A DNA stretch of 64,000 nt from Idiomarina sp. X4 (GTDB lineage Bacteria > Pseudomonadota > Gammaproteobacteria > Enterobacterales > Alteromonadaceae). Shown here piece after piece: positions 1-64,000 of the stretch. The stretch is from positions 2,418,001 through 2,482,000 of the forward strand of contig NZ_CP025000.1 in NCBI RefSeq assembly GCF_002808045.1, given 5' to 3'. The notes under the pieces were generated by a model that did not search any database, had not been told where the DNA came from, and saw nothing but the letters and a program-made list of their open reading frames with translations. Position numbers and translations under genes: made by a program. Each line of letters starts with the position of its first letter. Position 1 is the stretch's first letter.

Positions 1-1278
1 ATAACGACGTAAGTCACGGTAGAACTCGTATTCTTCCATTGGCAGGTTCATCTCTTCGATACGTTTATCAAGAATATCTAAACGCTCTTCACGAGCAGAG
101 CCGCCAATGATCTCTCCGATACCAGGCGCCAGCACGTCCATTGCCGCCACAGTTTTGCCGTCTTCGTTTTGACGCATATAGAAGGCTTTAATATCACGTG
201 GATAGTTTTTCAGAATAATCGGGGCGCCAACGTGCTCTTCTGCAAGATACCGTTCGTGCTCAGATTGTAAATCAACACCCCATTCAACCGGGTATTCAAA
301 TTTCTTTCCGCAGCTTTTCAAGATCTCAATAGCGTCGGTGTAATCCATGTGCACAAAGTTACTGTTCACAATCGCTTCTAAACGGCTAACGGCTTCTGAG
401 TTAATGCGTTTAGCGAAAAACTCCATGTCGTCCGGACGCTCCTGAAGGACCGCTTTGAACACATATTTCAGCATGTCTTCCGCTAAGTCAGCGACATCAT
501 CGAGTGATGCAAAGGCAAGTTCAGGCTCTACCATCCAAAACTCAGATAAGTGACGGCTGGTGTTCGAGTTTTCGGCGCGGAAAGTCGGACCGAAGGTGTA
601 AACCTTTGACAGTGAGCATGCATAAGACTCAACGTTTAACTGACCGGATACCGTCAAAAAGGCTTCTTTACCAAAAAAGTCCTGTGAAAAATCAACATCA
701 CCTTTGTCCGTTTTAGGCACATTGAGCAGGTCAAGTGTCGACACACGGAACATTTCTCCGGCACCTTCACAGTCAGAAGTGGTAATAATAGGGGTGCTAA
801 CCCACAAATAACCGTTTTCGTGAAAGAAACGGTGAATCGCCTGAGATAACGTGTTACGAACACGCATAACCGCGCCGGTAATGTTGGTTCTCGGGCGTAA
901 ATGAGCGTACTCGCGTAAATATTCCATGCTATGGCGTTTGGGCGCCATAGGGTAAGTGTCAGGATCTTCAACCCAGCCGTACACATGCACTTTAGTGGCT
1001 TGCAGCTCAAACGACTGCCCCTGGCCTTGAGATGGAACCACGACGCCGGTAATAGCAACAGAACAACCGGTTGTCAGCTTTTGCACTTCATTACTGTAGT
1101 TTGGAAGTTCAGCAGGTACAACGGCTTGAACTGCTTCAAAGCAAGAACCGTCATGTACATTAATAAAAGAAATACCCGCTTTGGAGTCACGGCGAGTACG
1201 TACCCAACCGCGAACCGTTACCGTTTCGTCGACCGGGATTTTGCCTTCCAGAATATCCACTACAGAAGCATACGACAT
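1..1278 (-). CDS. asnS: Asparaginyl-tRNA synthetase, C-terminus cut by window edge
   Basis: Class IIb aminoacyl-tRNA synthetase that charges tRNA-Asn with asparagine in the cytoplasm. I translated the minus strand: it begins [13 protein letters not shown] and has an N-terminal OB-fold anticodon-binding domain ([13 protein letters not shown]), followed by the class II catalytic core with [21 protein letters not shown] (motif 2 region). The reading frame is open to base 1, giving 426 residues; E. coli AsnS is 466, so roughly 40 C-terminal residues with motif 3 lie outside the window. The start is supported by a GGAG Shine-Dalgarno about 10 bases upstream. It is divergent from the small membrane protein gene at 1385. 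Confidence 0.97.
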
Positions 1279-1384
1279 GGGTTTCTATTCTCCGAAATTT
1301 ACACTATTTTGCGAATCAAAGGTTGCTATGTTACCTCGGATTGGCGCAGACTCAAGTATAACCCCGTCAACAGAGAGAAAAATT

Positions 1385-1744
1385 ATGAAAAGGGGCTCTA
1401 TAGACGACTTAAAAAAAGTACCCTTTTGGTCAAGGGTACTTGGCTTATTATGCATTTTTGGCTGGGTCATATTTGTCATTGCCACCATCGTTTTTAACTA
1501 CGCCAAGCCAGAGCGTAACACCATACTGACGCAAATCTTCGGTATTCCGGTCCGGGATTACTGGCATATAACACTGGGTGACCTGTTTGTGATCACGCTG
1601 TGTATTGGTTTGGTCATTAGCCTAATAAGCCTGGCACTCAACTTTGTGCTCTTCAGGCAACATAAACAGCATATTTGGGTAAATCTGGTAATACTCGTTT
1701 TAAGCTGCCTGGGCGGTTTGTCGCTTTACTTCTTCGGCTTCTGA
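1385..1744 (+). CDS. Small three-TM membrane protein, unknown function
   Basis: I do not recognise a family. The 119-residue product starts MKRGSIDDLKKVPFW and has three hydrophobic segments (about residues 18-41, 67-91 and 98-119), so it is probably an inner-membrane protein. The ATG at 1385 was chosen over longer in-frame starts (1181, 1329) because the upstream extension overlaps asnS and is low-complexity antisense sequence; AGAGAG lies 12 bases upstream as a weak ribosome site. It is divergent from asnS, and its last 19 bases overlap the end of bioA on the other strand. No functional inference is possible beyond membrane location. Confidence 0.7.
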   Translation: MKRGSIDDLKKVPFWSRVLGLLCIFGWVIFVIATIVFNYAKPERNTILTQIFGIPVRDYWHITLGDLFVITLCIGLVISLISLALNFVLFRQHKQHIWVNLVILVLSCLGGLSLYFFGF

Positions 1745-3033
1745 ACGCTTCTTGCGTATTCCGCCATAGCGGAGCACAAAGCTGACAATTCCTGTTTGCT
1801 AATAATGTAAGGCGGCATGATGTAAAGCAGTCTACCGAACGGGCGTATCCAGACACCACGCTTAATGAATAAGCGCTGTGCTTCAGCAACGTCAATGGTT
1901 TGTTCCATTTCCAAAACGCCAATAGCGCCAAAGACTCTGGCATCACGTACTGAACTTAACTTATTTAACGGAAGCAGTTGTTCCTTCAACTGTGCTTCTA
2001 TTGTTTTTACCTGTTGTTGCCAATTCCCTTCATTGATAATAGCGAGCGATTCTGAGGCGACGGCGCAAGCCAATGGATTTCCCATAAAGGTTGGTCCGTG
2101 CATTAGTGCACCACCGGCCGGACCTTGTCCAATAGTATTCGCTACCTTTTCAGTGGTTACGGTTGCGGCCAGGGTCATATAGCCACCCGTTAGCGCTTTA
2201 CCCAAACAGATAATGTCAGGGGTGATCCCCGCATGTTCGCAAGCGAACAACTTTCCGGTACGACCAAACCCGGTAGCAATTTCATCGGCAATGAGCAGTA
2301 CATCGTATTTATCGCAAAGAGCACGAATGAGTTTCAGGTAATTGGGGTGATAAAACCGCATACCACCGGCGCCTTGCACAATTGGTTCGAGTATGACGGC
2401 GGCTACTTCTTTATGGAATTGTTCAAACCATAGTGTCAACTGCTGACCTGAGGTTTCATCCCATTCTTCGGCGGGTGTTAATTCCGGAGCGTCAGCAAAA
2501 ATCTGGGTGGCAATGGCTTTATTAAAAAAGCTGTGCATGCCATTTTCCGGATCACACACTGACATGGCTTTAAAAGTGTCGCCATGATAACCACCTTTTA
2601 TGGTTAACAGCTTGGACTTTTCAGGGCGTGATTGAGCCAACCAGTACTGCAACGCCATTTTTATGGCGACTTCAACGCTAATAGAGCCAGAGTCAGCAAT
2701 GAATACTTTTTCCAGCGGTTTTGGCAACATGTCGACGAGCTGTCGACCCAGTTTTATCGCTGGTTCGTGAGTAAGGCCGCCGAACATGACGTGGCTGACG
2801 GTATCAATCTGCTGGTGCGCAGCCTTATCCAGTCTCGGGTGACGATAACCGTGAATGACCGCCCACCAGGAAGACATTCCATCTATGAGTTGCTCCCCGT
2901 TTTTTAACGTGATGGTGGCGCCTTTCGCAGAGCTTACTTCATAGGAAGGCAAGGGGTTGCTCATGGACGTATAAGGGTGCCACAAATGTTGGCGATCAAA
3001 TTCTTCGTTATTCAAACGACTTGATGAGGTCAT
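1726..3033 (-). CDS. bioA: Adenosylmethionine-8-amino-7-oxononanoate aminotransferase
   Basis: PLP-dependent class III aminotransferase that converts 8-amino-7-oxononanoate (KAPA) to 7,8-diaminononanoate using S-adenosylmethionine as amino donor, the third step of biotin ring assembly. Landmarks seen: HLWHPYTSM near the N-terminus, GGYHGDTFKAMSV, the PLP-binding ADEIATGFGRTG, and the Schiff-base lysine in LGKALTGGYMTLA. I chose the ATG at 3033 (MTSSSRLNNEEFDRQHLW); the longer frame to 3093 adds 20 residues that cover the divergent promoter. 435 residues, typical for the family. It is transcribed away from bioBFCD, the classic E. coli arrangement, and converges with the small membrane protein gene, overlapping it by 19 bases. 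Confidence 0.96.
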   Translation of the reverse strand: MTSSSRLNNEEFDRQHLWHPYTSMSNPLPSYEVSSAKGATITLKNGEQLIDGMSSWWAVIHGYRHPRLDKAAHQQIDTVSHVMFGGLTHEPAIKLGRQLVDMLPKPLEKVFIADSGSISVEVAIKMALQYWLAQSRPEKSKLLTIKGGYHGDTFKAMSVCDPENGMHSFFNKAIATQIFADAPELTPAEEWDETSGQQLTLWFEQFHKEVAAVILEPIVQGAGGMRFYHPNYLKLIRALCDKYDVLLIADEIATGFGRTGKLFACEHAGITPDIICLGKALTGGYMTLAATVTTEKVANTIGQGPAGGALMHGPTFMGNPLACAVASESLAIINEGNWQQQVKTIEAQLKEQLLPLNKLSSVRDARVFGAIGVLEMEQTIDVAEAQRLFIKRGVWIRPFGRLLYIMPPYIISKQELSALCSAMAEYARSVQKPKK

Positions 3034-3070
3034 AAAATACCCAGTTGTAAAGTTTGTATTCTTGTGTAAA

Positions 3071-3098
3071 TTGACAGGGCAATGATAACGCATATTCT
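3071..3098 (+). promoter_or_regulatory. Candidate sigma70 promoter for bioBFCD
   Basis: A perfect -35 hexamer TTGACA (3071-3076) is followed after 16 bases by TATTCT (3093-3098), with the bioB ATG 37 bases further on. It sits in the 101-bp gap between divergent bioA and bioB. A TTGTAAAG half-site at 3045-3052 resembles one arm of the BirA operator, but I do not see the matching arm at the expected distance, so BirA control is unproven here. Confidence 0.55.
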
Positions 3099-3134
3099 AT
3101 GCGACATTAACTGTTCAAAACACGAGATTCTATT

Positions 3135-4172
3135 ATGCCAGCCATCCGAAACGACTGGACCGTTGACGAGGTTCAACAACTTCTACAATTGCCGTTTAAT
3201 GATCTAATGTTTAAAGCCCAGAGTGTTCACAGAGAACACTTTAGCCCGAATGAAGTACAGGTCAGTACGCTTCTGTCGATTAAAACCGGCGCGTGCCCGG
3301 AAGACTGCAAATACTGTCCGCAAAGTGCACATTATCACACCGGGCTTGATCGAGAGCGCCTCATGGCCGTTGAGAAAGTATTGCAAGAGGCGCAAGCGGC
3401 CAAAGACAAGGGAGCGAGCCGTTTTTGTATGGGCGCAGCCTGGCGTAACCCGAAAGACCGTGACATGCCTTACATTATGGAAATGATCAAAGGTGTTAAA
3501 GAGCTGGGGCTGGAGAGCTGCATGACGCTGGGGATGCTGTCTGCTGAACAGGCGAAATTGCTGCAACAGGCCGGGCTTGATTACTACAACCATAACCTCG
3601 ATACCTCGCCTGAGTTCTATGGTGACATTATTACCACTCGCACCTATCAGGATCGCATTGATACGCTGGCTAATGTTCGCGATGCGGGTATGAAAGTTTG
3701 TGCCGGTGGTATCGTCGGTATGGGCGAGAGCATAAAAGACAGGGCGTCATTGTTGGTACAGCTTGCTAACTTACCGAAGCACCCGGAAAGTGTGCCGATT
3801 AATATGTTGGTGAAAGTTGAAGGGACGCCATTTGCTAAACTCGAAGACTTAGATAACTTTGAGTTTGTGCGTACAGTGGCCGTAGCACGTATTCTCATGC
3901 CGCAATCGCATGTGCGCTTATCGGCTGGCCGCGAAGATATGAATGATGAGATGCAGGCGCTGTGCTTTTTGGCCGGGGCTAACTCGATATTTTATGGTGA
4001 AAAGCTACTGACAACGGCAAATCCGGAAGCCGACGCTGACCTCCGTTTATTTGAGCGTTTAGGTATAACACCGGAGCAAGCCGATGGCTATGATGACGAA
4101 GTGCATACCGCTGTCATTGAAGACGCCATTGCAGAGCAAGAGCAACCAGTTCGTTTCTACGACGCCTCCTAA
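3135..4172 (+). CDS. bioB: Biotin synthase (radical SAM)
   Basis: Inserts sulfur into dethiobiotin, the last step of biotin synthesis. The radical-SAM CxxxCxxC motif is at C54, C58 and C61 (ACPEDCKYC), and binds the 4Fe-4S cluster that cleaves SAM. Further family landmarks are [23 protein letters not shown], and the segment [10 protein letters not shown], whose arginine ligates the sacrificial 2Fe-2S cluster in E. coli. 345 residues, normal length. First gene of a tight bioBFCD run; bioF starts 11 bases after its stop. Confidence 0.98.
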
Positions 4173-4183
4173 GCGATCGAACA

Positions 4184-5320
4184 ATGCGTGACTCCCTTAA
4201 GGAGAAGTTGAAGCAACGCAGAGCGTCGACACAAATGCGTCGACGTCGTTGTCGTGCCGCAAAAGAAGCCAGTGTCGTTGTCGACTTTTCTAAAAACGAT
4301 TACCTCGGTTTAAGTCAGCATGAAGGGGTTGTTAAGCGCTTTACCGATGCAGCGAATCAATGGGGAGTTGGCAGTACAGGGTCGCCGTTATTAAGTGGTT
4401 ATTGTCGAGAGCACCAGCGACTTGAATCTGAGCTGTGTGAGTGGCTGGAAAAGCCCGCTGCGCTTTTGTTCTCCTCCGGTTTTGCGGCAAACACAGGTGT
4501 ATTAAATACCCTGACAGATGAAAGCGGTAAAATATACGCAGATAAGCTTGTTCATGCGTCTCTAATTGACGGTATCAAGCAAAGTCGCCAGCACTTTAAG
4601 CGCTATGCTCACAGTCAGCCGTTAACCATTGCTGGCATGCTGCAACCCGAAGACTGGATTGTCACCGAAGGGGTTTTCAGTATGGACGGGGACGACGGCG
4701 GTATTGCGCAATTAACCGAGCTGAAAAACCAACAGCCTGACGCCACATTCATGGTCGACGACGCGCACGGCATTGGTGTTTTAGGTCAAGAGGGGAAAGG
4801 CGCTCTGGCGGATAACTTGAACGTGATCGACGTCATGACTGGGACCTTTGGCAAAGCACTCGGCGTTGGTGGGGCGTTTGTCTGTGCTGATAACGACACT
4901 ATTGAAGCGTTAATTCAGTTTTGTCGGGAATACATCTATTCAACAGCCATGCCTCCCGCACAAGCTGCCGCTGCCAGCGCCGCACTAACGGTTATTCGCA
5001 GTAATGAAGGGCGAGAGAAGCGAGAGCATTTAGCACAGCTAGCGCAACAGTTTCAGCTGGAAATGTCTCGTCGTGGCTTAGCGTATATAAAGTCTTCAAC
5101 GCCTATTCAAACCTGGCTTTTTGAAAGTGAAGAGACAGCTCGACGCATTGCTAGAGAGCTGACGAGCCTGGGGTATTTGTGCCGAGCGATTGTTTATCCC
5201 ACTGTGCCTAAGCATTTACCAAGAATTCGCTTTAGCCTGAACAGTAATATGCAGTCAGCGCACATCAGTCAATTCTGGCATGTGGTTGATGAGCTACTGG
5301 AATCTAATAGGGCAGTATGA
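4184..5320 (+). CDS. bioF: 8-amino-7-oxononanoate synthase
   Basis: PLP-dependent alpha-oxoamine synthase that condenses pimeloyl-ACP/CoA with alanine to give KAPA. Visible landmarks: DFSKNDYLGLSQH near residue 35, GSTGSPLLSGY, the cofactor-contacting DDAHGIGVLG, and the Schiff-base lysine in TGTFGKALGVGGAF. 378 residues, slightly shorter than usual, with a very basic N-terminus (LKQRRASTQMRRRRCRAAK). The last four bases overlap the bioC start (ATGA), so the two are probably translationally coupled. Confidence 0.96.
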   Translation: MRDSLKEKLKQRRASTQMRRRRCRAAKEASVVVDFSKNDYLGLSQHEGVVKRFTDAANQWGVGSTGSPLLSGYCREHQRLESELCEWLEKPAALLFSSGFAANTGVLNTLTDESGKIYADKLVHASLIDGIKQSRQHFKRYAHSQPLTIAGMLQPEDWIVTEGVFSMDGDDGGIAQLTELKNQQPDATFMVDDAHGIGVLGQEGKGALADNLNVIDVMTGTFGKALGVGGAFVCADNDTIEALIQFCREYIYSTAMPPAQAAAASAALTVIRSNEGREKREHLAQLAQQFQLEMSRRGLAYIKSSTPIQTWLFESEETARRIARELTSLGYLCRAIVYPTVPKHLPRIRFSLNSNMQSAHISQFWHVVDELLESNRAV

Positions 5321-6096
5321 AACCGCTAAATTTTGATAAAGCTGTGGCGCAGCACTTTGATCGTGCCGCTATCAGTTATACTCAACACGATGAAATTCAA
5401 AGGAGAGCGGCGCACGATCTCTTGGCTTGCGCCAAGCCCGCTATTCCTCAAAGTACGGGAACACTGGTTGATATTGGTTGTGGTCCCGCAGCTGAGACCG
5501 CTACACTGCTAAGCCGCTGCCAGCATTATATCGGCATTGATATCTCCCCAGCCATGCTGGTACAAGCACGTCGTTTATACCCGGGCTTGAATTGGGCGCA
5601 TGGACACTGGACTGAGTTGCCATTAGCCAGTGCAAGTACCGATTGGGCATTTGCGAATTTATCATTGCAGTGGGTTGATGACTTGAGTTGTGCGTTTAAC
5701 GAGGTCTACCGTATTCTTAAGCCCGGTGGTGTTGCGACGGTTAATACGCTGTTACCCGGTACCTTCTCGTCGTTGCAGGAAAGCTGGGCGAGAGTCGATA
5801 GTCGCCCCCATATTAACCAGTTTCCGCTATTAACCGATGTTGTCTCTGCGGTTAAGAAACACGCTTGGTCAAGTGCCGGTTTTCATGACTACAGCTATAC
5901 CCAATATTTTAATAATTTGAGAGAACTGTTAGGCAGTATTAAAGGTGTTGGTGCAAGCTTAGTAAAACGGGAAAGCTCGTCTGGTTTGACGACGAGATCA
6001 AAGCTTCAAAACCTGGAAAAGAGCTATGAAATCTTTCGACAAAGCCAGGGGTTACCACTGGAATGGCAGATTATTAACATCGTTTTAGTTAAGTAG
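5317..6096 (+). CDS. bioC: Malonyl-ACP O-methyltransferase
   Basis: SAM-dependent methyltransferase that methylates malonyl-ACP so that fatty acid synthesis can build the pimeloyl chain of biotin. The SAM-binding motif I is LVDIGCGPAAETATLL (about residues 50-65), followed by the acidic loop IGIDISPAMLVQARR and the post-motif LSLQWVDD, typical of BioC. 259 residues. It overlaps bioF by four bases and precedes bioD by 18. The matching esterase (BioH or equivalent) is not in this window. Confidence 0.94.
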   Translation: MKPLNFDKAVAQHFDRAAISYTQHDEIQRRAAHDLLACAKPAIPQSTGTLVDIGCGPAAETATLLSRCQHYIGIDISPAMLVQARRLYPGLNWAHGHWTELPLASASTDWAFANLSLQWVDDLSCAFNEVYRILKPGGVATVNTLLPGTFSSLQESWARVDSRPHINQFPLLTDVVSAVKKHAWSSAGFHDYSYTQYFNNLRELLGSIKGVGASLVKRESSSGLTTRSKLQNLEKSYEIFRQSQGLPLEWQIINIVLVK

Positions 6097-6114
6097 GGTT
6101 GATTAATAGTTAAT

Positions 6115-6789
6115 ATGGACACTTATTTTATAACAGGTACCGATACTGACGCTGGTAAAACAGTGGCTGCCTGTGGCTTTGTGCAATACTTGGTAAGCAG
6201 TGGTCGCAACGTGGCTGTTATGAAGCCTGTTGCTTCTGGCTGCGAAATGCACGATGGGCAATTAAAAAATTCAGATGCTTTAGCATTAATGAATGTTGCG
6301 AATATTAAACAACCTTATGAACAGGTAAACCCTTACACTTTTGAGCCAGCCATAGCGCCTCATATTGCTGCTGCCGAAAAGGGCGTTGAAATCACCATCA
6401 ATAGGCTTCAAAAGACCGTTGATGAGATTCGCCAAACTGGTGCTGATGTTTTGGTGATAGAAGGTGCCGGTGGCTGGCAGTTACCGTTATCGAACACCTT
6501 CTTTATGCCAGAGTTGGTTGAGCAACTGTCCGCCAAAGTTATTCTCACGGTTGGTTTAAAGCTGGGCTGCTTAAATCATGCGTTACTTAGCGCTCTGTCA
6601 ATTCGAGCATCGGGCTGTGAACTGGCAGGCTGGGTTGCCGTACAGACCGGCGAAACGCCAATGCCCAGACAAGAAGAAAACCTTAAAACATTAATCCGGG
6701 TTCTGAAATCAGAGCCAATTGCCACACTGCCTTATATGCCTGACTGGCAAAGCCAAAATTTCGCCGGTAAATTTTCACTGGTGCATTGA
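6115..6789 (+). CDS. bioD: Dethiobiotin synthetase
   Basis: ATP-dependent carboxylase that closes the ureido ring of dethiobiotin from diaminononanoate and CO2. P-loop GTDTDAGKT at residues 8-16, with the family-typical TDAGKT; the substrate-site segment MKPVASG follows, then VIEGAGGWQLPL (acidic, Mg/ATP site). 224 residues, normal length. Last gene of the bioBFCD operon; after it comes a 57-bp gap to htpX without a clear hairpin-plus-T-run terminator. Confidence 0.96.
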   Translation: MDTYFITGTDTDAGKTVAACGFVQYLVSSGRNVAVMKPVASGCEMHDGQLKNSDALALMNVANIKQPYEQVNPYTFEPAIAPHIAAAEKGVEITINRLQKTVDEIRQTGADVLVIEGAGGWQLPLSNTFFMPELVEQLSAKVILTVGLKLGCLNHALLSALSIRASGCELAGWVAVQTGETPMPRQEENLKTLIRVLKSEPIATLPYMPDWQSQNFAGKFSLVH

Positions 6790-6846
6790 ACTTAATGTGA
6801 GGCGCCTACATATCAGTTAGCGTAGACATTCTTAACGGAGACTAGG

Positions 6847-7704
6847 ATGAAAAGGATCCTGCTATTTTTAGCCACTAACATTGCCGTTTTATTGGTTGTT
6901 AGTGTTGTTTTTAATATCGTTATTGCGGCAACGGGTATAGATGCCCGTGGCTCTGCAGGGTTATTAATTTTCTGTGCGCTGTTTGGTTTTGGTGGTGCTT
7001 TTGTTTCACTATGGATTTCCCGCTGGATGGCCATTCGTTCAACTGGAGCACGGGTTATCGAGCGTCCACAGAATCAGTCTGAAGAATGGCTGTTAAGAAC
7101 GGTTCAGCAGCAGGCGCAAAAAGCCGGCATACCGATGCCTCAGGTTGCTGTATATCAGTCACCGTCGCCAAATGCTTTTGCCACCGGACGCAGCAAAAAC
7201 CATTCACTGGTTGCGGTCAGCACCGGGCTGTTACAAAGCATGAACGCAGATGAAGTCGAAGCGGTGCTGGCGCACGAAGTCAGTCACATTGCTAACGGCG
7301 ATATGGTAACGCTGACGTTAGTTCAGGGCGTGGTGAATACCTTTGTGATGTTCTTTGCGCGGATCATCGCCAGCGCTATTGCACGCGGTGATAACCAACG
7401 TGGCGGACTCGCGTATTTCGGTTTGGTCATGTTGCTGGAAGTTGTTTTTGGCATTCTCGCCAGCGTGATAGTGATGTGGTTCTCCCGTCAGCGCGAGTTC
7501 CGAGCAGACGCTGGCTCAGCTGATATCGCGGGTAAACAGAAGATGATTGCGGCGTTGCGTCGTTTGCAACAAGGCCGCGAATCAGAACTGGACGGTACCA
7601 TGTTAGCTTTCGGCATTAAGGGAAAACGCTCGACGATTGGTAAACTCTTTATGAGTCATCCGCCTTTGGAAGAGCGCATTCATGCACTTGAGCAACGGCG
7701 TTAG
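6847..7704 (+). CDS. htpX: Membrane zinc metalloprotease HtpX
   Basis: M48 family inner-membrane protease involved in quality control of membrane proteins, acting alongside FtsH. Two N-terminal TM segments (about residues 4-27 and 38-58), the catalytic HEVSH at 143-147, further TM segments (about 155-178 and 195-215), then the third zinc-ligand region [14 protein letters not shown]. 285 residues, typical. GGAG lies 6 bases before the ATG. In E. coli htpX is stress-induced through CpxR; I did not find a convincing Cpx box here. Confidence 0.96.
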
Positions 7705-7775
7705 TCGTTGCTTTTCAATGGCGGACACCGTACATTCGTACATCTTATACAGTGAAAAAGTCGGAAGTTAACTTT

Positions 7776-9134
7776 ATGGCACAGTGGAGTGCGCGCAGCT
7801 GGCGCGATAAGCCAATTCAACAACAACCCAGCTACCAAAACGAACAACAGCTGCATGATGTCGAGAGGCAACTAAGCCAGTTCCCGCCGTTGGTGTTCGC
7901 GGAAGAAATCCGTGCGCTGAGAAATCAACTAAGCGATGTCTGTCAGGGAAACGGTTTTCTGCTCCAAGGCGGTGACTGCGCTGAGTCGTTTAGCGATTTT
8001 AATGCCCCAAAAATAAGAGACACTTTTAAAGTTATTCTGCAAATGGCCATTGTAATGACCTTTGCGGGTTCGTGTCCGGTGACCAAAGTAGCGCGAATGG
8101 CGGGGCAGTATGCTAAGCCACGCTCCAGTGACTTTGAGTCTGTTGACGGTGTTAACCTTCCAAGTTATCGCGGGGATATTATTAATGGCTCTGAGTTTAC
8201 AGAGAGTTCTCGAGAGCCGGATCCTGAGCGTATGCTTAAGGCGTATCATCATTCGGCGGCGACGTTGAATTTGTTGCGGGCGTTTGCACAGGGTGGTTTG
8301 GCAAACTTACATAAGGTTCATAAGTGGAACTTAAGCTTCATTGCATCAAACCCGTTGAAAGAACGCTATCAGCAAATCGCGGAAGAAATTCAGTCAGCGC
8401 TGCGTTTTATGGAAGTATTGGGCATCAATGCAGATAATAATGCGACCATCCACGAAACTTCGCTGTTTACCTCTCATGAGGCCTTGTTGTTGCCATATGA
8501 GCAAGCGTTAACTCGTACAGATACACTAACCGGCTTACCTTACGACTGTTCTGCCCATATGGTTTGGATAGGGGAGCGTACGCGGCAGTTAGACCATGCG
8601 CATGTCGAATTTATGCGCGGCATCAATAACCCGATAGGCGTAAAAGTCGGGCCGAAAATGCCTGAAGACGAGCTTATTCGTTTAATCGATGCCCTTAATC
8701 CGGATAACGAAGCCGGGCGATTAACGCTTATTACGCGTATGGGAGCAGATAATCTGGCTGAAAATATGCCACGTCTGGTACGTCGAGTAAAAGAAGAAGG
8801 TCGCAACGTTATTTGGTCCAGCGATCCAATGCACGGCAACACTATAAAAGCGGATAATGGCTTGAAAACACGTTCTTTCGACGCCATTCATAAAGAGTTG
8901 AGACAGTTTTTCGCCATTCACCAGTCAGAAGGTACATATCCTGGCGGCATCCATTTAGAAATGACCGGGGAAGACGTTACAGAATGTACAGGTGGAGCTT
9001 ATAAAATCAGCGAAGAAGATCTGTCGAGTCGTTACCGTACACAGTGCGATCCACGACTTAATGCCGATCAAGTGTTAGAATTGGCGTTTCTAGTGGCCGA
9101 GTCGCTTAAAGCAGCGCGCAATGGCGAAGGCTAA
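7776..9134 (+). CDS. Class II (plant-type) DAHP synthase
   Basis: Condenses phosphoenolpyruvate and erythrose 4-phosphate to DAHP, the first shikimate-pathway step. The family is shown by [15 protein letters not shown] at the N-terminus, [10 protein letters not shown] (metal-ligand Cys), [47 protein letters not shown] and [15 protein letters not shown]. 452 residues from the ATG at 7776, preceded by GGAAG; a GTG at 7752 would add 8 residues without a ribosome site. This is the type found in plants, mycobacteria and Pseudomonas, not the AroF/G/H type of E. coli. It lies near ppsR/ppsA, the place held by aroH in E. coli. Confidence 0.94.
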
Positions 9135-9173
9135 TTTTCTATTTCATTGAACGTATAAGAGGACAACCGTTGT

Positions 9174-9971
9174 ATGTCACAGCAGGTAGAGCAGTTATTT
9201 GAGAATTTGTGGCAAGATTACTTATCTCGCACGCCGTCGGCAGAAAAAGTTCACAAAATACTGGGTGAAGGGCATCCGATCATTAATGATCACGTTGCCT
9301 TCAGAACATTCGATATTGCTCCGGTTGGCTTAGAAGTTCTGGCTCAGCACTTTCTGGACTTAGGTTACAAAGAAGGCGGCGATTACCATTTCGAGGCTAA
9401 AAAGCTTCGTGCGAAACACTTTGAGCATGATGACCCTGAGCTGCCTAAAGTGTTCATCAGCGAATTAATGACAAGCGAGTTTTCTGACGAGTTGCAAGCC
9501 AAAGTCAAAGAAATGGTGGCGCAAGTATCGGAAGCCGATACGAAAAAGTCTGACTTTCTGTACTCAGGCACCCATTGGAAAGTTAGCCATGAAGATTACC
9601 TGGCGCTGCTGGAAGAAAGTGAATACGCTGCATGGATGTCGGCGTTCGGTTACTGCGCTAACCACTTTACGGTGAGTGTTAATCAGTTGCCGGGCTACGA
9701 ATCATTAGAGCAGGTAAACCAGAAGCTGAAAGACAATGGCTTTACACTCAATAGTTCAGGTGGCGAAATTAAAGGCTCGCCAGAGGTTTATCTAGAGCAG
9801 TCATCAACAATGGCTGACCGTCATGACGTTGAGTTCTCAGACAAAACGGTCAGTATTCCAAGCTGTTTTTATGAGTTCGCAAAGCGGTACGAGATTGAGC
9901 CAGGTGAACTTTACACAGGTTTTGTTGCGGCTTCTGCAGACAAAATCTTTGAAAGTACTAACGCAAAATAA
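9174..9971 (+). CDS. DUF1338 family protein (possible 2-oxoacid dioxygenase fold)
   Basis: A 265-residue cytoplasmic protein of the DUF1338 family. Sequence landmarks are NDHVAFRTFD (about residues 38-47), HFEAKKLRAKHFEHDD, GTHWKVSHEDY and NHFTVSVNQLPGY; the conserved His residues fit a vicinal-oxygen-chelate-like metal site. Longer DUF1338 members (HglS, YdcJ) are Fe(II) enzymes that convert 2-oxoadipate to D-2-hydroxyglutarate. This is the short form and its substrate is not established. A ribosome site (AGAGGA) precedes the ATG. It converges with ppsR across a shared hairpin. Family assignment is good; activity is inference. Confidence 0.8.
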   Translation: MSQQVEQLFENLWQDYLSRTPSAEKVHKILGEGHPIINDHVAFRTFDIAPVGLEVLAQHFLDLGYKEGGDYHFEAKKLRAKHFEHDDPELPKVFISELMTSEFSDELQAKVKEMVAQVSEADTKKSDFLYSGTHWKVSHEDYLALLEESEYAAWMSAFGYCANHFTVSVNQLPGYESLEQVNQKLKDNGFTLNSSGGEIKGSPEVYLEQSSTMADRHDVEFSDKTVSIPSCFYEFAKRYEIEPGELYTGFVAASADKIFESTNAK

Positions 9972-9982
9972 GCGTTAATAAC

Positions 9983-10010
9983 AGAACGGCACTAATAGCG
10001 GTGCCGTTCT
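9983..10010. terminator. Convergent hairpin between DUF1338 gene and ppsR
   Basis: A perfect 10-bp stem (AGAACGGCAC at 9983-9992 with GTGCCGTTCT at 10001-10010) and an 8-base loop lie exactly where two convergent genes end; the ppsR stop codon sits in it. No long T-run follows on either strand, so it may act as a weak or bidirectional terminator. Confidence 0.55.
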
Positions 10011-10801
10011 AAGTTGGTCTTCGCAAGAATCTTCGCGGCAATTTCTTCCACTGAATAATGGGTTGAATTGATAAAAGGTATCGCTTCGCGGCGATACAGT
10101 TTTTCGACTTCAGCCAACTCAAAACGACACTGTGCTAACGACGCATAACGGCTGCCTTCTCTGCGTTGACTGCGTATTTCATGCAGGCGCTGAGAACTGA
10201 GCGTGAGACCAAAAATCTTATGCCTGTGCATTTTAAGTTCTTTGGGTAACTGCAAACGTTCAAAATCATCGTCGTCGGTAAGCGGATAGTTGGCTACCTT
10301 AATACCGTATTGCATGGCCAAATATAGGCTGGTCGGCGTTTTACCCGTTCTTGAAACGCCTACCAAAATAAGATCTGCCTTATCAAGCTGGTTAAGGCGC
10401 TTACCGTCGTCGTTATCAAGGGCGTAGTTAATTGCATCAATACGGAAGTTATAATTTTTATGAACACCGTGAGTCCGATGCGTTTTCGGCTCCGCTTTAA
10501 CGTTGAGCTCTTTCTCTACCGGTGTCACAAAGTGATCGAGGAAGTCATAGCAAACGCCCCCGCAATTCGTTATTTTTGACTTTAGCGTTTCATTAACGAA
10601 GGTATGGAATATCAGCGGCGGCTCGCCACTCTCTTCTTTTGCCTTTTGAATGGTTTTACAGACATTTTCTGCTTTTTTTTGTGTATCAATAAAGGGCAGC
10701 GTTTTATGCTCGAATTTTACAGGAAACATTGAGAGCAGGGCATGACCAAAGGCCTCAGCGGTCAGTGCCGTGCCGTCAGAAATATAAAAGGCGTAGCGCA
10801 C
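9992..10801 (-). CDS. ppsR: PEP synthase regulatory kinase/phosphorylase
   Basis: Bifunctional DUF299 enzyme that inactivates phosphoenolpyruvate synthase by ADP-dependent phosphorylation of an active-site threonine and reactivates it by phosphorolysis. Family features: the N-terminal [18 protein letters not shown], and a P-loop GVSRTGKT at residues 148-155 followed by [11 protein letters not shown]. 269 residues, normal length. It is divergent from its target gene ppsA with a gap of about 110 bp, the same pairing as in E. coli. Confidence 0.95.
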
Positions 10802-10838
10802 GGTAAGTCTCTTTTACAAAGGATTAATACAGCGATAT

Positions 10839-10866
10839 TAACTTGTTGAGCTATAAAGTGTAAAAT
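10839..10866 (+). promoter_or_regulatory. Possible ppsA promoter
   Basis: TTAACT (10839-10844), a 16-base spacer, and TAAAAT (10861-10866) form a plausible sigma70 promoter in the ppsR/ppsA divergent gap. If used, transcription would start near 10873. That leaves only about 7 bases before the ATG at 10880 and so favours the downstream GTG at 10910 as the ppsA start. Confidence 0.35.
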
Positions 10867-10909
10867 ACCCGGCACTTCCATGCCTAAAAAATTAATTGAG
10901 GACTGTGAC

Positions 10910-13276
10910 GTGCAAGAATACGTAGTGTGGTACCAAGATCTGGGAATGCAGGACGTTAATCGTGTGGGGGGCAAAAACGCCTCTCTGGGTGAAATGATTA
11001 GCAACTTATCCGGTGCTGGAGTAGAAGTTCCCGGAGGTTTTGCGACCACAGCCGAAGCTTATAACCAGTTTTTGGAGCAAAGTGGTCTTAACGATCGCAT
11101 TCACGATTTGCTCGACAGCCTCGATGTCGATGATGTTCAAGCACTGACGCAAGCTGGTCAAAAAATTCGTCAGTGGATAATCGACACGCCATTCCAGCCT
11201 GAATTCGAACAGGCCATTAAATCTGCGTTTGAAACGCTTAGTGAAAACAACGACGAGTTCAGTTTCGCTGTGCGCAGTTCCGCAACGGCCGAAGATATGC
11301 CGGATGCATCATTTGCCGGGCAACAGGAAACTTTCCTGAACGTTCGTGGTTTAGACAATGTGATGGAGGCAATCAAGCATGTTTTCGCCTCTTTATTTAA
11401 TGACCGAGCTATTTCTTATCGGGTTCACCAAGGCTACGATCACCGCGGCGTTGCGTTATCGGCTGGCATTCAACGAATGGTGCGCAGCGATATTTCATCG
11501 TCAGGCGTTATGTTCAGTATCGATACTGAGTCAGGTTTCGAAGATGTTGTCTTCATTACCTCGTCTTTTGGACTGGGTGAAATGGTCGTGCAAGGCGCTG
11601 TCAACCCGGATGAATTTTACGTTCATAAACCAACGTTAGAAGCAGGGCGTCCGTCGGTATTACGACGCACGTTGGGCAGTAAGAAAATCCAGATGATTTT
11701 CTCAGAAGACCGCGCGCACGGTAAGCAGACATTAATTGAAGACATCGACGTAGAGAAAAGCCGCACGTTCTCAATTACTGACGACGAAGTAGAAGCACTA
11801 GCGAAACAAGCACTAATTATTGAGAAGCACTACGGTCGTCCAATGGATATTGAATGGGCGAAGGATGGTGTTGATGGCAAGCTCTATATTGTTCAGGCAC
11901 GTCCTGAAACGGTGCAGTCAAACCAGAAAGGTCAGGCTATAGAGCGCTTCGCTCTGAAAAGTAAAAGTGACGTAGTATGCCAGGGACGTGCTATCGGTCA
12001 GCGTATTGGCCGAGGTGTTGCGCGTGTTCTTAATGACATTAGTGAAATGGATAAAGTGCAGCCGGGCGATGTGCTGGTAACAGACATGACGGATCCTGAC
12101 TGGGAACCTATTATGAAGCGCGCCGCTGCCATTGTGACTAACCGAGGTGGCCGGACTTGCCACGCTGCTATTATCGCACGTGAACTGGGCATTCCTGCGG
12201 TTGTCGGTTGTGGTGATGCCACTGACCATATTGCTAATGGCCAGGAAGTGACTGTTTCTTGCGCTGAGGGCGATACTGGATATATCTATCAAGGACAACT
12301 TGATTTCGATGTCACCGAGTCTCGCATTGATGCGATGCCGCCGTTGCCGCTGAAAATTATGATGAACGTAGGTAACCCGGATCGCGCGTTTGATTTTGCT
12401 GGCTTGCCTCATGCTGGTATTGGCCTGGCACGCTTAGAGTTCATTATTAACCGCATGATAGGCGTGCACCCGAAAGCGCTATTAAATTACGATGCACAAA
12501 GTGATGACTTAAAAGCGACTATCGATCAAATGATGGCGGGTTATAGCAGCCCTCGTGAGTATTACGTTGCGCGTTTGGCTGAAGGTATTGCGACACTGGG
12601 CGCGGCTTTCTCACCAGAGCGAGTCATTGTTCGCATGTCTGACTTTAAGTCAAACGAATACGCGAACCTTATTGGTGGTAGTCAATATGAGCCGGGTGAA
12701 GAGAACCCTATGCTCGGCTTCCGTGGCGCTTCACGCTATATCTCAGAAGAATTCCGTGACTGCTTTGCGTTAGAGTGTGAAGCCATTAAACGGGTTCGTA
12801 ATGACATGGGGCTCACGAACGTCGAAATTATGATTCCGTTCGTGCGTACTTTAGAAGAAGGCCGGAAAGTTATCGAGCTTCTGGAAGAGCAGGGTTTAAA
12901 ACAAGGCGAAAATGGGCTGCGCGTCATTATGATGTGCGAGTTGCCGTCGAATGCCCTGTTAGCCGATGAGTTCCTCGATATCTTTGACGGTTTCTCTATT
13001 GGTTCTAACGACTTAACTCAGCTAACCTTAGGGCTTGACCGCGATTCGGGTGTTATTGCACACTTATTTGATGAGCGTAATGAAGCCGTTAAGAAGTTGC
13101 TGGCAATGGCAATTCAAACGGCTAAGAAGCGTGGTAAATACGTTGGTATTTGTGGCCAGGGACCATCGGATCATCCGGATTTTGCCGCTTGGTTGGTTGA
13201 GCAGGGCATTGACTCTGTGTCGCTGAATCCTGACACCGTTATTGAAACCTGGATGTACCTGTCGGAACACCTATAA
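10910..13276 (+). CDS. ppsA: Phosphoenolpyruvate synthase
   Basis: Makes PEP from pyruvate and ATP during growth on three-carbon acids or amino acids. Domains in order: N-terminal ATP-grasp nucleotide-binding domain ([25 protein letters not shown]), central phosphohistidine domain with the catalytic His in [15 protein letters not shown], and C-terminal PEP/pyruvate TIM barrel ([33 protein letters not shown]). The threonine next to the catalytic His is the expected PpsR target. I chose the GTG at 10910 because TGAGGA lies 6 bases before it; the ATG at 10880 has no ribosome site and would add 10 residues. ydiJ follows its stop by 2 bases. Confidence 0.95.
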
Positions 13277-13278
13277 GT

Positions 13279-16200
13279 ATGACCGCATTACCGAATGTTT
13301 CAGCGGAAAGTGCGTTACCGGACAATTACCAGAGCTTTTTAAAAGCATTAAAAGGCTCTGGTTTCTCCGGCGAAATTGATGTGAGCTACTCGGGGCGGCT
13401 AATTGCCGCTACCGACAATAGTGTTTACCAACAACTCCCACAAGCCGTTTTACACCCTAAAAAGCAATCAGATCTTGCTCTGGTGATGAAGTTCGCCGGA
13501 CAAGATGCGTTTTCTGATATTCAATTTTCCCCACGAGGCGGTGGTACTGGTACTAATGGCCAGTCATTAACGTCCGGCATTGTCGTCGATATGAGCCGAC
13601 ACATGAACAAAGTGCTGGAAGTGAATGCTGAAGAAGGTTGGGTTAGGGTGCAATCAGGGGTCGTGAAAGATCAGTTAAACGATGCGTTGCGGCCACACGG
13701 TTATTTTTTCTCACCTGATTTGTCGACCAGTAACCGAGCAACGTTGGGTGGCATGATTAACACCGATGCGTCTGGTCAGGGCTCTTTGGTGTACGGCAAA
13801 ACCAGCGATCATATCCTGGAACTGAAAACCGTGTTATTGGACGGAAAAGTTCTGGACAGCGGACCGGTATCACTTGAGCAAGCAGAAAGCATTGCACAAG
13901 GGAGTGACCGCGTAGCCAGAATCTATAGGCAGGTCATAGACACTTGTGTTGGCGAAGAGCAGTTAATAACGGATAAATTCCCGCCGTTGAATCGTTTCCT
14001 TACCGGTTACGATTTAAAACACGCCTACAACCCGAAAGAGCAGCTTATTGATGTATCACGTATCATTGCCGGCTCTGAAGGAACACTTGGATTTGTCAGC
14101 GAAGCGCGTCTAAATATTACGCCGATTCCTAAGCATCGTGTGCTGGTTAACGTTAAGTACTCTAATTTCCAGGCTGCCTTAGAAAATGCGCCATTCCTGG
14201 TGGAAGCAAACGCAACGTCGGTTGAAACCGTTGACAGTAAAGTGTTGAACCTTGCTCGGGAAGACATTATTTGGAAGTCGGTCTCGCACTTGCTTGAAGA
14301 TGTTGAAGGCAAGCGCATGGACGGCATTAATATGGTCGAGTTTACTGGACTTGACCAAGATGACATAGATACTAAGGTCAATATGCTTTGTCAGCGCCTG
14401 GACAAACTCATTAAGAGTAAAGATAACCAGGGCGTTATTGGCTATCAAATTTGTGATGACTTGCCGAGCATACAACTGATTTACGCAATGCGCAAAAAGT
14501 CAGTCGGCTTGTTGGGAGCAACAAAAGGGCGACGCAAACCCGTTGCTTTTGCAGAAGACACGGCCGTACCACCTGAAAAACTGGCGTCTTTCATTAATGA
14601 ATTCAGGGCTCTGCTAGACAGCAAGGGCTTAGATTACGGCATGTTCGGTCACGCCGACGCTGGTGTTTTGCATGTTCGACCTGCGCTTGATTTAACCGAA
14701 CCTGCAGACGAAAGCTTACTGCGAGAGGTCAGTGATGAAGTCGCTAAGCTGACGCAAAAGTATGGCGGTTTGATGTGGGGAGAGCATGGCAAAGGTTACC
14801 GCTCGGAGTATGCCCCTAAGTTCTTCGGTGACGATCTCTACAAAGAGCTACAAAAAATAAAAGCCAGCTTTGATGCTTGCAACCAGTTGAACCCCGGTAA
14901 GATCTGTACACCACTAAATACGGAAGCAGATCTGGTTTCTGTCGACGCAATAAAACGTGGCTACTATGACCGGCAAATACCCGTAGCTACGCGCGAGAGC
15001 TACCAAAACGCAATGGATTGTAACGGTAACGGCTTGTGTTTTAACTATGACACGTCGTCGGCTATGTGTCCGTCTTATAAAGTCACTCGCGATAGACGAT
15101 ATTCCCCGAAAGGTCGGGCGGGTCTCGTGCGTGAATGGTTACGACTGACTCAGAAAGAAGGCTACGATGCAGCGCAATCCCCTAAGCAAAGCCACTTTTT
15201 TGAGAAGCTTTCACGTCAACTTAAGACATCGGATGACTTTAACCATGAAGTGAAAGACTCCATGGATAAGTGCTTAGCCTGTAAGGCGTGTACCAATCAG
15301 TGTCCGGTCAAGGTCGATGTGCCGACGTTTCGGGCGCGTTTTTATGAACATTACTACAGCCGCTATTTCCGTCCATTAAAAGACTACCTGGTCAAGAACG
15401 TCGAGAAAACCGGACGCATAGCCAGCCGCTACCCAACAGCCAGTAATGTGCTGATTAATAACCCCGTTTCTCGCTGGGTGCTTAAACATATTGTGGGTTA
15501 TGTTGATACGCCGAGCTTCTCGACGCCGGATTTACTAACGGGGTGGAGCCAAAGCGGCTTCGATATTTTAGATACTGGCGATATTCTGGCGTTAAGTGAA
15601 ACGGAAATAAGCAAGACTGTTGTTATTGTTCAGGATCCATTTACCAGTTTTTACGAAGCTGAGTTTGTTTTAGCTTTGGGTCACTTGGTATCGAAATTGG
15701 GTTATAGACCAGTACTACTGCCTTTTGCAGGGCATGGTAAAGCGCAACATGTGAAAGGCTTTTTAAAAGACTTTGATGAAACCGCGCGCAAGGTCACTGA
15801 ACAGTTACAACCGCTTTCAGAGGCGGGTATTCCTTTAATTGGCCCCGATTCGTCGACAGCACTGATTTTTAGGGATGAATATCGAAAGGCCTGTAATGGC
15901 GAATTACCATCAGTCAATGTCAGCACCGTGATTGAATGGCTTATGTCTGTAGACTTTGAGACCCACGATCAAAAGCGATCAAGTCACTATGGTCTGCTGC
16001 TGCACTGCACTGAACAAAGCTTCGTTCCTGAATCAGCGAAACAATGGCAAACGCTGTTCGCTAAGCTGGGCCTTACTCTGGATATTGTTAATGTCGGTTG
16101 TTGCGGTATGGCCGGTACTTTTGGTCATGAGGTTAAAAACCTGGATGACAGTATGGGGTTGTATCACATGGGTTGGCACGACGCGGTTCAACGTTACGGT

Positions 16201-16308
16201 AGTTCAGGAATTTTGGTAACGGGGTTCTCCTGCCGCTCGCAAGTTAAGCGGGTAGAAAAAAAGCGGGTGAAACACCCGCTTGAAGTTATCTTACAAAGCC
16301 TGGTTTAA
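13279..16308 (+). CDS. ydiJ: YdiJ-type FAD/Fe-S 2-hydroxyacid dehydrogenase
   Basis: A 1009-residue fusion of an FAD-linked oxidase and an iron-sulfur subunit. In order: a PCMH-type FAD domain (SPRGGGTGTNGQSLT; NRATLGGMINTDASGQGS), an FAD-oxidase C-terminal domain (MFGHADAGVLHVRP), a 4Fe-4S region with CLACKACTNQCPVKVDVP, and a C-terminal cysteine-rich domain with VGCCGMAGTFGHE (CCG motif). E. coli YdiJ has been linked to D-2-hydroxyglutarate oxidation; a D-lactate dehydrogenase role is the older guess. It starts 2 bases after ppsA and is probably co-transcribed. The stop codon lies in the loop of a terminator hairpin. Confidence 0.9.
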   Translation: MTALPNVSAESALPDNYQSFLKALKGSGFSGEIDVSYSGRLIAATDNSVYQQLPQAVLHPKKQSDLALVMKFAGQDAFSDIQFSPRGGGTGTNGQSLTSGIVVDMSRHMNKVLEVNAEEGWVRVQSGVVKDQLNDALRPHGYFFSPDLSTSNRATLGGMINTDASGQGSLVYGKTSDHILELKTVLLDGKVLDSGPVSLEQAESIAQGSDRVARIYRQVIDTCVGEEQLITDKFPPLNRFLTGYDLKHAYNPKEQLIDVSRIIAGSEGTLGFVSEARLNITPIPKHRVLVNVKYSNFQAALENAPFLVEANATSVETVDSKVLNLAREDIIWKSVSHLLEDVEGKRMDGINMVEFTGLDQDDIDTKVNMLCQRLDKLIKSKDNQGVIGYQICDDLPSIQLIYAMRKKSVGLLGATKGRRKPVAFAEDTAVPPEKLASFINEFRALLDSKGLDYGMFGHADAGVLHVRPALDLTEPADESLLREVSDEVAKLTQKYGGLMWGEHGKGYRSEYAPKFFGDDLYKELQKIKASFDACNQLNPGKICTPLNTEADLVSVDAIKRGYYDRQIPVATRESYQNAMDCNGNGLCFNYDTSSAMCPSYKVTRDRRYSPKGRAGLVREWLRLTQKEGYDAAQSPKQSHFFEKLSRQLKTSDDFNHEVKDSMDKCLACKACTNQCPVKVDVPTFRARFYEHYYSRYFRPLKDYLVKNVEKTGRIASRYPTASNVLINNPVSRWVLKHIVGYVDTPSFSTPDLLTGWSQSGFDILDTGDILALSETEISKTVVIVQDPFTSFYEAEFVLALGHLVSKLGYRPVLLPFAGHGKAQHVKGFLKDFDETARKVTEQLQPLSEAGIPLIGPDSSTALIFRDEYRKACNGELPSVNVSTVIEWLMSVDFETHDQKRSSHYGLLLHCTEQSFVPESAKQWQTLFAKLGLTLDIVNVGCCGMAGTFGHEVKNLDDSMGLYHMGWHDAVQRYGSSGILVTGFSCRSQVKRVEKKRVKHPLEVILQSLV

Positions 16309-16323
16309 TCACCAGGCTTTTTT
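16295..16323 (+). terminator. Intrinsic terminator overlapping the ydiJ stop codon
   Basis: Stem AAAGCCTGG (16295-16303) pairs with CCAGGCTTT (16312-16320), then T's continue to 16323. The TAA of ydiJ (16306-16308) lies in the loop, so ribosomes finishing ydiJ would cover the left arm. It also lies between convergent ydiJ and leucine dehydrogenase. Confidence 0.88.
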
Positions 16324-16330
16324 ATAGGTT

Positions 16331-17368
16331 TTACTGCTTACCTTTGGCGATGATCTCTCTTGCCATTTCATCAGCAATAACGCCGGTTGGGCGGTCTTCT
16401 TCTTTAGCTCGTGCAAACAGCTTGTCTAGCGTGTCGTGAATAGCGCGAACACGCTTATCCGTTTCTTCTAAGCTCATGTTTGCCGCTTCAGAGCAGACAT
16501 GAATAACACCGCCAGCATTAATGACATAGTCTGGTGCATACAAAATGCCCATGTCTTTGACTGCCTGATCATGCTTAGGATTTGCTAATTGGTTGTTAGC
16601 GCTGCCCGCAATAATTTTCACTTTTAGCTGCTTCAGCGTTTCATCATTAATGGTTGCGCCTAATGCACAAGGTGCGTAAATATCAGCATCAACGCTGTAT
16701 ATTTCATCCAAACCAACGGCTTTCGCGCCTAACTCGTTAACTGCACGCTCAACAGACTCTTCATTTATATCGGTAACGATAAGCTCAGCGCCGTCTTCTG
16801 CACAGTACTTAGCAAAGTCATAACCGACCGAGCCTAAACCTTGCACAGCAATTTTTACGCCTTTTAAGTCTTCGCTGCCCAAGCGGTGTTTTGCCGCTGC
16901 TTTTAAGCCCAGATAAGTACCCAAAGCTGTATGCGGGGAAGGGTCACCGGCTTTGTCAGCAGTACCGGCAACGTGGCTGGTTTCTTTGGCCACAATGTCG
17001 ATATCTTCAGTACGGATGTTGACGTCTTCTGCGGTAATATAACGACCACTTAACGACTCAATGAAGCGACCATACGCACGGAACAGGTCTTCGCTCTTAA
17101 CTTTCTTAGCGTCGCCAATAATAACGGCTTTACCACCGCCCAACGGCAAGCCAGCCATTGCGCTTTTGTAAGTCATACCACGAGACAGGCGCAGTACGTC
17201 AGTTAGTGCTTCCGCTGATGAGCTATAGTTCCAAAGGCGAGTACCGCCAAGGCTTGGGCCTAATGTAGTGTCATGAATAGCAATAATTGCTTTCAAGCCA
17301 GATTCCTGGTCATGACAGAATACAACTTGCTCGTGATTATCAAATTCAGGATGCTCGAATAGAGACAT
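16331..17368 (-). CDS. Leucine dehydrogenase (Glu/Leu/Phe/Val dehydrogenase family)
   Basis: NAD-dependent oxidative deaminase of branched-chain amino acids, which starts leucine/valine/isoleucine catabolism or allows their synthesis from keto acids. The signature PLGGGKAVIIGD carries the catalytic lysine (K80; the substrate-binding lysine is K68 in MTYKSAMAG). The Rossmann motif GLGSVGYDFAKYC and AGSANNQLA follow. 345 residues, in the size range of bacterial leucine dehydrogenases. It is monocistronic by appearance: 126 bp separate it from roxA upstream, and it converges with ydiJ. Confidence 0.9.
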   Translation of the reverse strand: MSLFEHPEFDNHEQVVFCHDQESGLKAIIAIHDTTLGPSLGGTRLWNYSSSAEALTDVLRLSRGMTYKSAMAGLPLGGGKAVIIGDAKKVKSEDLFRAYGRFIESLSGRYITAEDVNIRTEDIDIVAKETSHVAGTADKAGDPSPHTALGTYLGLKAAAKHRLGSEDLKGVKIAVQGLGSVGYDFAKYCAEDGAELIVTDINEESVERAVNELGAKAVGLDEIYSVDADIYAPCALGATINDETLKQLKVKIIAGSANNQLANPKHDQAVKDMGILYAPDYVINAGGVIHVCSEAANMSLEETDKRVRAIHDTLDKLFARAKEEDRPTGVIADEMAREIIAKGKQ

Positions 17369-17494
17369 GAATTCTAATTCCTTATTGCTTAAAAAATTGC
17401 GCGAACATTACCACGTAGGGCAACCGTTCGCTACTGAATAAAATCAATAAATACGCGTATTCAAACAGGTGTTTATCAACTTCTCTTTACAGAA

Positions 17495-20028
<2,534 letters not shown>

Positions 20029-20033
20029 TTATA

Positions 20034-20654
20034 TTAAGCAATTTGAAGTAGCTGCTGAGCGGCTTTCAGCATCTGTTTTCTTGAAAAAATGAAATGGCGG
20101 CGCTTGCCACCTAGTTGGTTCCAGAGTATTGCACTGCGCACACCAGCAAGTAACAGGGCGCGGATATGGTGCTGGTTGGCATCGGACTTTAACACCTCTG
20201 GTTTACCATTAATTCGAATAGGCTGACCTAAAGGGCTAATAAGCTCTCTGTAAACGCCTGCCATACTCTCTAAGATACGGTATTGTTCAAAGCCAAACTC
20301 TTCTTTTTGGCGCTTTATTTGTGAAATGCGCTGACCCAGTTCGTCCAGTACTTTTGGTTCTTTTAATAAACGCCTTGAAAGGTGCAGCATGCCAATTAAA
20401 TAGCGCGTCACCTCAACGTCTTTTTGAGAACTGCTGCCGATTTGGCGCACAAATGTCTGTAAGCCGGGCTGGATATTGATAAGTCCGCCGTAGACCTGCT
20501 CAATAGAGTCTGGTGACTGCTGTAAAACACTATGAATCAGTGTGTCAGTAATAGACTCGGGGTAAAGGCTACCGCTGCGGGCTATTTTCTGAACCGCAGC
20601 GGCACTTAATGACATACCGGCTAATGCAATAACACGCTGTTGCCAGTCGTTCAT
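20034..20654 (-). CDS. hflD: HflD, high-frequency lysogenization protein homolog
   Basis: Peripheral inner-membrane protein conserved between mnmA and purB in gammaproteobacteria; in E. coli it binds the lambda CII protein and influences lysogeny. Its housekeeping role is not clear. 206 residues, mostly helical, with [20 protein letters not shown] at the N-terminus and an [20 protein letters not shown] segment near the C-terminus. Identification rests on sequence style and the exact mnmA-hflD-purB order. Overlaps mnmA by 4 bases. Confidence 0.92.
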
Positions 20655-21766
20655 AATTTTACCTCAAAGTCGGTCAGGCGTTTTTCGATAATACCGCCAC
20701 CAAGGCAGACGTTATCGATATAAAATACCGCTGACTGACCGGGGGTCACCGCCGCAACCGGATCATCAAACTCAACATGAACGTCACCATTGTCTAATGG
20801 TGTTACCTGGCTGGCTATATCACTTTGACGATAACGCGTTTTTACGGCACAGCGGAAGGGTTCCGCAGGCGCTTCCCGGTTAACCCAGTGCAACTGGCCG
20901 GCAACTAAACCTTTTGAATAAAGACGAGGGTGATTCTTGCCTTGTGCAACAATCAGTACATTACGTTCAACGTCTTTATCGACCACATACCAAGGATCCT
21001 CAGAGGCATTAGCCAGTCCACCAATATGTAAACCTTTGCGTTGACCAAGCGTGTGGTACATCAAGCCTTCATGTTGCCCAAGAACATCACCATCAACGGT
21101 TTCGATGTCACCAGGCTTAGCCGGCAGATACTGTTGCAGAAAATCTTTAAACTTACGTTCACCAATAAAACAAATACCGGTGGAGTCTTTTTTATCCGCC
21201 GTTACTAAGCCTTGCTCTTCGGCAATACGTCGAACTTCAGGCTTCTCCAGTTCGCCAACCGGAAATAGTGTCTGCGCGATATGCTCATGACTCAGTGTAT
21301 ACAAGAAGTAGCTTTGATCTTTGTTATTGTCTAAGCCTCGCAGCATTTGCCATTTTTTGCCGTCATATTGGCGGCGAACATAATGACCTGTGGCAATATA
21401 ATCAGCGCCCAACGCTTCGGCGGCAAATTCAAGAAACGCTTTAAACTTAATTTCTTTATTGCACATGATATCCGGGTTGGGAGTGCGGCCGGCTTTGTAC
21501 TCTTCCAGGAAATACTCAAACACGTTATCCCAGTATTCCGCAGCAAAGTTAATGGTGTGCAGTTCAATACCCAGGGTTTCGCAAACTTTTTCTGCGTCAG
21601 CCAAGTCATCGGCGGCCGCGCAATACTCGTCCGTGTCGTCCTCTTCCCAGTTTTTCATAAACAGGCCTTCAACATGGTAGCCCTGTTGTTTTAGAAGATA
21701 TGCTGAGACAGAGGAGTCGACTCCTCCTGACATTCCGACAATGACTTTTTTTACTGCATCACTCAT
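20651..21766 (-). CDS. mnmA: tRNA-specific 2-thiouridylase
   Basis: Adds sulfur to the 2-position of U34 in tRNA-Lys, -Glu and -Gln, taking it from the IscS/Tus relay. The PP-loop ATP-binding motif is [15 protein letters not shown] (residues 11-25). The catalytic cysteines sit in [12 protein letters not shown] and [13 protein letters not shown]. 371 residues, typical. 77 bp separate it from rluE upstream, and it overlaps hflD by 4 bases downstream. Confidence 0.98.
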
Positions 21767-21843
21767 ATATTTGTCCGGACATTTGGCGTACTAAAATTGG
21801 CGCGTATTCTATCATTTTCGCAGCACTTGGGGTAGTCAAAGGT

Positions 21844-22422
21844 TTACCAAACCGGAGGCTCTTCACGCCATTGTCCCGGCTGTAATCCTTTTAACTGAAA
21901 GGGGCCGACTGCGGCTCTTATCAGTCGTAAGGTTGGTAGGCCAACGTGTGCTGTCATGCGACGCACCTGTCTGTTTTTGCCTTCTCTTATTTTTATGCAA
22001 AGCCAGGTGTCCGGAATCGACTTTCGCTCTCTAATAGGCGGGTTACGAGGCCATAAATTATTCGGCTCAGGCATAATGAAAGCTTCTGCTGGGCGAGTTA
22101 GGCCATCTTTTAGCTCAACACCGTTACGAAGTGCTTCCAGTTGCTCTTCAGTCGGTTCGCCTTCGACCTGAACCCAGTATGTCTTCCATACCTTATACTT
22201 GGGGTTCGCAAGTCTCGCCTGATAGACACCGTCGTTGGTAAGTAGCAGCAAGCCTTCGCTGTCTTTGTCGAGACGCCCGGCAGGATAAACATCCTTATGA
22301 GGAATATAACTTTTTAAGGTATCATCGTCAGCTTCACCACTAAATTGCGATAGAACACCGTAAGGTTTATTAAGCAAAACCAGTTTGGGGTTCGCAGGAC
22401 GTTCTTTACGCTTTTTCTGCAT
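21844..22422 (-). CDS. rluE: 23S rRNA pseudouridine synthase E
   Basis: Isomerises U2457 of 23S rRNA in E. coli. The RsuA/RluB-E family core is visible: [14 protein letters not shown], then the catalytic aspartate in [18 protein letters not shown] (motif II), [11 protein letters not shown], and [25 protein letters not shown] (motif III). 192 residues without an S4 domain, as expected for RluE. Clusters with mnmA-hflD-purB as in E. coli. Confidence 0.95.
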
Positions 22423-22514
22423 GATACTCCTTCAGGGGTTATCGAATTTATTGGATTGTCGATGCGTATGCTCTAGTATAGCGGGCGCTATTTTAACCGA
22501 CTCAGCAATAAAGT

Positions 22515-23279
22515 GTGGTAATTTTTGTGAATGATAACAAGCTAATAGTAGGCGGCTCATTAACCGATGCGTTAACTGGCAAGTACGATTTCTCGTTAAA
22601 AAGTGTCATAGAGCAGTCATTTAATGTCACTAAGAACCATCTTGGCTCTTTGTTAGGCGGCTTTTTAATTTTATTCGGCATTAACGTGTTAATGGTATTG
22701 GTGCTGATTAATTTCTTTTCGTTGGAAAGTTTTGAAAACTCGCTGGAACTGCAGTTTGTCACCAGTATTATTCAAGCGGTTATTAATGCGCCATTGCTCG
22801 GTGGCCTTATGCTGATGGGCATAAAACACAGCGTTGATATAAAAACGAAAGCGACACAAGTATTTGACGGTTTTCAGCGCTTAATGCCGCTTATTGTAGT
22901 CTCATTAATTGCGACCGTTTTAAATATTATTCTGACTTTGCTACTGGGGCAATTACATCCGAATTTAGGGCTACTTGGCTCGCTGTATTTAACCGTGGTT
23001 CTGGCTTTAGCTATGCCGTTGGTTATCGAGCGTGGTACCGGCCCATTGAATGCACTGTATTACTCTTTCCGCATTACCCACTACAAGTTGCCAAAATTTA
23101 TTGTGCTCTTTTTACTCATTATGGGTGCTTTGTTTTTGGCGATTATTCCATTTGGCTTAGGTTTGATTTGGATGTTGCCAATGATTTATAACCTGATTGG
23201 TGTGGTCTATAAAGATATTATTGGCGTAACTATTATTAATAACGATGACCCAGAGCCGTCTGACAATATTTCTATTTAA
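22515..23279 (+). CDS. Multi-pass membrane protein, unknown function
   Basis: 254 residues with about six hydrophobic segments (roughly residues 45-70, 83-105, 130-155, 158-178, 195-215 and 217-240) after a short polar N-terminus (GGSLTDALTGKYDFSLKSVIEQSF). The layout resembles YciC/UPF0259-like and BPSS1780-like inner-membrane proteins, but I cannot assign it. The start is uncertain: GTG at 22515 or GTG at 22527; neither has a strong ribosome site. bax follows 18 bases after its stop, so the two are probably co-transcribed. Divergent from rluE. Confidence 0.7.
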   Translation: MVIFVNDNKLIVGGSLTDALTGKYDFSLKSVIEQSFNVTKNHLGSLLGGFLILFGINVLMVLVLINFFSLESFENSLELQFVTSIIQAVINAPLLGGLMLMGIKHSVDIKTKATQVFDGFQRLMPLIVVSLIATVLNIILTLLLGQLHPNLGLLGSLYLTVVLALAMPLVIERGTGPLNALYYSFRITHYKLPKFIVLFLLIMGALFLAIIPFGLGLIWMLPMIYNLIGVVYKDIIGVTIINNDDPEPSDNISI

Positions 23280-23297
23280 GGCTTATTTGAGGAATAT

Positions 23298-24149
23298 ATG
23301 CGAATAGTTACGATAATTTTATTCATTGTTCTTTGTATTGCGGCGCTGTTAACGCCTTGGTTTATTCCAAAGGAGCCAGCTAAAGAGGAAGACGCTTCAG
23401 TGGTTGCGCATTTACCGCCAATTCCTGAGGTGAAAACGCAGACGACGATGCCAGAGTTTTCGGCAATGACGGATGTGTCGGAGAAAAAGGAATCATTTTT
23501 CCGGTTTTTACTGCCAATGGTTGAAGCGGAGAATATTCGCATTTTGCACGAGCGTGCTTATTTAAAAGACGTTTATAATCGCTATAAAGAGGGCAATTTA
23601 ACAGCCGAAGATCAGCAGAAAATTGACGAGTGGATAGATTACTACCGTCTGGAAGAAGACATTGAAGTCGATGACAACCTGTTTGGTTTGTTGAAACGTC
23701 GTATGGACATTATTCCGGAGATGATGGTTCTTGTTCAGGCGGCTAATGAGTCAGGCTGGGGAACTTCTCGTTTCTCTCGGATGGGACTTAATTTGTTTGG
23801 CCAATGGTGTTACGTCAAAGGTTGTGGGCTTGTTCCTAAGGGCCGTGAAGAAGACGGTCGTCACGAAGTCGCTAAATTCGACTCAGTGAATGATTCGGTA
23901 AAAAGTTACATGCGTAACATAAATACTCACGGTGCTTATTTAGACTTGCGTTTATTACGAGAGCAAAAACGTCTCGAGAATGAGGCGATTACAGCAAGTG
24001 ACCTCATTGTAGGATTGGAAAGCTATTCAGAGCGCGGTGTTGAGTACATTGAAGAGTTACGAGCGATGATTCGTATTAACCGTCCGATTGTCAATGAAGT
24101 ACGCCAGCAGCTAGATACGGAAGCGAGCAGTGAGGCGGCGCCGCAGTAG
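23298..24149 (+). CDS. bax: Bax family putative peptidoglycan hydrolase
   Basis: Homolog of E. coli Bax, in the glucosaminidase/lysozyme-like (GH73) group. A single N-terminal TM or uncleaved signal segment (residues 2-22) would place the rest in the periplasm. The catalytic region reads VQAANESGWGTSRFSRMGLNLFGQWCY with a glutamate in the expected catalytic position, followed by FDSVNDSVKSYMRNINTHGAY and GLESYSERGVEYIEELR. 283 residues. GAGG lies 7 bases upstream of the ATG. A strong terminator follows. Confidence 0.88.
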   Translation: MRIVTIILFIVLCIAALLTPWFIPKEPAKEEDASVVAHLPPIPEVKTQTTMPEFSAMTDVSEKKESFFRFLLPMVEAENIRILHERAYLKDVYNRYKEGNLTAEDQQKIDEWIDYYRLEEDIEVDDNLFGLLKRRMDIIPEMMVLVQAANESGWGTSRFSRMGLNLFGQWCYVKGCGLVPKGREEDGRHEVAKFDSVNDSVKSYMRNINTHGAYLDLRLLREQKRLENEAITASDLIVGLESYSERGVEYIEELRAMIRINRPIVNEVRQQLDTEASSEAAPQ

Positions 24150-24167
24150 CCTCATCCGCGACAAAAT

Positions 24168-24191
24168 AAAAAAGCCCCGGCCGGGGCTTTT
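24168..24191. terminator. Bidirectional intrinsic terminator
   Basis: GCCCCGG pairs with CCGGGGC directly, flanked by six A's on the left (24168-24172 region) and six T's on the right (to 24191), so it can work on both strands. It separates convergent bax and ttcA. Confidence 0.93.
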
Positions 24192-24215
24192 TTATTGGGC
24201 AACAGTAAAACTCAT

Positions 24216-25124
24216 TCAGGCCAGTTGTTTTATATTGATGCTCTGTACACTCGCTTCTGTGTCAACTGCTGTTGCAAAGTTATTATTTTGAACCGGCTCA
24301 CTATCAAAGGCCTTATCGCCATCTTCTTTTGCTACGCCGTCAGCCATTACCGCCAGGAAATCAAACAGATTGTTGTCAGCAAGGTGAGAAGGTGCGACAT
24401 TTTGCATTGCCGTAAAAATACTTTCTATGCGCCCGGGGAATTGTCTATCCCACTGGTTAAGCATTTGTTTTATTTGTTTACGTTGTAAATTTTCCTGTGA
24501 ACCGCACAAGTTACACGGAATAATGGGGAACTCCATGGCTTGCGAGTACTGTTCAATGTCTTTTTCTTTGTTATACGCGAGCGGTCGAATGACAACATGC
24601 TCGCCGTTATCACTGGCAAGTTTTGGGGGCATCGACTTCAGTTTACCGCCGTGAAACAGGTTCAAAAACAGGGTTTCGATCATATCATCGCGATGGTGTC
24701 CCAGCGCTATTTTGGTGGCTTTCAGCTCTTTCGCTGTTCGGTACAAAATCCCACGTCGCAAGCGAGAGCAGAGAGAGCAAGTCGTTTTGCCTTCAGGGAT
24801 TTTGTCTTTAACGATACTGTAAGTGTCTTCTTCTACAATTTTGTAGTCGACACCAAGTGAGTTTAGATAATTAGGCAATACATGCTCAGGAAAGCCTGGT
24901 TGCTTCTGGTCAAGATTAACGGCAACGAGAGAGAACTTAATAGGTGCCACACGCTGCAAGTACATGAGAGTGTCGAGTAAAGTGTAGCTGTCTTTACCGC
25001 CAGAGAGACACACCATTATGTGATCGCCGTCTTCAATCATGCCAAAGTCCTGAATGGCTTTACCTGTTTCGCGGCGAATTCGTTTTTGCAGCTTATTAAA
25101 ACTGTACTGACTGCTGTTTGCCAT
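24216..25124 (-). CDS. ttcA: tRNA 2-thiocytidine(32) synthetase TtcA
   Basis: Fe-S-dependent ATP pyrophosphatase that thiolates C32 of certain tRNAs. The PP-loop is [16 protein letters not shown]; two CxxC motifs ([10 protein letters not shown] and CNLCGSQ) hold the cluster; [17 protein letters not shown] is also characteristic. 302 residues, normal. It lies next to uspE, as in many gammaproteobacteria; the C-terminal tail after VMADGV is variable. Confidence 0.96.
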
Positions 25125-25187
25125 TGTGGCTCCCGTTTACCCGACTAGCTTAAAAATAACGCGCGGATTATACCTAAGCGGTGCGCA

Positions 25188-26117
25188 TCAAGCGAGAGGG
25201 CATTTAAAATCATCCGGTTTTATTGCCAGTACATCACAGTTTATTTGGTCTAATACATGCTCTGCGGTATTGCCAAGTAGGGCGGCACTAATACCTGTGC
25301 GACCAATAGTGCCCAACACCACCAGCTCCGCATCCAGTTGCTTCGCAAAATCGGGGATTACTTGTTCCGGCAAGCCTTGAGAAAGATGTTGTGCATGGGA
25401 GGATATGCCAAATTCACGACCTAACGCCGCCATTCTATTAATATGGTGTTGTTCCAACGCGTCGGAGTATTCAGTGACATCGAACTCTGGAATTTCGACA
25501 GCAATGTTCACCGGTGCGCTTGGATAAGCATTCACCAAATGCACGCTGGCATCCAGTGTTTTGCTCATGGCTTGGGCGTGCTCGATAATCCGTTTGTTTA
25601 GCTGTTGGTGATGCTCGTCTTCGGAGCCTGTGTGAACGGCTGCGATAATTTGACCATGGCTTGGCCATTCGTGTTCTTTCACAAGTAGCACGGCACAAGG
25701 CGCTTTTCTTAATAAATGCCAATCGGTCGGTGTAAACAGAAGGTTTTGAAAGCTTGGGCTTACCTGAGTGCCTTTAATCAGAAGTTCGTGGTTATTCTTC
25801 AGCACTTCTTCGATAATCGCTTCAAAAGGACGGTTGTGCCAAACCACTTCTTTCTCTATCTGTACACTCTCAGTATCAAACTCACTGAGTAAGTCATCAA
25901 TCCAGGCCTTTCTGTCAGCGATGAGGTTTGAGCGCATAATGTCTCGCTCTTCACTCGATAGCATGGTGGTCATTTCGTACGAAAAGTCGTAAATAGAAAG
26001 GAACAAAGTGAGTTTACAATCGGGGTTAAGACGCGCCATATGCAGCGCCCGTTTGAGTGCTTTATGTTGTTCATCAGCAGGGTCCAGGACGACCAGTAAC
26101 TTATTAAAACTATTCAT
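25188..26117 (-). CDS. uspE: Universal stress protein E (tandem Usp)
   Basis: Cytoplasmic tandem universal-stress protein with two Usp domains: residues about 5-148 (LLVVLDPADEQHKALKRAL through PCAVLLVKEHEW) and 158-302, the second ending VVLGTIGRTGISAALLGNTAEHVLDQINCDVLAIKPD with the GxxG-type nucleotide-loop residues. 309 residues, E. coli UspE size. In Shewanella and E. coli, fnr lies immediately next to uspE; here only 69 bp and then the TauE/SafE gene follow, with no fnr. Confidence 0.94.
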   Translation of the reverse strand: MNSFNKLLVVLDPADEQHKALKRALHMARLNPDCKLTLFLSIYDFSYEMTTMLSSEERDIMRSNLIADRKAWIDDLLSEFDTESVQIEKEVVWHNRPFEAIIEEVLKNNHELLIKGTQVSPSFQNLLFTPTDWHLLRKAPCAVLLVKEHEWPSHGQIIAAVHTGSEDEHHQQLNKRIIEHAQAMSKTLDASVHLVNAYPSAPVNIAVEIPEFDVTEYSDALEQHHINRMAALGREFGISSHAQHLSQGLPEQVIPDFAKQLDAELVVLGTIGRTGISAALLGNTAEHVLDQINCDVLAIKPDDFKCPLA

Positions 26118-26186
26118 CTTTATTCCTTAATTATAGAGTCATGCTTCTTACTTAAGAATAGCTGATGAATAGCGAATTTGAAGCCT

Positions 26187-26861
26187 TTAATGACCAGCTG
26201 AATGGAGAAAAGGTTTGATCAGCGTCACGAAACTCCAAAGAGCATAAACAATCAGGAGTATTCCCATCGCTGTGCGAACGCCACGGGCTTTTAGAAAGTT
26301 ATGCAGAAATTGACTGAAGTGACCGGCTGCTATCATTGCAGGGAGGGTGCCGAGGCCAAAGAAGGCCATCGTTAATGCGCCACCATGCGCAGTACCGCTA
26401 ATGGCGGCCCAGCTTAATGCAGTGTAAACCATGCCACAAGGCAGCCACCCCCATAAAGCGCCAGCTAAGAAGGTATTAACAAGCCCCTGTCTATTATTAA
26501 AACGTCCCGCAAACGGTTGTATTTTTCGCCAAAGTGGAGCCGCGAGTTTTTCTATATAAACGAGTCCGGAAAACCAGCCGGTAAAGTACAAACCAAGCAA
26601 CAATAAAAATAGGGCGGCGAGCCAGCGGAGTACGACAGTAGTGTATGAACCATCGGGGGATATTAGCCCTATCGCAGCACCAACAAGAGCCCCAATAAAA
26701 ATATAAGACGTAATACGCCCCAGATTATAAATCCAGACAATATAGGGCTTAGATCGAACGCCAATAGCACTGGCAATACCGCCGCACATTACTAGGCAGT
26801 GTCCGGCACCGGCTAAGCCCATCATCAAAGCAGTAATGTAATCAGCGCTTGGTGTCATCAT
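26187..26861 (-). CDS. TauE/SafE-like membrane protein of the cco cluster
   Basis: A 224-residue polytopic protein of the sulfite-exporter TauE/SafE superfamily (the CcoS-linked form, often annotated 'sulfite exporter'). Starts MMTPSADYITALMMGLAGAGHCLVMCGGI; the HCxxMCGG segment is typical of this clade and suggests metal (copper) binding. About six TM segments follow, including GALWGWLPCGMVYTALSWAA. Start chosen at 26861 (or 26858), overlapping ccoS by about 20 bp; the longer frame to 26927 adds a basic, unlikely N-terminus. A role in copper supply or heme-copper oxidase assembly is inferred from location. Confidence 0.85.
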   Translation of the reverse strand: MMTPSADYITALMMGLAGAGHCLVMCGGIASAIGVRSKPYIVWIYNLGRITSYIFIGALVGAAIGLISPDGSYTTVVLRWLAALFLLLLGLYFTGWFSGLVYIEKLAAPLWRKIQPFAGRFNNRQGLVNTFLAGALWGWLPCGMVYTALSWAAISGTAHGGALTMAFFGLGTLPAMIAAGHFSQFLHNFLKARGVRTAMGILLIVYALWSFVTLIKPFLHSAGH

Positions 26862-27057
26862 CACTATCCTGCTTGTTATTTTGCTCGTCCGGCTCTTTGT
26901 TATCCGCGTCCTCAGGCTTATCATCATCCATTAAAATATTAAGGCCCTGACGCTCAATATCCTCAAACTGATCGGAGCGAACCGCCCAGAAAAAAACGGC
27001 TATGGCGATAATCACAAAAATAATCGCTACCGGAATTAACGCATAAATAACACTCAT
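26842..27057 (-). CDS. ccoS: cbb3 oxidase assembly protein CcoS
   Basis: Small single-pass membrane protein needed for insertion of cofactors into cbb3 oxidase. 71 residues: TM helix at about 4-26 (IYALIPVAIIFVIIAIAVFFW), the family signature WAVRSDQFEDIERQGLNIL, and a very acidic tail (DDDKPEDADNKEPDEQ). It overlaps ccoI by 4 bases upstream and the TauE-like gene downstream. Confidence 0.95.
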   Translation of the reverse strand: MSVIYALIPVAIIFVIIAIAVFFWAVRSDQFEDIERQGLNILMDDDKPEDADNKEPDEQNNKQDSDDDTKR

Positions 27058-29429
27058 TTTTTATAAAGCCTTAATGAATTGGCGATAACCAATAAGGAAC
27101 TTAGTGACATGCCCAAAGCAGCCGCCCATGGCGCAACAAAGCCAAGCGCTGCAAAGGGTAATATGCTCACATTATACAGCAAAGCCCAACTGAAATTCTG
27201 CCGCATAATGCTGCGTACTTTTGTCGCACTCTTAATAACCGTTTCAATCTGCCAAAGCGAGTCGCCCATTAAAATAATATCCGCTGACGTTTGAGCAAGG
27301 TCAGACGCACTGGAAAATGTCATAGAAAGGTCAGCCTGCGCGAGTACCGGACTGTCATTTATGCCATCACCAATCATCCACACCGTTTGTCCGCTGCTTT
27401 GCGCATCAATAATCAGACGAAGTTTGTCTTCAGGCTTTGTTTCACAGTGCCATTTTTTGATACCTAGCGCGTTAGCGACGTTTTCAACTCTGTCTTTGCT
27501 GTCTCCACTAACAATAATCGGTGTGTACCCTTGTTGCTGCAGCGTTGTTATGGTTTCTGACGCTCCTGAGCGCAACTGGTCGTCAACATGGTATTCGGCT
27601 AACACCTGTGCTTCGCTGGCAAGAACAACCTGATGCTGACCTTCAGGCTGGTGTTTAGGGTGCCACTGCTGAATAAAGCTCCGGCTACCAATGCGGTAGC
27701 GAACACCGTTTGCAATACCTTCTAACCCAAGACCTTGGTAGTTCTCGACGCTCTCGAAGCTGACTGGCTGTACTGAAAGCTGCTTTAATGGTGCGGCGAT
27801 AGGGTGCTCAGAGTGGCTCTCAAGACCTGCTGTCAGAGCATCATTGTGATGAGACTTTGCATAATCTCGCTTTGAAAGTAACTTAAATTTACCTTCAGTT
27901 AAGGTGCCGGTTTTATCCAGAAAGACTGTTTTTAAGCTTTTTACCGATTCAATGACATCGGCATTTTTTAACAAGATGCCATCATTATTTAATCGATGAA
28001 TAATGCCGGTTAGCGCGGTTGGGGCGGCTAACGACAGTGCACAAGGGCAGGTGGCAACCAATACCGCCAACGTCACCCACAAAGCGTGCTCAGGATTGAT
28101 AAACCACCAGGCTAAGAAGGTAACCGTTGCGGTTAAAAGAATGCCGGCAATGAAATAACCTGCCACTTTATCAATGACTTGTTGTACTTTGGGTTTGTCA
28201 GCTAAAGCAGCATCTTGCATCGCAATGATACCGGCAAGCACCGTTTGCTGAGCCACCTCAGTCACTTCTACACGAATAGGAGAGCTCTGATTCAGACTGC
28301 CGGCAACCACTTTGTCGCCTTTTATCTTTGATGCGGGACGACTTTCACCGGTTAAAAGGCTTTCATCTACTTGCGCTTTGTCAGTGAGCAAGTTTCCATC
28401 GGCCGGTAGCGTTTCTCCGGGCTTAACCCGAATAATATCGCCGATCTTTAACTGGCGAACCGCAATTTCTTCTGTACTTTCGCCAATCTCGCGAACGGCG
28501 AGTTTGGGAAGCAGCGTTAGCCTGTTTGTCGCAAAACGTAATGCTTTTTCTTTGGCTAATAACTCTAAAAAGCGACCCGTTAATAAGAAGAAAGTAAACA
28601 TTGAGATAGACTCAAAGTACACTTCTCCGGTATTGGTGATAGTTGCATACACACTAGCGCTGTACGCTCCCAATAACGCAATAGATACCGGAATATCCAT
28701 ATTTAGTTTACTTGCCTGAAGGCCTCTCAAGGCTCCGGCATAAAATGGCTGTGCACTGTATAAAATAACGGGGGTAGCAAATACCAGGCTAACAACCCAA
28801 AGAAAGCGTTGTAAGCTTTCCGATAGGTCACCGCCGACACCAAAATATAATCCAAAGGCCACCATCATCACTTGCATCGTGGCGATACCGGCAACACCTA
28901 AGCGCTTAATGTATCCCTTGCGTTGCTTCTCGTATTGATGTTCTGCTTCGTTGGGTTGAAAGGGAAGCGCTTTATATCCAATGCGGGCTAAGGTTTGCAG
29001 TATTTCACTCAACTTTAACGTGCTGTCATTCCAGTGTACCTGCAAACGGCGGCTGCTAACATTAACGACCGCTTTATGTACTCCCTGCAAGCGCATTAGT
29101 TCTTGTTCTATTAACCATCCGCAGGCACCGCAGGTAATGTTTTCAACGGTCAGTGTCGCGATTTGTATGTTGTCGCCAGTGTCACGAATAAACTCTTTTT
29201 GAATATCCGGGTGGTCATAAAGCGTTAATTGTTTGAGCTCGTCCGGAAGGAGAGGTGTTTCCAGAGGTTTTTCATCTCGGTGCTGATAATACGCGTCGAG
29301 GTTGTGCTGAATTATCGTATTAGCCACTGCCTCACAACCCGCACAACAAACGGCTTTTTCTTCACCTCTATACCGGACGGTTAAATCGACGCCCCTTGGA
29401 ACGGGCTGTAAACAGTGAAAGCATTCCAT
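27054..29429 (-). CDS. ccoI: Copper-translocating P-type ATPase CcoI/FixI
   Basis: P1B-type ATPase that exports copper for cbb3 oxidase assembly. N-terminal cysteine-rich region (MECFHCLQPVP; CCAGCEAV), an HMA domain with the CxxC metal site NITCGACGWLIEQ, eight predicted TM helices with the transport motif ATCPCALSLAAP, the phosphorylation site FLDKTGTLTEG, the nucleotide-site HP in SHSEHPIA, and the hinge GDGINDSPVLAQADL. 791 residues, normal for FixI. It starts 3 bp after ccoH and overlaps ccoS by 4, so ccoH-I-S-tauE is one tight unit. Confidence 0.97.
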   Translation of the reverse strand: MECFHCLQPVPRGVDLTVRYRGEEKAVCCAGCEAVANTIIQHNLDAYYQHRDEKPLETPLLPDELKQLTLYDHPDIQKEFIRDTGDNIQIATLTVENITCGACGWLIEQELMRLQGVHKAVVNVSSRRLQVHWNDSTLKLSEILQTLARIGYKALPFQPNEAEHQYEKQRKGYIKRLGVAGIATMQVMMVAFGLYFGVGGDLSESLQRFLWVVSLVFATPVILYSAQPFYAGALRGLQASKLNMDIPVSIALLGAYSASVYATITNTGEVYFESISMFTFFLLTGRFLELLAKEKALRFATNRLTLLPKLAVREIGESTEEIAVRQLKIGDIIRVKPGETLPADGNLLTDKAQVDESLLTGESRPASKIKGDKVVAGSLNQSSPIRVEVTEVAQQTVLAGIIAMQDAALADKPKVQQVIDKVAGYFIAGILLTATVTFLAWWFINPEHALWVTLAVLVATCPCALSLAAPTALTGIIHRLNNDGILLKNADVIESVKSLKTVFLDKTGTLTEGKFKLLSKRDYAKSHHNDALTAGLESHSEHPIAAPLKQLSVQPVSFESVENYQGLGLEGIANGVRYRIGSRSFIQQWHPKHQPEGQHQVVLASEAQVLAEYHVDDQLRSGASETITTLQQQGYTPIIVSGDSKDRVENVANALGIKKWHCETKPEDKLRLIIDAQSSGQTVWMIGDGINDSPVLAQADLSMTFSSASDLAQTSADIILMGDSLWQIETVIKSATKVRSIMRQNFSWALLYNVSILPFAALGFVAPWAAALGMSLSSLLVIANSLRLYKK

Positions 29430-29432
29430 CGT

Positions 29433-29930
29433 TTAAACGCCATAAAGAAGAGGGCGTAGCGGGGTAAATTCGGACTTAGGTAACTGATACTTTTCGCTGA
29501 CTTTCCACACGCCATCGAAAGGTTCAACTGTAATGGTCCATTTACCATCAATATTTTCCGGAATGTCCGCTCGGTAGGTTCCGTCCGCACCGCCTGTCAT
29601 CATGAGGTCGAAATCTTTTGACGCTTGGGTAGCGTGAACAAAGTGCACTTTTAACGCACTCAGTTCTTCCGGTTTTCCAGTTTTATAGCGCAGCTCAAAA
29701 ACACCATTATTGGCGATGAATTCAAAGCTAATATCACGTCGCTGCGCTTCTTCAACATGCTCAATAATGGCGTTGATTGTTTTGCCTCGTTTGTAATAGT
29801 CATCCACGACCATCTGGAAGTTACCCTGACTGACGGCAAGATAAATAATAATACCGCAGACTATCATAACAGTGACAGGTAATGAGATGAGAAACCAAGG
29901 CCAAAACTGCTTATACCAAGGTTGTTGCAT
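29433..29930 (-). CDS. ccoH: cbb3 oxidase accessory protein CcoH/FixH
   Basis: FixH-family protein with one N-terminal TM helix (residues about 11-32) and a periplasmic beta domain. The family hallmark VVDDYYKRGKTINAIIE follows the helix, and LRYKTGKPEELSALKVHFVHATQ and DGTYRADIPENIDGKWTITVEP match the FixH fold. 165 residues. It helps the copper delivery and assembly stage with CcoI. Separated from ccoP by an intrinsic terminator; no ccoG gene lies between them. Confidence 0.93.
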   Translation of the reverse strand: MQQPWYKQFWPWFLISLPVTVMIVCGIIIYLAVSQGNFQMVVDDYYKRGKTINAIIEHVEEAQRRDISFEFIANNGVFELRYKTGKPEELSALKVHFVHATQASKDFDLMMTGGADGTYRADIPENIDGKWTITVEPFDGVWKVSEKYQLPKSEFTPLRPLLYGV

Positions 29931-29944
29931 AGTAAACCTCTTAC

Positions 29945-29966
29945 AAAAAACCCCGCCGTAGCGGGG
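29945..29966 (-). terminator. Intrinsic terminator after ccoP
   Basis: Read on the minus strand, CCCCGC pairs with GCGGGG over a 4-base loop and is followed by six T's (A's at 29945-29950 on the plus strand). It lies between the ccoP stop and ccoH, so it should attenuate transcription from ccoNOQP into ccoHIS. Confidence 0.85.
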
Positions 29967-29980
29967 CTTGTGATTTCCTT

Positions 29981-30934
29981 TTACTCGTCGTCAGAGAGCG
30001 AGTAAACATAAGCCGATATAACGTGTATTTTATCCTCACCCAGAATATCTTTCCAGGCAGGCATAACACCATTACGGCCATGCTTCAGCGTTTCTTCAAT
30101 CTTATTAATTGAACCGCCGTATAACCAAACGTTATCGGTTAAGTTTGGAGCACCTAATTGCTGATTGCCTTTACCGTCAGCACCGTGGCATGCACTGCAA
30201 ACCGCGAAGTTGGCTTTGCCAGCTTCAACCAAGTCAGGATCACGGTCACGGCCACTTAGACTCGCAACGTAGTTAGCAAGCTCTGTAATTTGCTTGTCAC
30301 TAAACTGCTCGCCAAATGCCGGCATGTTGCCTTGACGACCTTGTAATAGCGTCGTTTTAATAGCGTCCGGGGAACCGCCGTATAACCAGTCGTTATCCGT
30401 TAGGTTAGGGAAGCCCTGACCACCCATTGCGTTTGAACCGTGACACTGAGCACAGTTTTGCAAGAACAAGCGCTGGCCGACATCCAATGCATCTTCGTTA
30501 TGAGCCAACTCTTCGATAGGTTGTTGAGCATAAGCTTCAAAGATTGGTCCATACTTTTCTTCAGCGTCGCGAACCGCTCGGTCATATTCAACAATCAAGC
30601 CTTGTTCTTTGGCTTCTTTCATTGCCTGACGAGACTCTTCTAACGACTGAACGTCTTGGTTAGAGCTTTTCCAGCCTAATAACCCCTGAAAGTTACCTAG
30701 GCCAGGGTATAGTGCTAAGTATATAAAGCCCCAGGCAAAACACGCCCAGAATAAGTAAGTCCACCACTTAGGAAGTGGGTTATTCATCTCCACAATGCCA
30801 TCGAATTCGTGGTCCATTTCCTGACCTTCTTCGATGTGTGTGTAGTTTTTCATGTTCCAACGCAGTAGCCATATCAGAACGAATAAAAGGCCTAGCGTTA
30901 AAACAATGATCCATGCACTCCAGAAGCTACTCAT
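29981..30934 (-). CDS. ccoP: cbb3 oxidase diheme subunit CcoP
   Basis: Membrane-anchored diheme cytochrome c subunit that passes electrons to CcoN. The N-terminal helix (SSFWSAWIIVLTLGLLFVLIW region) and a second helix with PLPKWWTYLFWACFAWG precede two c-type heme sites, CAQCH at 161-165 and CSACH at 246-250, each followed by an axial-Met region (GNMPAFG; GVMPAWK). 317 residues from the ATG at 30934; a longer open frame to 31057 overlaps ccoQ and was not used. Overlaps ccoQ by 8 bp. Confidence 0.96.
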   Translation of the reverse strand: MSSFWSAWIIVLTLGLLFVLIWLLRWNMKNYTHIEEGQEMDHEFDGIVEMNNPLPKWWTYLFWACFAWGFIYLALYPGLGNFQGLLGWKSSNQDVQSLEESRQAMKEAKEQGLIVEYDRAVRDAEEKYGPIFEAYAQQPIEELAHNEDALDVGQRLFLQNCAQCHGSNAMGGQGFPNLTDNDWLYGGSPDAIKTTLLQGRQGNMPAFGEQFSDKQITELANYVASLSGRDRDPDLVEAGKANFAVCSACHGADGKGNQQLGAPNLTDNVWLYGGSINKIEETLKHGRNGVMPAWKDILGEDKIHVISAYVYSLSDDE

Positions 30935-31112
30935 CTTTCTTCGACTCCGGTTTGTCGCTATTAGTCGTTGATGAAGTCTCATCCTCAAAAATAGAGTTGG
31001 CGGCTTCATCAAATTGTTTTTTACTGCGGCGGCTGAAAGCCCAGAACACAATGGCAATAAAAATTGCCAGAATGATCAGGCTAAATACACCGCGCCAAGT
31101 TCCGTAATCCAT
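30927..31112 (-). CDS. ccoQ: cbb3 oxidase small subunit CcoQ/FixQ
   Basis: 61-residue single-TM subunit that stabilises the cbb3 complex. Residues 7-27 are hydrophobic (RGVFSLIILAIFIAIVFWAF), followed by RRSKKQFDEAANSIF and a hydrophilic tail. Position between ccoO and ccoP is diagnostic. Its ATG shares one base with the ccoO stop codon and its end overlaps the ccoP start by 8 bases. Confidence 0.94.
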   Translation of the reverse strand: MDYGTWRGVFSLIILAIFIAIVFWAFSRRSKKQFDEAANSIFEDETSSTTNSDKPESKKDE

Positions 31113-31732
31113 TATTTATCGGCCTGCTGTAAAGCGGTACCCAGGGACTGAAGATACGCAATAAGTGCATTCATTTCAGTTTCACCCTGAACGGCTTCTT
31201 TTGCACCCGCAATATCTTCATCGGTATACGGAACGCCGAGAGAACGCATCACTTCCATTTTCTTTGCCGTTTTCTCGCCAGTCAGTTTATTTTCAGCTAA
31301 CCAAGGGAAGGCTGGCATATTTGACTCAGGTACAACGTTACGCGGATTCATTAGATGAACATAATGCCATTCATCGCTATAACGTCCGCCTACACGTGCT
31401 AAATCAGGTCCGGTACGCTTAGAGCCCCACAAGTGAGGGAATTCCCAAACGTGTTCGCCCGCTAATGAGTAGTGACCATAACGCTCTGTTTCTGCACGGA
31501 ATGGACGAATCATCTGGCTATGACAGTTATTACAACCTTCGCGCATGTAAATGTCGCGACCTTCAAGTTCAAGCGCGGTGTATGGTTTTAAGCCTTTAAT
31601 AGGCTCGTTAGTTTGGTTTTGAAATAACAACGGTGTAATTTCAACCAAACCACCAATAGACACTGCGATTATCATGAAGATAGATAGCCAGCCTAAGTTC
31701 TTTTCAACAAATTCGTGTTTAAAGCGACTCAT
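31112..31732 (-). CDS. ccoO: cbb3 oxidase monoheme subunit CcoO
   Basis: Membrane-bound cytochrome c subunit. N-terminal TM helix (about residues 13-35), heme-attachment site CNNCH at 67-71 in [16 protein letters not shown], and the axial methionine in [17 protein letters not shown]. 206 residues, as usual for CcoO. 11 bp after ccoN. Confidence 0.97.
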
Positions 31733-31743
31733 TTCCTTCCCCC

Positions 31744-33180
31744 TCAGGCTGTTTGTACGACGTTGCCTGCGGCAGTCTCACGACGGCCAGCACGAATGGT
31801 TTTATAACAGTTATATGCCATTAACAGCATACCGACGACAATAAATACACCACCAATAAAGCGGCCAGTCCAGAACGGGTAAGACGCCTGAACACTTTCT
31901 ACAAAGCTGTAGGTGAGAGTTCCGTCAGAGTTAGTCGCGCGCCACATCAGACCTTGCATGACACCTGAAATCCACATAGAGACGATGTAGAAGACAACAC
32001 CGATGGTGTGCAACCAGAAATGTACGTTCACTAATTTAATGCTGTGAATTTCTTTCTGGTTAAACAGGCGTGGAACTAAGTAGTACATAGAACCAATGGT
32101 AATCATCGCGACCCAACCAAGGGCACCTGAGTGGACGTGACCTACTGTCCAGTCAGTATAGTGGGACAGGGCGTTTACTGACTTGATTGCCATCATTGGT
32201 CCTTCAAAGGTGGACATGCCGTAGAACGACAGAGACACAATCAAGAAGCGCAGGATTGGGTCAGTACGCAGTTTATGCCATGCACCAGAAAGCGTCATGA
32301 TACCGTTGATCATGCCGCCCCAGGACGGTACGAACAAGATAACTGACATAACCATACCGACGGACTGAGTCCAGTCAGGTAAAGCGGTGTAGTGCAGATG
32401 GTGAGGGCCGGCCCAAATATACAGTGAAATAAGTGCCCAGAAGTGAACAACGGATAAACGGTATGAGTAAACCGGACGTTCTGCTTGCTTAGGTACGAAG
32501 TAATACATCATACCCAGGAAACCAGCGGTCAATAGGAAGCCAACAGCGTTGTGCCCGTACCACCACTGAACCATAGCGTCGACAGCACCTGAGTACATAG
32601 AGTATGACTTAGTGAAGTCCACCGGTACTGCCAGGCTGTTAACGATGTGTAGCATCGCAATAACGACAATGAACCCGCCGTAGAACCAGTTCGCAACATA
32701 AATGTGCGAGGTTTTACGAATGGCTAAAGTCCCAAAAAATACGATGAGGTAAGCAATCCAGACAATAGCGATAAGAATATCGATTGGCCATTCAAGCTCA
32801 GCATATTCTTTCGTGCTGGTTAAACCGAGTGGCAGCGTAATAACTGCGGCAACAATAACGGCTTGCCAACCCCAGAAGGTAAAAGCAGCAAGTTTGTCTG
32901 AGAAAAGACTCACTTTACAGGTTTTTTGCACCACGTAATAAGAGGTGGCAAAAAGCGCACTGGTACCAAACGCAAAAATAACGGCGTTGGTATGAAGAGG
33001 GCGAAGACGTGAGTAGGTTAGCCAAGGTGTATTAAAGTTAAGTTCAGGCCAGACGAGCTGGGCTGCAATTAACACACCTAACGCCATACCGACGATACCC
33101 CAAATAATGGTCATGACAGTAAACTGCCGGACGACCTTCATATTATATTCGTTCGGTTGTTGTGGAATAGTTTGACTCAT
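31744..33180 (-). CDS. ccoN: cbb3 cytochrome c oxidase catalytic subunit CcoN
   Basis: Heme-copper oxidase subunit I, 12 TM helices, holding the low-spin heme b and the b3-CuB oxygen-reduction site. Histidine-bearing segments are [57 protein letters not shown] and [13 protein letters not shown]. 478 residues. The start [20 protein letters not shown] fits the family N-terminus. First gene of ccoNOQP; the oxidase works at low oxygen and pumps protons. Confidence 0.98.
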
Positions 33181-33195
33181 CTTTTAAATCCGCAA

Positions 33196-33207
33196 TGATT
33201 AAGATCA
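33196..33207 (-). promoter_or_regulatory. Possible FNR-type box close to ccoN
   Basis: Minus strand reads TGATCTTAATCA, an exact TGAT-N4-ATCA core; two outer bases differ from the full FNR consensus. Its centre is only about 21 bases upstream of the ccoN ATG, too close for ordinary activation at -41.5, so it may be non-functional or act otherwise. Confidence 0.3.
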
Positions 33208-33218
33208 GGAAAAAGGAG

Positions 33219-33248
33219 ACTTTTACCAGACACACTCCTTGTAAAAGT
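33219..33248. repeat. Inverted repeat upstream of ccoN
   Basis: A perfect 8-bp inverted repeat (ACTTTTAC at 33219-33226, GTAAAAGT at 33241-33248) with a 14-base spacer, in the leader/promoter region between the chemoreceptor gene and ccoN. Could be a protein-binding site or a leader hairpin. Confidence 0.4.
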
Positions 33249-33284
33249 ACCTTCATTTTACGCTTTATGTTCAAAAAGGTACAG

Positions 33285-33305
33285 GGGGATATTGCCAGTA
33301 TCCCC
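33285..33305 (-). terminator. Hairpin after the chemoreceptor gene
   Basis: GGGGATA (33285-33291) pairs with TATCCCC (33299-33305) over a 7-base loop, 14 bases past the chemoreceptor stop. On the minus strand a T-run appears only after a further 7 bases, so termination would be weak. Confidence 0.4.
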
Positions 33306-33318
33306 ATAACTTTCAAGG

Positions 33319-34959
33319 TTATTGCGTTTTAAAGCGGCTAACAAGTTGACTTAAATCAACACTGTTTTTATTAAGATCCTGACTGACTTCAGCAACTTGG
33401 GCGTTTGCTTCCTGATTTGCGTGAGAAAGATCAGAAATACCAGTGATGTTTTCGTTCAAATCTTTGGTGACTCGGCTTTGTTCGTCTGTGGCCGAAGCTA
33501 TCTGAACATTCATGGTCGAGATGTTTGCAACAGCTTCCTGAATTTGACTAATAGCTTGTTCTGCTTTTAGCGCTTCCTCATTGGTTGAAGCAGAACGACC
33601 TTCAACGTCCGTAATGATTTGGCTAACGTCCTTTATGGCTCCCTGAATGCTGTCAACAATGCCTGAAATCTCATCAGTCGAATGTTGTGTGCGTGTAGCC
33701 AGTGTTCGTACCTCATCAGCCACAACGGCAAACCCTCGACCGGCTTCACCCGCGCGAGCCGCTTCAATAGCTGCATTTAAAGCCAGAAGATTGGTCTGTT
33801 CTGCAATGGAAATAATGACGCCCAAAATATTGCCAATTTTTTCTGAGCCATCCTGAAGCAGACGAGCTTGCTCACCGGCTTTTTTAAGCTCTTTTGTCAG
33901 TGCTTCAATGTTATTTACAGATTCGCGTACAATAACAGCAGAGCGACCGGCTTCTTCATCAGCGGTATTTGCGGAATCAGCAGCCTGACGAGCATGATCC
34001 GCGACCTCTGCCGCAGACGATGAGAGCTCAGTAATCGCGGTTGCGACAGAGCCCGTTTGTGAACTCAACTCGTCGCTTTGCTGACTACTGCTGGAAGACA
34101 GTTCTATCAGCTTTTTCGCGGCCTCACTTTCACGTTGAGCACTTTCCTGAACACTTTGCACTAACTGCTGTATTTTATGTACAAAGGTATTAAATGACGC
34201 GGCCAATCTCGCCAGTTCATCAGACCCCGTATCATTTAGGCGACGAGTTAAGTCGCCTTCACCTTCGGCTATATCGACCATGGCGTTGTTAATGGTTTTA
34301 AGCGGTCGTGTAATCGATCGGATAATGAGGATAAACAAGAGCATTAAAGGAACGGCCAGCACCAGCGCTAAACCGGCCAGTTTAAAAAACTCCTGCCATA
34401 AAATAGTCGCAATGTTATCGGTGTATTGTCCTGTGCCAAGAATGATATTCCAGGGTTCGAAAACCCGAATTCGGCTGACCTTAGAAACCAAATTGTTACT
34501 ATCGCTGCCTTTTTGCCAAATGTACTCGACAGTGCCCCGATCGCTCGAGCGCGCTTTATTGATCATCTCCTGGAACAAGCGAGTACCTTCAGGATCTTCA
34601 TAGGACAACACATTCTTACCAACTAAAGATTTAGTAAAAGGATGCTGAACCATTTCGCCTTGGCGGTTAAGCGTAAAAATATATTCCGCTCCTTCATACC
34701 GAATTTCATCAAGGCGGTTAAAAGCTTGCTGACGGGCTTGCTGTTCTGTCAATTGGCCGCTTTCAGCTTGTTCATGATAATAACTAACAATGGTGTGGGC
34801 GGCGTCTAATACAGCATCAAGCTTGCGCTTTTCTTCATCGATTAGAAGTCCGTTTAAAATAAACATCATAAAAGCCACCATTAGGGCGGTGCCGAAAGCA
34901 GCGATTCCTAATAAAGTGACAAGCCGCTGGGTAATGCTAAGACGCTGTATTAGCTTCAT
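33319..34959 (-). CDS. Methyl-accepting chemotaxis protein with sCache_2 sensor
   Basis: Inner-membrane chemoreceptor. TM1 at about residues 12-34; periplasmic single-Cache domain (about 40-190) with [25 protein letters not shown] and [18 protein letters not shown]2 about 195-215; HAMP domain from [28 protein letters not shown]; then a coiled-coil signalling domain with the tip [32 protein letters not shown]. 546 residues. sCache_2 domains often bind small carboxylates, but the ligand here is unknown. It lies upstream of ccoN on the same strand, 138 bp away. Confidence 0.93.
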
Positions 34960-35065
34960 GGCCGTTCCTTAACTTTTTTAATTATGTTTTTATATCGTCT
35001 TAATTTACCTTTTCTTTACGCAAAGGAAAGTAGACCAAAGTCAAAGAACGTGTTTAAAAAGCATC

Positions 35066-38000
35066 CTATTCAGTTTTAGCGTTTCGTTGTTCCTTCAAAA
35101 GTAGGGCAGAAAGCGCCGGTAATGTAACAATAGTAACGATAGCCGCGCCTATTAAACCAAACATCACAATAATGCCAACGCCACGGTAAAGCTCTGTCCC
35201 TTCGCCAGGAATAAATACCAATGGTGCAATCCCGCATAAGGTTGTCAAAGTGGTAATCGTGATAGGGCGTACACGAGAGCGTAGGCCTTCTTTTATAGCA
35301 TCAATAAGTGCGTAGTTTTCTTTATCACGCAAATAAACGGCACGCTCAACGACCAATATCGGGTTGTTGATAACGGTTCCCATGAGTATCAAAAAGCCCA
35401 GCATGGTTATCATATCGAACGGCTGACTCAACGGTTTCATACCCAGTAGTGGCAGTAAATCGCCAACACCATTCATTAGGGCTAGCCCAAGAATACCAGC
35501 ACTGATACCCATCGGAATGGTCAACATAATAAGCAGTGGGTATCCCCAGTGCGCGAATATTGCCACCATGAGTAAATAAACGATGGCGACTGAAAGCAGA
35601 TAGTTTTGACTAAGAGCTGCCTGCGTTTCTGCTAGCTGATCCGCCGCTCCCGACAACTGCGTTGTGATGTCTTTACTAATAACACCTTGATCGCGCAGAT
35701 GTTGAATCACGTCACTTTGAACGGTCTGCACCCCCGATTCCAACGGTACGTCATCGGGTGGAATAATATTTAAGGTGACCGTTCTGCGGCTATCGACCCG
35801 ACGCACCGTGCTGGTATCGACTGTTTCTTTAACTTCAGCTAGCGCCGATAGCGGCAGGGGACGTCCCTGATACTGAAGAACGGGCATGGTATTTAAGTCA
35901 TCCGGTTTGACGTTAGTTTCGTCCTGACTGAATAAATACATATCGATTTTGTCGTCCCCCTGAAAGAACTCGCCGACAAAAGCGCCATCGGTCAGTGCGG
36001 CAACGGCAAACCCCAGACTCTCTGCATCACTATTAATTTCAGCCAAACGGTCAAAATCAGGTTTCACTTCCAGTAACGGTTGTTGTAACGTCAAAGAGCT
36101 GGGGTTACTTTGAATGCGAGGGTTACCAAAAACCTTCTCCGAGCGGGCATAAATGGCACGCGCAGCGTTATAGACCTCGGCTAAATTACTGCCTCCAACA
36201 TCAACGTTAATGCTTCGGGTTCCACCGTCATTGCTGCTAATAATAGAACCCTTAGTGGCAAACGCGCGCATTCCAGGGTAACGCTCATAAACCGTGGTTA
36301 TCGCATCCATTAGCTCCTCGATACGATCTGGGTTTCGAGTCTCAGCAATAATTCGCATACTGGTTGGCGATATGCTGTAACTAATAGTTTTTAATGCCGG
36401 TATAGTGAGTCCGCCGGGGCTTTGCACTTCATTTCTATCGGTAATAAGAGCCGGGTCGAAGATCGCCCGAATTTCATCGCCGATCGCTGACATGGTTTGT
36501 AAGTTATAACCCGGTGGTGCATTCATCGAGGCAAACGTTTTCGCTTCTTCACCCTCCGGTAAGTATTCCGCAGGCGGTGTTAAAATCAACCAAGTGACCA
36601 CTACCGCAATAAAGGTAACGCCTACGGTCAGTAATTGACGGCTTTTACTGGCTAATGTTGATTCCGCTATTTTATCGACGTTAGTTAATAGTTTGTCGGT
36701 TACATCGGTTTTTGCTTTTGCTGGGAAATAGGTTGAGAGTAAAGGAACCAATGTGACCGAAACGGCCATAGAAGCAATAATAGCGGACGAGATGGCAATA
36801 GCTATGTCGGAATAGAGTTGTCCGGCTTCCTGGACGATAAACAGGATAGGCAGGAAAACCATCACGGTTGTTAAGGTTGACGCAAGAACTGCCGTCCATA
36901 CTCGCTGGACGCCTAATATTGCGGCCTTTTTGGGCGAAGCGCCTTTTTGTCTTTCCAGCTCAATACTTTCCAACACGACAATGGTGTTATCCAATGTCAT
37001 GCCGATGGCAAAGGCAATACCTGCCAGCGAAATAACATTGATGGTTCGTTCGAGGAGAAGTAAACCGATAAAGCCAGCCAATGTGCATATTGGGATACCA
37101 ATAACGGCGATGAGTGTCGCACGACGTGAACGCATTAGGGCATACATGACTAAGGTGGCAAACAATGCGCCCAGCGCCAGGTTAAAAAGCACATTTTGAA
37201 TAGAGGCTTCCACGTAGCGAACATCATCCGAGTTCAGAATGATTTGCATCCCGGCGGGACGTAAAAGTTCTTCATTAATACGCTCAACCTCTTCAAGCAT
37301 AGCGTACTTTATATCAATAACATTGGACCCTGACTCGCGCTTTACCTGAAGGCTTAATACTTGTTCGTCCTTGAACCAAGACTCACTGTTGGTTTCAAAA
37401 TGATTTAGGTCGATGCGGGCGATATCGTTTAATCGAATGATACGGTCGCCGTTACGCGCAATAATGGTGCTTTCCATTTCACCCAGGCTGTCGAAACGCC
37501 CAACGGTGCGTAGTAAATAGCGACGTTTGTTTTGCTCAAGTTCACCCGCCGAGGTATCCACGTTGCGACGCTGAAGGGCCTGCTGAACATCGGTCACCGT
37601 TAACCCATAGCTACTTAGCATCTCGCGATCAAGTTGAATGCGAACTTGTCTCTGAGCACCGCCACTGACTTCAACTTGTGACACGCCGGCAACACTCGAC
37701 ATGCGGGGTCGGACATTGTCCTCGATATAGTCGCGCATTCGGACCATATCAATATTCTTCGGATTATCGGGTAGGGGAGCCACCCGAAAATACATAAAGG
37801 CGTTACTTGAAAATGAAGCAGCAAAAATACGAGGTTGATCGACATTGTCGGGATAGTTCGTAACCTGACTTAATGCATTGTTAACTAGAATTAATGTTTC
37901 GGTAACATCAATTCCAAAAGGAAAGTCCAACTCGATAGATGCCAGGCCGTTACTGGCACTACTTTCCATGCGTTGTAGATTGGGCACAGTGCGAAGGTAT

Positions 38001-38200
38001 TCTTCTTGCTCTATTAAAATCTCTTTTTCGATATCCTGCGGTGTTGCTCCAGGCCAATTGGTTTGCACCGATATTGTCCTGACTTCCAAATCAGGGATCA
38101 TTTGCACTGGTATTTTTAAGGCTGCGGAAATGCCTAACAAACAAAGAATGAGAACCGCAACAATGGTGACATGCTTATGGCGTATCAGGGCTTCTATCAT
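35066..38200 (-). CDS. RND efflux pump permease
   Basis: AcrB/MexB-superfamily proton-driven exporter, 1044 residues. N-terminal TM1 (about residues 9-28), two large periplasmic loops, and two six-helix bundles. Seen: PVQMIPDLEVRTISVQTNWPGATPQD, IGMTLDNTIVVLESIELER (the TM4 proton-relay aspartate region with GxxLDN), and MGTVINNPILVVERAV in the second half. The clade resembles the CusA/HAE-like group of marine bacteria without clear heavy-metal residues, so the substrate is unknown. Overlaps the adaptor gene by 4 bases. Confidence 0.94.
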   Translation of the reverse strand: MIEALIRHKHVTIVAVLILCLLGISAALKIPVQMIPDLEVRTISVQTNWPGATPQDIEKEILIEQEEYLRTVPNLQRMESSASNGLASIELDFPFGIDVTETLILVNNALSQVTNYPDNVDQPRIFAASFSSNAFMYFRVAPLPDNPKNIDMVRMRDYIEDNVRPRMSSVAGVSQVEVSGGAQRQVRIQLDREMLSSYGLTVTDVQQALQRRNVDTSAGELEQNKRRYLLRTVGRFDSLGEMESTIIARNGDRIIRLNDIARIDLNHFETNSESWFKDEQVLSLQVKRESGSNVIDIKYAMLEEVERINEELLRPAGMQIILNSDDVRYVEASIQNVLFNLALGALFATLVMYALMRSRRATLIAVIGIPICTLAGFIGLLLLERTINVISLAGIAFAIGMTLDNTIVVLESIELERQKGASPKKAAILGVQRVWTAVLASTLTTVMVFLPILFIVQEAGQLYSDIAIAISSAIIASMAVSVTLVPLLSTYFPAKAKTDVTDKLLTNVDKIAESTLASKSRQLLTVGVTFIAVVVTWLILTPPAEYLPEGEEAKTFASMNAPPGYNLQTMSAIGDEIRAIFDPALITDRNEVQSPGGLTIPALKTISYSISPTSMRIIAETRNPDRIEELMDAITTVYERYPGMRAFATKGSIISSNDGGTRSINVDVGGSNLAEVYNAARAIYARSEKVFGNPRIQSNPSSLTLQQPLLEVKPDFDRLAEINSDAESLGFAVAALTDGAFVGEFFQGDDKIDMYLFSQDETNVKPDDLNTMPVLQYQGRPLPLSALAEVKETVDTSTVRRVDSRRTVTLNIIPPDDVPLESGVQTVQSDVIQHLRDQGVISKDITTQLSGAADQLAETQAALSQNYLLSVAIVYLLMVAIFAHWGYPLLIMLTIPMGISAGILGLALMNGVGDLLPLLGMKPLSQPFDMITMLGFLILMGTVINNPILVVERAVYLRDKENYALIDAIKEGLRSRVRPITITTLTTLCGIAPLVFIPGEGTELYRGVGIIVMFGLIGAAIVTIVTLPALSALLLKEQRNAKTE

Positions 38201-39291
38201 AATGGCAGCTCATAGTCTTGACTGGTAGATGGGGTTACGCTTTCTCCGTCAGTTAATGATTCATTCCCCCGTACGACCACTTTGTCATCTTGACTGAGTC
38301 CAGATTCTATAACGATCCAGCCGTTAAACGACTGCCCTAATTCAACCAATTTCTCTCTTACAATTGATTCGTTGTTTTCACCTTCAATGACCCACACCGA
38401 GGTACGGCCGTCACTGTAGCGAATCACAGCGTCTTGCGGCACAACTAACTCCGGGGCGGCGCTGCGTAATTTAATTTTTGCGTTCACAGCAGCGCCGACA
38501 ACAAGCTGCTCGGGCTTATTGGGTTTCAGCCTTAGCAAAAAGGTTTTGTCATTGGGGTTAATATAGGGAACTTTTGCCTTGATTGTCGCATTGGTCAGTT
38601 GGTTACCGTTTGCTATCTTCACTTCTGTTGAGTCATCTATTTCGCCCAAATAACGCTGCGCAACGTAGACATCAACATAAATATTTTCCAGCTCAACAAC
38701 TCGAAATGCGGGCTGATCCTGGGTAATCCATTCACCGACATTAACAAATCTCTCGGCAACGACTGCATTAAAAGGGGACTTTAGCTGATGGTAGTCCAGG
38801 TTAACTTCACGCTCATTCAAACGCGCTGAAATCTCGGATAAATTCGCCTCTGCTACCGACACGGCGGCACGAGCCCGGCGCAATTCGCTTTGGGCGACAA
38901 AATCTGTTTTTGCCAGACTTTGGAGCTCTTCTAACTGTTGTTGTTCGTCATTAAGGGTTGCCTGTAGTGATTTTTTTTGCGCTTTTAATGACTCGATACT
39001 CGCGTTAATTTGACGTTTATCCAGTTGTGCAATAGTCGAGTTGGCATCAACGTTGTCACCCACATCGTACTCGAAAGACAACAAACGCCCGGAAACGCCG
39101 AAACTTAAGTTACTGTTATTGTTCGCGGTTACAGAGGCAGGAATGGACATCATTTGATAAGCGTGTTGCTTTTTAACGTTAACAACATCAACTTTTGTTG
39201 AGCTTTGAATTGCCAGCGCATCGCTGGTCATAAAGACGCTAAAAGAGACTGCAACTACCAGTGAGTAATATCGAGATGCCAATATTTTCAT
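38197..39291 (-). CDS. RND efflux periplasmic adaptor (MFP)
   Basis: Membrane-fusion protein linking the RND permease to an outer-membrane channel. A cleavable-looking signal peptide (residues about 1-28, ending SDALA) without a lipobox cysteine, then a barrel-sandwich/lipoyl half (VSGRLLSFEYDVGDNVDANSTIAQLD), a coiled-coil hairpin (about residues 83-150), the second lipoyl half (LKSPFNAVVAERFVNVGEWI) and the beta-barrel/membrane-proximal domains (LVVPQDAVIRYSDGRTSVWVIEGE). 364 residues. First gene of the pair; no outer-membrane factor gene is adjacent. Confidence 0.93.
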   Translation of the reverse strand: MKILASRYYSLVVAVSFSVFMTSDALAIQSSTKVDVVNVKKQHAYQMMSIPASVTANNNSNLSFGVSGRLLSFEYDVGDNVDANSTIAQLDKRQINASIESLKAQKKSLQATLNDEQQQLEELQSLAKTDFVAQSELRRARAAVSVAEANLSEISARLNEREVNLDYHQLKSPFNAVVAERFVNVGEWITQDQPAFRVVELENIYVDVYVAQRYLGEIDDSTEVKIANGNQLTNATIKAKVPYINPNDKTFLLRLKPNKPEQLVVGAAVNAKIKLRSAAPELVVPQDAVIRYSDGRTSVWVIEGENNESIVREKLVELGQSFNGWIVIESGLSQDDKVVVRGNESLTDGESVTPSTSQDYELPL

Positions 39292-39341
39292 AATTTAGAC
39301 AAGCCTTTTACAATACCTGTCTAACGGATACGTAGGAATAA

Positions 39342-39385
39342 CGCCGACGGATTAACCAGGTTGTCTATAAATTAATCCGCCGGCG
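39342..39385 (-). terminator. Hairpin terminator after azoR
   Basis: A 14-bp inverted repeat with one mismatch (CGCCGACGGATTAA at 39342-39355 against TTAATCCGCCGGCG at 39372-39385) and a 16-base loop, starting 9 bases after the azoR stop; on the minus strand it is followed by TTATTCC. Confidence 0.6.
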
Positions 39386-39394
39386 GGTTGGGAA

Positions 39395-39958
39395 CTACGC
39401 TATCTCTGCTATCTGAGACTTAGCGTTTAATAAGCCTTGCTCACGGGCTTCGTCACCCATATTCAAGCCTTCTGCACGAACAATTTCGACGTCAGTAATA
39501 CCGATAAACGACAAAGCGGTTTTTAAATACGCTTCTTGATGGTCTAATGCGATCGCTTCACCTTTAGAATAAACACCGCCACGACCTGACGCGATATAGG
39601 CTTTTTTGCCTTCTAACAGACCTTCAGGACCATTTTCGGTATAGCGAAACGTCACGCCAGCTTGCAAAACCCGGTCAATCCAGGCTTTTAACTGTGTTGG
39701 GATGGTAAAGTTATACATAGGTGCGCCAATGACCAAAATGTCAGCGGCTTTTAGCTCTTCAACTAGCTCATTAATAAGCGGTTTATCTTCAGCTAGCAAT
39801 TCATCAGCCCCTAAATGAGGAATGGGGTTGGTGATTAAATCGCGATGAGTAACGGAAAAGTCATTTTCTGCCTTCAGTTTTTTAATAATGTCAGCGCTTA
39901 ACTGACGGCTTACTGAACCTTCCACAAAAATACCTGAATCTAAATGCAATACGTTCAT
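39395..39958 (-). CDS. azoR: FMN-dependent NADH-azoreductase / quinone reductase
   Basis: Flavodoxin-fold enzyme that reduces quinones and azo compounds by two electrons with NADH. N-terminal VLHLDSGIFVEGSVSRQLS binds the FMN phosphate; GAPMYNFTIPTQLKAWIDRVLQAGVTFRY and ASGRGGVY are family signatures. 187 residues from the ATG at 39958, which has GGAG 6 bases upstream; the frame extends 4 residues further without that support. Divergent from a LysR gene that probably regulates it. Confidence 0.94.
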   Translation of the reverse strand: MNVLHLDSGIFVEGSVSRQLSADIIKKLKAENDFSVTHRDLITNPIPHLGADELLAEDKPLINELVEELKAADILVIGAPMYNFTIPTQLKAWIDRVLQAGVTFRYTENGPEGLLEGKKAYIASGRGGVYSKGEAIALDHQEAYLKTALSFIGITDVEIVRAEGLNMGDEAREQGLLNAKSQIAEIA

Positions 39959-40065
39959 ATCTGTCTCCATAATGCGTTACTTTTTACGTTTGGAGCTATA
40001 GTACGTGTTCCGAATTAAATAAAAAGACGATAAAATGGGACCAAACGTTCCAAAAATCGAACCCA

Positions 40066-40977
40066 ATGAGCCTGCCAAGTATTGCCAATTACTATTTGTT
40101 CGCCCGCACAGTGCGCTCTGGCAGTATTAATGCCGCCGCACGTGAGCTAGAGCTTCCTAAATCGACCATTAGCCGACGACTGAATCAATTGGAAAAAGAG
40201 CAGGGCGTTCGACTGGTGAATAGGGGGCGTTCAGGGTTAAAGCTTACCGATGTTGGTGAAGCTTTTTTAGTACACTGCGAAGCATTAGTTGACGCTGCAG
40301 AATCGGCACAGATGGTAACACAGGCACTGTTAGAAAAGCCCAGAGGTCGTGTAAATATCAGTTGTCCGTATGCAATAAGCCAAAGCTTACTGGTTAAAGT
40401 ATTGCCTGAGTTCATGGATAGATACCCCGAAGTCCAGCTTAATGTAATTGCAACGAACCGGCCCGTTAACCTCATTGATGAGAATGTCGACATAGCGCTT
40501 AGGGTACGTCCTTATATTGAAGACTCTTCGTTAATCGCCAGGCCGTTAACGGAGTCGCCATCGAGTTTATTTATTTCACCCGAGCGGTTACAAGCACAGC
40601 CAGTTGAGGTGCCTCAAGATTTAACAAAGCACCCGCAACTCAGTTTGCATTACACCAGCGGGCGTTACCATTACCAACTAACTAATGAGCAAGGCGACAA
40701 GCAGCAAATTAATTTCCAGCCGAAGCTTATTAGCGATGACATGATGCTATTAAAGGAAGCCGCCATCAATCGCCAGGGAATTGTCGCCTTGCCAAATTAC
40801 ATAGGGCAGCAAGCGGTATCTGAAGGGCTGCTTGTACAGTTGCTACCAAACTGGAACTTACCGGTTGGTATTATGCACATGACATATTCACATCGCCGTG
40901 GACTTAAACCTGCGGTAAGAACCTTAATAGATTTTCTTGCTGAGAAACTTCCCGAAGTAGCGGAACACACGTTTTAA
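40066..40977 (+). CDS. LysR-family transcriptional regulator
   Basis: 303-residue LTTR. N-terminal winged HTH (residues 3-60: FARTVRSGSINAAARELELPKSTISRRLNQLEKEQGVRL), then an effector-binding periplasmic-binding-protein-like domain (about 90-295: GRVNISCPYAISQSLLVKVLPEF; FISPERLQ; LKEAAINRQGIVALPNY). The subfamily (DNA-binding pattern KSTISRRL) often controls a divergent quinone reductase or azoreductase. The 107-bp gap to azoR holds GTTCC-type repeats that could be its operator. Last host gene before dif. Confidence 0.93.
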   Translation: MSLPSIANYYLFARTVRSGSINAAARELELPKSTISRRLNQLEKEQGVRLVNRGRSGLKLTDVGEAFLVHCEALVDAAESAQMVTQALLEKPRGRVNISCPYAISQSLLVKVLPEFMDRYPEVQLNVIATNRPVNLIDENVDIALRVRPYIEDSSLIARPLTESPSSLFISPERLQAQPVEVPQDLTKHPQLSLHYTSGRYHYQLTNEQGDKQQINFQPKLISDDMMLLKEAAINRQGIVALPNYIGQQAVSEGLLVQLLPNWNLPVGIMHMTYSHRRGLKPAVRTLIDFLAEKLPEVAEHTF

Positions 40978-41017
40978 AGTTAGTGCTTACGGTCTTACTT
41001 ATCTCTTAATATATCTT

Positions 41018-41045
41018 ATTTAACATAATATACATTATACGCAAT
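41018..41045. other. dif: dif site (XerC/XerD resolution site), left copy
   Basis: On the plus strand the XerD arm ATTTAACATAA (41018-41028) matches the E. coli dif arm in all 11 positions, the 6-bp centre TATACA (41029-41034) is identical, and the XerC arm TTATACGCAAT (41035-41045) matches 8 of 11. This is the bacterial chromosome-dimer resolution site and marks the replication terminus. Because the XerC arm on its right probably comes from the inserted element, this is the copy with both arms good, hence the likely functional one. Confidence 0.88.
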
Positions 41046-41156
41046 GATGATTTAGACGATATTTAACCCATATATTTGAACTTAAAAATGCGTGTAATTG
41101 GTCAAGAAATGGATTAGCGACGTCCACCAGAAAAACTGGTTAGCGGATATAGAAAA

Positions 41157-41185
41157 CCCCCGCAGGTTCGGCAAAACCTCGGGGG
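41157..41185 (+). other. GC-rich stem-loop, candidate replication origin structure
   Basis: CCCCCGcAGGTT (41157-41168) pairs with AACCTCGGGGG (41175-41185) over 11 bp with one bulged C and a CGGCAA loop. No T-run follows, so it is not a typical terminator. Its place upstream of a rolling-circle initiator gene fits a double- or single-strand origin or a packaging signal; which one is unknown. Confidence 0.5.
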
Positions 41186-41253
41186 CGCGGTCACCTAGAA
41201 ACCTTTGTGTTGAACTCGCAGGTGACGTATTTAATGTACTACAAAAACGTTGC

Positions 41254-41273
41254 CTGCTCCAGAAATGGAGCAG
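41254..41273 (+). promoter_or_regulatory. Hairpin sequestering the rep ribosome-binding site
   Basis: CTGCTCC (41254-41260) pairs perfectly with GGAGCAG (41267-41273) over a 6-base loop. The right arm contains GGAG, the only Shine-Dalgarno for the rep ATG at 41277. Folding would block initiation, a way to keep initiator levels low. Confidence 0.6.
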
Positions 41274-41276
41274 ATT

Positions 41277-42095
41277 ATGTGTGCGGAATCTAACGCTTAT
41301 TCGGGAGCCGAATCAGTAGTTAGAGAATCTGAGCGAAGCGATGATTCTCTTCCTTGTCTTAATAAGAACAACTCAATCGAGAGTTTACCTTCTAACGTCA
41401 AAAAACAGGTCTTTGCGTTGACTCTTAATACTGAATATTTCATAGATACATACGGCTTAAATTCAGTTGGTTTTTTAACGTTAACTTTTAAAGAGCCGAT
41501 AGATAAGCCTAAAGAAGCCAATCGGCGATTTAACTCTTTTTCATCTAACTTTCTTCGAAAACATACATTGTCCTGGATAAAAGTTCAGGAACGTCACTTG
41601 TCCGGTCGCATTCATTTTCATTTATTAATTGCTGTAGAAAATGACATCAGAACGGGCTTTGATTTTGATGCTGTCAGAAAGCGTAACTATTCGTCTGTAT
41701 CTCCAGAGTTAAAAGGATTGTGGAAGCTGTTTAGAGAGAACTGTCCTAAGTATGGGTTTGGTCGCCACCAACTTGAACCGATTCGCTCTACAGCCGAAGG
41801 AATGGCGAAGTACCTTTCAAAATATCTCACTAAGGATATGGGGAAACGCTACCCTAACGATAAAGGAGCTAGGTTGGTTTCATACGGCAAGTGCTCACGA
41901 ATCGCTAGTAGTCGTTTCTCTTGGGTGTCAGAAGGTGCAAGGCTTTTTAGAATGAAGTTAGCATTCTTCGTTCACTCAATTGCTGAGGATTTAGGGGTCG
42001 AGCCTTCCTTTAAAAGCATGAAAAATGCTTTAGGTGATAAATGGATGAGAAACCATAGACATAGAATTATGGATATAGAGTTGGTGGACTCATAA
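41277..42095 (+). CDS. Rolling-circle replication initiator (HUH endonuclease)
   Basis: 272-residue protein with the three motifs of the HUH Rep superfamily: motif 1 FLTLTF (residues 66-71), motif 2 RIHFHLLIAV with the metal-binding His pair H113/H115, and motif 3 AKYLSKYLTK with two tyrosines Y179 and Y183 spaced as in phiX174 gpA. It should nick the element's origin, attach through tyrosine and drive rolling-circle replication. It is comparable to the Cri-type initiators of dif-integrating satellites. Start chosen at ATG 41277 with GGAG 6 bases before; a TTG frame from 41250 lacks support. Its TAA shares one base with the next ATG. I cannot name the exact family without a search. Confidence 0.85.
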   Translation: MCAESNAYSGAESVVRESERSDDSLPCLNKNNSIESLPSNVKKQVFALTLNTEYFIDTYGLNSVGFLTLTFKEPIDKPKEANRRFNSFSSNFLRKHTLSWIKVQERHLSGRIHFHLLIAVENDIRTGFDFDAVRKRNYSSVSPELKGLWKLFRENCPKYGFGRHQLEPIRSTAEGMAKYLSKYLTKDMGKRYPNDKGARLVSYGKCSRIASSRFSWVSEGARLFRMKLAFFVHSIAEDLGVEPSFKSMKNALGDKWMRNHRHRIMDIELVDS

Positions 42096-42508
42096 TGATT
42101 GAGTTTAAAGACTTCCGTACCCTACTCGTTCATATTTACTCATTTAACTACAAGAAAGCCGCTAAGGATTTAGGGGTTTCTGTCACTACTATTTACCGAT
42201 GGTATGACAATAACAGAGCCCCTACTCACGTCGTTAAATATTTGATGGTTGTCGCACGTGGTTACTTGCCCGATAGAGAACCATATATACGATGGTATAT
42301 AGATGGTGATTACATCAATACTCCCTATGGTCGCTTTCTCGCAGCTGAGATTGAGTTTCTAAATCACTACAAATGGTCAGCAAGGCGTTATGCAGACATA
42401 GCGAAAAACCGAAGAGAAAGGATTCCAGACATTGAAAATAGACTTCAGAGTATAGCTGAGGAGGTGTCTGGCATGCTCTCTTTAATCAAGTCCAATAAGG
42501 TTGGTTAG
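42095..42508 (+). CDS. HTH protein coupled to the replication initiator
   Basis: 137 residues. An N-terminal helix-turn-helix (about residues 17-40: YKKAAKDLGVSVTTIYRWYDNNRAP) is followed by REPYIRWYIDGDYINTPYGRFLAAEIEFL, a W-x-x-G-x-x-x-x-TP-x-GR pattern that recalls DUF3653-type proteins of Vibrio filamentous phages, and a C-terminal coiled-coil-like helix (RERIPDIENRLQSIAEEVSGML). The TAATG junction with rep implies translational coupling. Probably a DNA-binding regulator or replication helper of the element; the DUF3653 likeness is tentative. Confidence 0.72.
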   Translation: MIEFKDFRTLLVHIYSFNYKKAAKDLGVSVTTIYRWYDNNRAPTHVVKYLMVVARGYLPDREPYIRWYIDGDYINTPYGRFLAAEIEFLNHYKWSARRYADIAKNRRERIPDIENRLQSIAEEVSGMLSLIKSNKVG

Positions 42509-42566
42509 CGACAAGCAAGCAGACAGGATGGCGGGTTGATTGGCGCTAACCATTGGAAAGACATTT

Positions 42567-42779
42567 TTACCCGCTCTCCTCTAATTTTTTATCACATTTA
42601 GTGCAGACAGGTCGTTTCTTACCGTCAAACTCCCACCAGTAACGGTTTTGCTTCATAGAGCTAAAAGGCTTTCCACAAACATAGCAGCTATTTAAGTCGG
42701 AACTGCTGTAATAGACAATGGATCCAATTACAACGAAAGCACCGATTATAATAGTCAGGATTAATTCCACATTTTCCAT
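42567..42779 (-). CDS. Membrane-anchored zinc-ribbon miniprotein of the dif element
   Basis: 70 residues, opposite strand to rep. A single N-terminal TM helix (about residues 6-24) followed by a zinc-ribbon-like domain with C32-x2-C35 and C59-x2-C62 (SCYVCGKPF and PVCTKCDKKL), and a YWWEFDGKK segment between. A very good ribosome site (AAGGAG, 7-base spacing) shows it is a real gene. The ribbon would face the cytoplasm or periplasm depending on topology. I do not recognise a named family. It could be an accessory (host-interaction, exclusion or export) gene of the element. Confidence 0.72.
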   Translation of the reverse strand: MENVELILTIIIGAFVVIGSIVYYSSSDLNSCYVCGKPFSSMKQNRYWWEFDGKKRPVCTKCDKKLEESG

Positions 42780-42878
42780 GATGCAGCTCCTTAAAGTGAC
42801 ATATTGTCAAAGTATAGCCTTTTGGTTTTGAGAGCAAAGAGAGGATTTCCCCGATTTATGGATGATTATAGGGGGTTA

Positions 42879-42898
42879 TTAGGGGGTTAGCCCCCTAA
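42879..42898. other. Perfect 8-bp stem-loop, origin-like
   Basis: TTAGGGGG (42879-42886) and CCCCCTAA (42891-42898) enclose a TTAG loop. A second, unpaired ATAGGGGG copy lies just before it. No T-run on either strand, so a terminator is unlikely; the small tetraloop hairpin is the shape of a rolling-circle nick site or single-strand origin. Confidence 0.45.
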
Positions 42899-42925
42899 TG
42901 GGTGACAAAATGACAACAAGCCTAA

Positions 42926-43057
42926 ACTTATAGAATTAAAGTTTCGGTTCGACCTAGATCTTCTTAAAAGCCTTGTACCACGCCCTGCTAGACAAAAAAA
43001 TCGGATATGATAATCTTAACTTGACCGTGTGTCGCAATGTCTCTTAATTCTATAAGT
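42926..43057. repeat. 14-bp inverted repeat pair next to the right att site
   Basis: ACTTATAGAATTAA (42926-42939) and its exact complement-inverse TTAATTCTATAAGT (43044-43057) are separated by 104 bases; the right copy ends 1 base before the degenerate XerD arm. In single-stranded DNA they would fold back, recalling the folded attP of CTX-phi. They could also be regulator sites. Confidence 0.6.
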
Positions 43058-43058
43058 G

Positions 43059-43086
43059 TCTGATTTAAATATACATTATACGCAAT
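43059..43086. other. Right attachment site of the dif element, degenerate dif
   Basis: Centre TATACA (43070-43075) and XerC arm TTATACGCAAT (43076-43086) are identical to the left dif, but the XerD arm (43059-43069, TCTGATTTAAA) matches the E. coli arm in only about five positions. This asymmetry is what TLC-phi attachment sites show, where XerC binding is kept and the XerD site is poor. Confidence 0.75.
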
Positions 43087-43126
43087 TATGTAGTATTAGG
43101 TTTTAACGCCCAAATCATCGGTTACT

Positions 43127-43144
43127 CCAGAATTCTGGTATCAT
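43127..43144 (+). promoter_or_regulatory. lonH promoter region with a 12-bp palindrome
   Basis: The perfect palindrome CCAGAATTCTGG (43127-43138) abuts a -10-like TATCAT (43139-43144), 29 bases before the lonH ATG. A repressor bound there would overlap the promoter spacer. No matching -35 of quality is seen. Confidence 0.35.
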
Positions 43145-43173
43145 GCGCTCATAGATAATTAAGAGATAATTTT

Positions 43174-45090
43174 ATGAAGTTAGAACACCTGGCGTTGCAG
43201 CCAGATATTGATAGCTGGTTGCAAAGCTTCCCGGCAAACTTAACCGAGAATCCGTTAGTTGGTCAGTCTCGCGCAACTAAGGCGTTTGATGATGCGCTGC
43301 AGCAACGTGGCACGTATTCGAATATCTATGCGCTGTTTTCGCCTGGTATTTTAAAACGTGATGCGCTTAACGCGTATTTTAGTGAGCACCAATGGGAACA
43401 CTCCAGTTGGTTCGACTGGGTCTATATGGCAAACCCAAACGATGCGCTACGACCAATTGCGGTTAATATTCCGTCGGGTTCGGCTGAGGCTTTTTTAGAG
43501 GCTGTGTGGGCTTTTATTAATTTACCAAAAGACCAACGCGAAACGGCCTATAAAGAAATCACCCAAGCTTATGACACGCACAAGCTCCGGGACTATATGC
43601 AGCAAGTACGTAATGTGTCTCCTGAAGAGATACAAGGTGAACAACTGGCCAGTATTTTAGTGGCGCATAAGCACCCTGCTCCTTATTACTACTGCGACAG
43701 AGTCACAGAAGAGCGTCTGTTTGGTCATATTGGCGTTCAGGCAATTGAAGGAACCGTTCGTTCTGAGTTGCACTTGATAGAGCCAGGCCTTATTCACAAG
43801 GCGAATGGCGGCGTGCTGGCCATTGAGGTTGCTGAGCTATTGGAAGATATTAAGCTTTGGAAGCGCCTGAAAAACGTCATTGAGAGCGGTGAATTAGACT
43901 GGTCAACACCCAAACCGGATTCCGGCACTGCTTTTTTCTACCGTCCAGAGCCGGTTCCGGTTAATTTGAAAGTCATTTTACTGGGCTCTCGTAACGAATA
44001 CGCTCAATTACGCGAATACGACGAAGACTTTGATCATTTCTTTCCGTTTCTGGCAGACTTTCATGGTCATTACGCTACGCAAAATGACCCCGTGGCACCC
44101 TACTTTGATTACCTGAATTACGTTTGGCAAATTGCTGACGTGTTGCCGTTAAATCAAAGTGGTTATGCTGGGTTATTAAAAGTGTGTGCTCGATACACCG
44201 ATTACCAGCAAGAACTCACGCTTAATTCTGTTCGCTTGTTGCAGGTATTAAGGGAGGCCAACAGTTGTGCATTAGAGCGTCAACAAACAGAGATTGATAA
44301 GCAAGCCATTGACGATGCGTTGCAGCAGCAGCGTGACCGCGAAGGTAACTTAGCGGAACTGAGTCGCCGCAGTATTCTTGAGCAACAAGTTAGAATAGAT
44401 ACCCACGGCGAAGCTATTGGCCAGCTTAATGGTCTGACCGTTGTCACTATGGGTGGCAGCGAATTTGGGGAACCGTCCCGGATTACCGCCACTATTCACT
44501 ATGGCGACGGCGATATTATTGATATCGAACGCAAATCGGATTTGTCAGGAAATATTCACACTAAAGGTGTGATGATTCTAAGCGCTTATTTAGCCAACCA
44601 ATTCGCGCGTTACGCCCCGCTGTCGGTGTCAGCCACGGTTGTATTTGAACAGTCTTACTACGAAGTTGACGGTGACAGCGCGTCTTTAGGTGAGCTGTGC
44701 TGCTTAATGTCTGCATTAGCTAATATTCCTCTGAAACAGTCTTTAGCAATAACTGGCGCTGTCGATCAGTTTGGTAACGTGCAGTCTATTGGCGCGGTTA
44801 ATGAAAAAATTGAAGGTTATTATGCACTGTGTAAAGAGCGCGGTTTTAACGGCGATCAAGGTGTTATTATTCCAGTCTCCAATAAGCACCAATTGAACTT
44901 GAACGAAGAAGTTATCGACGCGGTAAAACACGGAAACTTCCATATCTATGCCGTTGCTCACGTTGAGGAAGCGTTAGAGATACTCTCTTCCTGTAGAGCG
45001 GATGATTTTTTCCAGAAAGTGAAAGAAAACACCTTGGAAGATGATGCGTCAGATCAACCTATTGGCTTTTGGCGTCGACTTTTTTCATAA
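43174..45090 (+). CDS. lonH: Lon-like protease LonH (YcbZ family)
   Basis: 638-residue S16 Lon-type serine protease homolog. The C-terminal proteolytic domain is clear: the catalytic serine lies in EVDGDSASLGELCCLMSA and the lysine in GAVNEKIEGYYALC, giving the Ser-Lys dyad. The N-terminal part (LVGQSRATKAFDDAL) resembles an AAA-related module, but I see no G-x4-GKS/T Walker A motif, so ATP use is doubtful; HKANGGVLAIEVAELLED is the Walker B-like region. Located just before fabA, as ycbZ is in E. coli, with 89 bp between them. Confidence 0.9.
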   Translation: MKLEHLALQPDIDSWLQSFPANLTENPLVGQSRATKAFDDALQQRGTYSNIYALFSPGILKRDALNAYFSEHQWEHSSWFDWVYMANPNDALRPIAVNIPSGSAEAFLEAVWAFINLPKDQRETAYKEITQAYDTHKLRDYMQQVRNVSPEEIQGEQLASILVAHKHPAPYYYCDRVTEERLFGHIGVQAIEGTVRSELHLIEPGLIHKANGGVLAIEVAELLEDIKLWKRLKNVIESGELDWSTPKPDSGTAFFYRPEPVPVNLKVILLGSRNEYAQLREYDEDFDHFFPFLADFHGHYATQNDPVAPYFDYLNYVWQIADVLPLNQSGYAGLLKVCARYTDYQQELTLNSVRLLQVLREANSCALERQQTEIDKQAIDDALQQQRDREGNLAELSRRSILEQQVRIDTHGEAIGQLNGLTVVTMGGSEFGEPSRITATIHYGDGDIIDIERKSDLSGNIHTKGVMILSAYLANQFARYAPLSVSATVVFEQSYYEVDGDSASLGELCCLMSALANIPLKQSLAITGAVDQFGNVQSIGAVNEKIEGYYALCKERGFNGDQGVIIPVSNKHQLNLNEEVIDAVKHGNFHIYAVAHVEEALEILSSCRADDFFQKVKENTLEDDASDQPIGFWRRLFS

Positions 45091-45120
45091 TTTTTTGTTC
45101 ATAAGCACTTGTCGGATTTG

Positions 45121-45144
45121 TTTAGCGTACAGCTGTACGCTAAA
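45121..45144. promoter_or_regulatory. 24-bp palindrome upstream of fabA, probable FabR operator
   Basis: A perfect palindrome, half-site TTTAGCGTACAG mirrored exactly, ends 36 bases before the fabA start. The core AGCGTACA..TGTACGCT is the known FabR recognition pattern that represses unsaturated fatty acid genes (fabA, fabB). This predicts control of fabA by acyl-chain unsaturation; no fabR gene lies in the window. Confidence 0.82.
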
Positions 45145-45179
45145 CTGCGGCACAGATTTTTCAATTATTTAAGGTGTTT

Positions 45180-45692
45180 ATGAAACAGTCGAGTTTTACC
45201 CGCGAGGACCTACTCGCATGTAGCCGTGGCGAAATGTTTGGCCCTGGTAACAGCAAACTGCCCGCCCCTGATATGTTAATGATGGATAGAATCATTGAAA
45301 TTAATGAAGACGGCGGTGCCCATGGTAAAGGCTATATTCATGCAGAATTAGACATTAACCCTGATCTTTGGTTTTTCCAGTGTCACTTTATCGGGGACCC
45401 GGTAATGCCTGGCTGCCTTGGCTTAGACGCAATGTGGCAATTACTGGGTTTTCATTTGGCGTGGTCAGGCGGTCCTGGTCGTGGACGTGCATTAGGCGTT
45501 GGTGAAGTGAAGTTTACGGGGCAAATTCTTCCTGAACATAAGAAAGTTAGCTATTACATCGATATGAAACGCGTCATAAAACGCAAGTTGTTCATGGGTG
45601 TTGGCGACGGCCGTGTCGAAGTCGATGGCCGTGAGATTTATACTGCTAAAGATTTAAAAGTCGGGCTGTTTACGGATACATCTACTTTTTAA
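45180..45692 (+). CDS. fabA: 3-hydroxydecanoyl-ACP dehydratase/isomerase
   Basis: Dehydrates 3-hydroxydecanoyl-ACP and isomerises trans-2 to cis-3 decenoyl-ACP, the entry into unsaturated fatty acids. Active-site His is H69 in [15 protein letters not shown] and the partner Asp D83 in LGLDAMWQ; also MLMMDRI and [15 protein letters not shown]. 170 residues from ATG 45180; an ATG two codons earlier is possible. Sits between lonH and rmf and is followed by a strong terminator. Confidence 0.98.
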
Positions 45693-45717
45693 TAGCGCGA
45701 CAACTTGCTGAAAACAA

Positions 45718-45748
45718 AAACGCCGATAGCTGTTACTATCGGCGTTTC
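45718..45748. terminator. Intrinsic terminator between fabA and rmf
   Basis: AAACGCCGATAG (45718-45729) pairs perfectly with CTATCGGCGTTT (45736-45747) over a 6-base loop. A's on the left and T's on the right make it usable for both convergent genes. Confidence 0.9.
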
Positions 45749-45768
45749 TCCTTTAAAGGAATGACAAA

Positions 45769-45945
45769 TTAGCGAAACAAGCCGGTATTCCTTGCTTCCA
45801 TGGCGTCTCTCCAGCCACCTAACCAATGAGATCTAAACTCGTCTTGAGTTTGATAAGGACAGTTATCTTTTGAGCGCCCATGTAAACCAGCTTTAAAGCC
45901 TTGAGTGTGAGCTCTTTCAAAGCGATCGCGTTTTTGTCTTTTCAT
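45769..45945 (-). CDS. rmf: Ribosome modulation factor
   Basis: 58-residue basic protein that dimerises 70S ribosomes into inactive 100S particles in stationary phase. Translated by hand from the minus strand: it begins MKRQKRDRFERAH, has the hallmark CPYQTQDEFRSHWLGGWRDAM, and ends TGLFR. The match to E. coli Rmf extends over the whole length. GAGGATAG precedes the ATG as ribosome site. Convergent with fabA, the same local arrangement as in E. coli (lonH/ycbZ-fabA-rmf). Its 5' leader can form a GAGGC/GCCTC hairpin near 45986-46006. Confidence 0.96.
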   Translation of the reverse strand: MKRQKRDRFERAHTQGFKAGLHGRSKDNCPYQTQDEFRSHWLGGWRDAMEARNTGLFR

Positions 45946-46045
45946 AAATCTATCCTCGCCTGTTGTTCACAGTTGTTCTTTTTAAGAGGCTTTTTATTTA
46001 TGCCTCTCTACTATTGATAGACTTATTTGGAGAGAGTTCAATTGT

Positions 46046-46103
46046 AAAAGTGGCAGAGTCTCAGTTGACATTTTTTAACGAATTGAAACTGTGCCACTTT
46101 TTT
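46046..46103 (-). terminator. Long interrupted hairpin after the DUF3466 gene
   Basis: AAAAGTGGCA plus CAGTT on the left arm pair with AACTG plus TGCCACTTTT on the right (a 6-base bulge in between), with about a 20-base loop. It begins 12 bases past the DUF3466 stop, with T's at the far end on both strands. Confidence 0.6.
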
Positions 46104-46114
46104 ATATAGAACGT

Positions 46115-47857
46115 TTAGCTATTAATTTTTGATTTACGACGGAATACAGAAATAAGTGCACCTAAGCTGATAAAGCCAAACAAAGACCCAAAGCCTAAAC
46201 TCGCCCCCTGCCTTTCTACAAGGTTCTCTTGTTCCGTACAATCGTTCAGCTCACCATCGGCAGCTGAAGGATCAAGTTTTAAAGTAACAACTACGTCCCG
46301 CGTTTGAGTTTCACCATCGCTGTCTGTGTACTCCTCCGGCTTAAGTGCTGTTGCAACAATAACACCACTGTCATTAATGCTGTTTGCTTCAATAATATTG
46401 TAGGGAGCCTCACAGCTTATCGCATTGTTTAAGTTAATAAATTCAGCACCCTCCTTTGTCGAGTCGAACATAAACGCTGCTCTGTCTCGAATAGAAAGAC
46501 TCGCTTCTATCTCTCCTGTACCGACAACAATGCCATTAGTGTTAATTGCGTTTGCAACAGTTGATGAGCCAGTAAAAAAGCCAGGTAACATGGTCAGCTC
46601 TTTACTATTAACATCGAAAACAAAGCTTGTTGTTCTTAACTTTGAGGAAATAACTTCAGCTAAATAACCTGTCGCAATATTATTGTCATTAATATCATTG
46701 ACAGAGCCCCAGCGATATTTGGGATCTTCTGTTATTGGTAATGCGTCCCCATTCATAAAAATAGCCGGCATTTTTACAGCATCTAAATCGGGGTGATATG
46801 TCCAGCTTTGACCGCCCGCTATGCCGTTATTGTTGACTGTATAAGCGTAACTTGAAAAGTCATTTTTATCGTCTTCCTTCCGAGGCATTAAAGTACCTAA
46901 CCTCTCAGGTTCACCAATAACGTTTCCATTGGCGCCTAGCTGCCACAAAAAACCTCGAACATCGTAAATGGAACGGTTAGCGCCAAATGAGCCACTATTA
47001 CTTCTCGAATAGAGGCTAAAAGTATAAGGTTCTATGTTTCCAGCCGTGCTATTTTTTAAAGAAAACCAAATTTCCCACACACATACCTGTAAAGGTTTCG
47101 TAACAATGGTTTCTTCATCTTCAGGTGTGCACTCTGCAATTCTTTCTTCTGCGCGAGGGCTAACAGCAGTACTCGCGTAACCAGCGGCTAGTCCTGAATC
47201 ATTAACATCCATCAATGCAGTTTCACCACCAAGGTACTCTGTCTCAGGCGGTGTGACCTGCGTAATCTCACCATTATTAAACCAGACACCGCGGCTAATA
47301 AAGTCAGAAATAAAATACTCACGGCTCTGTTCTGCGCCGTCACTATCAGTGTAGGTATACTCAACTAATTCATATGGGGCAGTACTGTAACCCACAGCAG
47401 AGTTGGCGTTATTAATGCTGTAAAAAAAACTGTCACTGCTATCAGCCCACTCTTCTCCTGTTGGTGGTATCGGCTCTACTGATTGAAGTGCCGAATCAAA
47501 ATAAAACGCTCTATTTATACCAACTCTTTGAGGTTGCTCTCGTTCAACACCAATAATCCCTAATTGTTCGTTAGCAAGGGCTTTAATTAAGATTTCTCGC
47601 TCCTCTTGAGTTAAAGACTCAAGACTATCAATCTCTAGATTATCCAGGATTCTTTGAGACACCTTTGTTATATCTACGTCAGTTGGTAAGCGCGAAATAC
47701 CCACCACAAAGTTTTGCGCGTTAATATCCCGAGGAAAGCTATGACGAAAGTTATCGGCTGTCGGTATTTCTTCTACCTGATACAAATCAGCAGCAGCTGA
47801 CAGTGATAGCGATGACAAAATAGCGGCAGTAACAGCTTTTGTTGTAAATGTTTTCAT
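46115..47857 (-). CDS. DUF3466 family exported protein with C-terminal sorting-like signal
   Basis: 580 residues. Sec signal peptide (residues 1-23, ending LSAAADLYQVEE) and a repetitive beta-rich middle built on recurring units of the type INxxGxxxGxS (SINNANSAVGYST, DVNDSGLAAGYAST, TVNNNGIAGGQSW, DINDNNIATGYL, AINTNGIVVGTGE, SINDSGVIVATA), which suggests a beta-propeller. The C-terminus (GASLGFGSLFGFISLGALISVFRRKS) is a glycine-rich/TM/arginine tripartite tail like GlyGly-CTERM. Function unknown; surface or secreted location is inferred. Downstream of uup by 14 bp on the same strand. Confidence 0.82.
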   Translation of the reverse strand: MKTFTTKAVTAAILSSLSLSAAADLYQVEEIPTADNFRHSFPRDINAQNFVVGISRLPTDVDITKVSQRILDNLEIDSLESLTQEEREILIKALANEQLGIIGVEREQPQRVGINRAFYFDSALQSVEPIPPTGEEWADSSDSFFYSINNANSAVGYSTAPYELVEYTYTDSDGAEQSREYFISDFISRGVWFNNGEITQVTPPETEYLGGETALMDVNDSGLAAGYASTAVSPRAEERIAECTPEDEETIVTKPLQVCVWEIWFSLKNSTAGNIEPYTFSLYSRSNSGSFGANRSIYDVRGFLWQLGANGNVIGEPERLGTLMPRKEDDKNDFSSYAYTVNNNGIAGGQSWTYHPDLDAVKMPAIFMNGDALPITEDPKYRWGSVNDINDNNIATGYLAEVISSKLRTTSFVFDVNSKELTMLPGFFTGSSTVANAINTNGIVVGTGEIEASLSIRDRAAFMFDSTKEGAEFINLNNAISCEAPYNIIEANSINDSGVIVATALKPEEYTDSDGETQTRDVVVTLKLDPSAADGELNDCTEQENLVERQGASLGFGSLFGFISLGALISVFRRKSKINS

Positions 47858-47871
47858 TATTAATAACTACT

Positions 47872-49824
47872 CTATTCTGATAAGTTTTCGAGTTCTTCCC
47901 AACGCTCAAGATCCTGCATCAGCTGCTCTTCCAGCTCTGTAATTTCATTCATGACAGGCTCTGTTTTCTCTAGCGGTTGTTCAAAAAACCCAGCTTCATT
48001 AATTAATTCTTGTAACTCTTCCAGACGCGCTTCTTTTTCAGCAATCACTTTTGGTAGCTCGTCCAGCTCACGCTGCAACTTATAGGATAACTTTTTACGT
48101 GGCTTGGCTGAACCGTTGGAAGACGCTTGTTTATCCGCTTCTTTATTTTTGTTGGACTCAGACTCTTTTACTGGTGCTTTGGTTCCCTTTGAAGGGGAAG
48201 AATTTGTTGATTCGGAAGGCTTTTTATTTTTTAAATAGTGCTCAAGCTCGGTAAAGCCACCGAAAATTTCAGTAATGATTCCATCGCCTTCAAAATAAAG
48301 AACACTTGTGGCGGTATTATCAACGAACTCACGGTCGTGACTTACCAGAAGAACCGTACCTTCGTAATTGGCAATTATCTGTTCTAGAAGTTCGAGTGTT
48401 TCAATGTCCAAGTCGTTGGTGGGCTCATCGAGAACCAAAATATTGCTTGGTTTTAGCAGTATTTTCGCCAGTAAGGCGCGATTTCGCTCACCACCAGACA
48501 ATGCACTAACCGGTGTACGTGCCTGCTTCGGGGTGAATAGAAAGTCCTGCAAGTAACTTAAGATATGTCGCGGACGCCCCTGAAACTCAATGTCTTGTTT
48601 GCCGTCACCCACGTTGTCCATAACCGACTGAGCGGGATCGAGCTGCGCCCTGTGCTGATCAAAGTAAGCAACCTCTAGGTTGGTTCCTAAACGTACAACG
48701 CCTGAGTCAACCGGCTGATCGCCCAAAATCACCTTTATTAAGGTACTTTTCCCACAGCCGTTGGGACCAACAAGCGCGACTTTGTCACCACGCATCAGCA
48801 GCAAATCGAGATCGTTGATAATTCGCTTACCGCCGAAAGACAAGGACATATTCTCGCCTTCAAAGACCTTCTTGCCGGAACGCTGTGACTCATTAACGGA
48901 TAAATTGGCTTTTCCCTGAAGTTCGCGGCGTTGTTGTCTTTGTTTGCGTAAATCTTGCAAAGCACGCACACGCCCTTCATTACGGGTTCGGCGTGCCTTA
49001 ATACCTTGTCGTATCCAAGCCTCTTCTTCCGCCAGCTTTTTATCAAATTCCGCATTTTGGGCTGCTTCTGCTTCTAAAGCTTCATTTTTCTTAACTAGGT
49101 AATTGTCGTAATTACCGGAGTAACTCGTCAATAAACCCCGATCTAAGTCAATGATTCGAGTCGCCAGGCGTCTTATAAAAGCACGGTCATGACTGATAAA
49201 CAGCACAGCACCTTTAAAAGCGACGATTTGCTCTTCAAGCCAACGAACCATATCAATATCTAAGTGGTTGGTTGGCTCATCCAGTAATAATAAATCGGGA
49301 TCAACCACAAGCGCACGTGCCAACGCAATACGTCGTAACCAACCACCGGACAAGGATGCCATAGTGTCATCAGCGGGCAGTTGTAAACGCGTTAAAGTTT
49401 GCTCTATACGCGTGGCCATTTGCCACCCATTACAAGCATCCAGCGCAGTTTGAACACGCTCTAAGTCCTGCAGTGTTTTATCATTGCTACTTCCGTCTGC
49501 CAGTTGCTCTGAGAGTCTATGGTATTCTGACAGGAGTCTTCCGGTGTCGGCTAATCCCTCAGCAACATAATCATAAATAGTTTGTGTCGATTGGGCTGGG
49601 GGGTCCTGCGGTAAGCGGGCGACTTTCGTGTCGCCTATTGTTTGCACACTTCCCGAATCCAGTAAGATTTCACCATCAATGGCCTTTAATAACGTCGACT
49701 TTCCGGCGCCATTACGACCAACCAAGCAAATACGCTCACCCGCTTCTACCGTAAAGTCGACGCCATCTAGAATAGCATCCGCACCAAAGGCTAAATGAGC
49801 ATCCTGAACTCGCAATAAACTCAT
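47872..49824 (-). CDS. uup: ABC-F ATPase Uup
   Basis: 650-residue cytoplasmic tandem ABC protein without TM segments. First Walker A GRNGAGKSTLL and signature LSGGWLRRIALARAL; second Walker A GPNGCGKSTLI and signature LSGGERNRALLAKIL; Walker B LLLLDEPTNHLD and ILVLDEPTNDLD. The C-terminal coiled-coil DNA-binding domain (about residues 560-648) identifies Uup; it is tied to precise transposon excision and to ribosome function. Overlaps the glutaredoxin-like gene by 4 bases. Confidence 0.96.
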   Translation of the reverse strand: MSLLRVQDAHLAFGADAILDGVDFTVEAGERICLVGRNGAGKSTLLKAIDGEILLDSGSVQTIGDTKVARLPQDPPAQSTQTIYDYVAEGLADTGRLLSEYHRLSEQLADGSSNDKTLQDLERVQTALDACNGWQMATRIEQTLTRLQLPADDTMASLSGGWLRRIALARALVVDPDLLLLDEPTNHLDIDMVRWLEEQIVAFKGAVLFISHDRAFIRRLATRIIDLDRGLLTSYSGNYDNYLVKKNEALEAEAAQNAEFDKKLAEEEAWIRQGIKARRTRNEGRVRALQDLRKQRQQRRELQGKANLSVNESQRSGKKVFEGENMSLSFGGKRIINDLDLLLMRGDKVALVGPNGCGKSTLIKVILGDQPVDSGVVRLGTNLEVAYFDQHRAQLDPAQSVMDNVGDGKQDIEFQGRPRHILSYLQDFLFTPKQARTPVSALSGGERNRALLAKILLKPSNILVLDEPTNDLDIETLELLEQIIANYEGTVLLVSHDREFVDNTATSVLYFEGDGIITEIFGGFTELEHYLKNKKPSESTNSSPSKGTKAPVKESESNKNKEADKQASSNGSAKPRKKLSYKLQRELDELPKVIAEKEARLEELQELINEAGFFEQPLEKTEPVMNEITELEEQLMQDLERWEELENLSE

Positions 49825-50060
49825 TGCTCAATAAACTCCAATAATTGCTTTTCATCGAACGGCCAACGAAGCTCACTATCATCGCTGGCTTTTACGAATA
49901 CCGGCACAAGCCAACCATACTCTTCCTGTAAGTCGTCTTGCTCAGAAATATCAACGACACCGAGCTCTACAGGCTCCTCTAGCACCAACTGATGCAGCAT
50001 TTGCAATGCTTGTGTGCATAACGGGCAGTTAGGCTTAGTAAGTAGGTAAATCGCCGACAT
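49821..50060 (-). CDS. Glutaredoxin-like (DUF836) protein
   Basis: 79-residue thioredoxin-fold protein of the DUF836 family. The redox motif is CPLC at residues 12-15 in LLTKPNCPLCTQALQML, and LVPVFVK supplies the expected cis-Pro. Between rlmKL (1-bp overlap) and uup (4-bp overlap), a conserved position in Alteromonadales. Substrate unknown. Confidence 0.88.
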   Translation of the reverse strand: MSAIYLLTKPNCPLCTQALQMLHQLVLEEPVELGVVDISEQDDLQEEYGWLVPVFVKASDDSELRWPFDEKQLLEFIEQ

Positions 50061-52177
50061 TAGTGCGCTCGTGAAATAATAAAATAATGATGTATGCCTT
50101 TATGACGTTTGAAGTCTTCAGGTATAGACGCCTGCGTCTGGTCATTGACTTCAAAACCGGCTTTCTCCAGACCTTCAACGTCAATTTTGAATTTCTTACG
50201 GTTGTTGGAAAACAAAATAACGCCATCGTCATGCAGCAAGTTTGCCGCGGTTTTTATAAGGCCTACGTGGTCACGTTGTATATCCAGAGTGCCGCTCATT
50301 CGTTTGGAGTTACTGAAGGTCGGCGGATCCAGAAAGATCACATCAAAAGCTTGTTTACCACGTTGCTCTCGCATCCAGCTAAAGCAGTCGGCTTGAACAA
50401 ATTCGTAATCACCACGCAAGTTATTCAGCTCAAAATTACGTTCGCCCCACTTAAGGTAAGTATTTGACATGTCAACAGATACTACTCGCTTAGCCCCGCT
50501 TCTTGCGGCTTGAACTGACGCAGTACAGGTGTAAGCGAACAGGTTTAAGACGTCAAGCTCATTGCATTTTTCTAAAAGCTCTTTGCGCACCAACCGATGA
50601 TCCATAAACAAACCGGTGTCGAGGTAATCCGTCAAGTTCACCTCGAAGCATGCACCGTATTCATGAACGGTCAGTATTTTACTTTCCTGAGAGCGTTTCT
50701 CATATTGTTGACGACCACTTTGTCGCTGACGGCGCTTCAATACAATATTGCTTTCATCAAATGGTAATGCTTCGCTCAATGTCTCCAACATGAACCACAG
50801 ACGATCGTTTGCGACGCCGTCAGGAACAGTTTTTGGCGCCGCATACTCTTGAACCACTAAGTAATCGCCGTAAATATCAATGGCTGCATTGTACTCTGGC
50901 ATATCAGCGTCGTAGACTCGCCAGCAATCTAGCGCTTCTTTCTCAGCCCACCTGCGAAGTTTCGCATAGTTCTTTCTAAGCCTATTTAAAAGGTCATTGC
51001 TTTTACTTTCTGTAAAGTCTGGCTGCTCTTTAGTTAAGTCATAAAGTGCTAAAGTAACTGGAATTGCACCATTTAATAACGAATATTTCTTATGACTTCT
51101 AAGTCGTAATCGTTTCAGTAACTGCTCGTCACCGGCCAGTATTGATAACTGCCAGTTTTGAAAGTTTTCTTTTAGTGTTTTGCCAAAACGCTGGTAAAGC
51201 AACAGGGTTTCAACAACCTCACCCAGGCGCTCACCGTAAGGCGGGTTGGTCACCAGTAGACCGGATTCAGCCGGTGCTTCCAGATCGGTCGCATCGCCTT
51301 CTTCCCATTCAATAACATCGTTAAGTAGTACTCGATTGGCGTTGCTACTGGCAATTGAAATCATTCGTCCGCTGCTATCAGACCCTTTAATGATGCCGTT
51401 GAAAGCCGCTTTTCCTAATTTGAAACGCTCTTCGGCCTCATCTAGCACGCTATGCCATGCAGCGGTATCATGCTCCTTCCAACGTAAAAAGCCCCAGTGC
51501 CCCCGAGCTAGACCCGGCGCATGATCACAGGCCATCATTGCCGCTTCAATAAGCAAAGTGCCTGAGCCACAAAAAGGATCAAAGATAGCAGGCCGGGATT
51601 TTTCTAACTCGGTCTTAATACCCGAACGAATAAGAATTGCTGCGGCCAACGTTTCTCGCAATGGCGCGGCGCCCTGCTCGGTTCGATAACCCCGCTTGTG
51701 CATACCATCACCCGAAAAGTCTAACGACCACACCAATTTTCCCTTATGGAGACGGACAGCAATACGAATATCGGGCTGCTCTTTTTCTATGTTCGGCCGT
51801 GCAAGCCCCTTATTGCGAAAGTGATCAACAATGCAATCCTTAACCAGCTGTGCGCCAAACTGAGTGTGACGAATATCGTCATTACTACCGGAGAAGTCGA
51901 TAATAAAGGTATCGTTATTACTAAAAACACGCTGCCAGTTAAACTGAGTCAGTGTCAGTTTTATATCGTCCAGACTGCTGGGCTCGTGCTCCCCTAACTG
52001 AAGCAACATGCGGCTGGCTAACCGCGACCACATCACAATGCGGTATGCCTGTTCTAAAGTTGCGTCAATATAGCAGCCCGCAAATGTTTGTTTTAAATAA
52101 GGTAGTTCGTAAGCCTGCAACTCTTCGTGAAGGAGCTCTTCGAGCCCTTTGGCGCAGGCAATAAAAAAACGATGCAT
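50060..52177 (-). CDS. rlmL: 23S rRNA methyltransferase RlmKL (G2445 / G2069)
   Basis: Fused bifunctional enzyme. N-terminal THUMP domain ([16 protein letters not shown]), RlmL methyltransferase making m2G2445 ([29 protein letters not shown]), and C-terminal RlmK methyltransferase making m7G2069 ([36 protein letters not shown]). About 705 residues. I chose ATG 52177 ([11 protein letters not shown]) because E. coli RlmL starts at the equivalent place; ATG 52195 adds 6 residues and lacks a ribosome site. Confidence 0.95.
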
Positions 52178-52326
52178 AAATCCCGACTTGTTCATTCTGT
52201 AAACCGCAATTATAACGGAGAGCCACTTGGCTGTCTTTAATAACCCGGGAAATAACCTTAAATGGCTAATTAATAATCACTTAAGCCGGATTTGGCTGAA
52301 TAGTAGGCGGTTAAGTAAAATAAGGC

Positions 52327-52355
52327 TTGCGCTAAGGGGAGGACAGGTATAGTAT
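52327..52355 (+). promoter_or_regulatory. tRNA-fMet promoter
   Basis: TTGCGC (52327-52332), 17-base spacer, TAGTAT (52350-52355), then 13 bases to the mature tRNA 5' end. Good sigma70 fit for a stable-RNA gene. Confidence 0.75.
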
Positions 52356-52368
52356 TCGCCTCATCGGA

Positions 52369-52450
<82 letters not shown>

Positions 52451-52526
52451 CTTTCTAAGATAATTTCCCTAAGTAATTTTCCGGACATACTTCCAAAAAG
52501 AATCTCTGAAGTTTAAAGCAATAACC

Positions 52527-53081
52527 TTATGCTAAGCGTTGTCCCCAAGAGGACTGTGATGACATTGCTAAGTCAATAGTGGCAGGCAATAAGCGATTTA
52601 AAGTGACCTTTATGACTTGGAACTGCCGCATGGTTTTAATCGCAGACAGTTGCATTGATTCGTCAAGTAAGACACAGGACGCAAACTCATCATCCGCGTC
52701 TATTATCATAAACACCCCCTGGTCGAACCCGGAATTGAGTTCGCACAAACGCCGTTCGGCTGGCCATTCGCTTATGTCTGACTTTTGAAAGTGCCAACTT
52801 TGCGGCATTTGAGGGCGCCCAAACCGATTCCACGCCATTGCATGCAATGCTGCATTATCAATAGCACATGGGAGTTTGTCGCTAGGATAAGTTTCTAATA
52901 ACTCGGTAGTTGACTGGAACACACTCGCATCTTCAATATCTAATTCTGAATTTTCAAAATGGATATTGACCAACTGATTGGCTTTATAAGCAATCTGACG
53001 AGAGTCGTCTTCCGAAAGCTTCACGAAAAGCTCACCAGATTCTTGATTGTATAGCCATAACCAATGCGGTTGTGATTCCAC
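52527..53081 (-). CDS. zapC: Cell division protein ZapC
   Basis: FtsZ-associated protein that bundles Z-ring filaments in the cytoplasm. 184 residues. The conserved PQMPQSWHF (PQMPKSWHF in E. coli ZapC) and the N-terminal WLWLYNQESGELFVKL support it, as does the tail with IKVTLNRLLPATIDL. Position beside pyrD and near rlmKL matches E. coli order, which strengthens an otherwise weakly conserved family call. Confidence 0.88.
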   Translation of the reverse strand: MESQPHWLWLYNQESGELFVKLSEDDSRQIAYKANQLVNIHFENSELDIEDASVFQSTTELLETYPSDKLPCAIDNAALHAMAWNRFGRPQMPQSWHFQKSDISEWPAERRLCELNSGFDQGVFMIIDADDEFASCVLLDESMQLSAIKTMRQFQVIKVTLNRLLPATIDLAMSSQSSWGQRLA

Positions 53082-53169
53082 GCTGTTGCCCTTTATTCTT
53101 CTTGTATGAGCGAAATGATTCGAATGCGACTAATGGTATATGGCTAAAGATACTAAACTCAAGTATTTA

Positions 53170-54174
53170 TTACAAGCCGTTAACAATGTCTTTAATAAGT
53201 TTCGGCCCGTGATAAATGAATCCGGTATACACCTGGACTAAGCTAGCTCCGGCAGCCAATTTTTCCTTAGCAGCATCGGCACTATTGATGCCTCCTACCC
53301 CAATAATGGGCATTTTACCCTGCAACTCACTGTGAAGCTGTCGAATAACATCGGAGCTTTTATCTTGCAACGGACGCCCGCTAAGACCACCGGCTTCAGA
53401 CGCTTGTGAGTCGGTTAAATGATCACGGGACAGCGTGGTGTTCGTGGCGATCACACCATCAATACCGGCATTAAGCAGCGACTTTGCCATTACTGAAATC
53501 TCTTCGCCTGTTAAGTCGGGTGCGATTTTTACCACCAATGGCACATAACGACCGTGCTTTTTATGCAGCTCTGACTGAGATGTTTTCAGTTTACTTAGCA
53601 AGTCATCCAGCGCACTGCCGTGTTGTAAGTTTCGTAACCCAGGCGTGTTCGGCGATGAAATATTAATGGTGACATAATCAGCGTATGGATAAACTTTCTC
53701 GAGACAAATGAGATAATCGTTAATGGCCTCTTCTTCAGGAGTGACTTTGTTTTTGCCGATGTTTATACCAAGCACGCCTTTATAAGACGTCGCTTTAACA
53801 TTCTCTAACAGCTTATCGACGCCTTCGTTATTGAAACCCATTCGATTAATAATTGCTTCGTCATCTACTAATCGGAATAAGCGTGGCTTGTCATTACCCG
53901 GCTGTGCCACCGGCGTGATAGTCCCTATTTCAATAAAGCCAAATCCCATTTGGCCGAAAGCGTCAATGCATTCGCCATTTTTGTCCAACCCCGCAGCTAA
54001 ACCAACTGGGTTGGGAAAGCGAATACCCATTACCTCGCAGGGTTTCTCTGGAACACTTTGCTTCCAAAATAATGATAAAGGCGTGTTATACCAGCGTTTT
54101 AAAACACCGAGCGCAAACTCATGCGTGCGCTCGGCATCTTGGCGAAACAGCCATGAACGAATGACTCCGTACAT
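53170..54174 (-). CDS. pyrD: Dihydroorotate dehydrogenase (quinone), class 2
   Basis: FMN enzyme at the inner membrane that oxidises dihydroorotate to orotate with quinone. N-terminal membrane-binding helices (residues 1-40: [22 protein letters not shown]), [23 protein letters not shown], the catalytic serine in [14 protein letters not shown], and [15 protein letters not shown]. 334 residues. Its ATG shares one base with the glutamate dehydrogenase stop (TGATG), so the two may be coupled. Confidence 0.97.
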
Positions 54175-57100
54175 CAGTTGGACACTTTCGGTGCGCAGTT
54201 ATGGCTAAGCAACATTAATTCACGTAATGCGACTGAGAACTTAGCAAATTCATGACTCTTGGTGGTTTTGAAATCTGAAAGCATTTGCTGCCAACGGTAC
54301 AGCAAGGTTTCGTTCTTCTCGACCCACTCGCTTATCATCTTCTCTGGATCTTTCGCATCAGACGTTGCTTTTAGCACGACCTGCGTTAGCGAGCGTTGCT
54401 GCCAATCCAGCTCTTCGCGGAAAGCGGCACGCGCCAATGCTTGCCAGTGGTTAGCTACAGGCTGGTTATTAATTTGCGTTAAGAACCAGTGCAAGTTCAG
54501 TTCTGCGCCTAAGCGGAAATACAGCGTTCCAACTGTCTTCAGGTTTTGCCCACTATCATTTGCCACCTCAGCTAAGTCCATTGCAGAGAATATCGTACTC
54601 AGGCTAGACACCTGCTTAGCGAGTTCAGCCGGGAAGCCATGCTCTTTGTATTTCTCAATGGTCTCTTCAATAACTTTCGCTTCGTCTTCAATCATGTACT
54701 TCAGACAGTTTTTGCGAAGGTCATCAAACGCGCCCATATAGAAATCTAAATGTTCCTGGATGCCGTTTAACGTTGGGTTACGATGACGCAAGAACCAACG
54801 CGTTGCGCGGCGTACCATGCGGCGTAGCTGGAATAGAACATCGTTCTGAACTTCCGCTGGGACTTTGTTGTTAAGCGCTTCAATTTTGTCGGTTAGCTCT
54901 TCAACTTTAAAACATTCACGAGCAACAACATAAGCAGACGCAACTTCCGCAACACTGGCACCTGTTGCTTCTTGCTTACGGAATACAAAGTTTGGCCCCA
55001 TGTCATTAACAATGTTGTTGGCCAGCTTAGTTGCTATGATTTGCCCTTTCAGCGGGTGCGATGTCATGGCTTCAGCGAAGCGCTCGCGTAATGGCACAGG
55101 GAAAGAGTCAAACAGCTCACGAGCGTGGTATGGATCTTCAGTGATCTCGTCAGTGATCAACTGCTCTTTCAATACCATTTTACCGTAAGCGGTCAACACT
55201 GAGAGCTCTGGGCGTGTCAAGCCTTGGTTTGACGCCTGACGTTCTGCAAGTTCATCATCATCCGGTAAGAACTCTAGTTGGCGGTTAAGTGCGCCATCAC
55301 GTTCCAACTGATGGATAAAGCGTTGCAACTCTTTAACTTGATCAGCGCCACGCAGCGCAGTGACCGATAACGACTGCGTTTGACGATTACAGTCATCCAG
55401 AACAATCTCAGCGACTTCTTCAGTCATGTCATACAGTAACTTGTCACGCTGCTTCTGTGTTAAGTCGCCACTGTTGACCAGACCGTTCAGCAAAATCTTA
55501 ATGTTAACTTCGTTATCCGAGCAGTCGACGCCACCGACGTTATCGACAAAGTCGGTATTAATGCGTCCACCTTTCTGCGCAAATTCAATACGACCAAGTT
55601 GGGTGAAGCCAAGGTTACCGCCCTCACCCACAACTTTTGCTTTGAGTTCGCGGCCGTTAACACGTAACGCGTCATTTGCGCGGTCGCCGACGTCAGTATC
55701 GGTTTCCGCTTTACCTTTAACATAAGTGCCAATGCCGCCGTTCCAGATAAGATCGACCTCCATGGTCAAGCAAGCTTTGATCAGCTCGTTCGGTGTCATG
55801 GACTTCTTGTTGGTGCCAATCATCTTTTTAATTTCAGGTGTCAATTCGATAGCTTTCGCACTTCGTGAGAAAACCCCGCCGCCTTTTGAAATTAACTCTC
55901 TGTTGTAATCATCCCAGCTTGAGCGTGGCATTTTGAAAAGTCGATCTCGCTCATTCCAGGAGCTGGCCGCATCTGGTTCAGGGTCAATGAAAATATGCAT
56001 ATGGTTAAATGCTGCTTGCAAGCGTGTGTGCTTCGACAACAGCATACCGTTACCAAATACATCACCACCCATATCGCCTACAGCAACACAAGTAAAGTCT
56101 GTGGTTTGGCAATCAATGCCCATTTCACGGAAATGACGTTTAACGGATTCCCAAGCACCACGCGCGGTAATCCCCATCTTCTTGTGGTCATAACCTACTG
56201 AGCCGCCTGAGGCAAACGCATCACCCAACCAGAAATTATACTCAGCAGAAATACCGTTAGCGATATCAGAGAATGTCGCGGTGCCTTTATCGGCTGCAAC
56301 TACTAAATATGGGTCATCCTCGTCATGACGGACAACGTCTTTAGGCGGAATAATTTCGCCTTCAACAATGTTGTCAGTAATATCCAGTAATGCGCGAATG
56401 AAAGTTTTGTAGCACGCCTGGCCTTCTGCTATGAAGCCTTCCCGGTCTTCCGGTAGCGCCTTACAAATGAATCCACCCTTGGCACCGACCGGAACAATAA
56501 CGGTGTTCTTCACCTGTTGTGCTTTGACCAAACCTAAAATTTCAGTACGGAAGTCTTCACGTCTGTCGGACCAACGCAGGCCACCACGGGCTACCTTACC
56601 TCCACGTAAGTGAACACCTTCAACACGCGGTGAGTAAACAAAAATTTCAAACTTCGGTAATGGTAACGGCATTTCCGGTACCATTTCCGGTAAAAACTTC
56701 AGTGAGATATAAGGTTTGTCTTTGCCACCTTCATCACTTTGGAAAAAGTTTGTTCTAAGCGCCGCGTCAATTAACTCGACGTAACGACGAATAATACGGT
56801 CATCATCTAAGTTAGCAACGTTATCCAGCTCGGTATTGATACGCGTATGCAACGCCTCAAGCTTTTTATCAACGTCTTTTGTGCCTGGCTCAAACTTGGT
56901 GTAGAACATTTTTACAACCAATTTAGCCAGTAACGGGTATTTGCTGAACGTACTTTCAATGTAGCTTTGGCTGAAAGTGGTACCAATTTGACGCATGTAC
57001 TTAGCCAGCATACGTAAAATGGTCGCTTGGCGGCCATTCATCCCGGCCCCTAGCACTAAACGGTTGAAGCCGTCGTCTTCAAGCTGCCCGTCCCATACTT

Positions 57101-59021
57101 TGGCAAAAGCATTCTGGAAGGTTTCGCGACTTTCTTCTAAATCAAGTGAACCAGCCGTATGAAGCATTTGGAAATCCAGCACCCAAAATACATTGCCGTC
57201 AGCTGCTTTTATTTGATACGGGCTTTCACCAATGACACGCAAGCCAAAGTTCTCGAGCATTGGCAGCACGTCAGATAGATGAATCGGTTCGTCTTTATGG
57301 AATAGCTTTAAATGAAGATGTTTGCTGTCATCTTTTTCTTCCTGAGCCCTGTACAGCACCATACCCAGCTTGTGATCGTCGTCTAGCGACTCAAGCTGCT
57401 TAATATCTGAAATGGCCACCGATGGCAGAACGTCTTCTTTGTAGGCGCGTGGGAACGCTGAAGAATAACGCTTGTTGAGTCGCGTCGCCTGAGCTTCACC
57501 ATACGTTGACTGCAGAATTCTTTCGAAGTTATCTTCCCAGGTGCGTGCTGCTTCAATCAAGTTTTGCTCCAAATCTTTCACGTTAATCATCTGATGACTA
57601 TCGCTTAAGCGAACCGTATAGTGGGTTCTTGCCAGCGAGGACTCTGAAAAATACGTTGTAAAATCAACGTCGTATTCCGTTTTGAACGTTCTTGCTAAAA
57701 TGCTTTGCGTACGTTCACGCAGTAAAGTGTTATAGCGTTCTTTAGGTACGTACACCATGCACGACATGAAACGACCAAAGATATCGCGACGCAAGAACAC
57801 CCGCGTCATATCACGCTCCTGCATTTGCAGCACACCAAGGCCGACCTCTAATAAGTCGTCTTCTTCGGCCTGTACAATTTCATCACGTGGGTAGGTTTCT
57901 AAAATATTCAGCAACGCTTTAGCCGCATGGGACTGTGGCGCAAAACCTGACATTTCCAGCACTCGCGAGATTTTTTCACTGACCAACGGAATATCGGAGG
58001 TGCTGTTATTGTAGAAACTCGCTGAGTAAAGCCCGATAAAACGGTGCTCGCCAATAACCTCGCCCTTTTCATTGAAACGTTTAATGCCGATATAGTCAGA
58101 ATATGCCGGGCGGTGAACTCTCGATTTAGAGTTCGTCTTCGTCAGCAACAACAATCGATCATTCTGGATTATTTCACGAGCATCTTCCGGCAGCGATGAG
58201 ACCAGACGGCCTTTATCGCTGACCGAGTTCTTCATTAAGCCAAGACTGGAATCTTTAATTTGTTTTAGCTCATAGTCGCCTTTTACAGGGCTGAGCTCGT
58301 ATTTACGGTAACCAGTTAATGTGAAGTTGTCGTCGGCTAGCCACTTTAAAAACTTTTTCGCTTCGTTTTTGTAGACTTTGTCACCTGGGTAGAAATCGTT
58401 ATCGAGCTCTTTAGCGACATCCTGTAAACGCTCACGCATGAGCTTCCAATCTTCCACCGCAAGGCTAATTTCTTCCATGACAGAAACCAGCTCTTTTTTC
58501 AGTGTTTTAATTTCCTCTTTGCTGGTTTGACGGTCAATTTCGATTAAAAATACGGTATCCACGTAGTTATCGTTGCTACGTGTGCCCGGCTTTTGTAACT
58601 CTGTAACTTGATGGCTCTTGTCGCGCTTATGGCTAATCGGCATATGCAACAGCAAGTGTGATGTAATGCCCAGACGCGATAACGCCATGCGAACTGAGTC
58701 GACCATAAACGGCATATCGCTTTGAATAATTTCGACGATAGTATGCGGCGATTCCCAACCGTCAGTTGGCACATCTGGGTTATAAACTTTTATGAGTGCT
58801 TTATCGCCCGGAGTATATTCGTTAAAGCTATGCCAAAGTCCTAAGACAGCACCGTACATATCGCTGTCGTGACGATTGGTTAAATCATCACTCGCTATGT
58901 TTCGGTATAACCGTTTGGCAAAATCTGCAACTAAATGCGCCTGAGGAGCTGGAACTTTCTTATTTATCAATTCAACGACTTTTTCCAGTAAAACCGGAGA
59001 TTGACTATCGACCAACGACAT
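54174..59021 (-). CDS. gdhB: NAD-specific glutamate dehydrogenase, 180-kDa type
   Basis: Large L-glutamate dehydrogenase catabolising glutamate to 2-oxoglutarate. 1615 residues from the ATG at 59021 ([19 protein letters not shown]), which has AAGGA upstream; a frame open to 59117 would add 32 residues without a ribosome site. Long N-terminal regulatory half with ACT-like regions, then the catalytic core ([63 protein letters not shown]) and a helical C-terminus. Fits a peptide/amino-acid-using heterotroph, together with PepN and leucine dehydrogenase. Confidence 0.95.
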
Positions 59022-59219
59022 AATTACAGAGTCCTTGAGGTTGTTGGTGAAACGTCGCAGGCAAGCCAAATGCGGCCCGCGGCCAATGAATCTATGATTG
59101 ATGTTATTGTCGGACATTTATCATAGGCTTTCAACGCTATTTCGCATTAAAAACCAGTGTTTAGACCAGATATTTCGGGGATTGAGAAATAACTATGTTA
59201 TTTAACTGAATGGAAGTCT

Positions 59220-59444
59220 TTAAATGCGACTTAAATCAACAAATTTTTGATTTTCATCGACTTGTAAGCGAAAGCGACCTCTTATGCCTTGGCTATCAAT
59301 AAACTTTATAAAGCGGCCCGCGGGAATAGCGACCCGCGTGCCATTATCAGTGGTTACAACGACTTGCTGAAACCCTTTATTGTAGTAAACATCACAGTAT
59401 TCCTGATAGCTCATTGACAAACTAAAGACATACTCGATGATCAC
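59220..59444 (-). CDS. DUF2835 family small protein
   Basis: 74-residue cytoplasmic protein. YVFSLSMSYQEYCDVYYNKGFQQVVV, PAGRFIKFIDSQGIRGRFRLQVD and a short tail match the DUF2835 family common in gammaproteobacteria. Function unknown. Lies between pepN (22 bp upstream on this strand) and the glutamate dehydrogenase, probably transcribed with pepN. Confidence 0.85.
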   Translation of the reverse strand: MIIEYVFSLSMSYQEYCDVYYNKGFQQVVVTTDNGTRVAIPAGRFIKFIDSQGIRGRFRLQVDENQKFVDLSRI

Positions 59445-59466
59445 GTTACTTGCCTGCCTTAAATAA

Positions 59467-62055
59467 TTATTCAGTTAGACAACTTTCGACTTTTTCAAAC
59501 AAATCGCTGGCTAAGTTCGGTAAAGACTGAATGCCTTTCAACTCGGCTTTCATTAGCTCTTGACGTTTTTCGTCATAGCGACGCCAGCTAACAAACGCAG
59601 ACAGTAGCCGTGATGCTACCTGAGGGTTAAAGTCATTCAATACTTTAATTTGTTCTGCAACCAACTGATAGCCCTTACCATCCGCCCGATGGAACTGAGC
59701 CTGATTCTGTGAGAAAGCCGCCAGCAACGAATAAACTCGGTTTGGATTCTTAATGCTGAAGTCCGGATGAGACATGAGCTCAGTAACCCGCTCGACAGTA
59801 GTTTCGCTATTAGAAACCGCCTGAGTACTGAACCACTTGTCCATCACCAACTTCTCCCCCCGCCACTGTTTATCAAAAGCGTCCAGGAACGTTTTCGACA
59901 ACGAATGATTTGACCAAACCACGGCTTGCAGCGCCGCTAGCTGATCAGTCAGGTTATCGGCCTGATCAAATTCATGCTCAATTAGGTCATTATTGCCATC
60001 AGTTAATGCGAGATAACTCAAACAGACTTTCTTGAGTTGTCGTGCAGCAATATCTTGCGCCGATAGCTCATAAGGATGACGGGTTGTACTGCGTTTATAG
60101 ACGCGAATAAAGTCCTCTTTTAATGCACTCGCCAGTTTTTGCTTAAGACTATCTAAGCTTCTGTTGATGTTCTCAACTGGAATGACCTCAAAGTTTTCAC
60201 CAATAGTTGCAGGGCTTGGCAACGTTAAAGCTAACGATATCAACGCCGGATCACTGTCACCGAGCAGTAAGTTACGACAAGACGTCGCCGTTTGATCGTC
60301 TAACTCAACCTCCGCGTCATTTGATATCGCCTGCTCTACTATCCGAGCAAACAAAGTTTGCGCTGCGTCCCAGCGGCTAAACTCATCTTGACTATGTGCC
60401 ATTAATACTCGTAACTCATCGTCACTGATATCACGTTTTACTTTCACAGGGGCTGAGAAATTCTCGAATAACGACAAAACGGGTTGCTCTGAAACACCTT
60501 CAAACTTCAGTGTGAGCTCATTGTCTTTAAGGTGAATTAAGTGTTCGTCGGACAACTCCAGTGGTTGGCCTTGTAACGTGTATGCCGACCATTTAATCGG
60601 AATATGAAAAGGTGCTTTTTCTTTTTGTCCAGGGGTTGCCGGCGTGTCCTGACGCAAGGTTAAGGTCAGTTTTTTTGTTGCTGAGTCGTACGCTTGCTCT
60701 ACGGCAACGGTTGGAGTGCCCGCTTGTGAATACCAGTTGCGAAAGCGACCGAAGTCTGCGTCGTTAGCGTCTTCCATGGCGGCAACAAAGTCTTCACAAG
60801 TAACGGCTTGGCCATCAAAGCGCTCAAAGTACAGCGCCATGCCCTTTTGAAAACCCGATTCGCCTAACAAGGTATGAATCATACGAATGACTTCTGCGCC
60901 CTTGTTATACACCGTGACAGTATAAAAGTTGTTCATTTGAACAACTTTATCCGGGCGAATAGGATGCGCCATTGGACTCGCGTCTTCTGCAAACTGATGG
61001 CTTCTAATGATCTTCACATCGTTAATGCGATTGACTGCGCGAGAGCCTAAATCCGAACTGAACTCTTGGTCACGAAAAACAGTTAAACCTTCTTTCAGCG
61101 ATAACTGAAACCAATCACGGCAAGTCACCCGGTTACCCGTCCAGTTATGAAAATATTCATGACCGATAACCGATTCAATGTTCAAAAAGTCCTGGTCTGT
61201 CGCTGTTTCCGGATTTGCTAATACATATTTGGCGTTAAAGACGTTTAAGCCTTTGTTTTCCATCGCACCCATATTAAAGAAATCGACAGCAACAACCATA
61301 TAAATGTCGAGGTCATACACTAAGTTAAAGCGCTCTTCGTCCCACTTCATGGCATTTTTAAGCGATTCCATGGCGTGTGGTGCTCGATGCAGATTTCCCT
61401 TATCAACAAAGAGCTGAAGCTCAACGTTTCTGCCGTCTTTGGTTGTGAATTGGTCTTCCAGCAAATCGAAGTTCCCTGCGACCAAGGCAAATAAATAGCT
61501 GGGTTTTGGGTGGGGGTCTTCCCAGACGGCTAAATGTTTACCATTGTCCAGTTCCTGATATTCAACACGATTACCATTTGAGAGCAAATACGGGTACCCG
61601 TCTTTATCGGCTATGACAGTTGTGCGGTATGTTGCCAAGACGTCAGGACGGTCCATGAAGTAACTGATGCGGCGAAACCCTTCGGCTTCGCACTGAGTAC
61701 AGTAAGTACCCTCAGCTAAATACAAGCCTTCAAGCGCTTCATTAGCGCTTGGGTTTACTGTATTTTCAATGGTTAACTCAAAGCTATCGAGTGCGATATC
61801 GAGTATCAACTGGTTGTTATCAACCTTCCACTTTTCGGCTGGAATAACCTCACTATTCACTTTGACGCTATTCAGCGTTATGTCTTCGCCATCAAGCACC
61901 AACGGCTTAGTGTGGTTGCCCTGGCGCTCAACCTTCATGACATTAGTGACCTGAGTATTTTCAGGGTGTAACTCAAAGGTCAAATCAACCGTTGAAATAG
62001 TGAATTCGGGTTGTTGATAATCTTTTCTATACTTCGCTTTCGGTAACTGTGTCAT
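59467..62055 (-). CDS. pepN: Aminopeptidase N
   Basis: M1 zinc aminopeptidase, cytoplasmic, broad cleavage of peptide N-termini. Exopeptidase motif GAMEN, zinc site HEYFHNWTGNRVTC and the downstream Glu in LKEGLTVFRDQEF; YTVTVYNKGAEVIRM carries the catalytic tyrosine. C-terminal helical domain to residue 862. Typical length. Sits near pyrD as in E. coli. Confidence 0.98.
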   Translation of the reverse strand: MTQLPKAKYRKDYQQPEFTISTVDLTFELHPENTQVTNVMKVERQGNHTKPLVLDGEDITLNSVKVNSEVIPAEKWKVDNNQLILDIALDSFELTIENTVNPSANEALEGLYLAEGTYCTQCEAEGFRRISYFMDRPDVLATYRTTVIADKDGYPYLLSNGNRVEYQELDNGKHLAVWEDPHPKPSYLFALVAGNFDLLEDQFTTKDGRNVELQLFVDKGNLHRAPHAMESLKNAMKWDEERFNLVYDLDIYMVVAVDFFNMGAMENKGLNVFNAKYVLANPETATDQDFLNIESVIGHEYFHNWTGNRVTCRDWFQLSLKEGLTVFRDQEFSSDLGSRAVNRINDVKIIRSHQFAEDASPMAHPIRPDKVVQMNNFYTVTVYNKGAEVIRMIHTLLGESGFQKGMALYFERFDGQAVTCEDFVAAMEDANDADFGRFRNWYSQAGTPTVAVEQAYDSATKKLTLTLRQDTPATPGQKEKAPFHIPIKWSAYTLQGQPLELSDEHLIHLKDNELTLKFEGVSEQPVLSLFENFSAPVKVKRDISDDELRVLMAHSQDEFSRWDAAQTLFARIVEQAISNDAEVELDDQTATSCRNLLLGDSDPALISLALTLPSPATIGENFEVIPVENINRSLDSLKQKLASALKEDFIRVYKRSTTRHPYELSAQDIAARQLKKVCLSYLALTDGNNDLIEHEFDQADNLTDQLAALQAVVWSNHSLSKTFLDAFDKQWRGEKLVMDKWFSTQAVSNSETTVERVTELMSHPDFSIKNPNRVYSLLAAFSQNQAQFHRADGKGYQLVAEQIKVLNDFNPQVASRLLSAFVSWRRYDEKRQELMKAELKGIQSLPNLASDLFEKVESCLTE

Positions 62056-62074
62056 AACTTCCTTTCAGTACTGA

Positions 62075-63529
62075 TTAAGCCGTTGCTTCTTCTGGCTCTG
62101 GCTTTTTATAGAGAATAGTCCAGCCGGTATAGGCAAACACTACCGCAATTAGCGGTGTTAAATAGTTGAAGAACGCAAAGATACCATATTCGAATGGGCT
62201 AACCGCAAGTACCGAGAACATATAAGCACCACAGGTATTCCACGGAATTAGCGCTGACGTAATAGTACCACTGTCCTCCAGCGTACGAGACAGTACGCGT
62301 GGATCAAGATTTCGGCGCTCGTACTCTTCTCTGAACATACGACCAGGCAAGACAATAGCCATATATTGGTCAGCGGTTAAGACGTTGGCGCCAAAGCAAG
62401 TAAATAACGTACCGGTAATCAATGAACCAACCGACTTGCTGGCTTTTAGCATGCCCCGAATAAAGCGCTCAAGCAGCCCTATTTTTTCCATAATAGCGCC
62501 GAACGTCATTGCGCTAAGAATGAGCCAAACAGTATTGAGCATGGACACCATACCACCGCCACTTAGCAAAGAGTCCAGATTAGCACTGCCTGTACTAACG
62601 ATCGTGCCATCGGACAACGCAAGCCAAACTACCTTCAGAGAAGCTACCCAACCTTCTTCACCAGCAATTTGCGTCACCATCTCAGGCTGGAAAATAAGCG
62701 CCCAGGCACCACCTAATAATGCACCAAAGAATACGGTAGGTAATGCCGGTTTACGGGTTGCTGCTAAGTATAAAAGTATGGCAAGTGGTACCAACATTTC
62801 CCAGCCAATGTTAAAGGTTGCCTGAAGTTGGGTTTGCATTTGTTCTAATCGCTGAAGGCTAACGTTAGTATCTGCGTTTAGACCGAGAATGAGGAAAATG
62901 ATAACGGATATTACAAACGCTGGGCCTGCGGTGTATCCCATGTAACGAATATGAGCAAACAGCTCTGTGCCTGCAACTGCAGGAGCCAGGTTCGTAGTAT
63001 CGGAGAGCGGTGACATTTTATCACCAAAATACGCCCCTGAAACTATCGCACCTGCGGCAATAGCAGGTTCAAGTCCCATACCGGAAGCAACCCCCATTAA
63101 TGCCACACCGATGGTCGCAGCCGTTGTCCATGAGCTACCAATTGAAAGCGCGACAATACCGCAAATAATACAACTCGCGGCATAAAACAGACCGGGATTT
63201 AAGAGCTCCAGACCAAAATAGATAAGCGTTGGTACGGTACCCGATAACAACCAGGTTCCAATTAATGAGCCAACCGCAAGAATGATTAGCATAGCGCCTA
63301 GCGCAACTGAAATACCTTCAGTAATACCCTCTTCTATTTGCGACCAACTAAAACCATTGCGAAAACCAATGATAACGGCAATGCCGGATGCAACTAATAA
63401 CGCAATTTGGTTAGGCCCATAAGACGAGTCCTCGCCGAATAAATAAACGGACGAAGCCAGCATGACAATCAGCGCCATTAGTGGAACTAACGCCTGGAAT
63501 AAACTTGGTTGTTTTGTTGTATGACTCAT
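62075..63529 (-). CDS. NhaC-family Na+/H+ antiporter
   Basis: 484-residue, about 12-TM inner-membrane antiporter. NhaC features: GSSWTTAATIGVALMGVASGMG, GAIVSGAYFGDKMSPLSDTTNLAPAVAG (the conserved acidic/DTTNLA motif), LITGTLFTCFGANVLTADQYMAIVLPGRMF and TSALIPWNTCGAYM. Expels sodium in exchange for protons, expected in a marine bacterium. The motifs GD-MSPLSDTTN could also serve related Arg/Asp or malate-lactate exchangers, so the exact substrate is not certain. Neighbours a sodium-dependent transporter 11 bp upstream. Confidence 0.9.
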   Translation of the reverse strand: MSHTTKQPSLFQALVPLMALIVMLASSVYLFGEDSSYGPNQIALLVASGIAVIIGFRNGFSWSQIEEGITEGISVALGAMLIILAVGSLIGTWLLSGTVPTLIYFGLELLNPGLFYAASCIICGIVALSIGSSWTTAATIGVALMGVASGMGLEPAIAAGAIVSGAYFGDKMSPLSDTTNLAPAVAGTELFAHIRYMGYTAGPAFVISVIIFLILGLNADTNVSLQRLEQMQTQLQATFNIGWEMLVPLAILLYLAATRKPALPTVFFGALLGGAWALIFQPEMVTQIAGEEGWVASLKVVWLALSDGTIVSTGSANLDSLLSGGGMVSMLNTVWLILSAMTFGAIMEKIGLLERFIRGMLKASKSVGSLITGTLFTCFGANVLTADQYMAIVLPGRMFREEYERRNLDPRVLSRTLEDSGTITSALIPWNTCGAYMFSVLAVSPFEYGIFAFFNYLTPLIAVVFAYTGWTILYKKPEPEEATA

Positions 63530-63540
63530 TAATTTTTAAC

Positions 63541-64000
63541 CTAAAGTTTTATAAAACCAATTAACTGCAAGAAAATAATAATAATGGCTACGGGCGCAAT
63601 GTATTTAACGCACAACAACCAAATGTCAAAAACCGGTTTGTGGCTGTCTAATTCATTTTCGCTGAGCTCTCTTTTCATCACCCAACCAGCCAAAATAGCC
63701 AGTAACAACCCGCCTAATGGCAGTAAGATACTGGACGTCAAAAGGTCAATAATATCAAAAATTGAGTTAATGGGTTTACCCAGCCACTCACCGCTAAGTT
63801 GAGCCCATTCGCTCCCTGCAAATGAGTGAATGGTTAGCTGCCCTAATAACCAAAGCACAAAACCGGAAACAAGCGTCGCTGGCCAGCGCTTTAAAGAGAA
63901 CTTCTCTGCTACAAAAGCAACAGAAGACTCAATCATTGCGATAGCCGATGTAAAAGCCGCTATAACAAGCATAATGAAAAATACGGTACCAAGCAGTGTG
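63541..64000 (-). CDS. Sodium-dependent transporter (NSS/SNF family), C-terminal part
   Basis: The frame is open past the right edge, so the N-terminus is missing; 153 codons including the stop are visible. The segment LLGTVFFIMLVIAAFTSAIAMIESSVAF matches the TM8 region of neurotransmitter:sodium symporters (sodium site residues), followed by three more helices, the last near VKYIAPVAIIIIFLQLIGF. Probable sodium-coupled amino-acid uptake. Placed just before the NhaC-type antiporter, which may recycle the sodium. Confidence 0.85.
   Translation of the reverse strand, partial: TLLGTVFFIMLVIAAFTSAIAMIESSVAFVAEKFSLKRWPATLVSGFVLWLLGQLTIHSFAGSEWAQLSGEWLGKPINSIFDIIDLLTSSILLPLGGLLLAILAGWVMKRELSENELDSHKPVFDIWLLCVKYIAPVAIIIIFLQLIGFIKL

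What the first reader, a model, noticed from the sequence alone, without database searches (positions are those of the whole stretch)
41018..43086. A minimal 2-kb rolling-circle element inserted in the chromosomal dif site by host XerCD
A near-perfect dif lies at 41018-41045, and a 19-bp exact repeat of its centre and XerC arm recurs 2041 bp later beside a degenerate XerD arm. The DNA between codes for an HUH initiator, an HTH protein and a zinc-ribbon miniprotein, and no recombinase. Known IMEX (CTX-phi, VGJ-phi, TLC-phi) integrate this way; TLC-phi has the same good-XerC/poor-XerD asymmetry. At 2 kb, with no coat or export gene, this would be among the smallest such elements and must depend on a helper for any horizontal movement. 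I do not know of this element being described.
Basis: partly seen in the sequence, partly recalled or inferred. Interest (0 to 1): 0.92.

Follow-up and report, generated by a model that had tools for sequence, protein, structure and literature searches.

The report
Two-kilobase satellite integrated at chromosomal dif
A marine Idiomarina chromosome carries a 2,041-bp selfish element, with essentially two key genes, sitting exactly in the site where the cell untangles its chromosome; it looks like a phage satellite that borrows the host's recombinase by bringing its own activator of that enzyme.

Summary
Confirmed and extended. A dif site (41018-41045) and a half-dif (43059-43086) bound a 2,041-bp insert. 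The centre and XerC arm match 17/17; the right XerD arm matches 4/11. Empty sites exist: in G200 (LonB 99% identical) the window's flanks are contiguous, and dif-to-lonB is 104 bp in both. Three other Idiomarina genomes carry relatives at dif. One (MD25a) is a head-to-tail tandem that displays the predicted attP junction. Rep is 87% identical between hosts whose LonB is 54% identical, so the element moves between species. (1) The HTH protein is a distant relative of XafT, the TLC-phi XerD activator. Its profile hits 8 of 19 Idiomarina genomes, each time at dif, and one copy sits in a 7.3-kb filamentous phage at dif. (2) Rep belongs to the Arp family of 'phasyl' mini-plasmids and shares with some of them a two-hairpin module showing compensatory changes. 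Best reading: a phasyl-type rolling-circle satellite turned into a TLC-phi-like IMEX. It replicates by Rep, integrates and excises by host XerCD with its own Xaf-like activator, and depends on a filamentous helper for spread. The window's genome has no zot hit, hence no resident helper of that kind. XerD activation, excision and packaging are inferred, not shown.

The parts
41018..41045 (.). left site = complete dif: XerD arm 41018-41028, centre TATACA 41029-41034, XerC arm 41035-41045
   Evidence: (identical to I. loihiensis dif; dif found in 19 of 19 Idiomarina genomes)
43059..43086 (.). right site (attR): degenerate XerD arm 43059-43069 (7 of 11 mismatched), intact centre 43070-43075 and XerC arm 43076-43086
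41046..43069 (.). inserted element (unit 2041 bp with one att)
   Evidence: absent from G200 where the flanks are contiguous; related units at dif in G202, G203, G188
41157..41185 (+). conserved hairpin I (CCCCC...CGGCAAA...GGGGG), candidate replication origin or packaging signal
   Evidence: shared with some E. coli/Salmonella/Citrobacter phasyl plasmids (5 of 11 fetched), with compensatory changes
41190..41226 (+). conserved hairpin II (GTCACCT...AGGTGAC), just upstream of rep
41250..42095 (+). rep: HUH rolling-circle initiator of the phasyl Arp family (PF23343); start uncertain (TTG 41250, ATG 41265 or ATG 41277)
42095..42508 (+). HTH protein, XafT-like (distant VC1465/DUF3653 family), predicted activator of XerD; start codon overlaps the rep stop (TAATG)
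42502..42552 (.). inverted repeat TGGTTAGCG...CGCTAACCA at the end of the HTH gene
42567..42779 (-). accessory ORF, 70 aa: one membrane segment plus Cys-pair zinc-ribbon-like part (by eye; no Pfam family over cut-off); dispensable
   Evidence: present in G188 (69% aa), absent in G202 and G203
42878..42899 (.). hairpin ATTAGGGGG-TTAG-CCCCCTAAT, recognisable in all three relatives (imperfect in G188)
42966..42999 (.). conserved non-coding block GCCTTGTACCACGCCCTGCTAGACAAAAA beside attR
   Evidence: a 24-base piece has no exact match in viral contigs
40066..40977 (+). flanking host gene: LysR-type regulator
43174..45090 (+). flanking host gene: lonB-type protease, 104 bp from the attR centre as from dif in empty relatives

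Best explanation
The insert is a dif-targeting satellite of the IMEX kind. SHOWN BY SEQUENCE: a 2,041-bp unit inserted exactly at dif, leaving a complete dif on the left and a poor-XerD/good-XerC half site on the right; empty sites in relatives; related units at dif in other species, one of them in tandem; an Arp/phasyl-type rolling-circle Rep with a hairpin module shared with some phasyl plasmids; a XafT-like HTH protein whose start overlaps the rep stop. INFERRED: Rep nicks an origin and makes circular copies; the circle carries attP (degenerate XerD arm, dif-like centre and XerC arm); the HTH protein, coupled to rep, activates host XerD (as XafT does for TLC-phi) so that XerCD recombine attP with dif without FtsK, reversibly, restoring a working dif on one side; with no coat or export gene, spread between cells relies on a filamentous helper phage. 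A plausible helper type exists in the genus: a filamentous phage at dif with the same kind of HTH gene.
For: Empty site with a join inside dif and the same 104-bp dif-lonB spacing. Relatives at dif in 3 other genomes. Tandem attP junction in MD25a: 160 of 160 bp beyond attR equal the element's own start. Horizontal movement: Rep 87% against LonB 54% identity to G202 and G203, while the nearest hosts by LonB (99, 94, 93%) lack the element. The HTH profile hits 8 of 19 Idiomarina genomes, all 8 at dif. Best NCBIfam family is 'VC1465 family Xer recombination activation factor' (2.6e-5, sub-cutoff). Profile-profile match to DUF3653/VC1465-like proteins, probability 99.2, E 1.9e-19. XerD and XerC genes present in the genome. 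Right-hand sites in 6 of 6 bounded Idiomarina elements have centre+XerC 17/17 and XerD arms with 5-7 mismatches of 11 (random mean 8.0). A comparable asymmetry occurs in 10 of 21 HTH-bearing viral loci examined. Rep-phasyl link and hairpins.
Against: No read data, so no circle or excision was seen. The window's own genome has no zot hit, so no resident helper of that kind. The VC1465 match is under its curated cut-off (24 bits against 70), DUF3653 is under cut-off (16.3 against 22.4), and the NCBIfam model also gives weak hits in 92 of 295 genomes at E<=1e-3, none over cut-off. The AlphaFold/Foldseek test did not decide. No helper-type origin was recognised in the window element (score at background). 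Hairpin I was not found in 6 of 11 phasyl-family plasmids nor in 7 of 7 phage contigs with this Rep. Arp-family Reps were not found outside the own genome in samples of 394 and 369 genomes. 11 of 21 HTH-bearing viral loci did not show the degenerate right-hand site.
Confidence: 0.8

Rival explanations
1. Xer-integrated element, but the HTH protein is only a regulator (e.g. of rep); integration is XerC-first as in VGJ-phi, needing no activator.
For: VC1465-family similarity is remote and sub-cutoff; an HTH downstream of rep could be autoregulatory; the XerC arm and centre are the intact parts.
Against: Of the window element's genes, the HTH is the only one shared with the otherwise different dif occupants: a filamentous phage with a different Rep, and a rep-less 1,442-bp element. 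All 8 copies in the 19 genomes are at dif. Profile match to the XafT-like family. The XerD arm is degenerate, as TLC-phi attP is described (PMC4246890, passages).
Confidence: 0.2
2. An immobile, decaying remnant of an old integration, kept by chance.
For: No zot-type helper in this genome; such elements do decay: G188 has an internally deleted rep, G152 an HTH gene without a recognised right att, G132 a truncated HTH.
Against: rep and HTH are intact; the non-coding stretch 41106-41285 is 92-95% identical to G202, against 72-85% in most 60-bp coding bins (one is 97%, one 65%); copies in hosts with strongly diverged lonB; tandem copy in MD25a.
Confidence: 0.1
3. A free phasyl-like plasmid captured once at dif by chance similarity or homologous recombination, not a dif-adapted element.
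For: Rep belongs to a plasmid family; five members scanned lack any dif-like site (best 11-13 mismatches of 28).
Against: Four Idiomarina genomes share the same att architecture and HTH linkage at the same position; the tandem junction shows att belongs to the unit.
Confidence: 0.03

Closest known systems
TLC-phi satellite phage of Vibrio cholerae (with XafT)
   Same: Integrates at dif; good centre and XerC arm, degenerate XerD arm; own replication gene; no coat genes; XafT-like HTH protein. TLC-phi facts from PMC4246890 passages; XafT from one sentence in PMC9765430 and the NCBIfam model name; the XafT paper itself was not held.
   Different: Rep is PF23343/Arp, with no PF05144 hit (that TLC-phi's Cri is PF05144 is recalled); 2.0 kb (1.82 kb in relatives), smaller than TLC-phi (recalled about 5 kb); Idiomarina host; HTH only remotely related to the VC1465 family.
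Phasyl mini-replicons of enterobacteria (protein Arp)
   Same: Rep about 45% identical over about 90%; two hairpins upstream of rep shared with some of them; similar size (the complete-looking records are 1.28-2.3 kb). That phasyl is a phage-plasmid hybrid packaged by filamentous phage is recalled; no paper in the library holds the word.
   Different: The plasmids are free circles; five scanned have no dif-like site and none of the phasyl records was among the 5 plasmid records with an HTH match. This element is chromosomal at dif.
dif-integrated filamentous phages (CTX-phi, VGJ-phi; here the G028 Idiomarina phage)
   Same: Host Xer machinery, dif site, no own integrase; tandem arrays described for dif phages (PMC7307601, passage).
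   Different: They encode coat, assembly and adsorption proteins; this element has none.
RS1 satellite of CTX-phi
   Same: Small satellite that needs a helper's capsid (recalled).
   Different: RS1 shares its helper's replication module (recalled); this Rep is of a different Pfam family from that of the Idiomarina phage.

Membership tests
IMEX (integrative mobile element exploiting Xer) | inserted at the host dif site with a dif-like att carried by the element | tested here: met
IMEX (integrative mobile element exploiting Xer) | no recombinase of its own; host XerC and XerD present | tested here: met
   no integrase among the element's four ORFs scanned; XerD 369.8 over cut-off 329.6; XerC 333.4 against 335.15, best family
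IMEX (integrative mobile element exploiting Xer) | integration/excision depends on XerCD | not testable with these tools
   needs mutants or an in vitro assay
TLC-phi-like IMEX | intact centre and XerC arm, degenerate XerD arm in att | tested here: met
   6 of 6 bounded Idiomarina elements, XerD arm 5-7 of 11 mismatches
TLC-phi-like IMEX | encodes a Xer activation factor (VC1465/XafT family) | tested here: inconclusive
   best NCBIfam family but sub-cutoff; hhalign probability 99.2 to XafT-like proteins; activity untested
TLC-phi-like IMEX | Cri-type (PF05144) replication protein (that TLC-phi has it is recalled) | tested here: not met
   PF23343 instead, no PF05144 hit at E<=0.1
Phasyl (Arp) replicon | Arp-family HUH Rep | tested here: met
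   about 45% identity over about 90%
Phasyl (Arp) replicon | origin-proximal structures shared with phasyl plasmids | tested here: met
   hairpin I in 5 of 11 fetched plasmids; in 6 aligned sequences 4 of 17 pairs with changes on both sides, 1 broken in two. Role as origin unproven
Phasyl (Arp) replicon | exists as a free small circular plasmid | not testable with these tools
   no reads; only integrated copies seen
Filamentous-phage satellite | carries a helper-recognised origin or packaging signal | tested here: inconclusive
   the G028-type site is in G104 and in some phasyls but not in the window element; conserved right-end hairpins of unknown role

The most novel reading that the evidence does not exclude
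Idiomarina dif is home to a ladder of Xer-exploiting elements that share one small Xaf-like protein and little else: a 7.3-kb filamentous phage, 1.8-2.0-kb two-gene phasyl-type satellites that replicate themselves, and a 1.44-kb element with no Rep at all that carries only the Xaf-like gene and the helper's putative replication origin. The Xaf-like gene plus att would then be a portable dif-integration module, and the two-gene satellite among the smallest autonomous integrating elements known.
Probability: 0.55. Interest if true: 0.72.

Novelty: new variant of a known kind. Interest (0 to 1): 0.62.

Why it matters
It shows how little an integrating element may need: an initiator, a recombinase activator and half a dif. 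It ties two things known apart (phasyl-type mini-replicons and Xaf-dependent dif integration) into one 2-kb unit, and it offers a natural system in a marine bacterium for testing how XerD is switched on without FtsK.

Tried and rejected
Window Rep and HTH against annotated phages: HTH none; Rep two weak partial hits. The G028 HTH against phages: two partial Vibrio phage hits. Rep in IMG/VR with a narrow alignment: none; a wider alignment gave 7 phage contigs with an Arp-type Rep, six with a Zot-like assembly ORF by eye. PDB sequence search with HTH and Rep profiles: nothing useful. AlphaFold model of HTH: N-terminal HTH good, overall pLDDT 70.7, pTM 0.42; Foldseek gave no match at E<=0.001, so fold evidence does not decide. 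Rfam over the locus: no match. Conserved right-end block in viral contigs and right end in phages: no match. Element nucleotide search in plasmids: only a 79-98 bp rep segment in 6 phasyl records. The G104 62-bp site in annotated phages: only two hits at E 8. Surveys for the Arp Rep in 394 order and 369 class genomes: only the own genome. I considered that the right repeat could be chance: rejected.

In the dif-lonB interval counts four genomes are left unresolved: G072, G196, G204 and G205 (no lonB hit within the 12 kb fetched beyond dif in G205). G198 is called empty only because its 311-bp spacing equals the attR-lonB spacing of G203.

Full report
OBSERVATION. The window lies in a single-contig 2,616,716-bp genome at 2418001-2482000. 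That it is Idiomarina follows from the named hits and the dif match. A 28-bp dif is at 41018-41045, identical to the published I. loihiensis dif (PMC2731167, passage). The 17-bp centre plus XerC arm recurs once, at 43070, 2041 bp away; no other place in 64 kb has 1-4 mismatches. The right-hand XerD arm has 7 of 11 mismatches. The cumulative GC skew of the window turns from rising to falling (highest between about 16 and 28 kb, falling steadily after 44 kb), consistent with a terminus, though coarse.

EMPTY SITES. dif is found in 19 of 19 Idiomarina genomes. From the dif centre to the lonB start is 104 bp in G199, G200 and G206, 96 in G201 and 113 in G197. From the attR centre to lonB in the window is also 104 bp (43070 to 43174). 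In G200 (LonB 99.06% identical) the window's left flank (74 bp, 89%) and right flank (1433 bp, 95%) align to contiguous DNA, overlapping by 23 bp in dif; further left, G200 differs. So 5 of 19 are clearly empty, and G198 probably so (311 bp, equal to the attR-lonB spacing of G203). Six of 19 have a second, right-hand att: the window, G188, G202, G203, G028 and G104. G152 has an HTH gene beside dif without a recognised right att, G132 a truncated HTH. G171 has no HTH or Rep hit but other inserted DNA. G072, G196, G204 and G205 were not resolved.

RELATIVES AND MOVEMENT. Rep hits are in 4 of 19 genomes, all at dif: the window, G202 (Idiomarina sp. MD25a), G203 (a MAG) and G188 (I. ramblicola, rep internally deleted). 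Units are 2041, 1823, 1826 and 1812 bp. Rep is 87% identical between the window and G202 or G203, while LonB is 53.6-53.8% and LysR 65%. The nearest hosts by LonB (99, 94 and 93%) lack the element. This discordance indicates horizontal movement. In MD25a the contig continues from attR into the element's own start for 160 bp, all 160 identical, and ends; another contig starts in the element's end and runs through attR to lonB. That is a tandem array, and the internal junction is the predicted attP. In the family-wide sample 2 of 196 genomes had Rep.

THE HTH PROTEIN. Its best NCBIfam family is NF040522, 'VC1465 family Xer recombination activation factor' (E 2.6e-5, 24 bits, under the cut-off of 70). 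The same family is the best hit for the three other Idiomarina HTH proteins scanned (E 0.006-0.018), but it is not hit by the Pseudoalteromonas one. DUF3653 is weak (16.3 bits against 22.4). A profile of 7 such proteins (A1) against 11 DUF3653/VC1465-like proteins (A3, Vibrio where named) gives probability 99.2 and E 1.9e-19 over 76 columns with a shared RGYLP...TP.G motif; A3 members are themselves under the NF040522 cut-off where scanned (28 and 45 bits). Searched over 19 Idiomarina genomes, A1 hits 8, all 8 at dif, and none elsewhere. Caution: NF040522 gives weak hits in 92 of 295 genomes of the order, none over cut-off, so the family score alone is weak. Of the 30 loci of that search that I scanned, 4 lie beside a dif with 1-5 mismatches (L106, L110, L116, L119), 26 do not. 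That XafT activates XerD for an IMEX of V. cholerae is one sentence in PMC9765430; the original paper was not held and is otherwise recalled.

A FILAMENTOUS PHAGE AT THE SAME SITE. In G028 the dif-attR interval is 7263 bp and encodes PF05144+PF05155 Rep, a G5P-like protein, a DUF2523 protein and a Zot-type assembly protein, with the HTH gene next to attR. It is the only zot hit in 19 genomes. HTH relatives in IMG/VR are in 20 loci, 15 of them on contigs of 7.8-9.9 kb. Of these plus a Pseudoalteromonas record (21 loci), 10 have a Zot-like hit to the two Zot proteins tried; 10 show, downstream of HTH, a site with an intact centre and the start of the XerC arm but a 4-6 mismatch XerD arm; 7 show only a complete dif-like site and 4 none (the patterns were built by hand from these loci). 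In the Pseudoalteromonas record the HTH gene follows zot.

REP. 528 homologs at E<=1e-3 (best 120 listed). After the 86-98% set, the nearest are two clusters at 54% (organism not named), then enterobacterial proteins at 45-47% over about 90%, several named 'phasyl DNA replicon protein arp'. In plasmid records there are 26 with a match, 22 covering at least 80%, records of 0.7-2.3 kb. Just upstream of rep, two hairpins (41157-41185 and 41190-41226) are conserved among the 4 Idiomarina elements and phasyls of E. coli, Citrobacter and Salmonella. Over 6 sequences, 4 of 17 pairs changed on both sides while staying paired and 1 pair is broken in two; these are few independent lineages. A pattern for hairpin I was found in 5 of 11 fetched phasyl-family plasmids, one of them with a shorter stem, and in 0 of 7 phage contigs. 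Whether this is the origin, a packaging signal or a leader is open. Five plasmids scanned have no dif-like site.

MECHANISM. rep stop and HTH start overlap (TAATG here; ATGA in G203, same letters in G202), suggesting coupled expression of replication and integration functions. Inferred cycle: Rep makes circles; attP meets dif; XerCD recombine with HTH-activated XerD; a full dif is restored at the left, so dimer resolution survives; reversal excises. TLC-phi integration is described as XerD-first, without FtsK and reversible, with a degenerate XerD arm and a helper for assembly (PMC4246890, passages). XerD and XerC genes are present. No coat gene is present, so horizontal transfer by a filamentous helper is the economical inference; no zot-type helper is in this genome.

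SIDE RESULT. The 1442-bp G104 element has HTH and att but no rep. It shares a 62-bp site (87%) with the G028 phage. That site scores 52 against shuffled maxima of 24-29 in three phasyl plasmids (E. coli 1464, Citrobacter 1465 and 1455) and 54 against 28 in another HTH-bearing viral contig (L130); weakly (27 against 25) in a fourth plasmid; and at background in five other plasmids, in two further HTH-bearing phage loci, in the G152 and G171 intervals, and in the window, G202 and G188 elements. An exact-pattern scan of IMG/VR gave 2 contigs, both with a Rep resembling the G028 one by eye, in L169 just before that gene. It may be the helper's plus-strand origin, which would make G104 a Rep-less satellite.

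NOVELTY. IMEX, TLC-phi and phasyl are known. I found no report of this element or of phasyl-type Rep at dif in the open-access library; most subscription papers are not in it, and a close relative is already annotated in databases as 'rolling circle replication-associated protein'. Verdict: new variant of a known kind.

Noticed in passing
L083 (G104) 4025-5451: 1,442-bp dif element with the Xaf-like HTH, a 55-aa ORF and no rep; carries a 62-bp site shared with the G028 filamentous phage and some phasyl plasmids, possibly the helper's replication origin.
   Followed up: partly
L082 (G028, reverse complement) 4012-11275: 7.3-kb filamentous phage at Idiomarina dif with PF05144 Rep, Zot-type assembly protein and the Xaf-like gene next to attR.
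   Followed up: partly
   Followed up: no
L074 (G200) 65-3365, left of dif: ORFs that look by eye like Tn7-family transposition genes end about 0.6 kb left of dif, where the window has the LysR gene.
   Followed up: no
L086, L132, L135, L142, L143, L147: HTH-bearing viral loci carry a divergent dif, ATTTAACATAA-CGTAAT-TTATGGGC, in a Pseudoalteromonas secondary replicon and in IMG/VR contigs.
   Followed up: partly
L106, L119: VC1465-like proteins next to a near-perfect dif, beside short ORFs that by eye look like those of tailless (corticovirus-like) phages; tailless dif prophages may also use Xaf-type factors.
   Followed up: no
L156-L160, L162: IMG/VR contigs (5.7-25 kb) with a Zot-like ORF by eye use an Arp-family Rep, so Arp is shared by phages and mini-plasmids.
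   Followed up: partly
window 30111 and 30372: A 17-bp exact direct repeat unrelated to dif.
   Followed up: no
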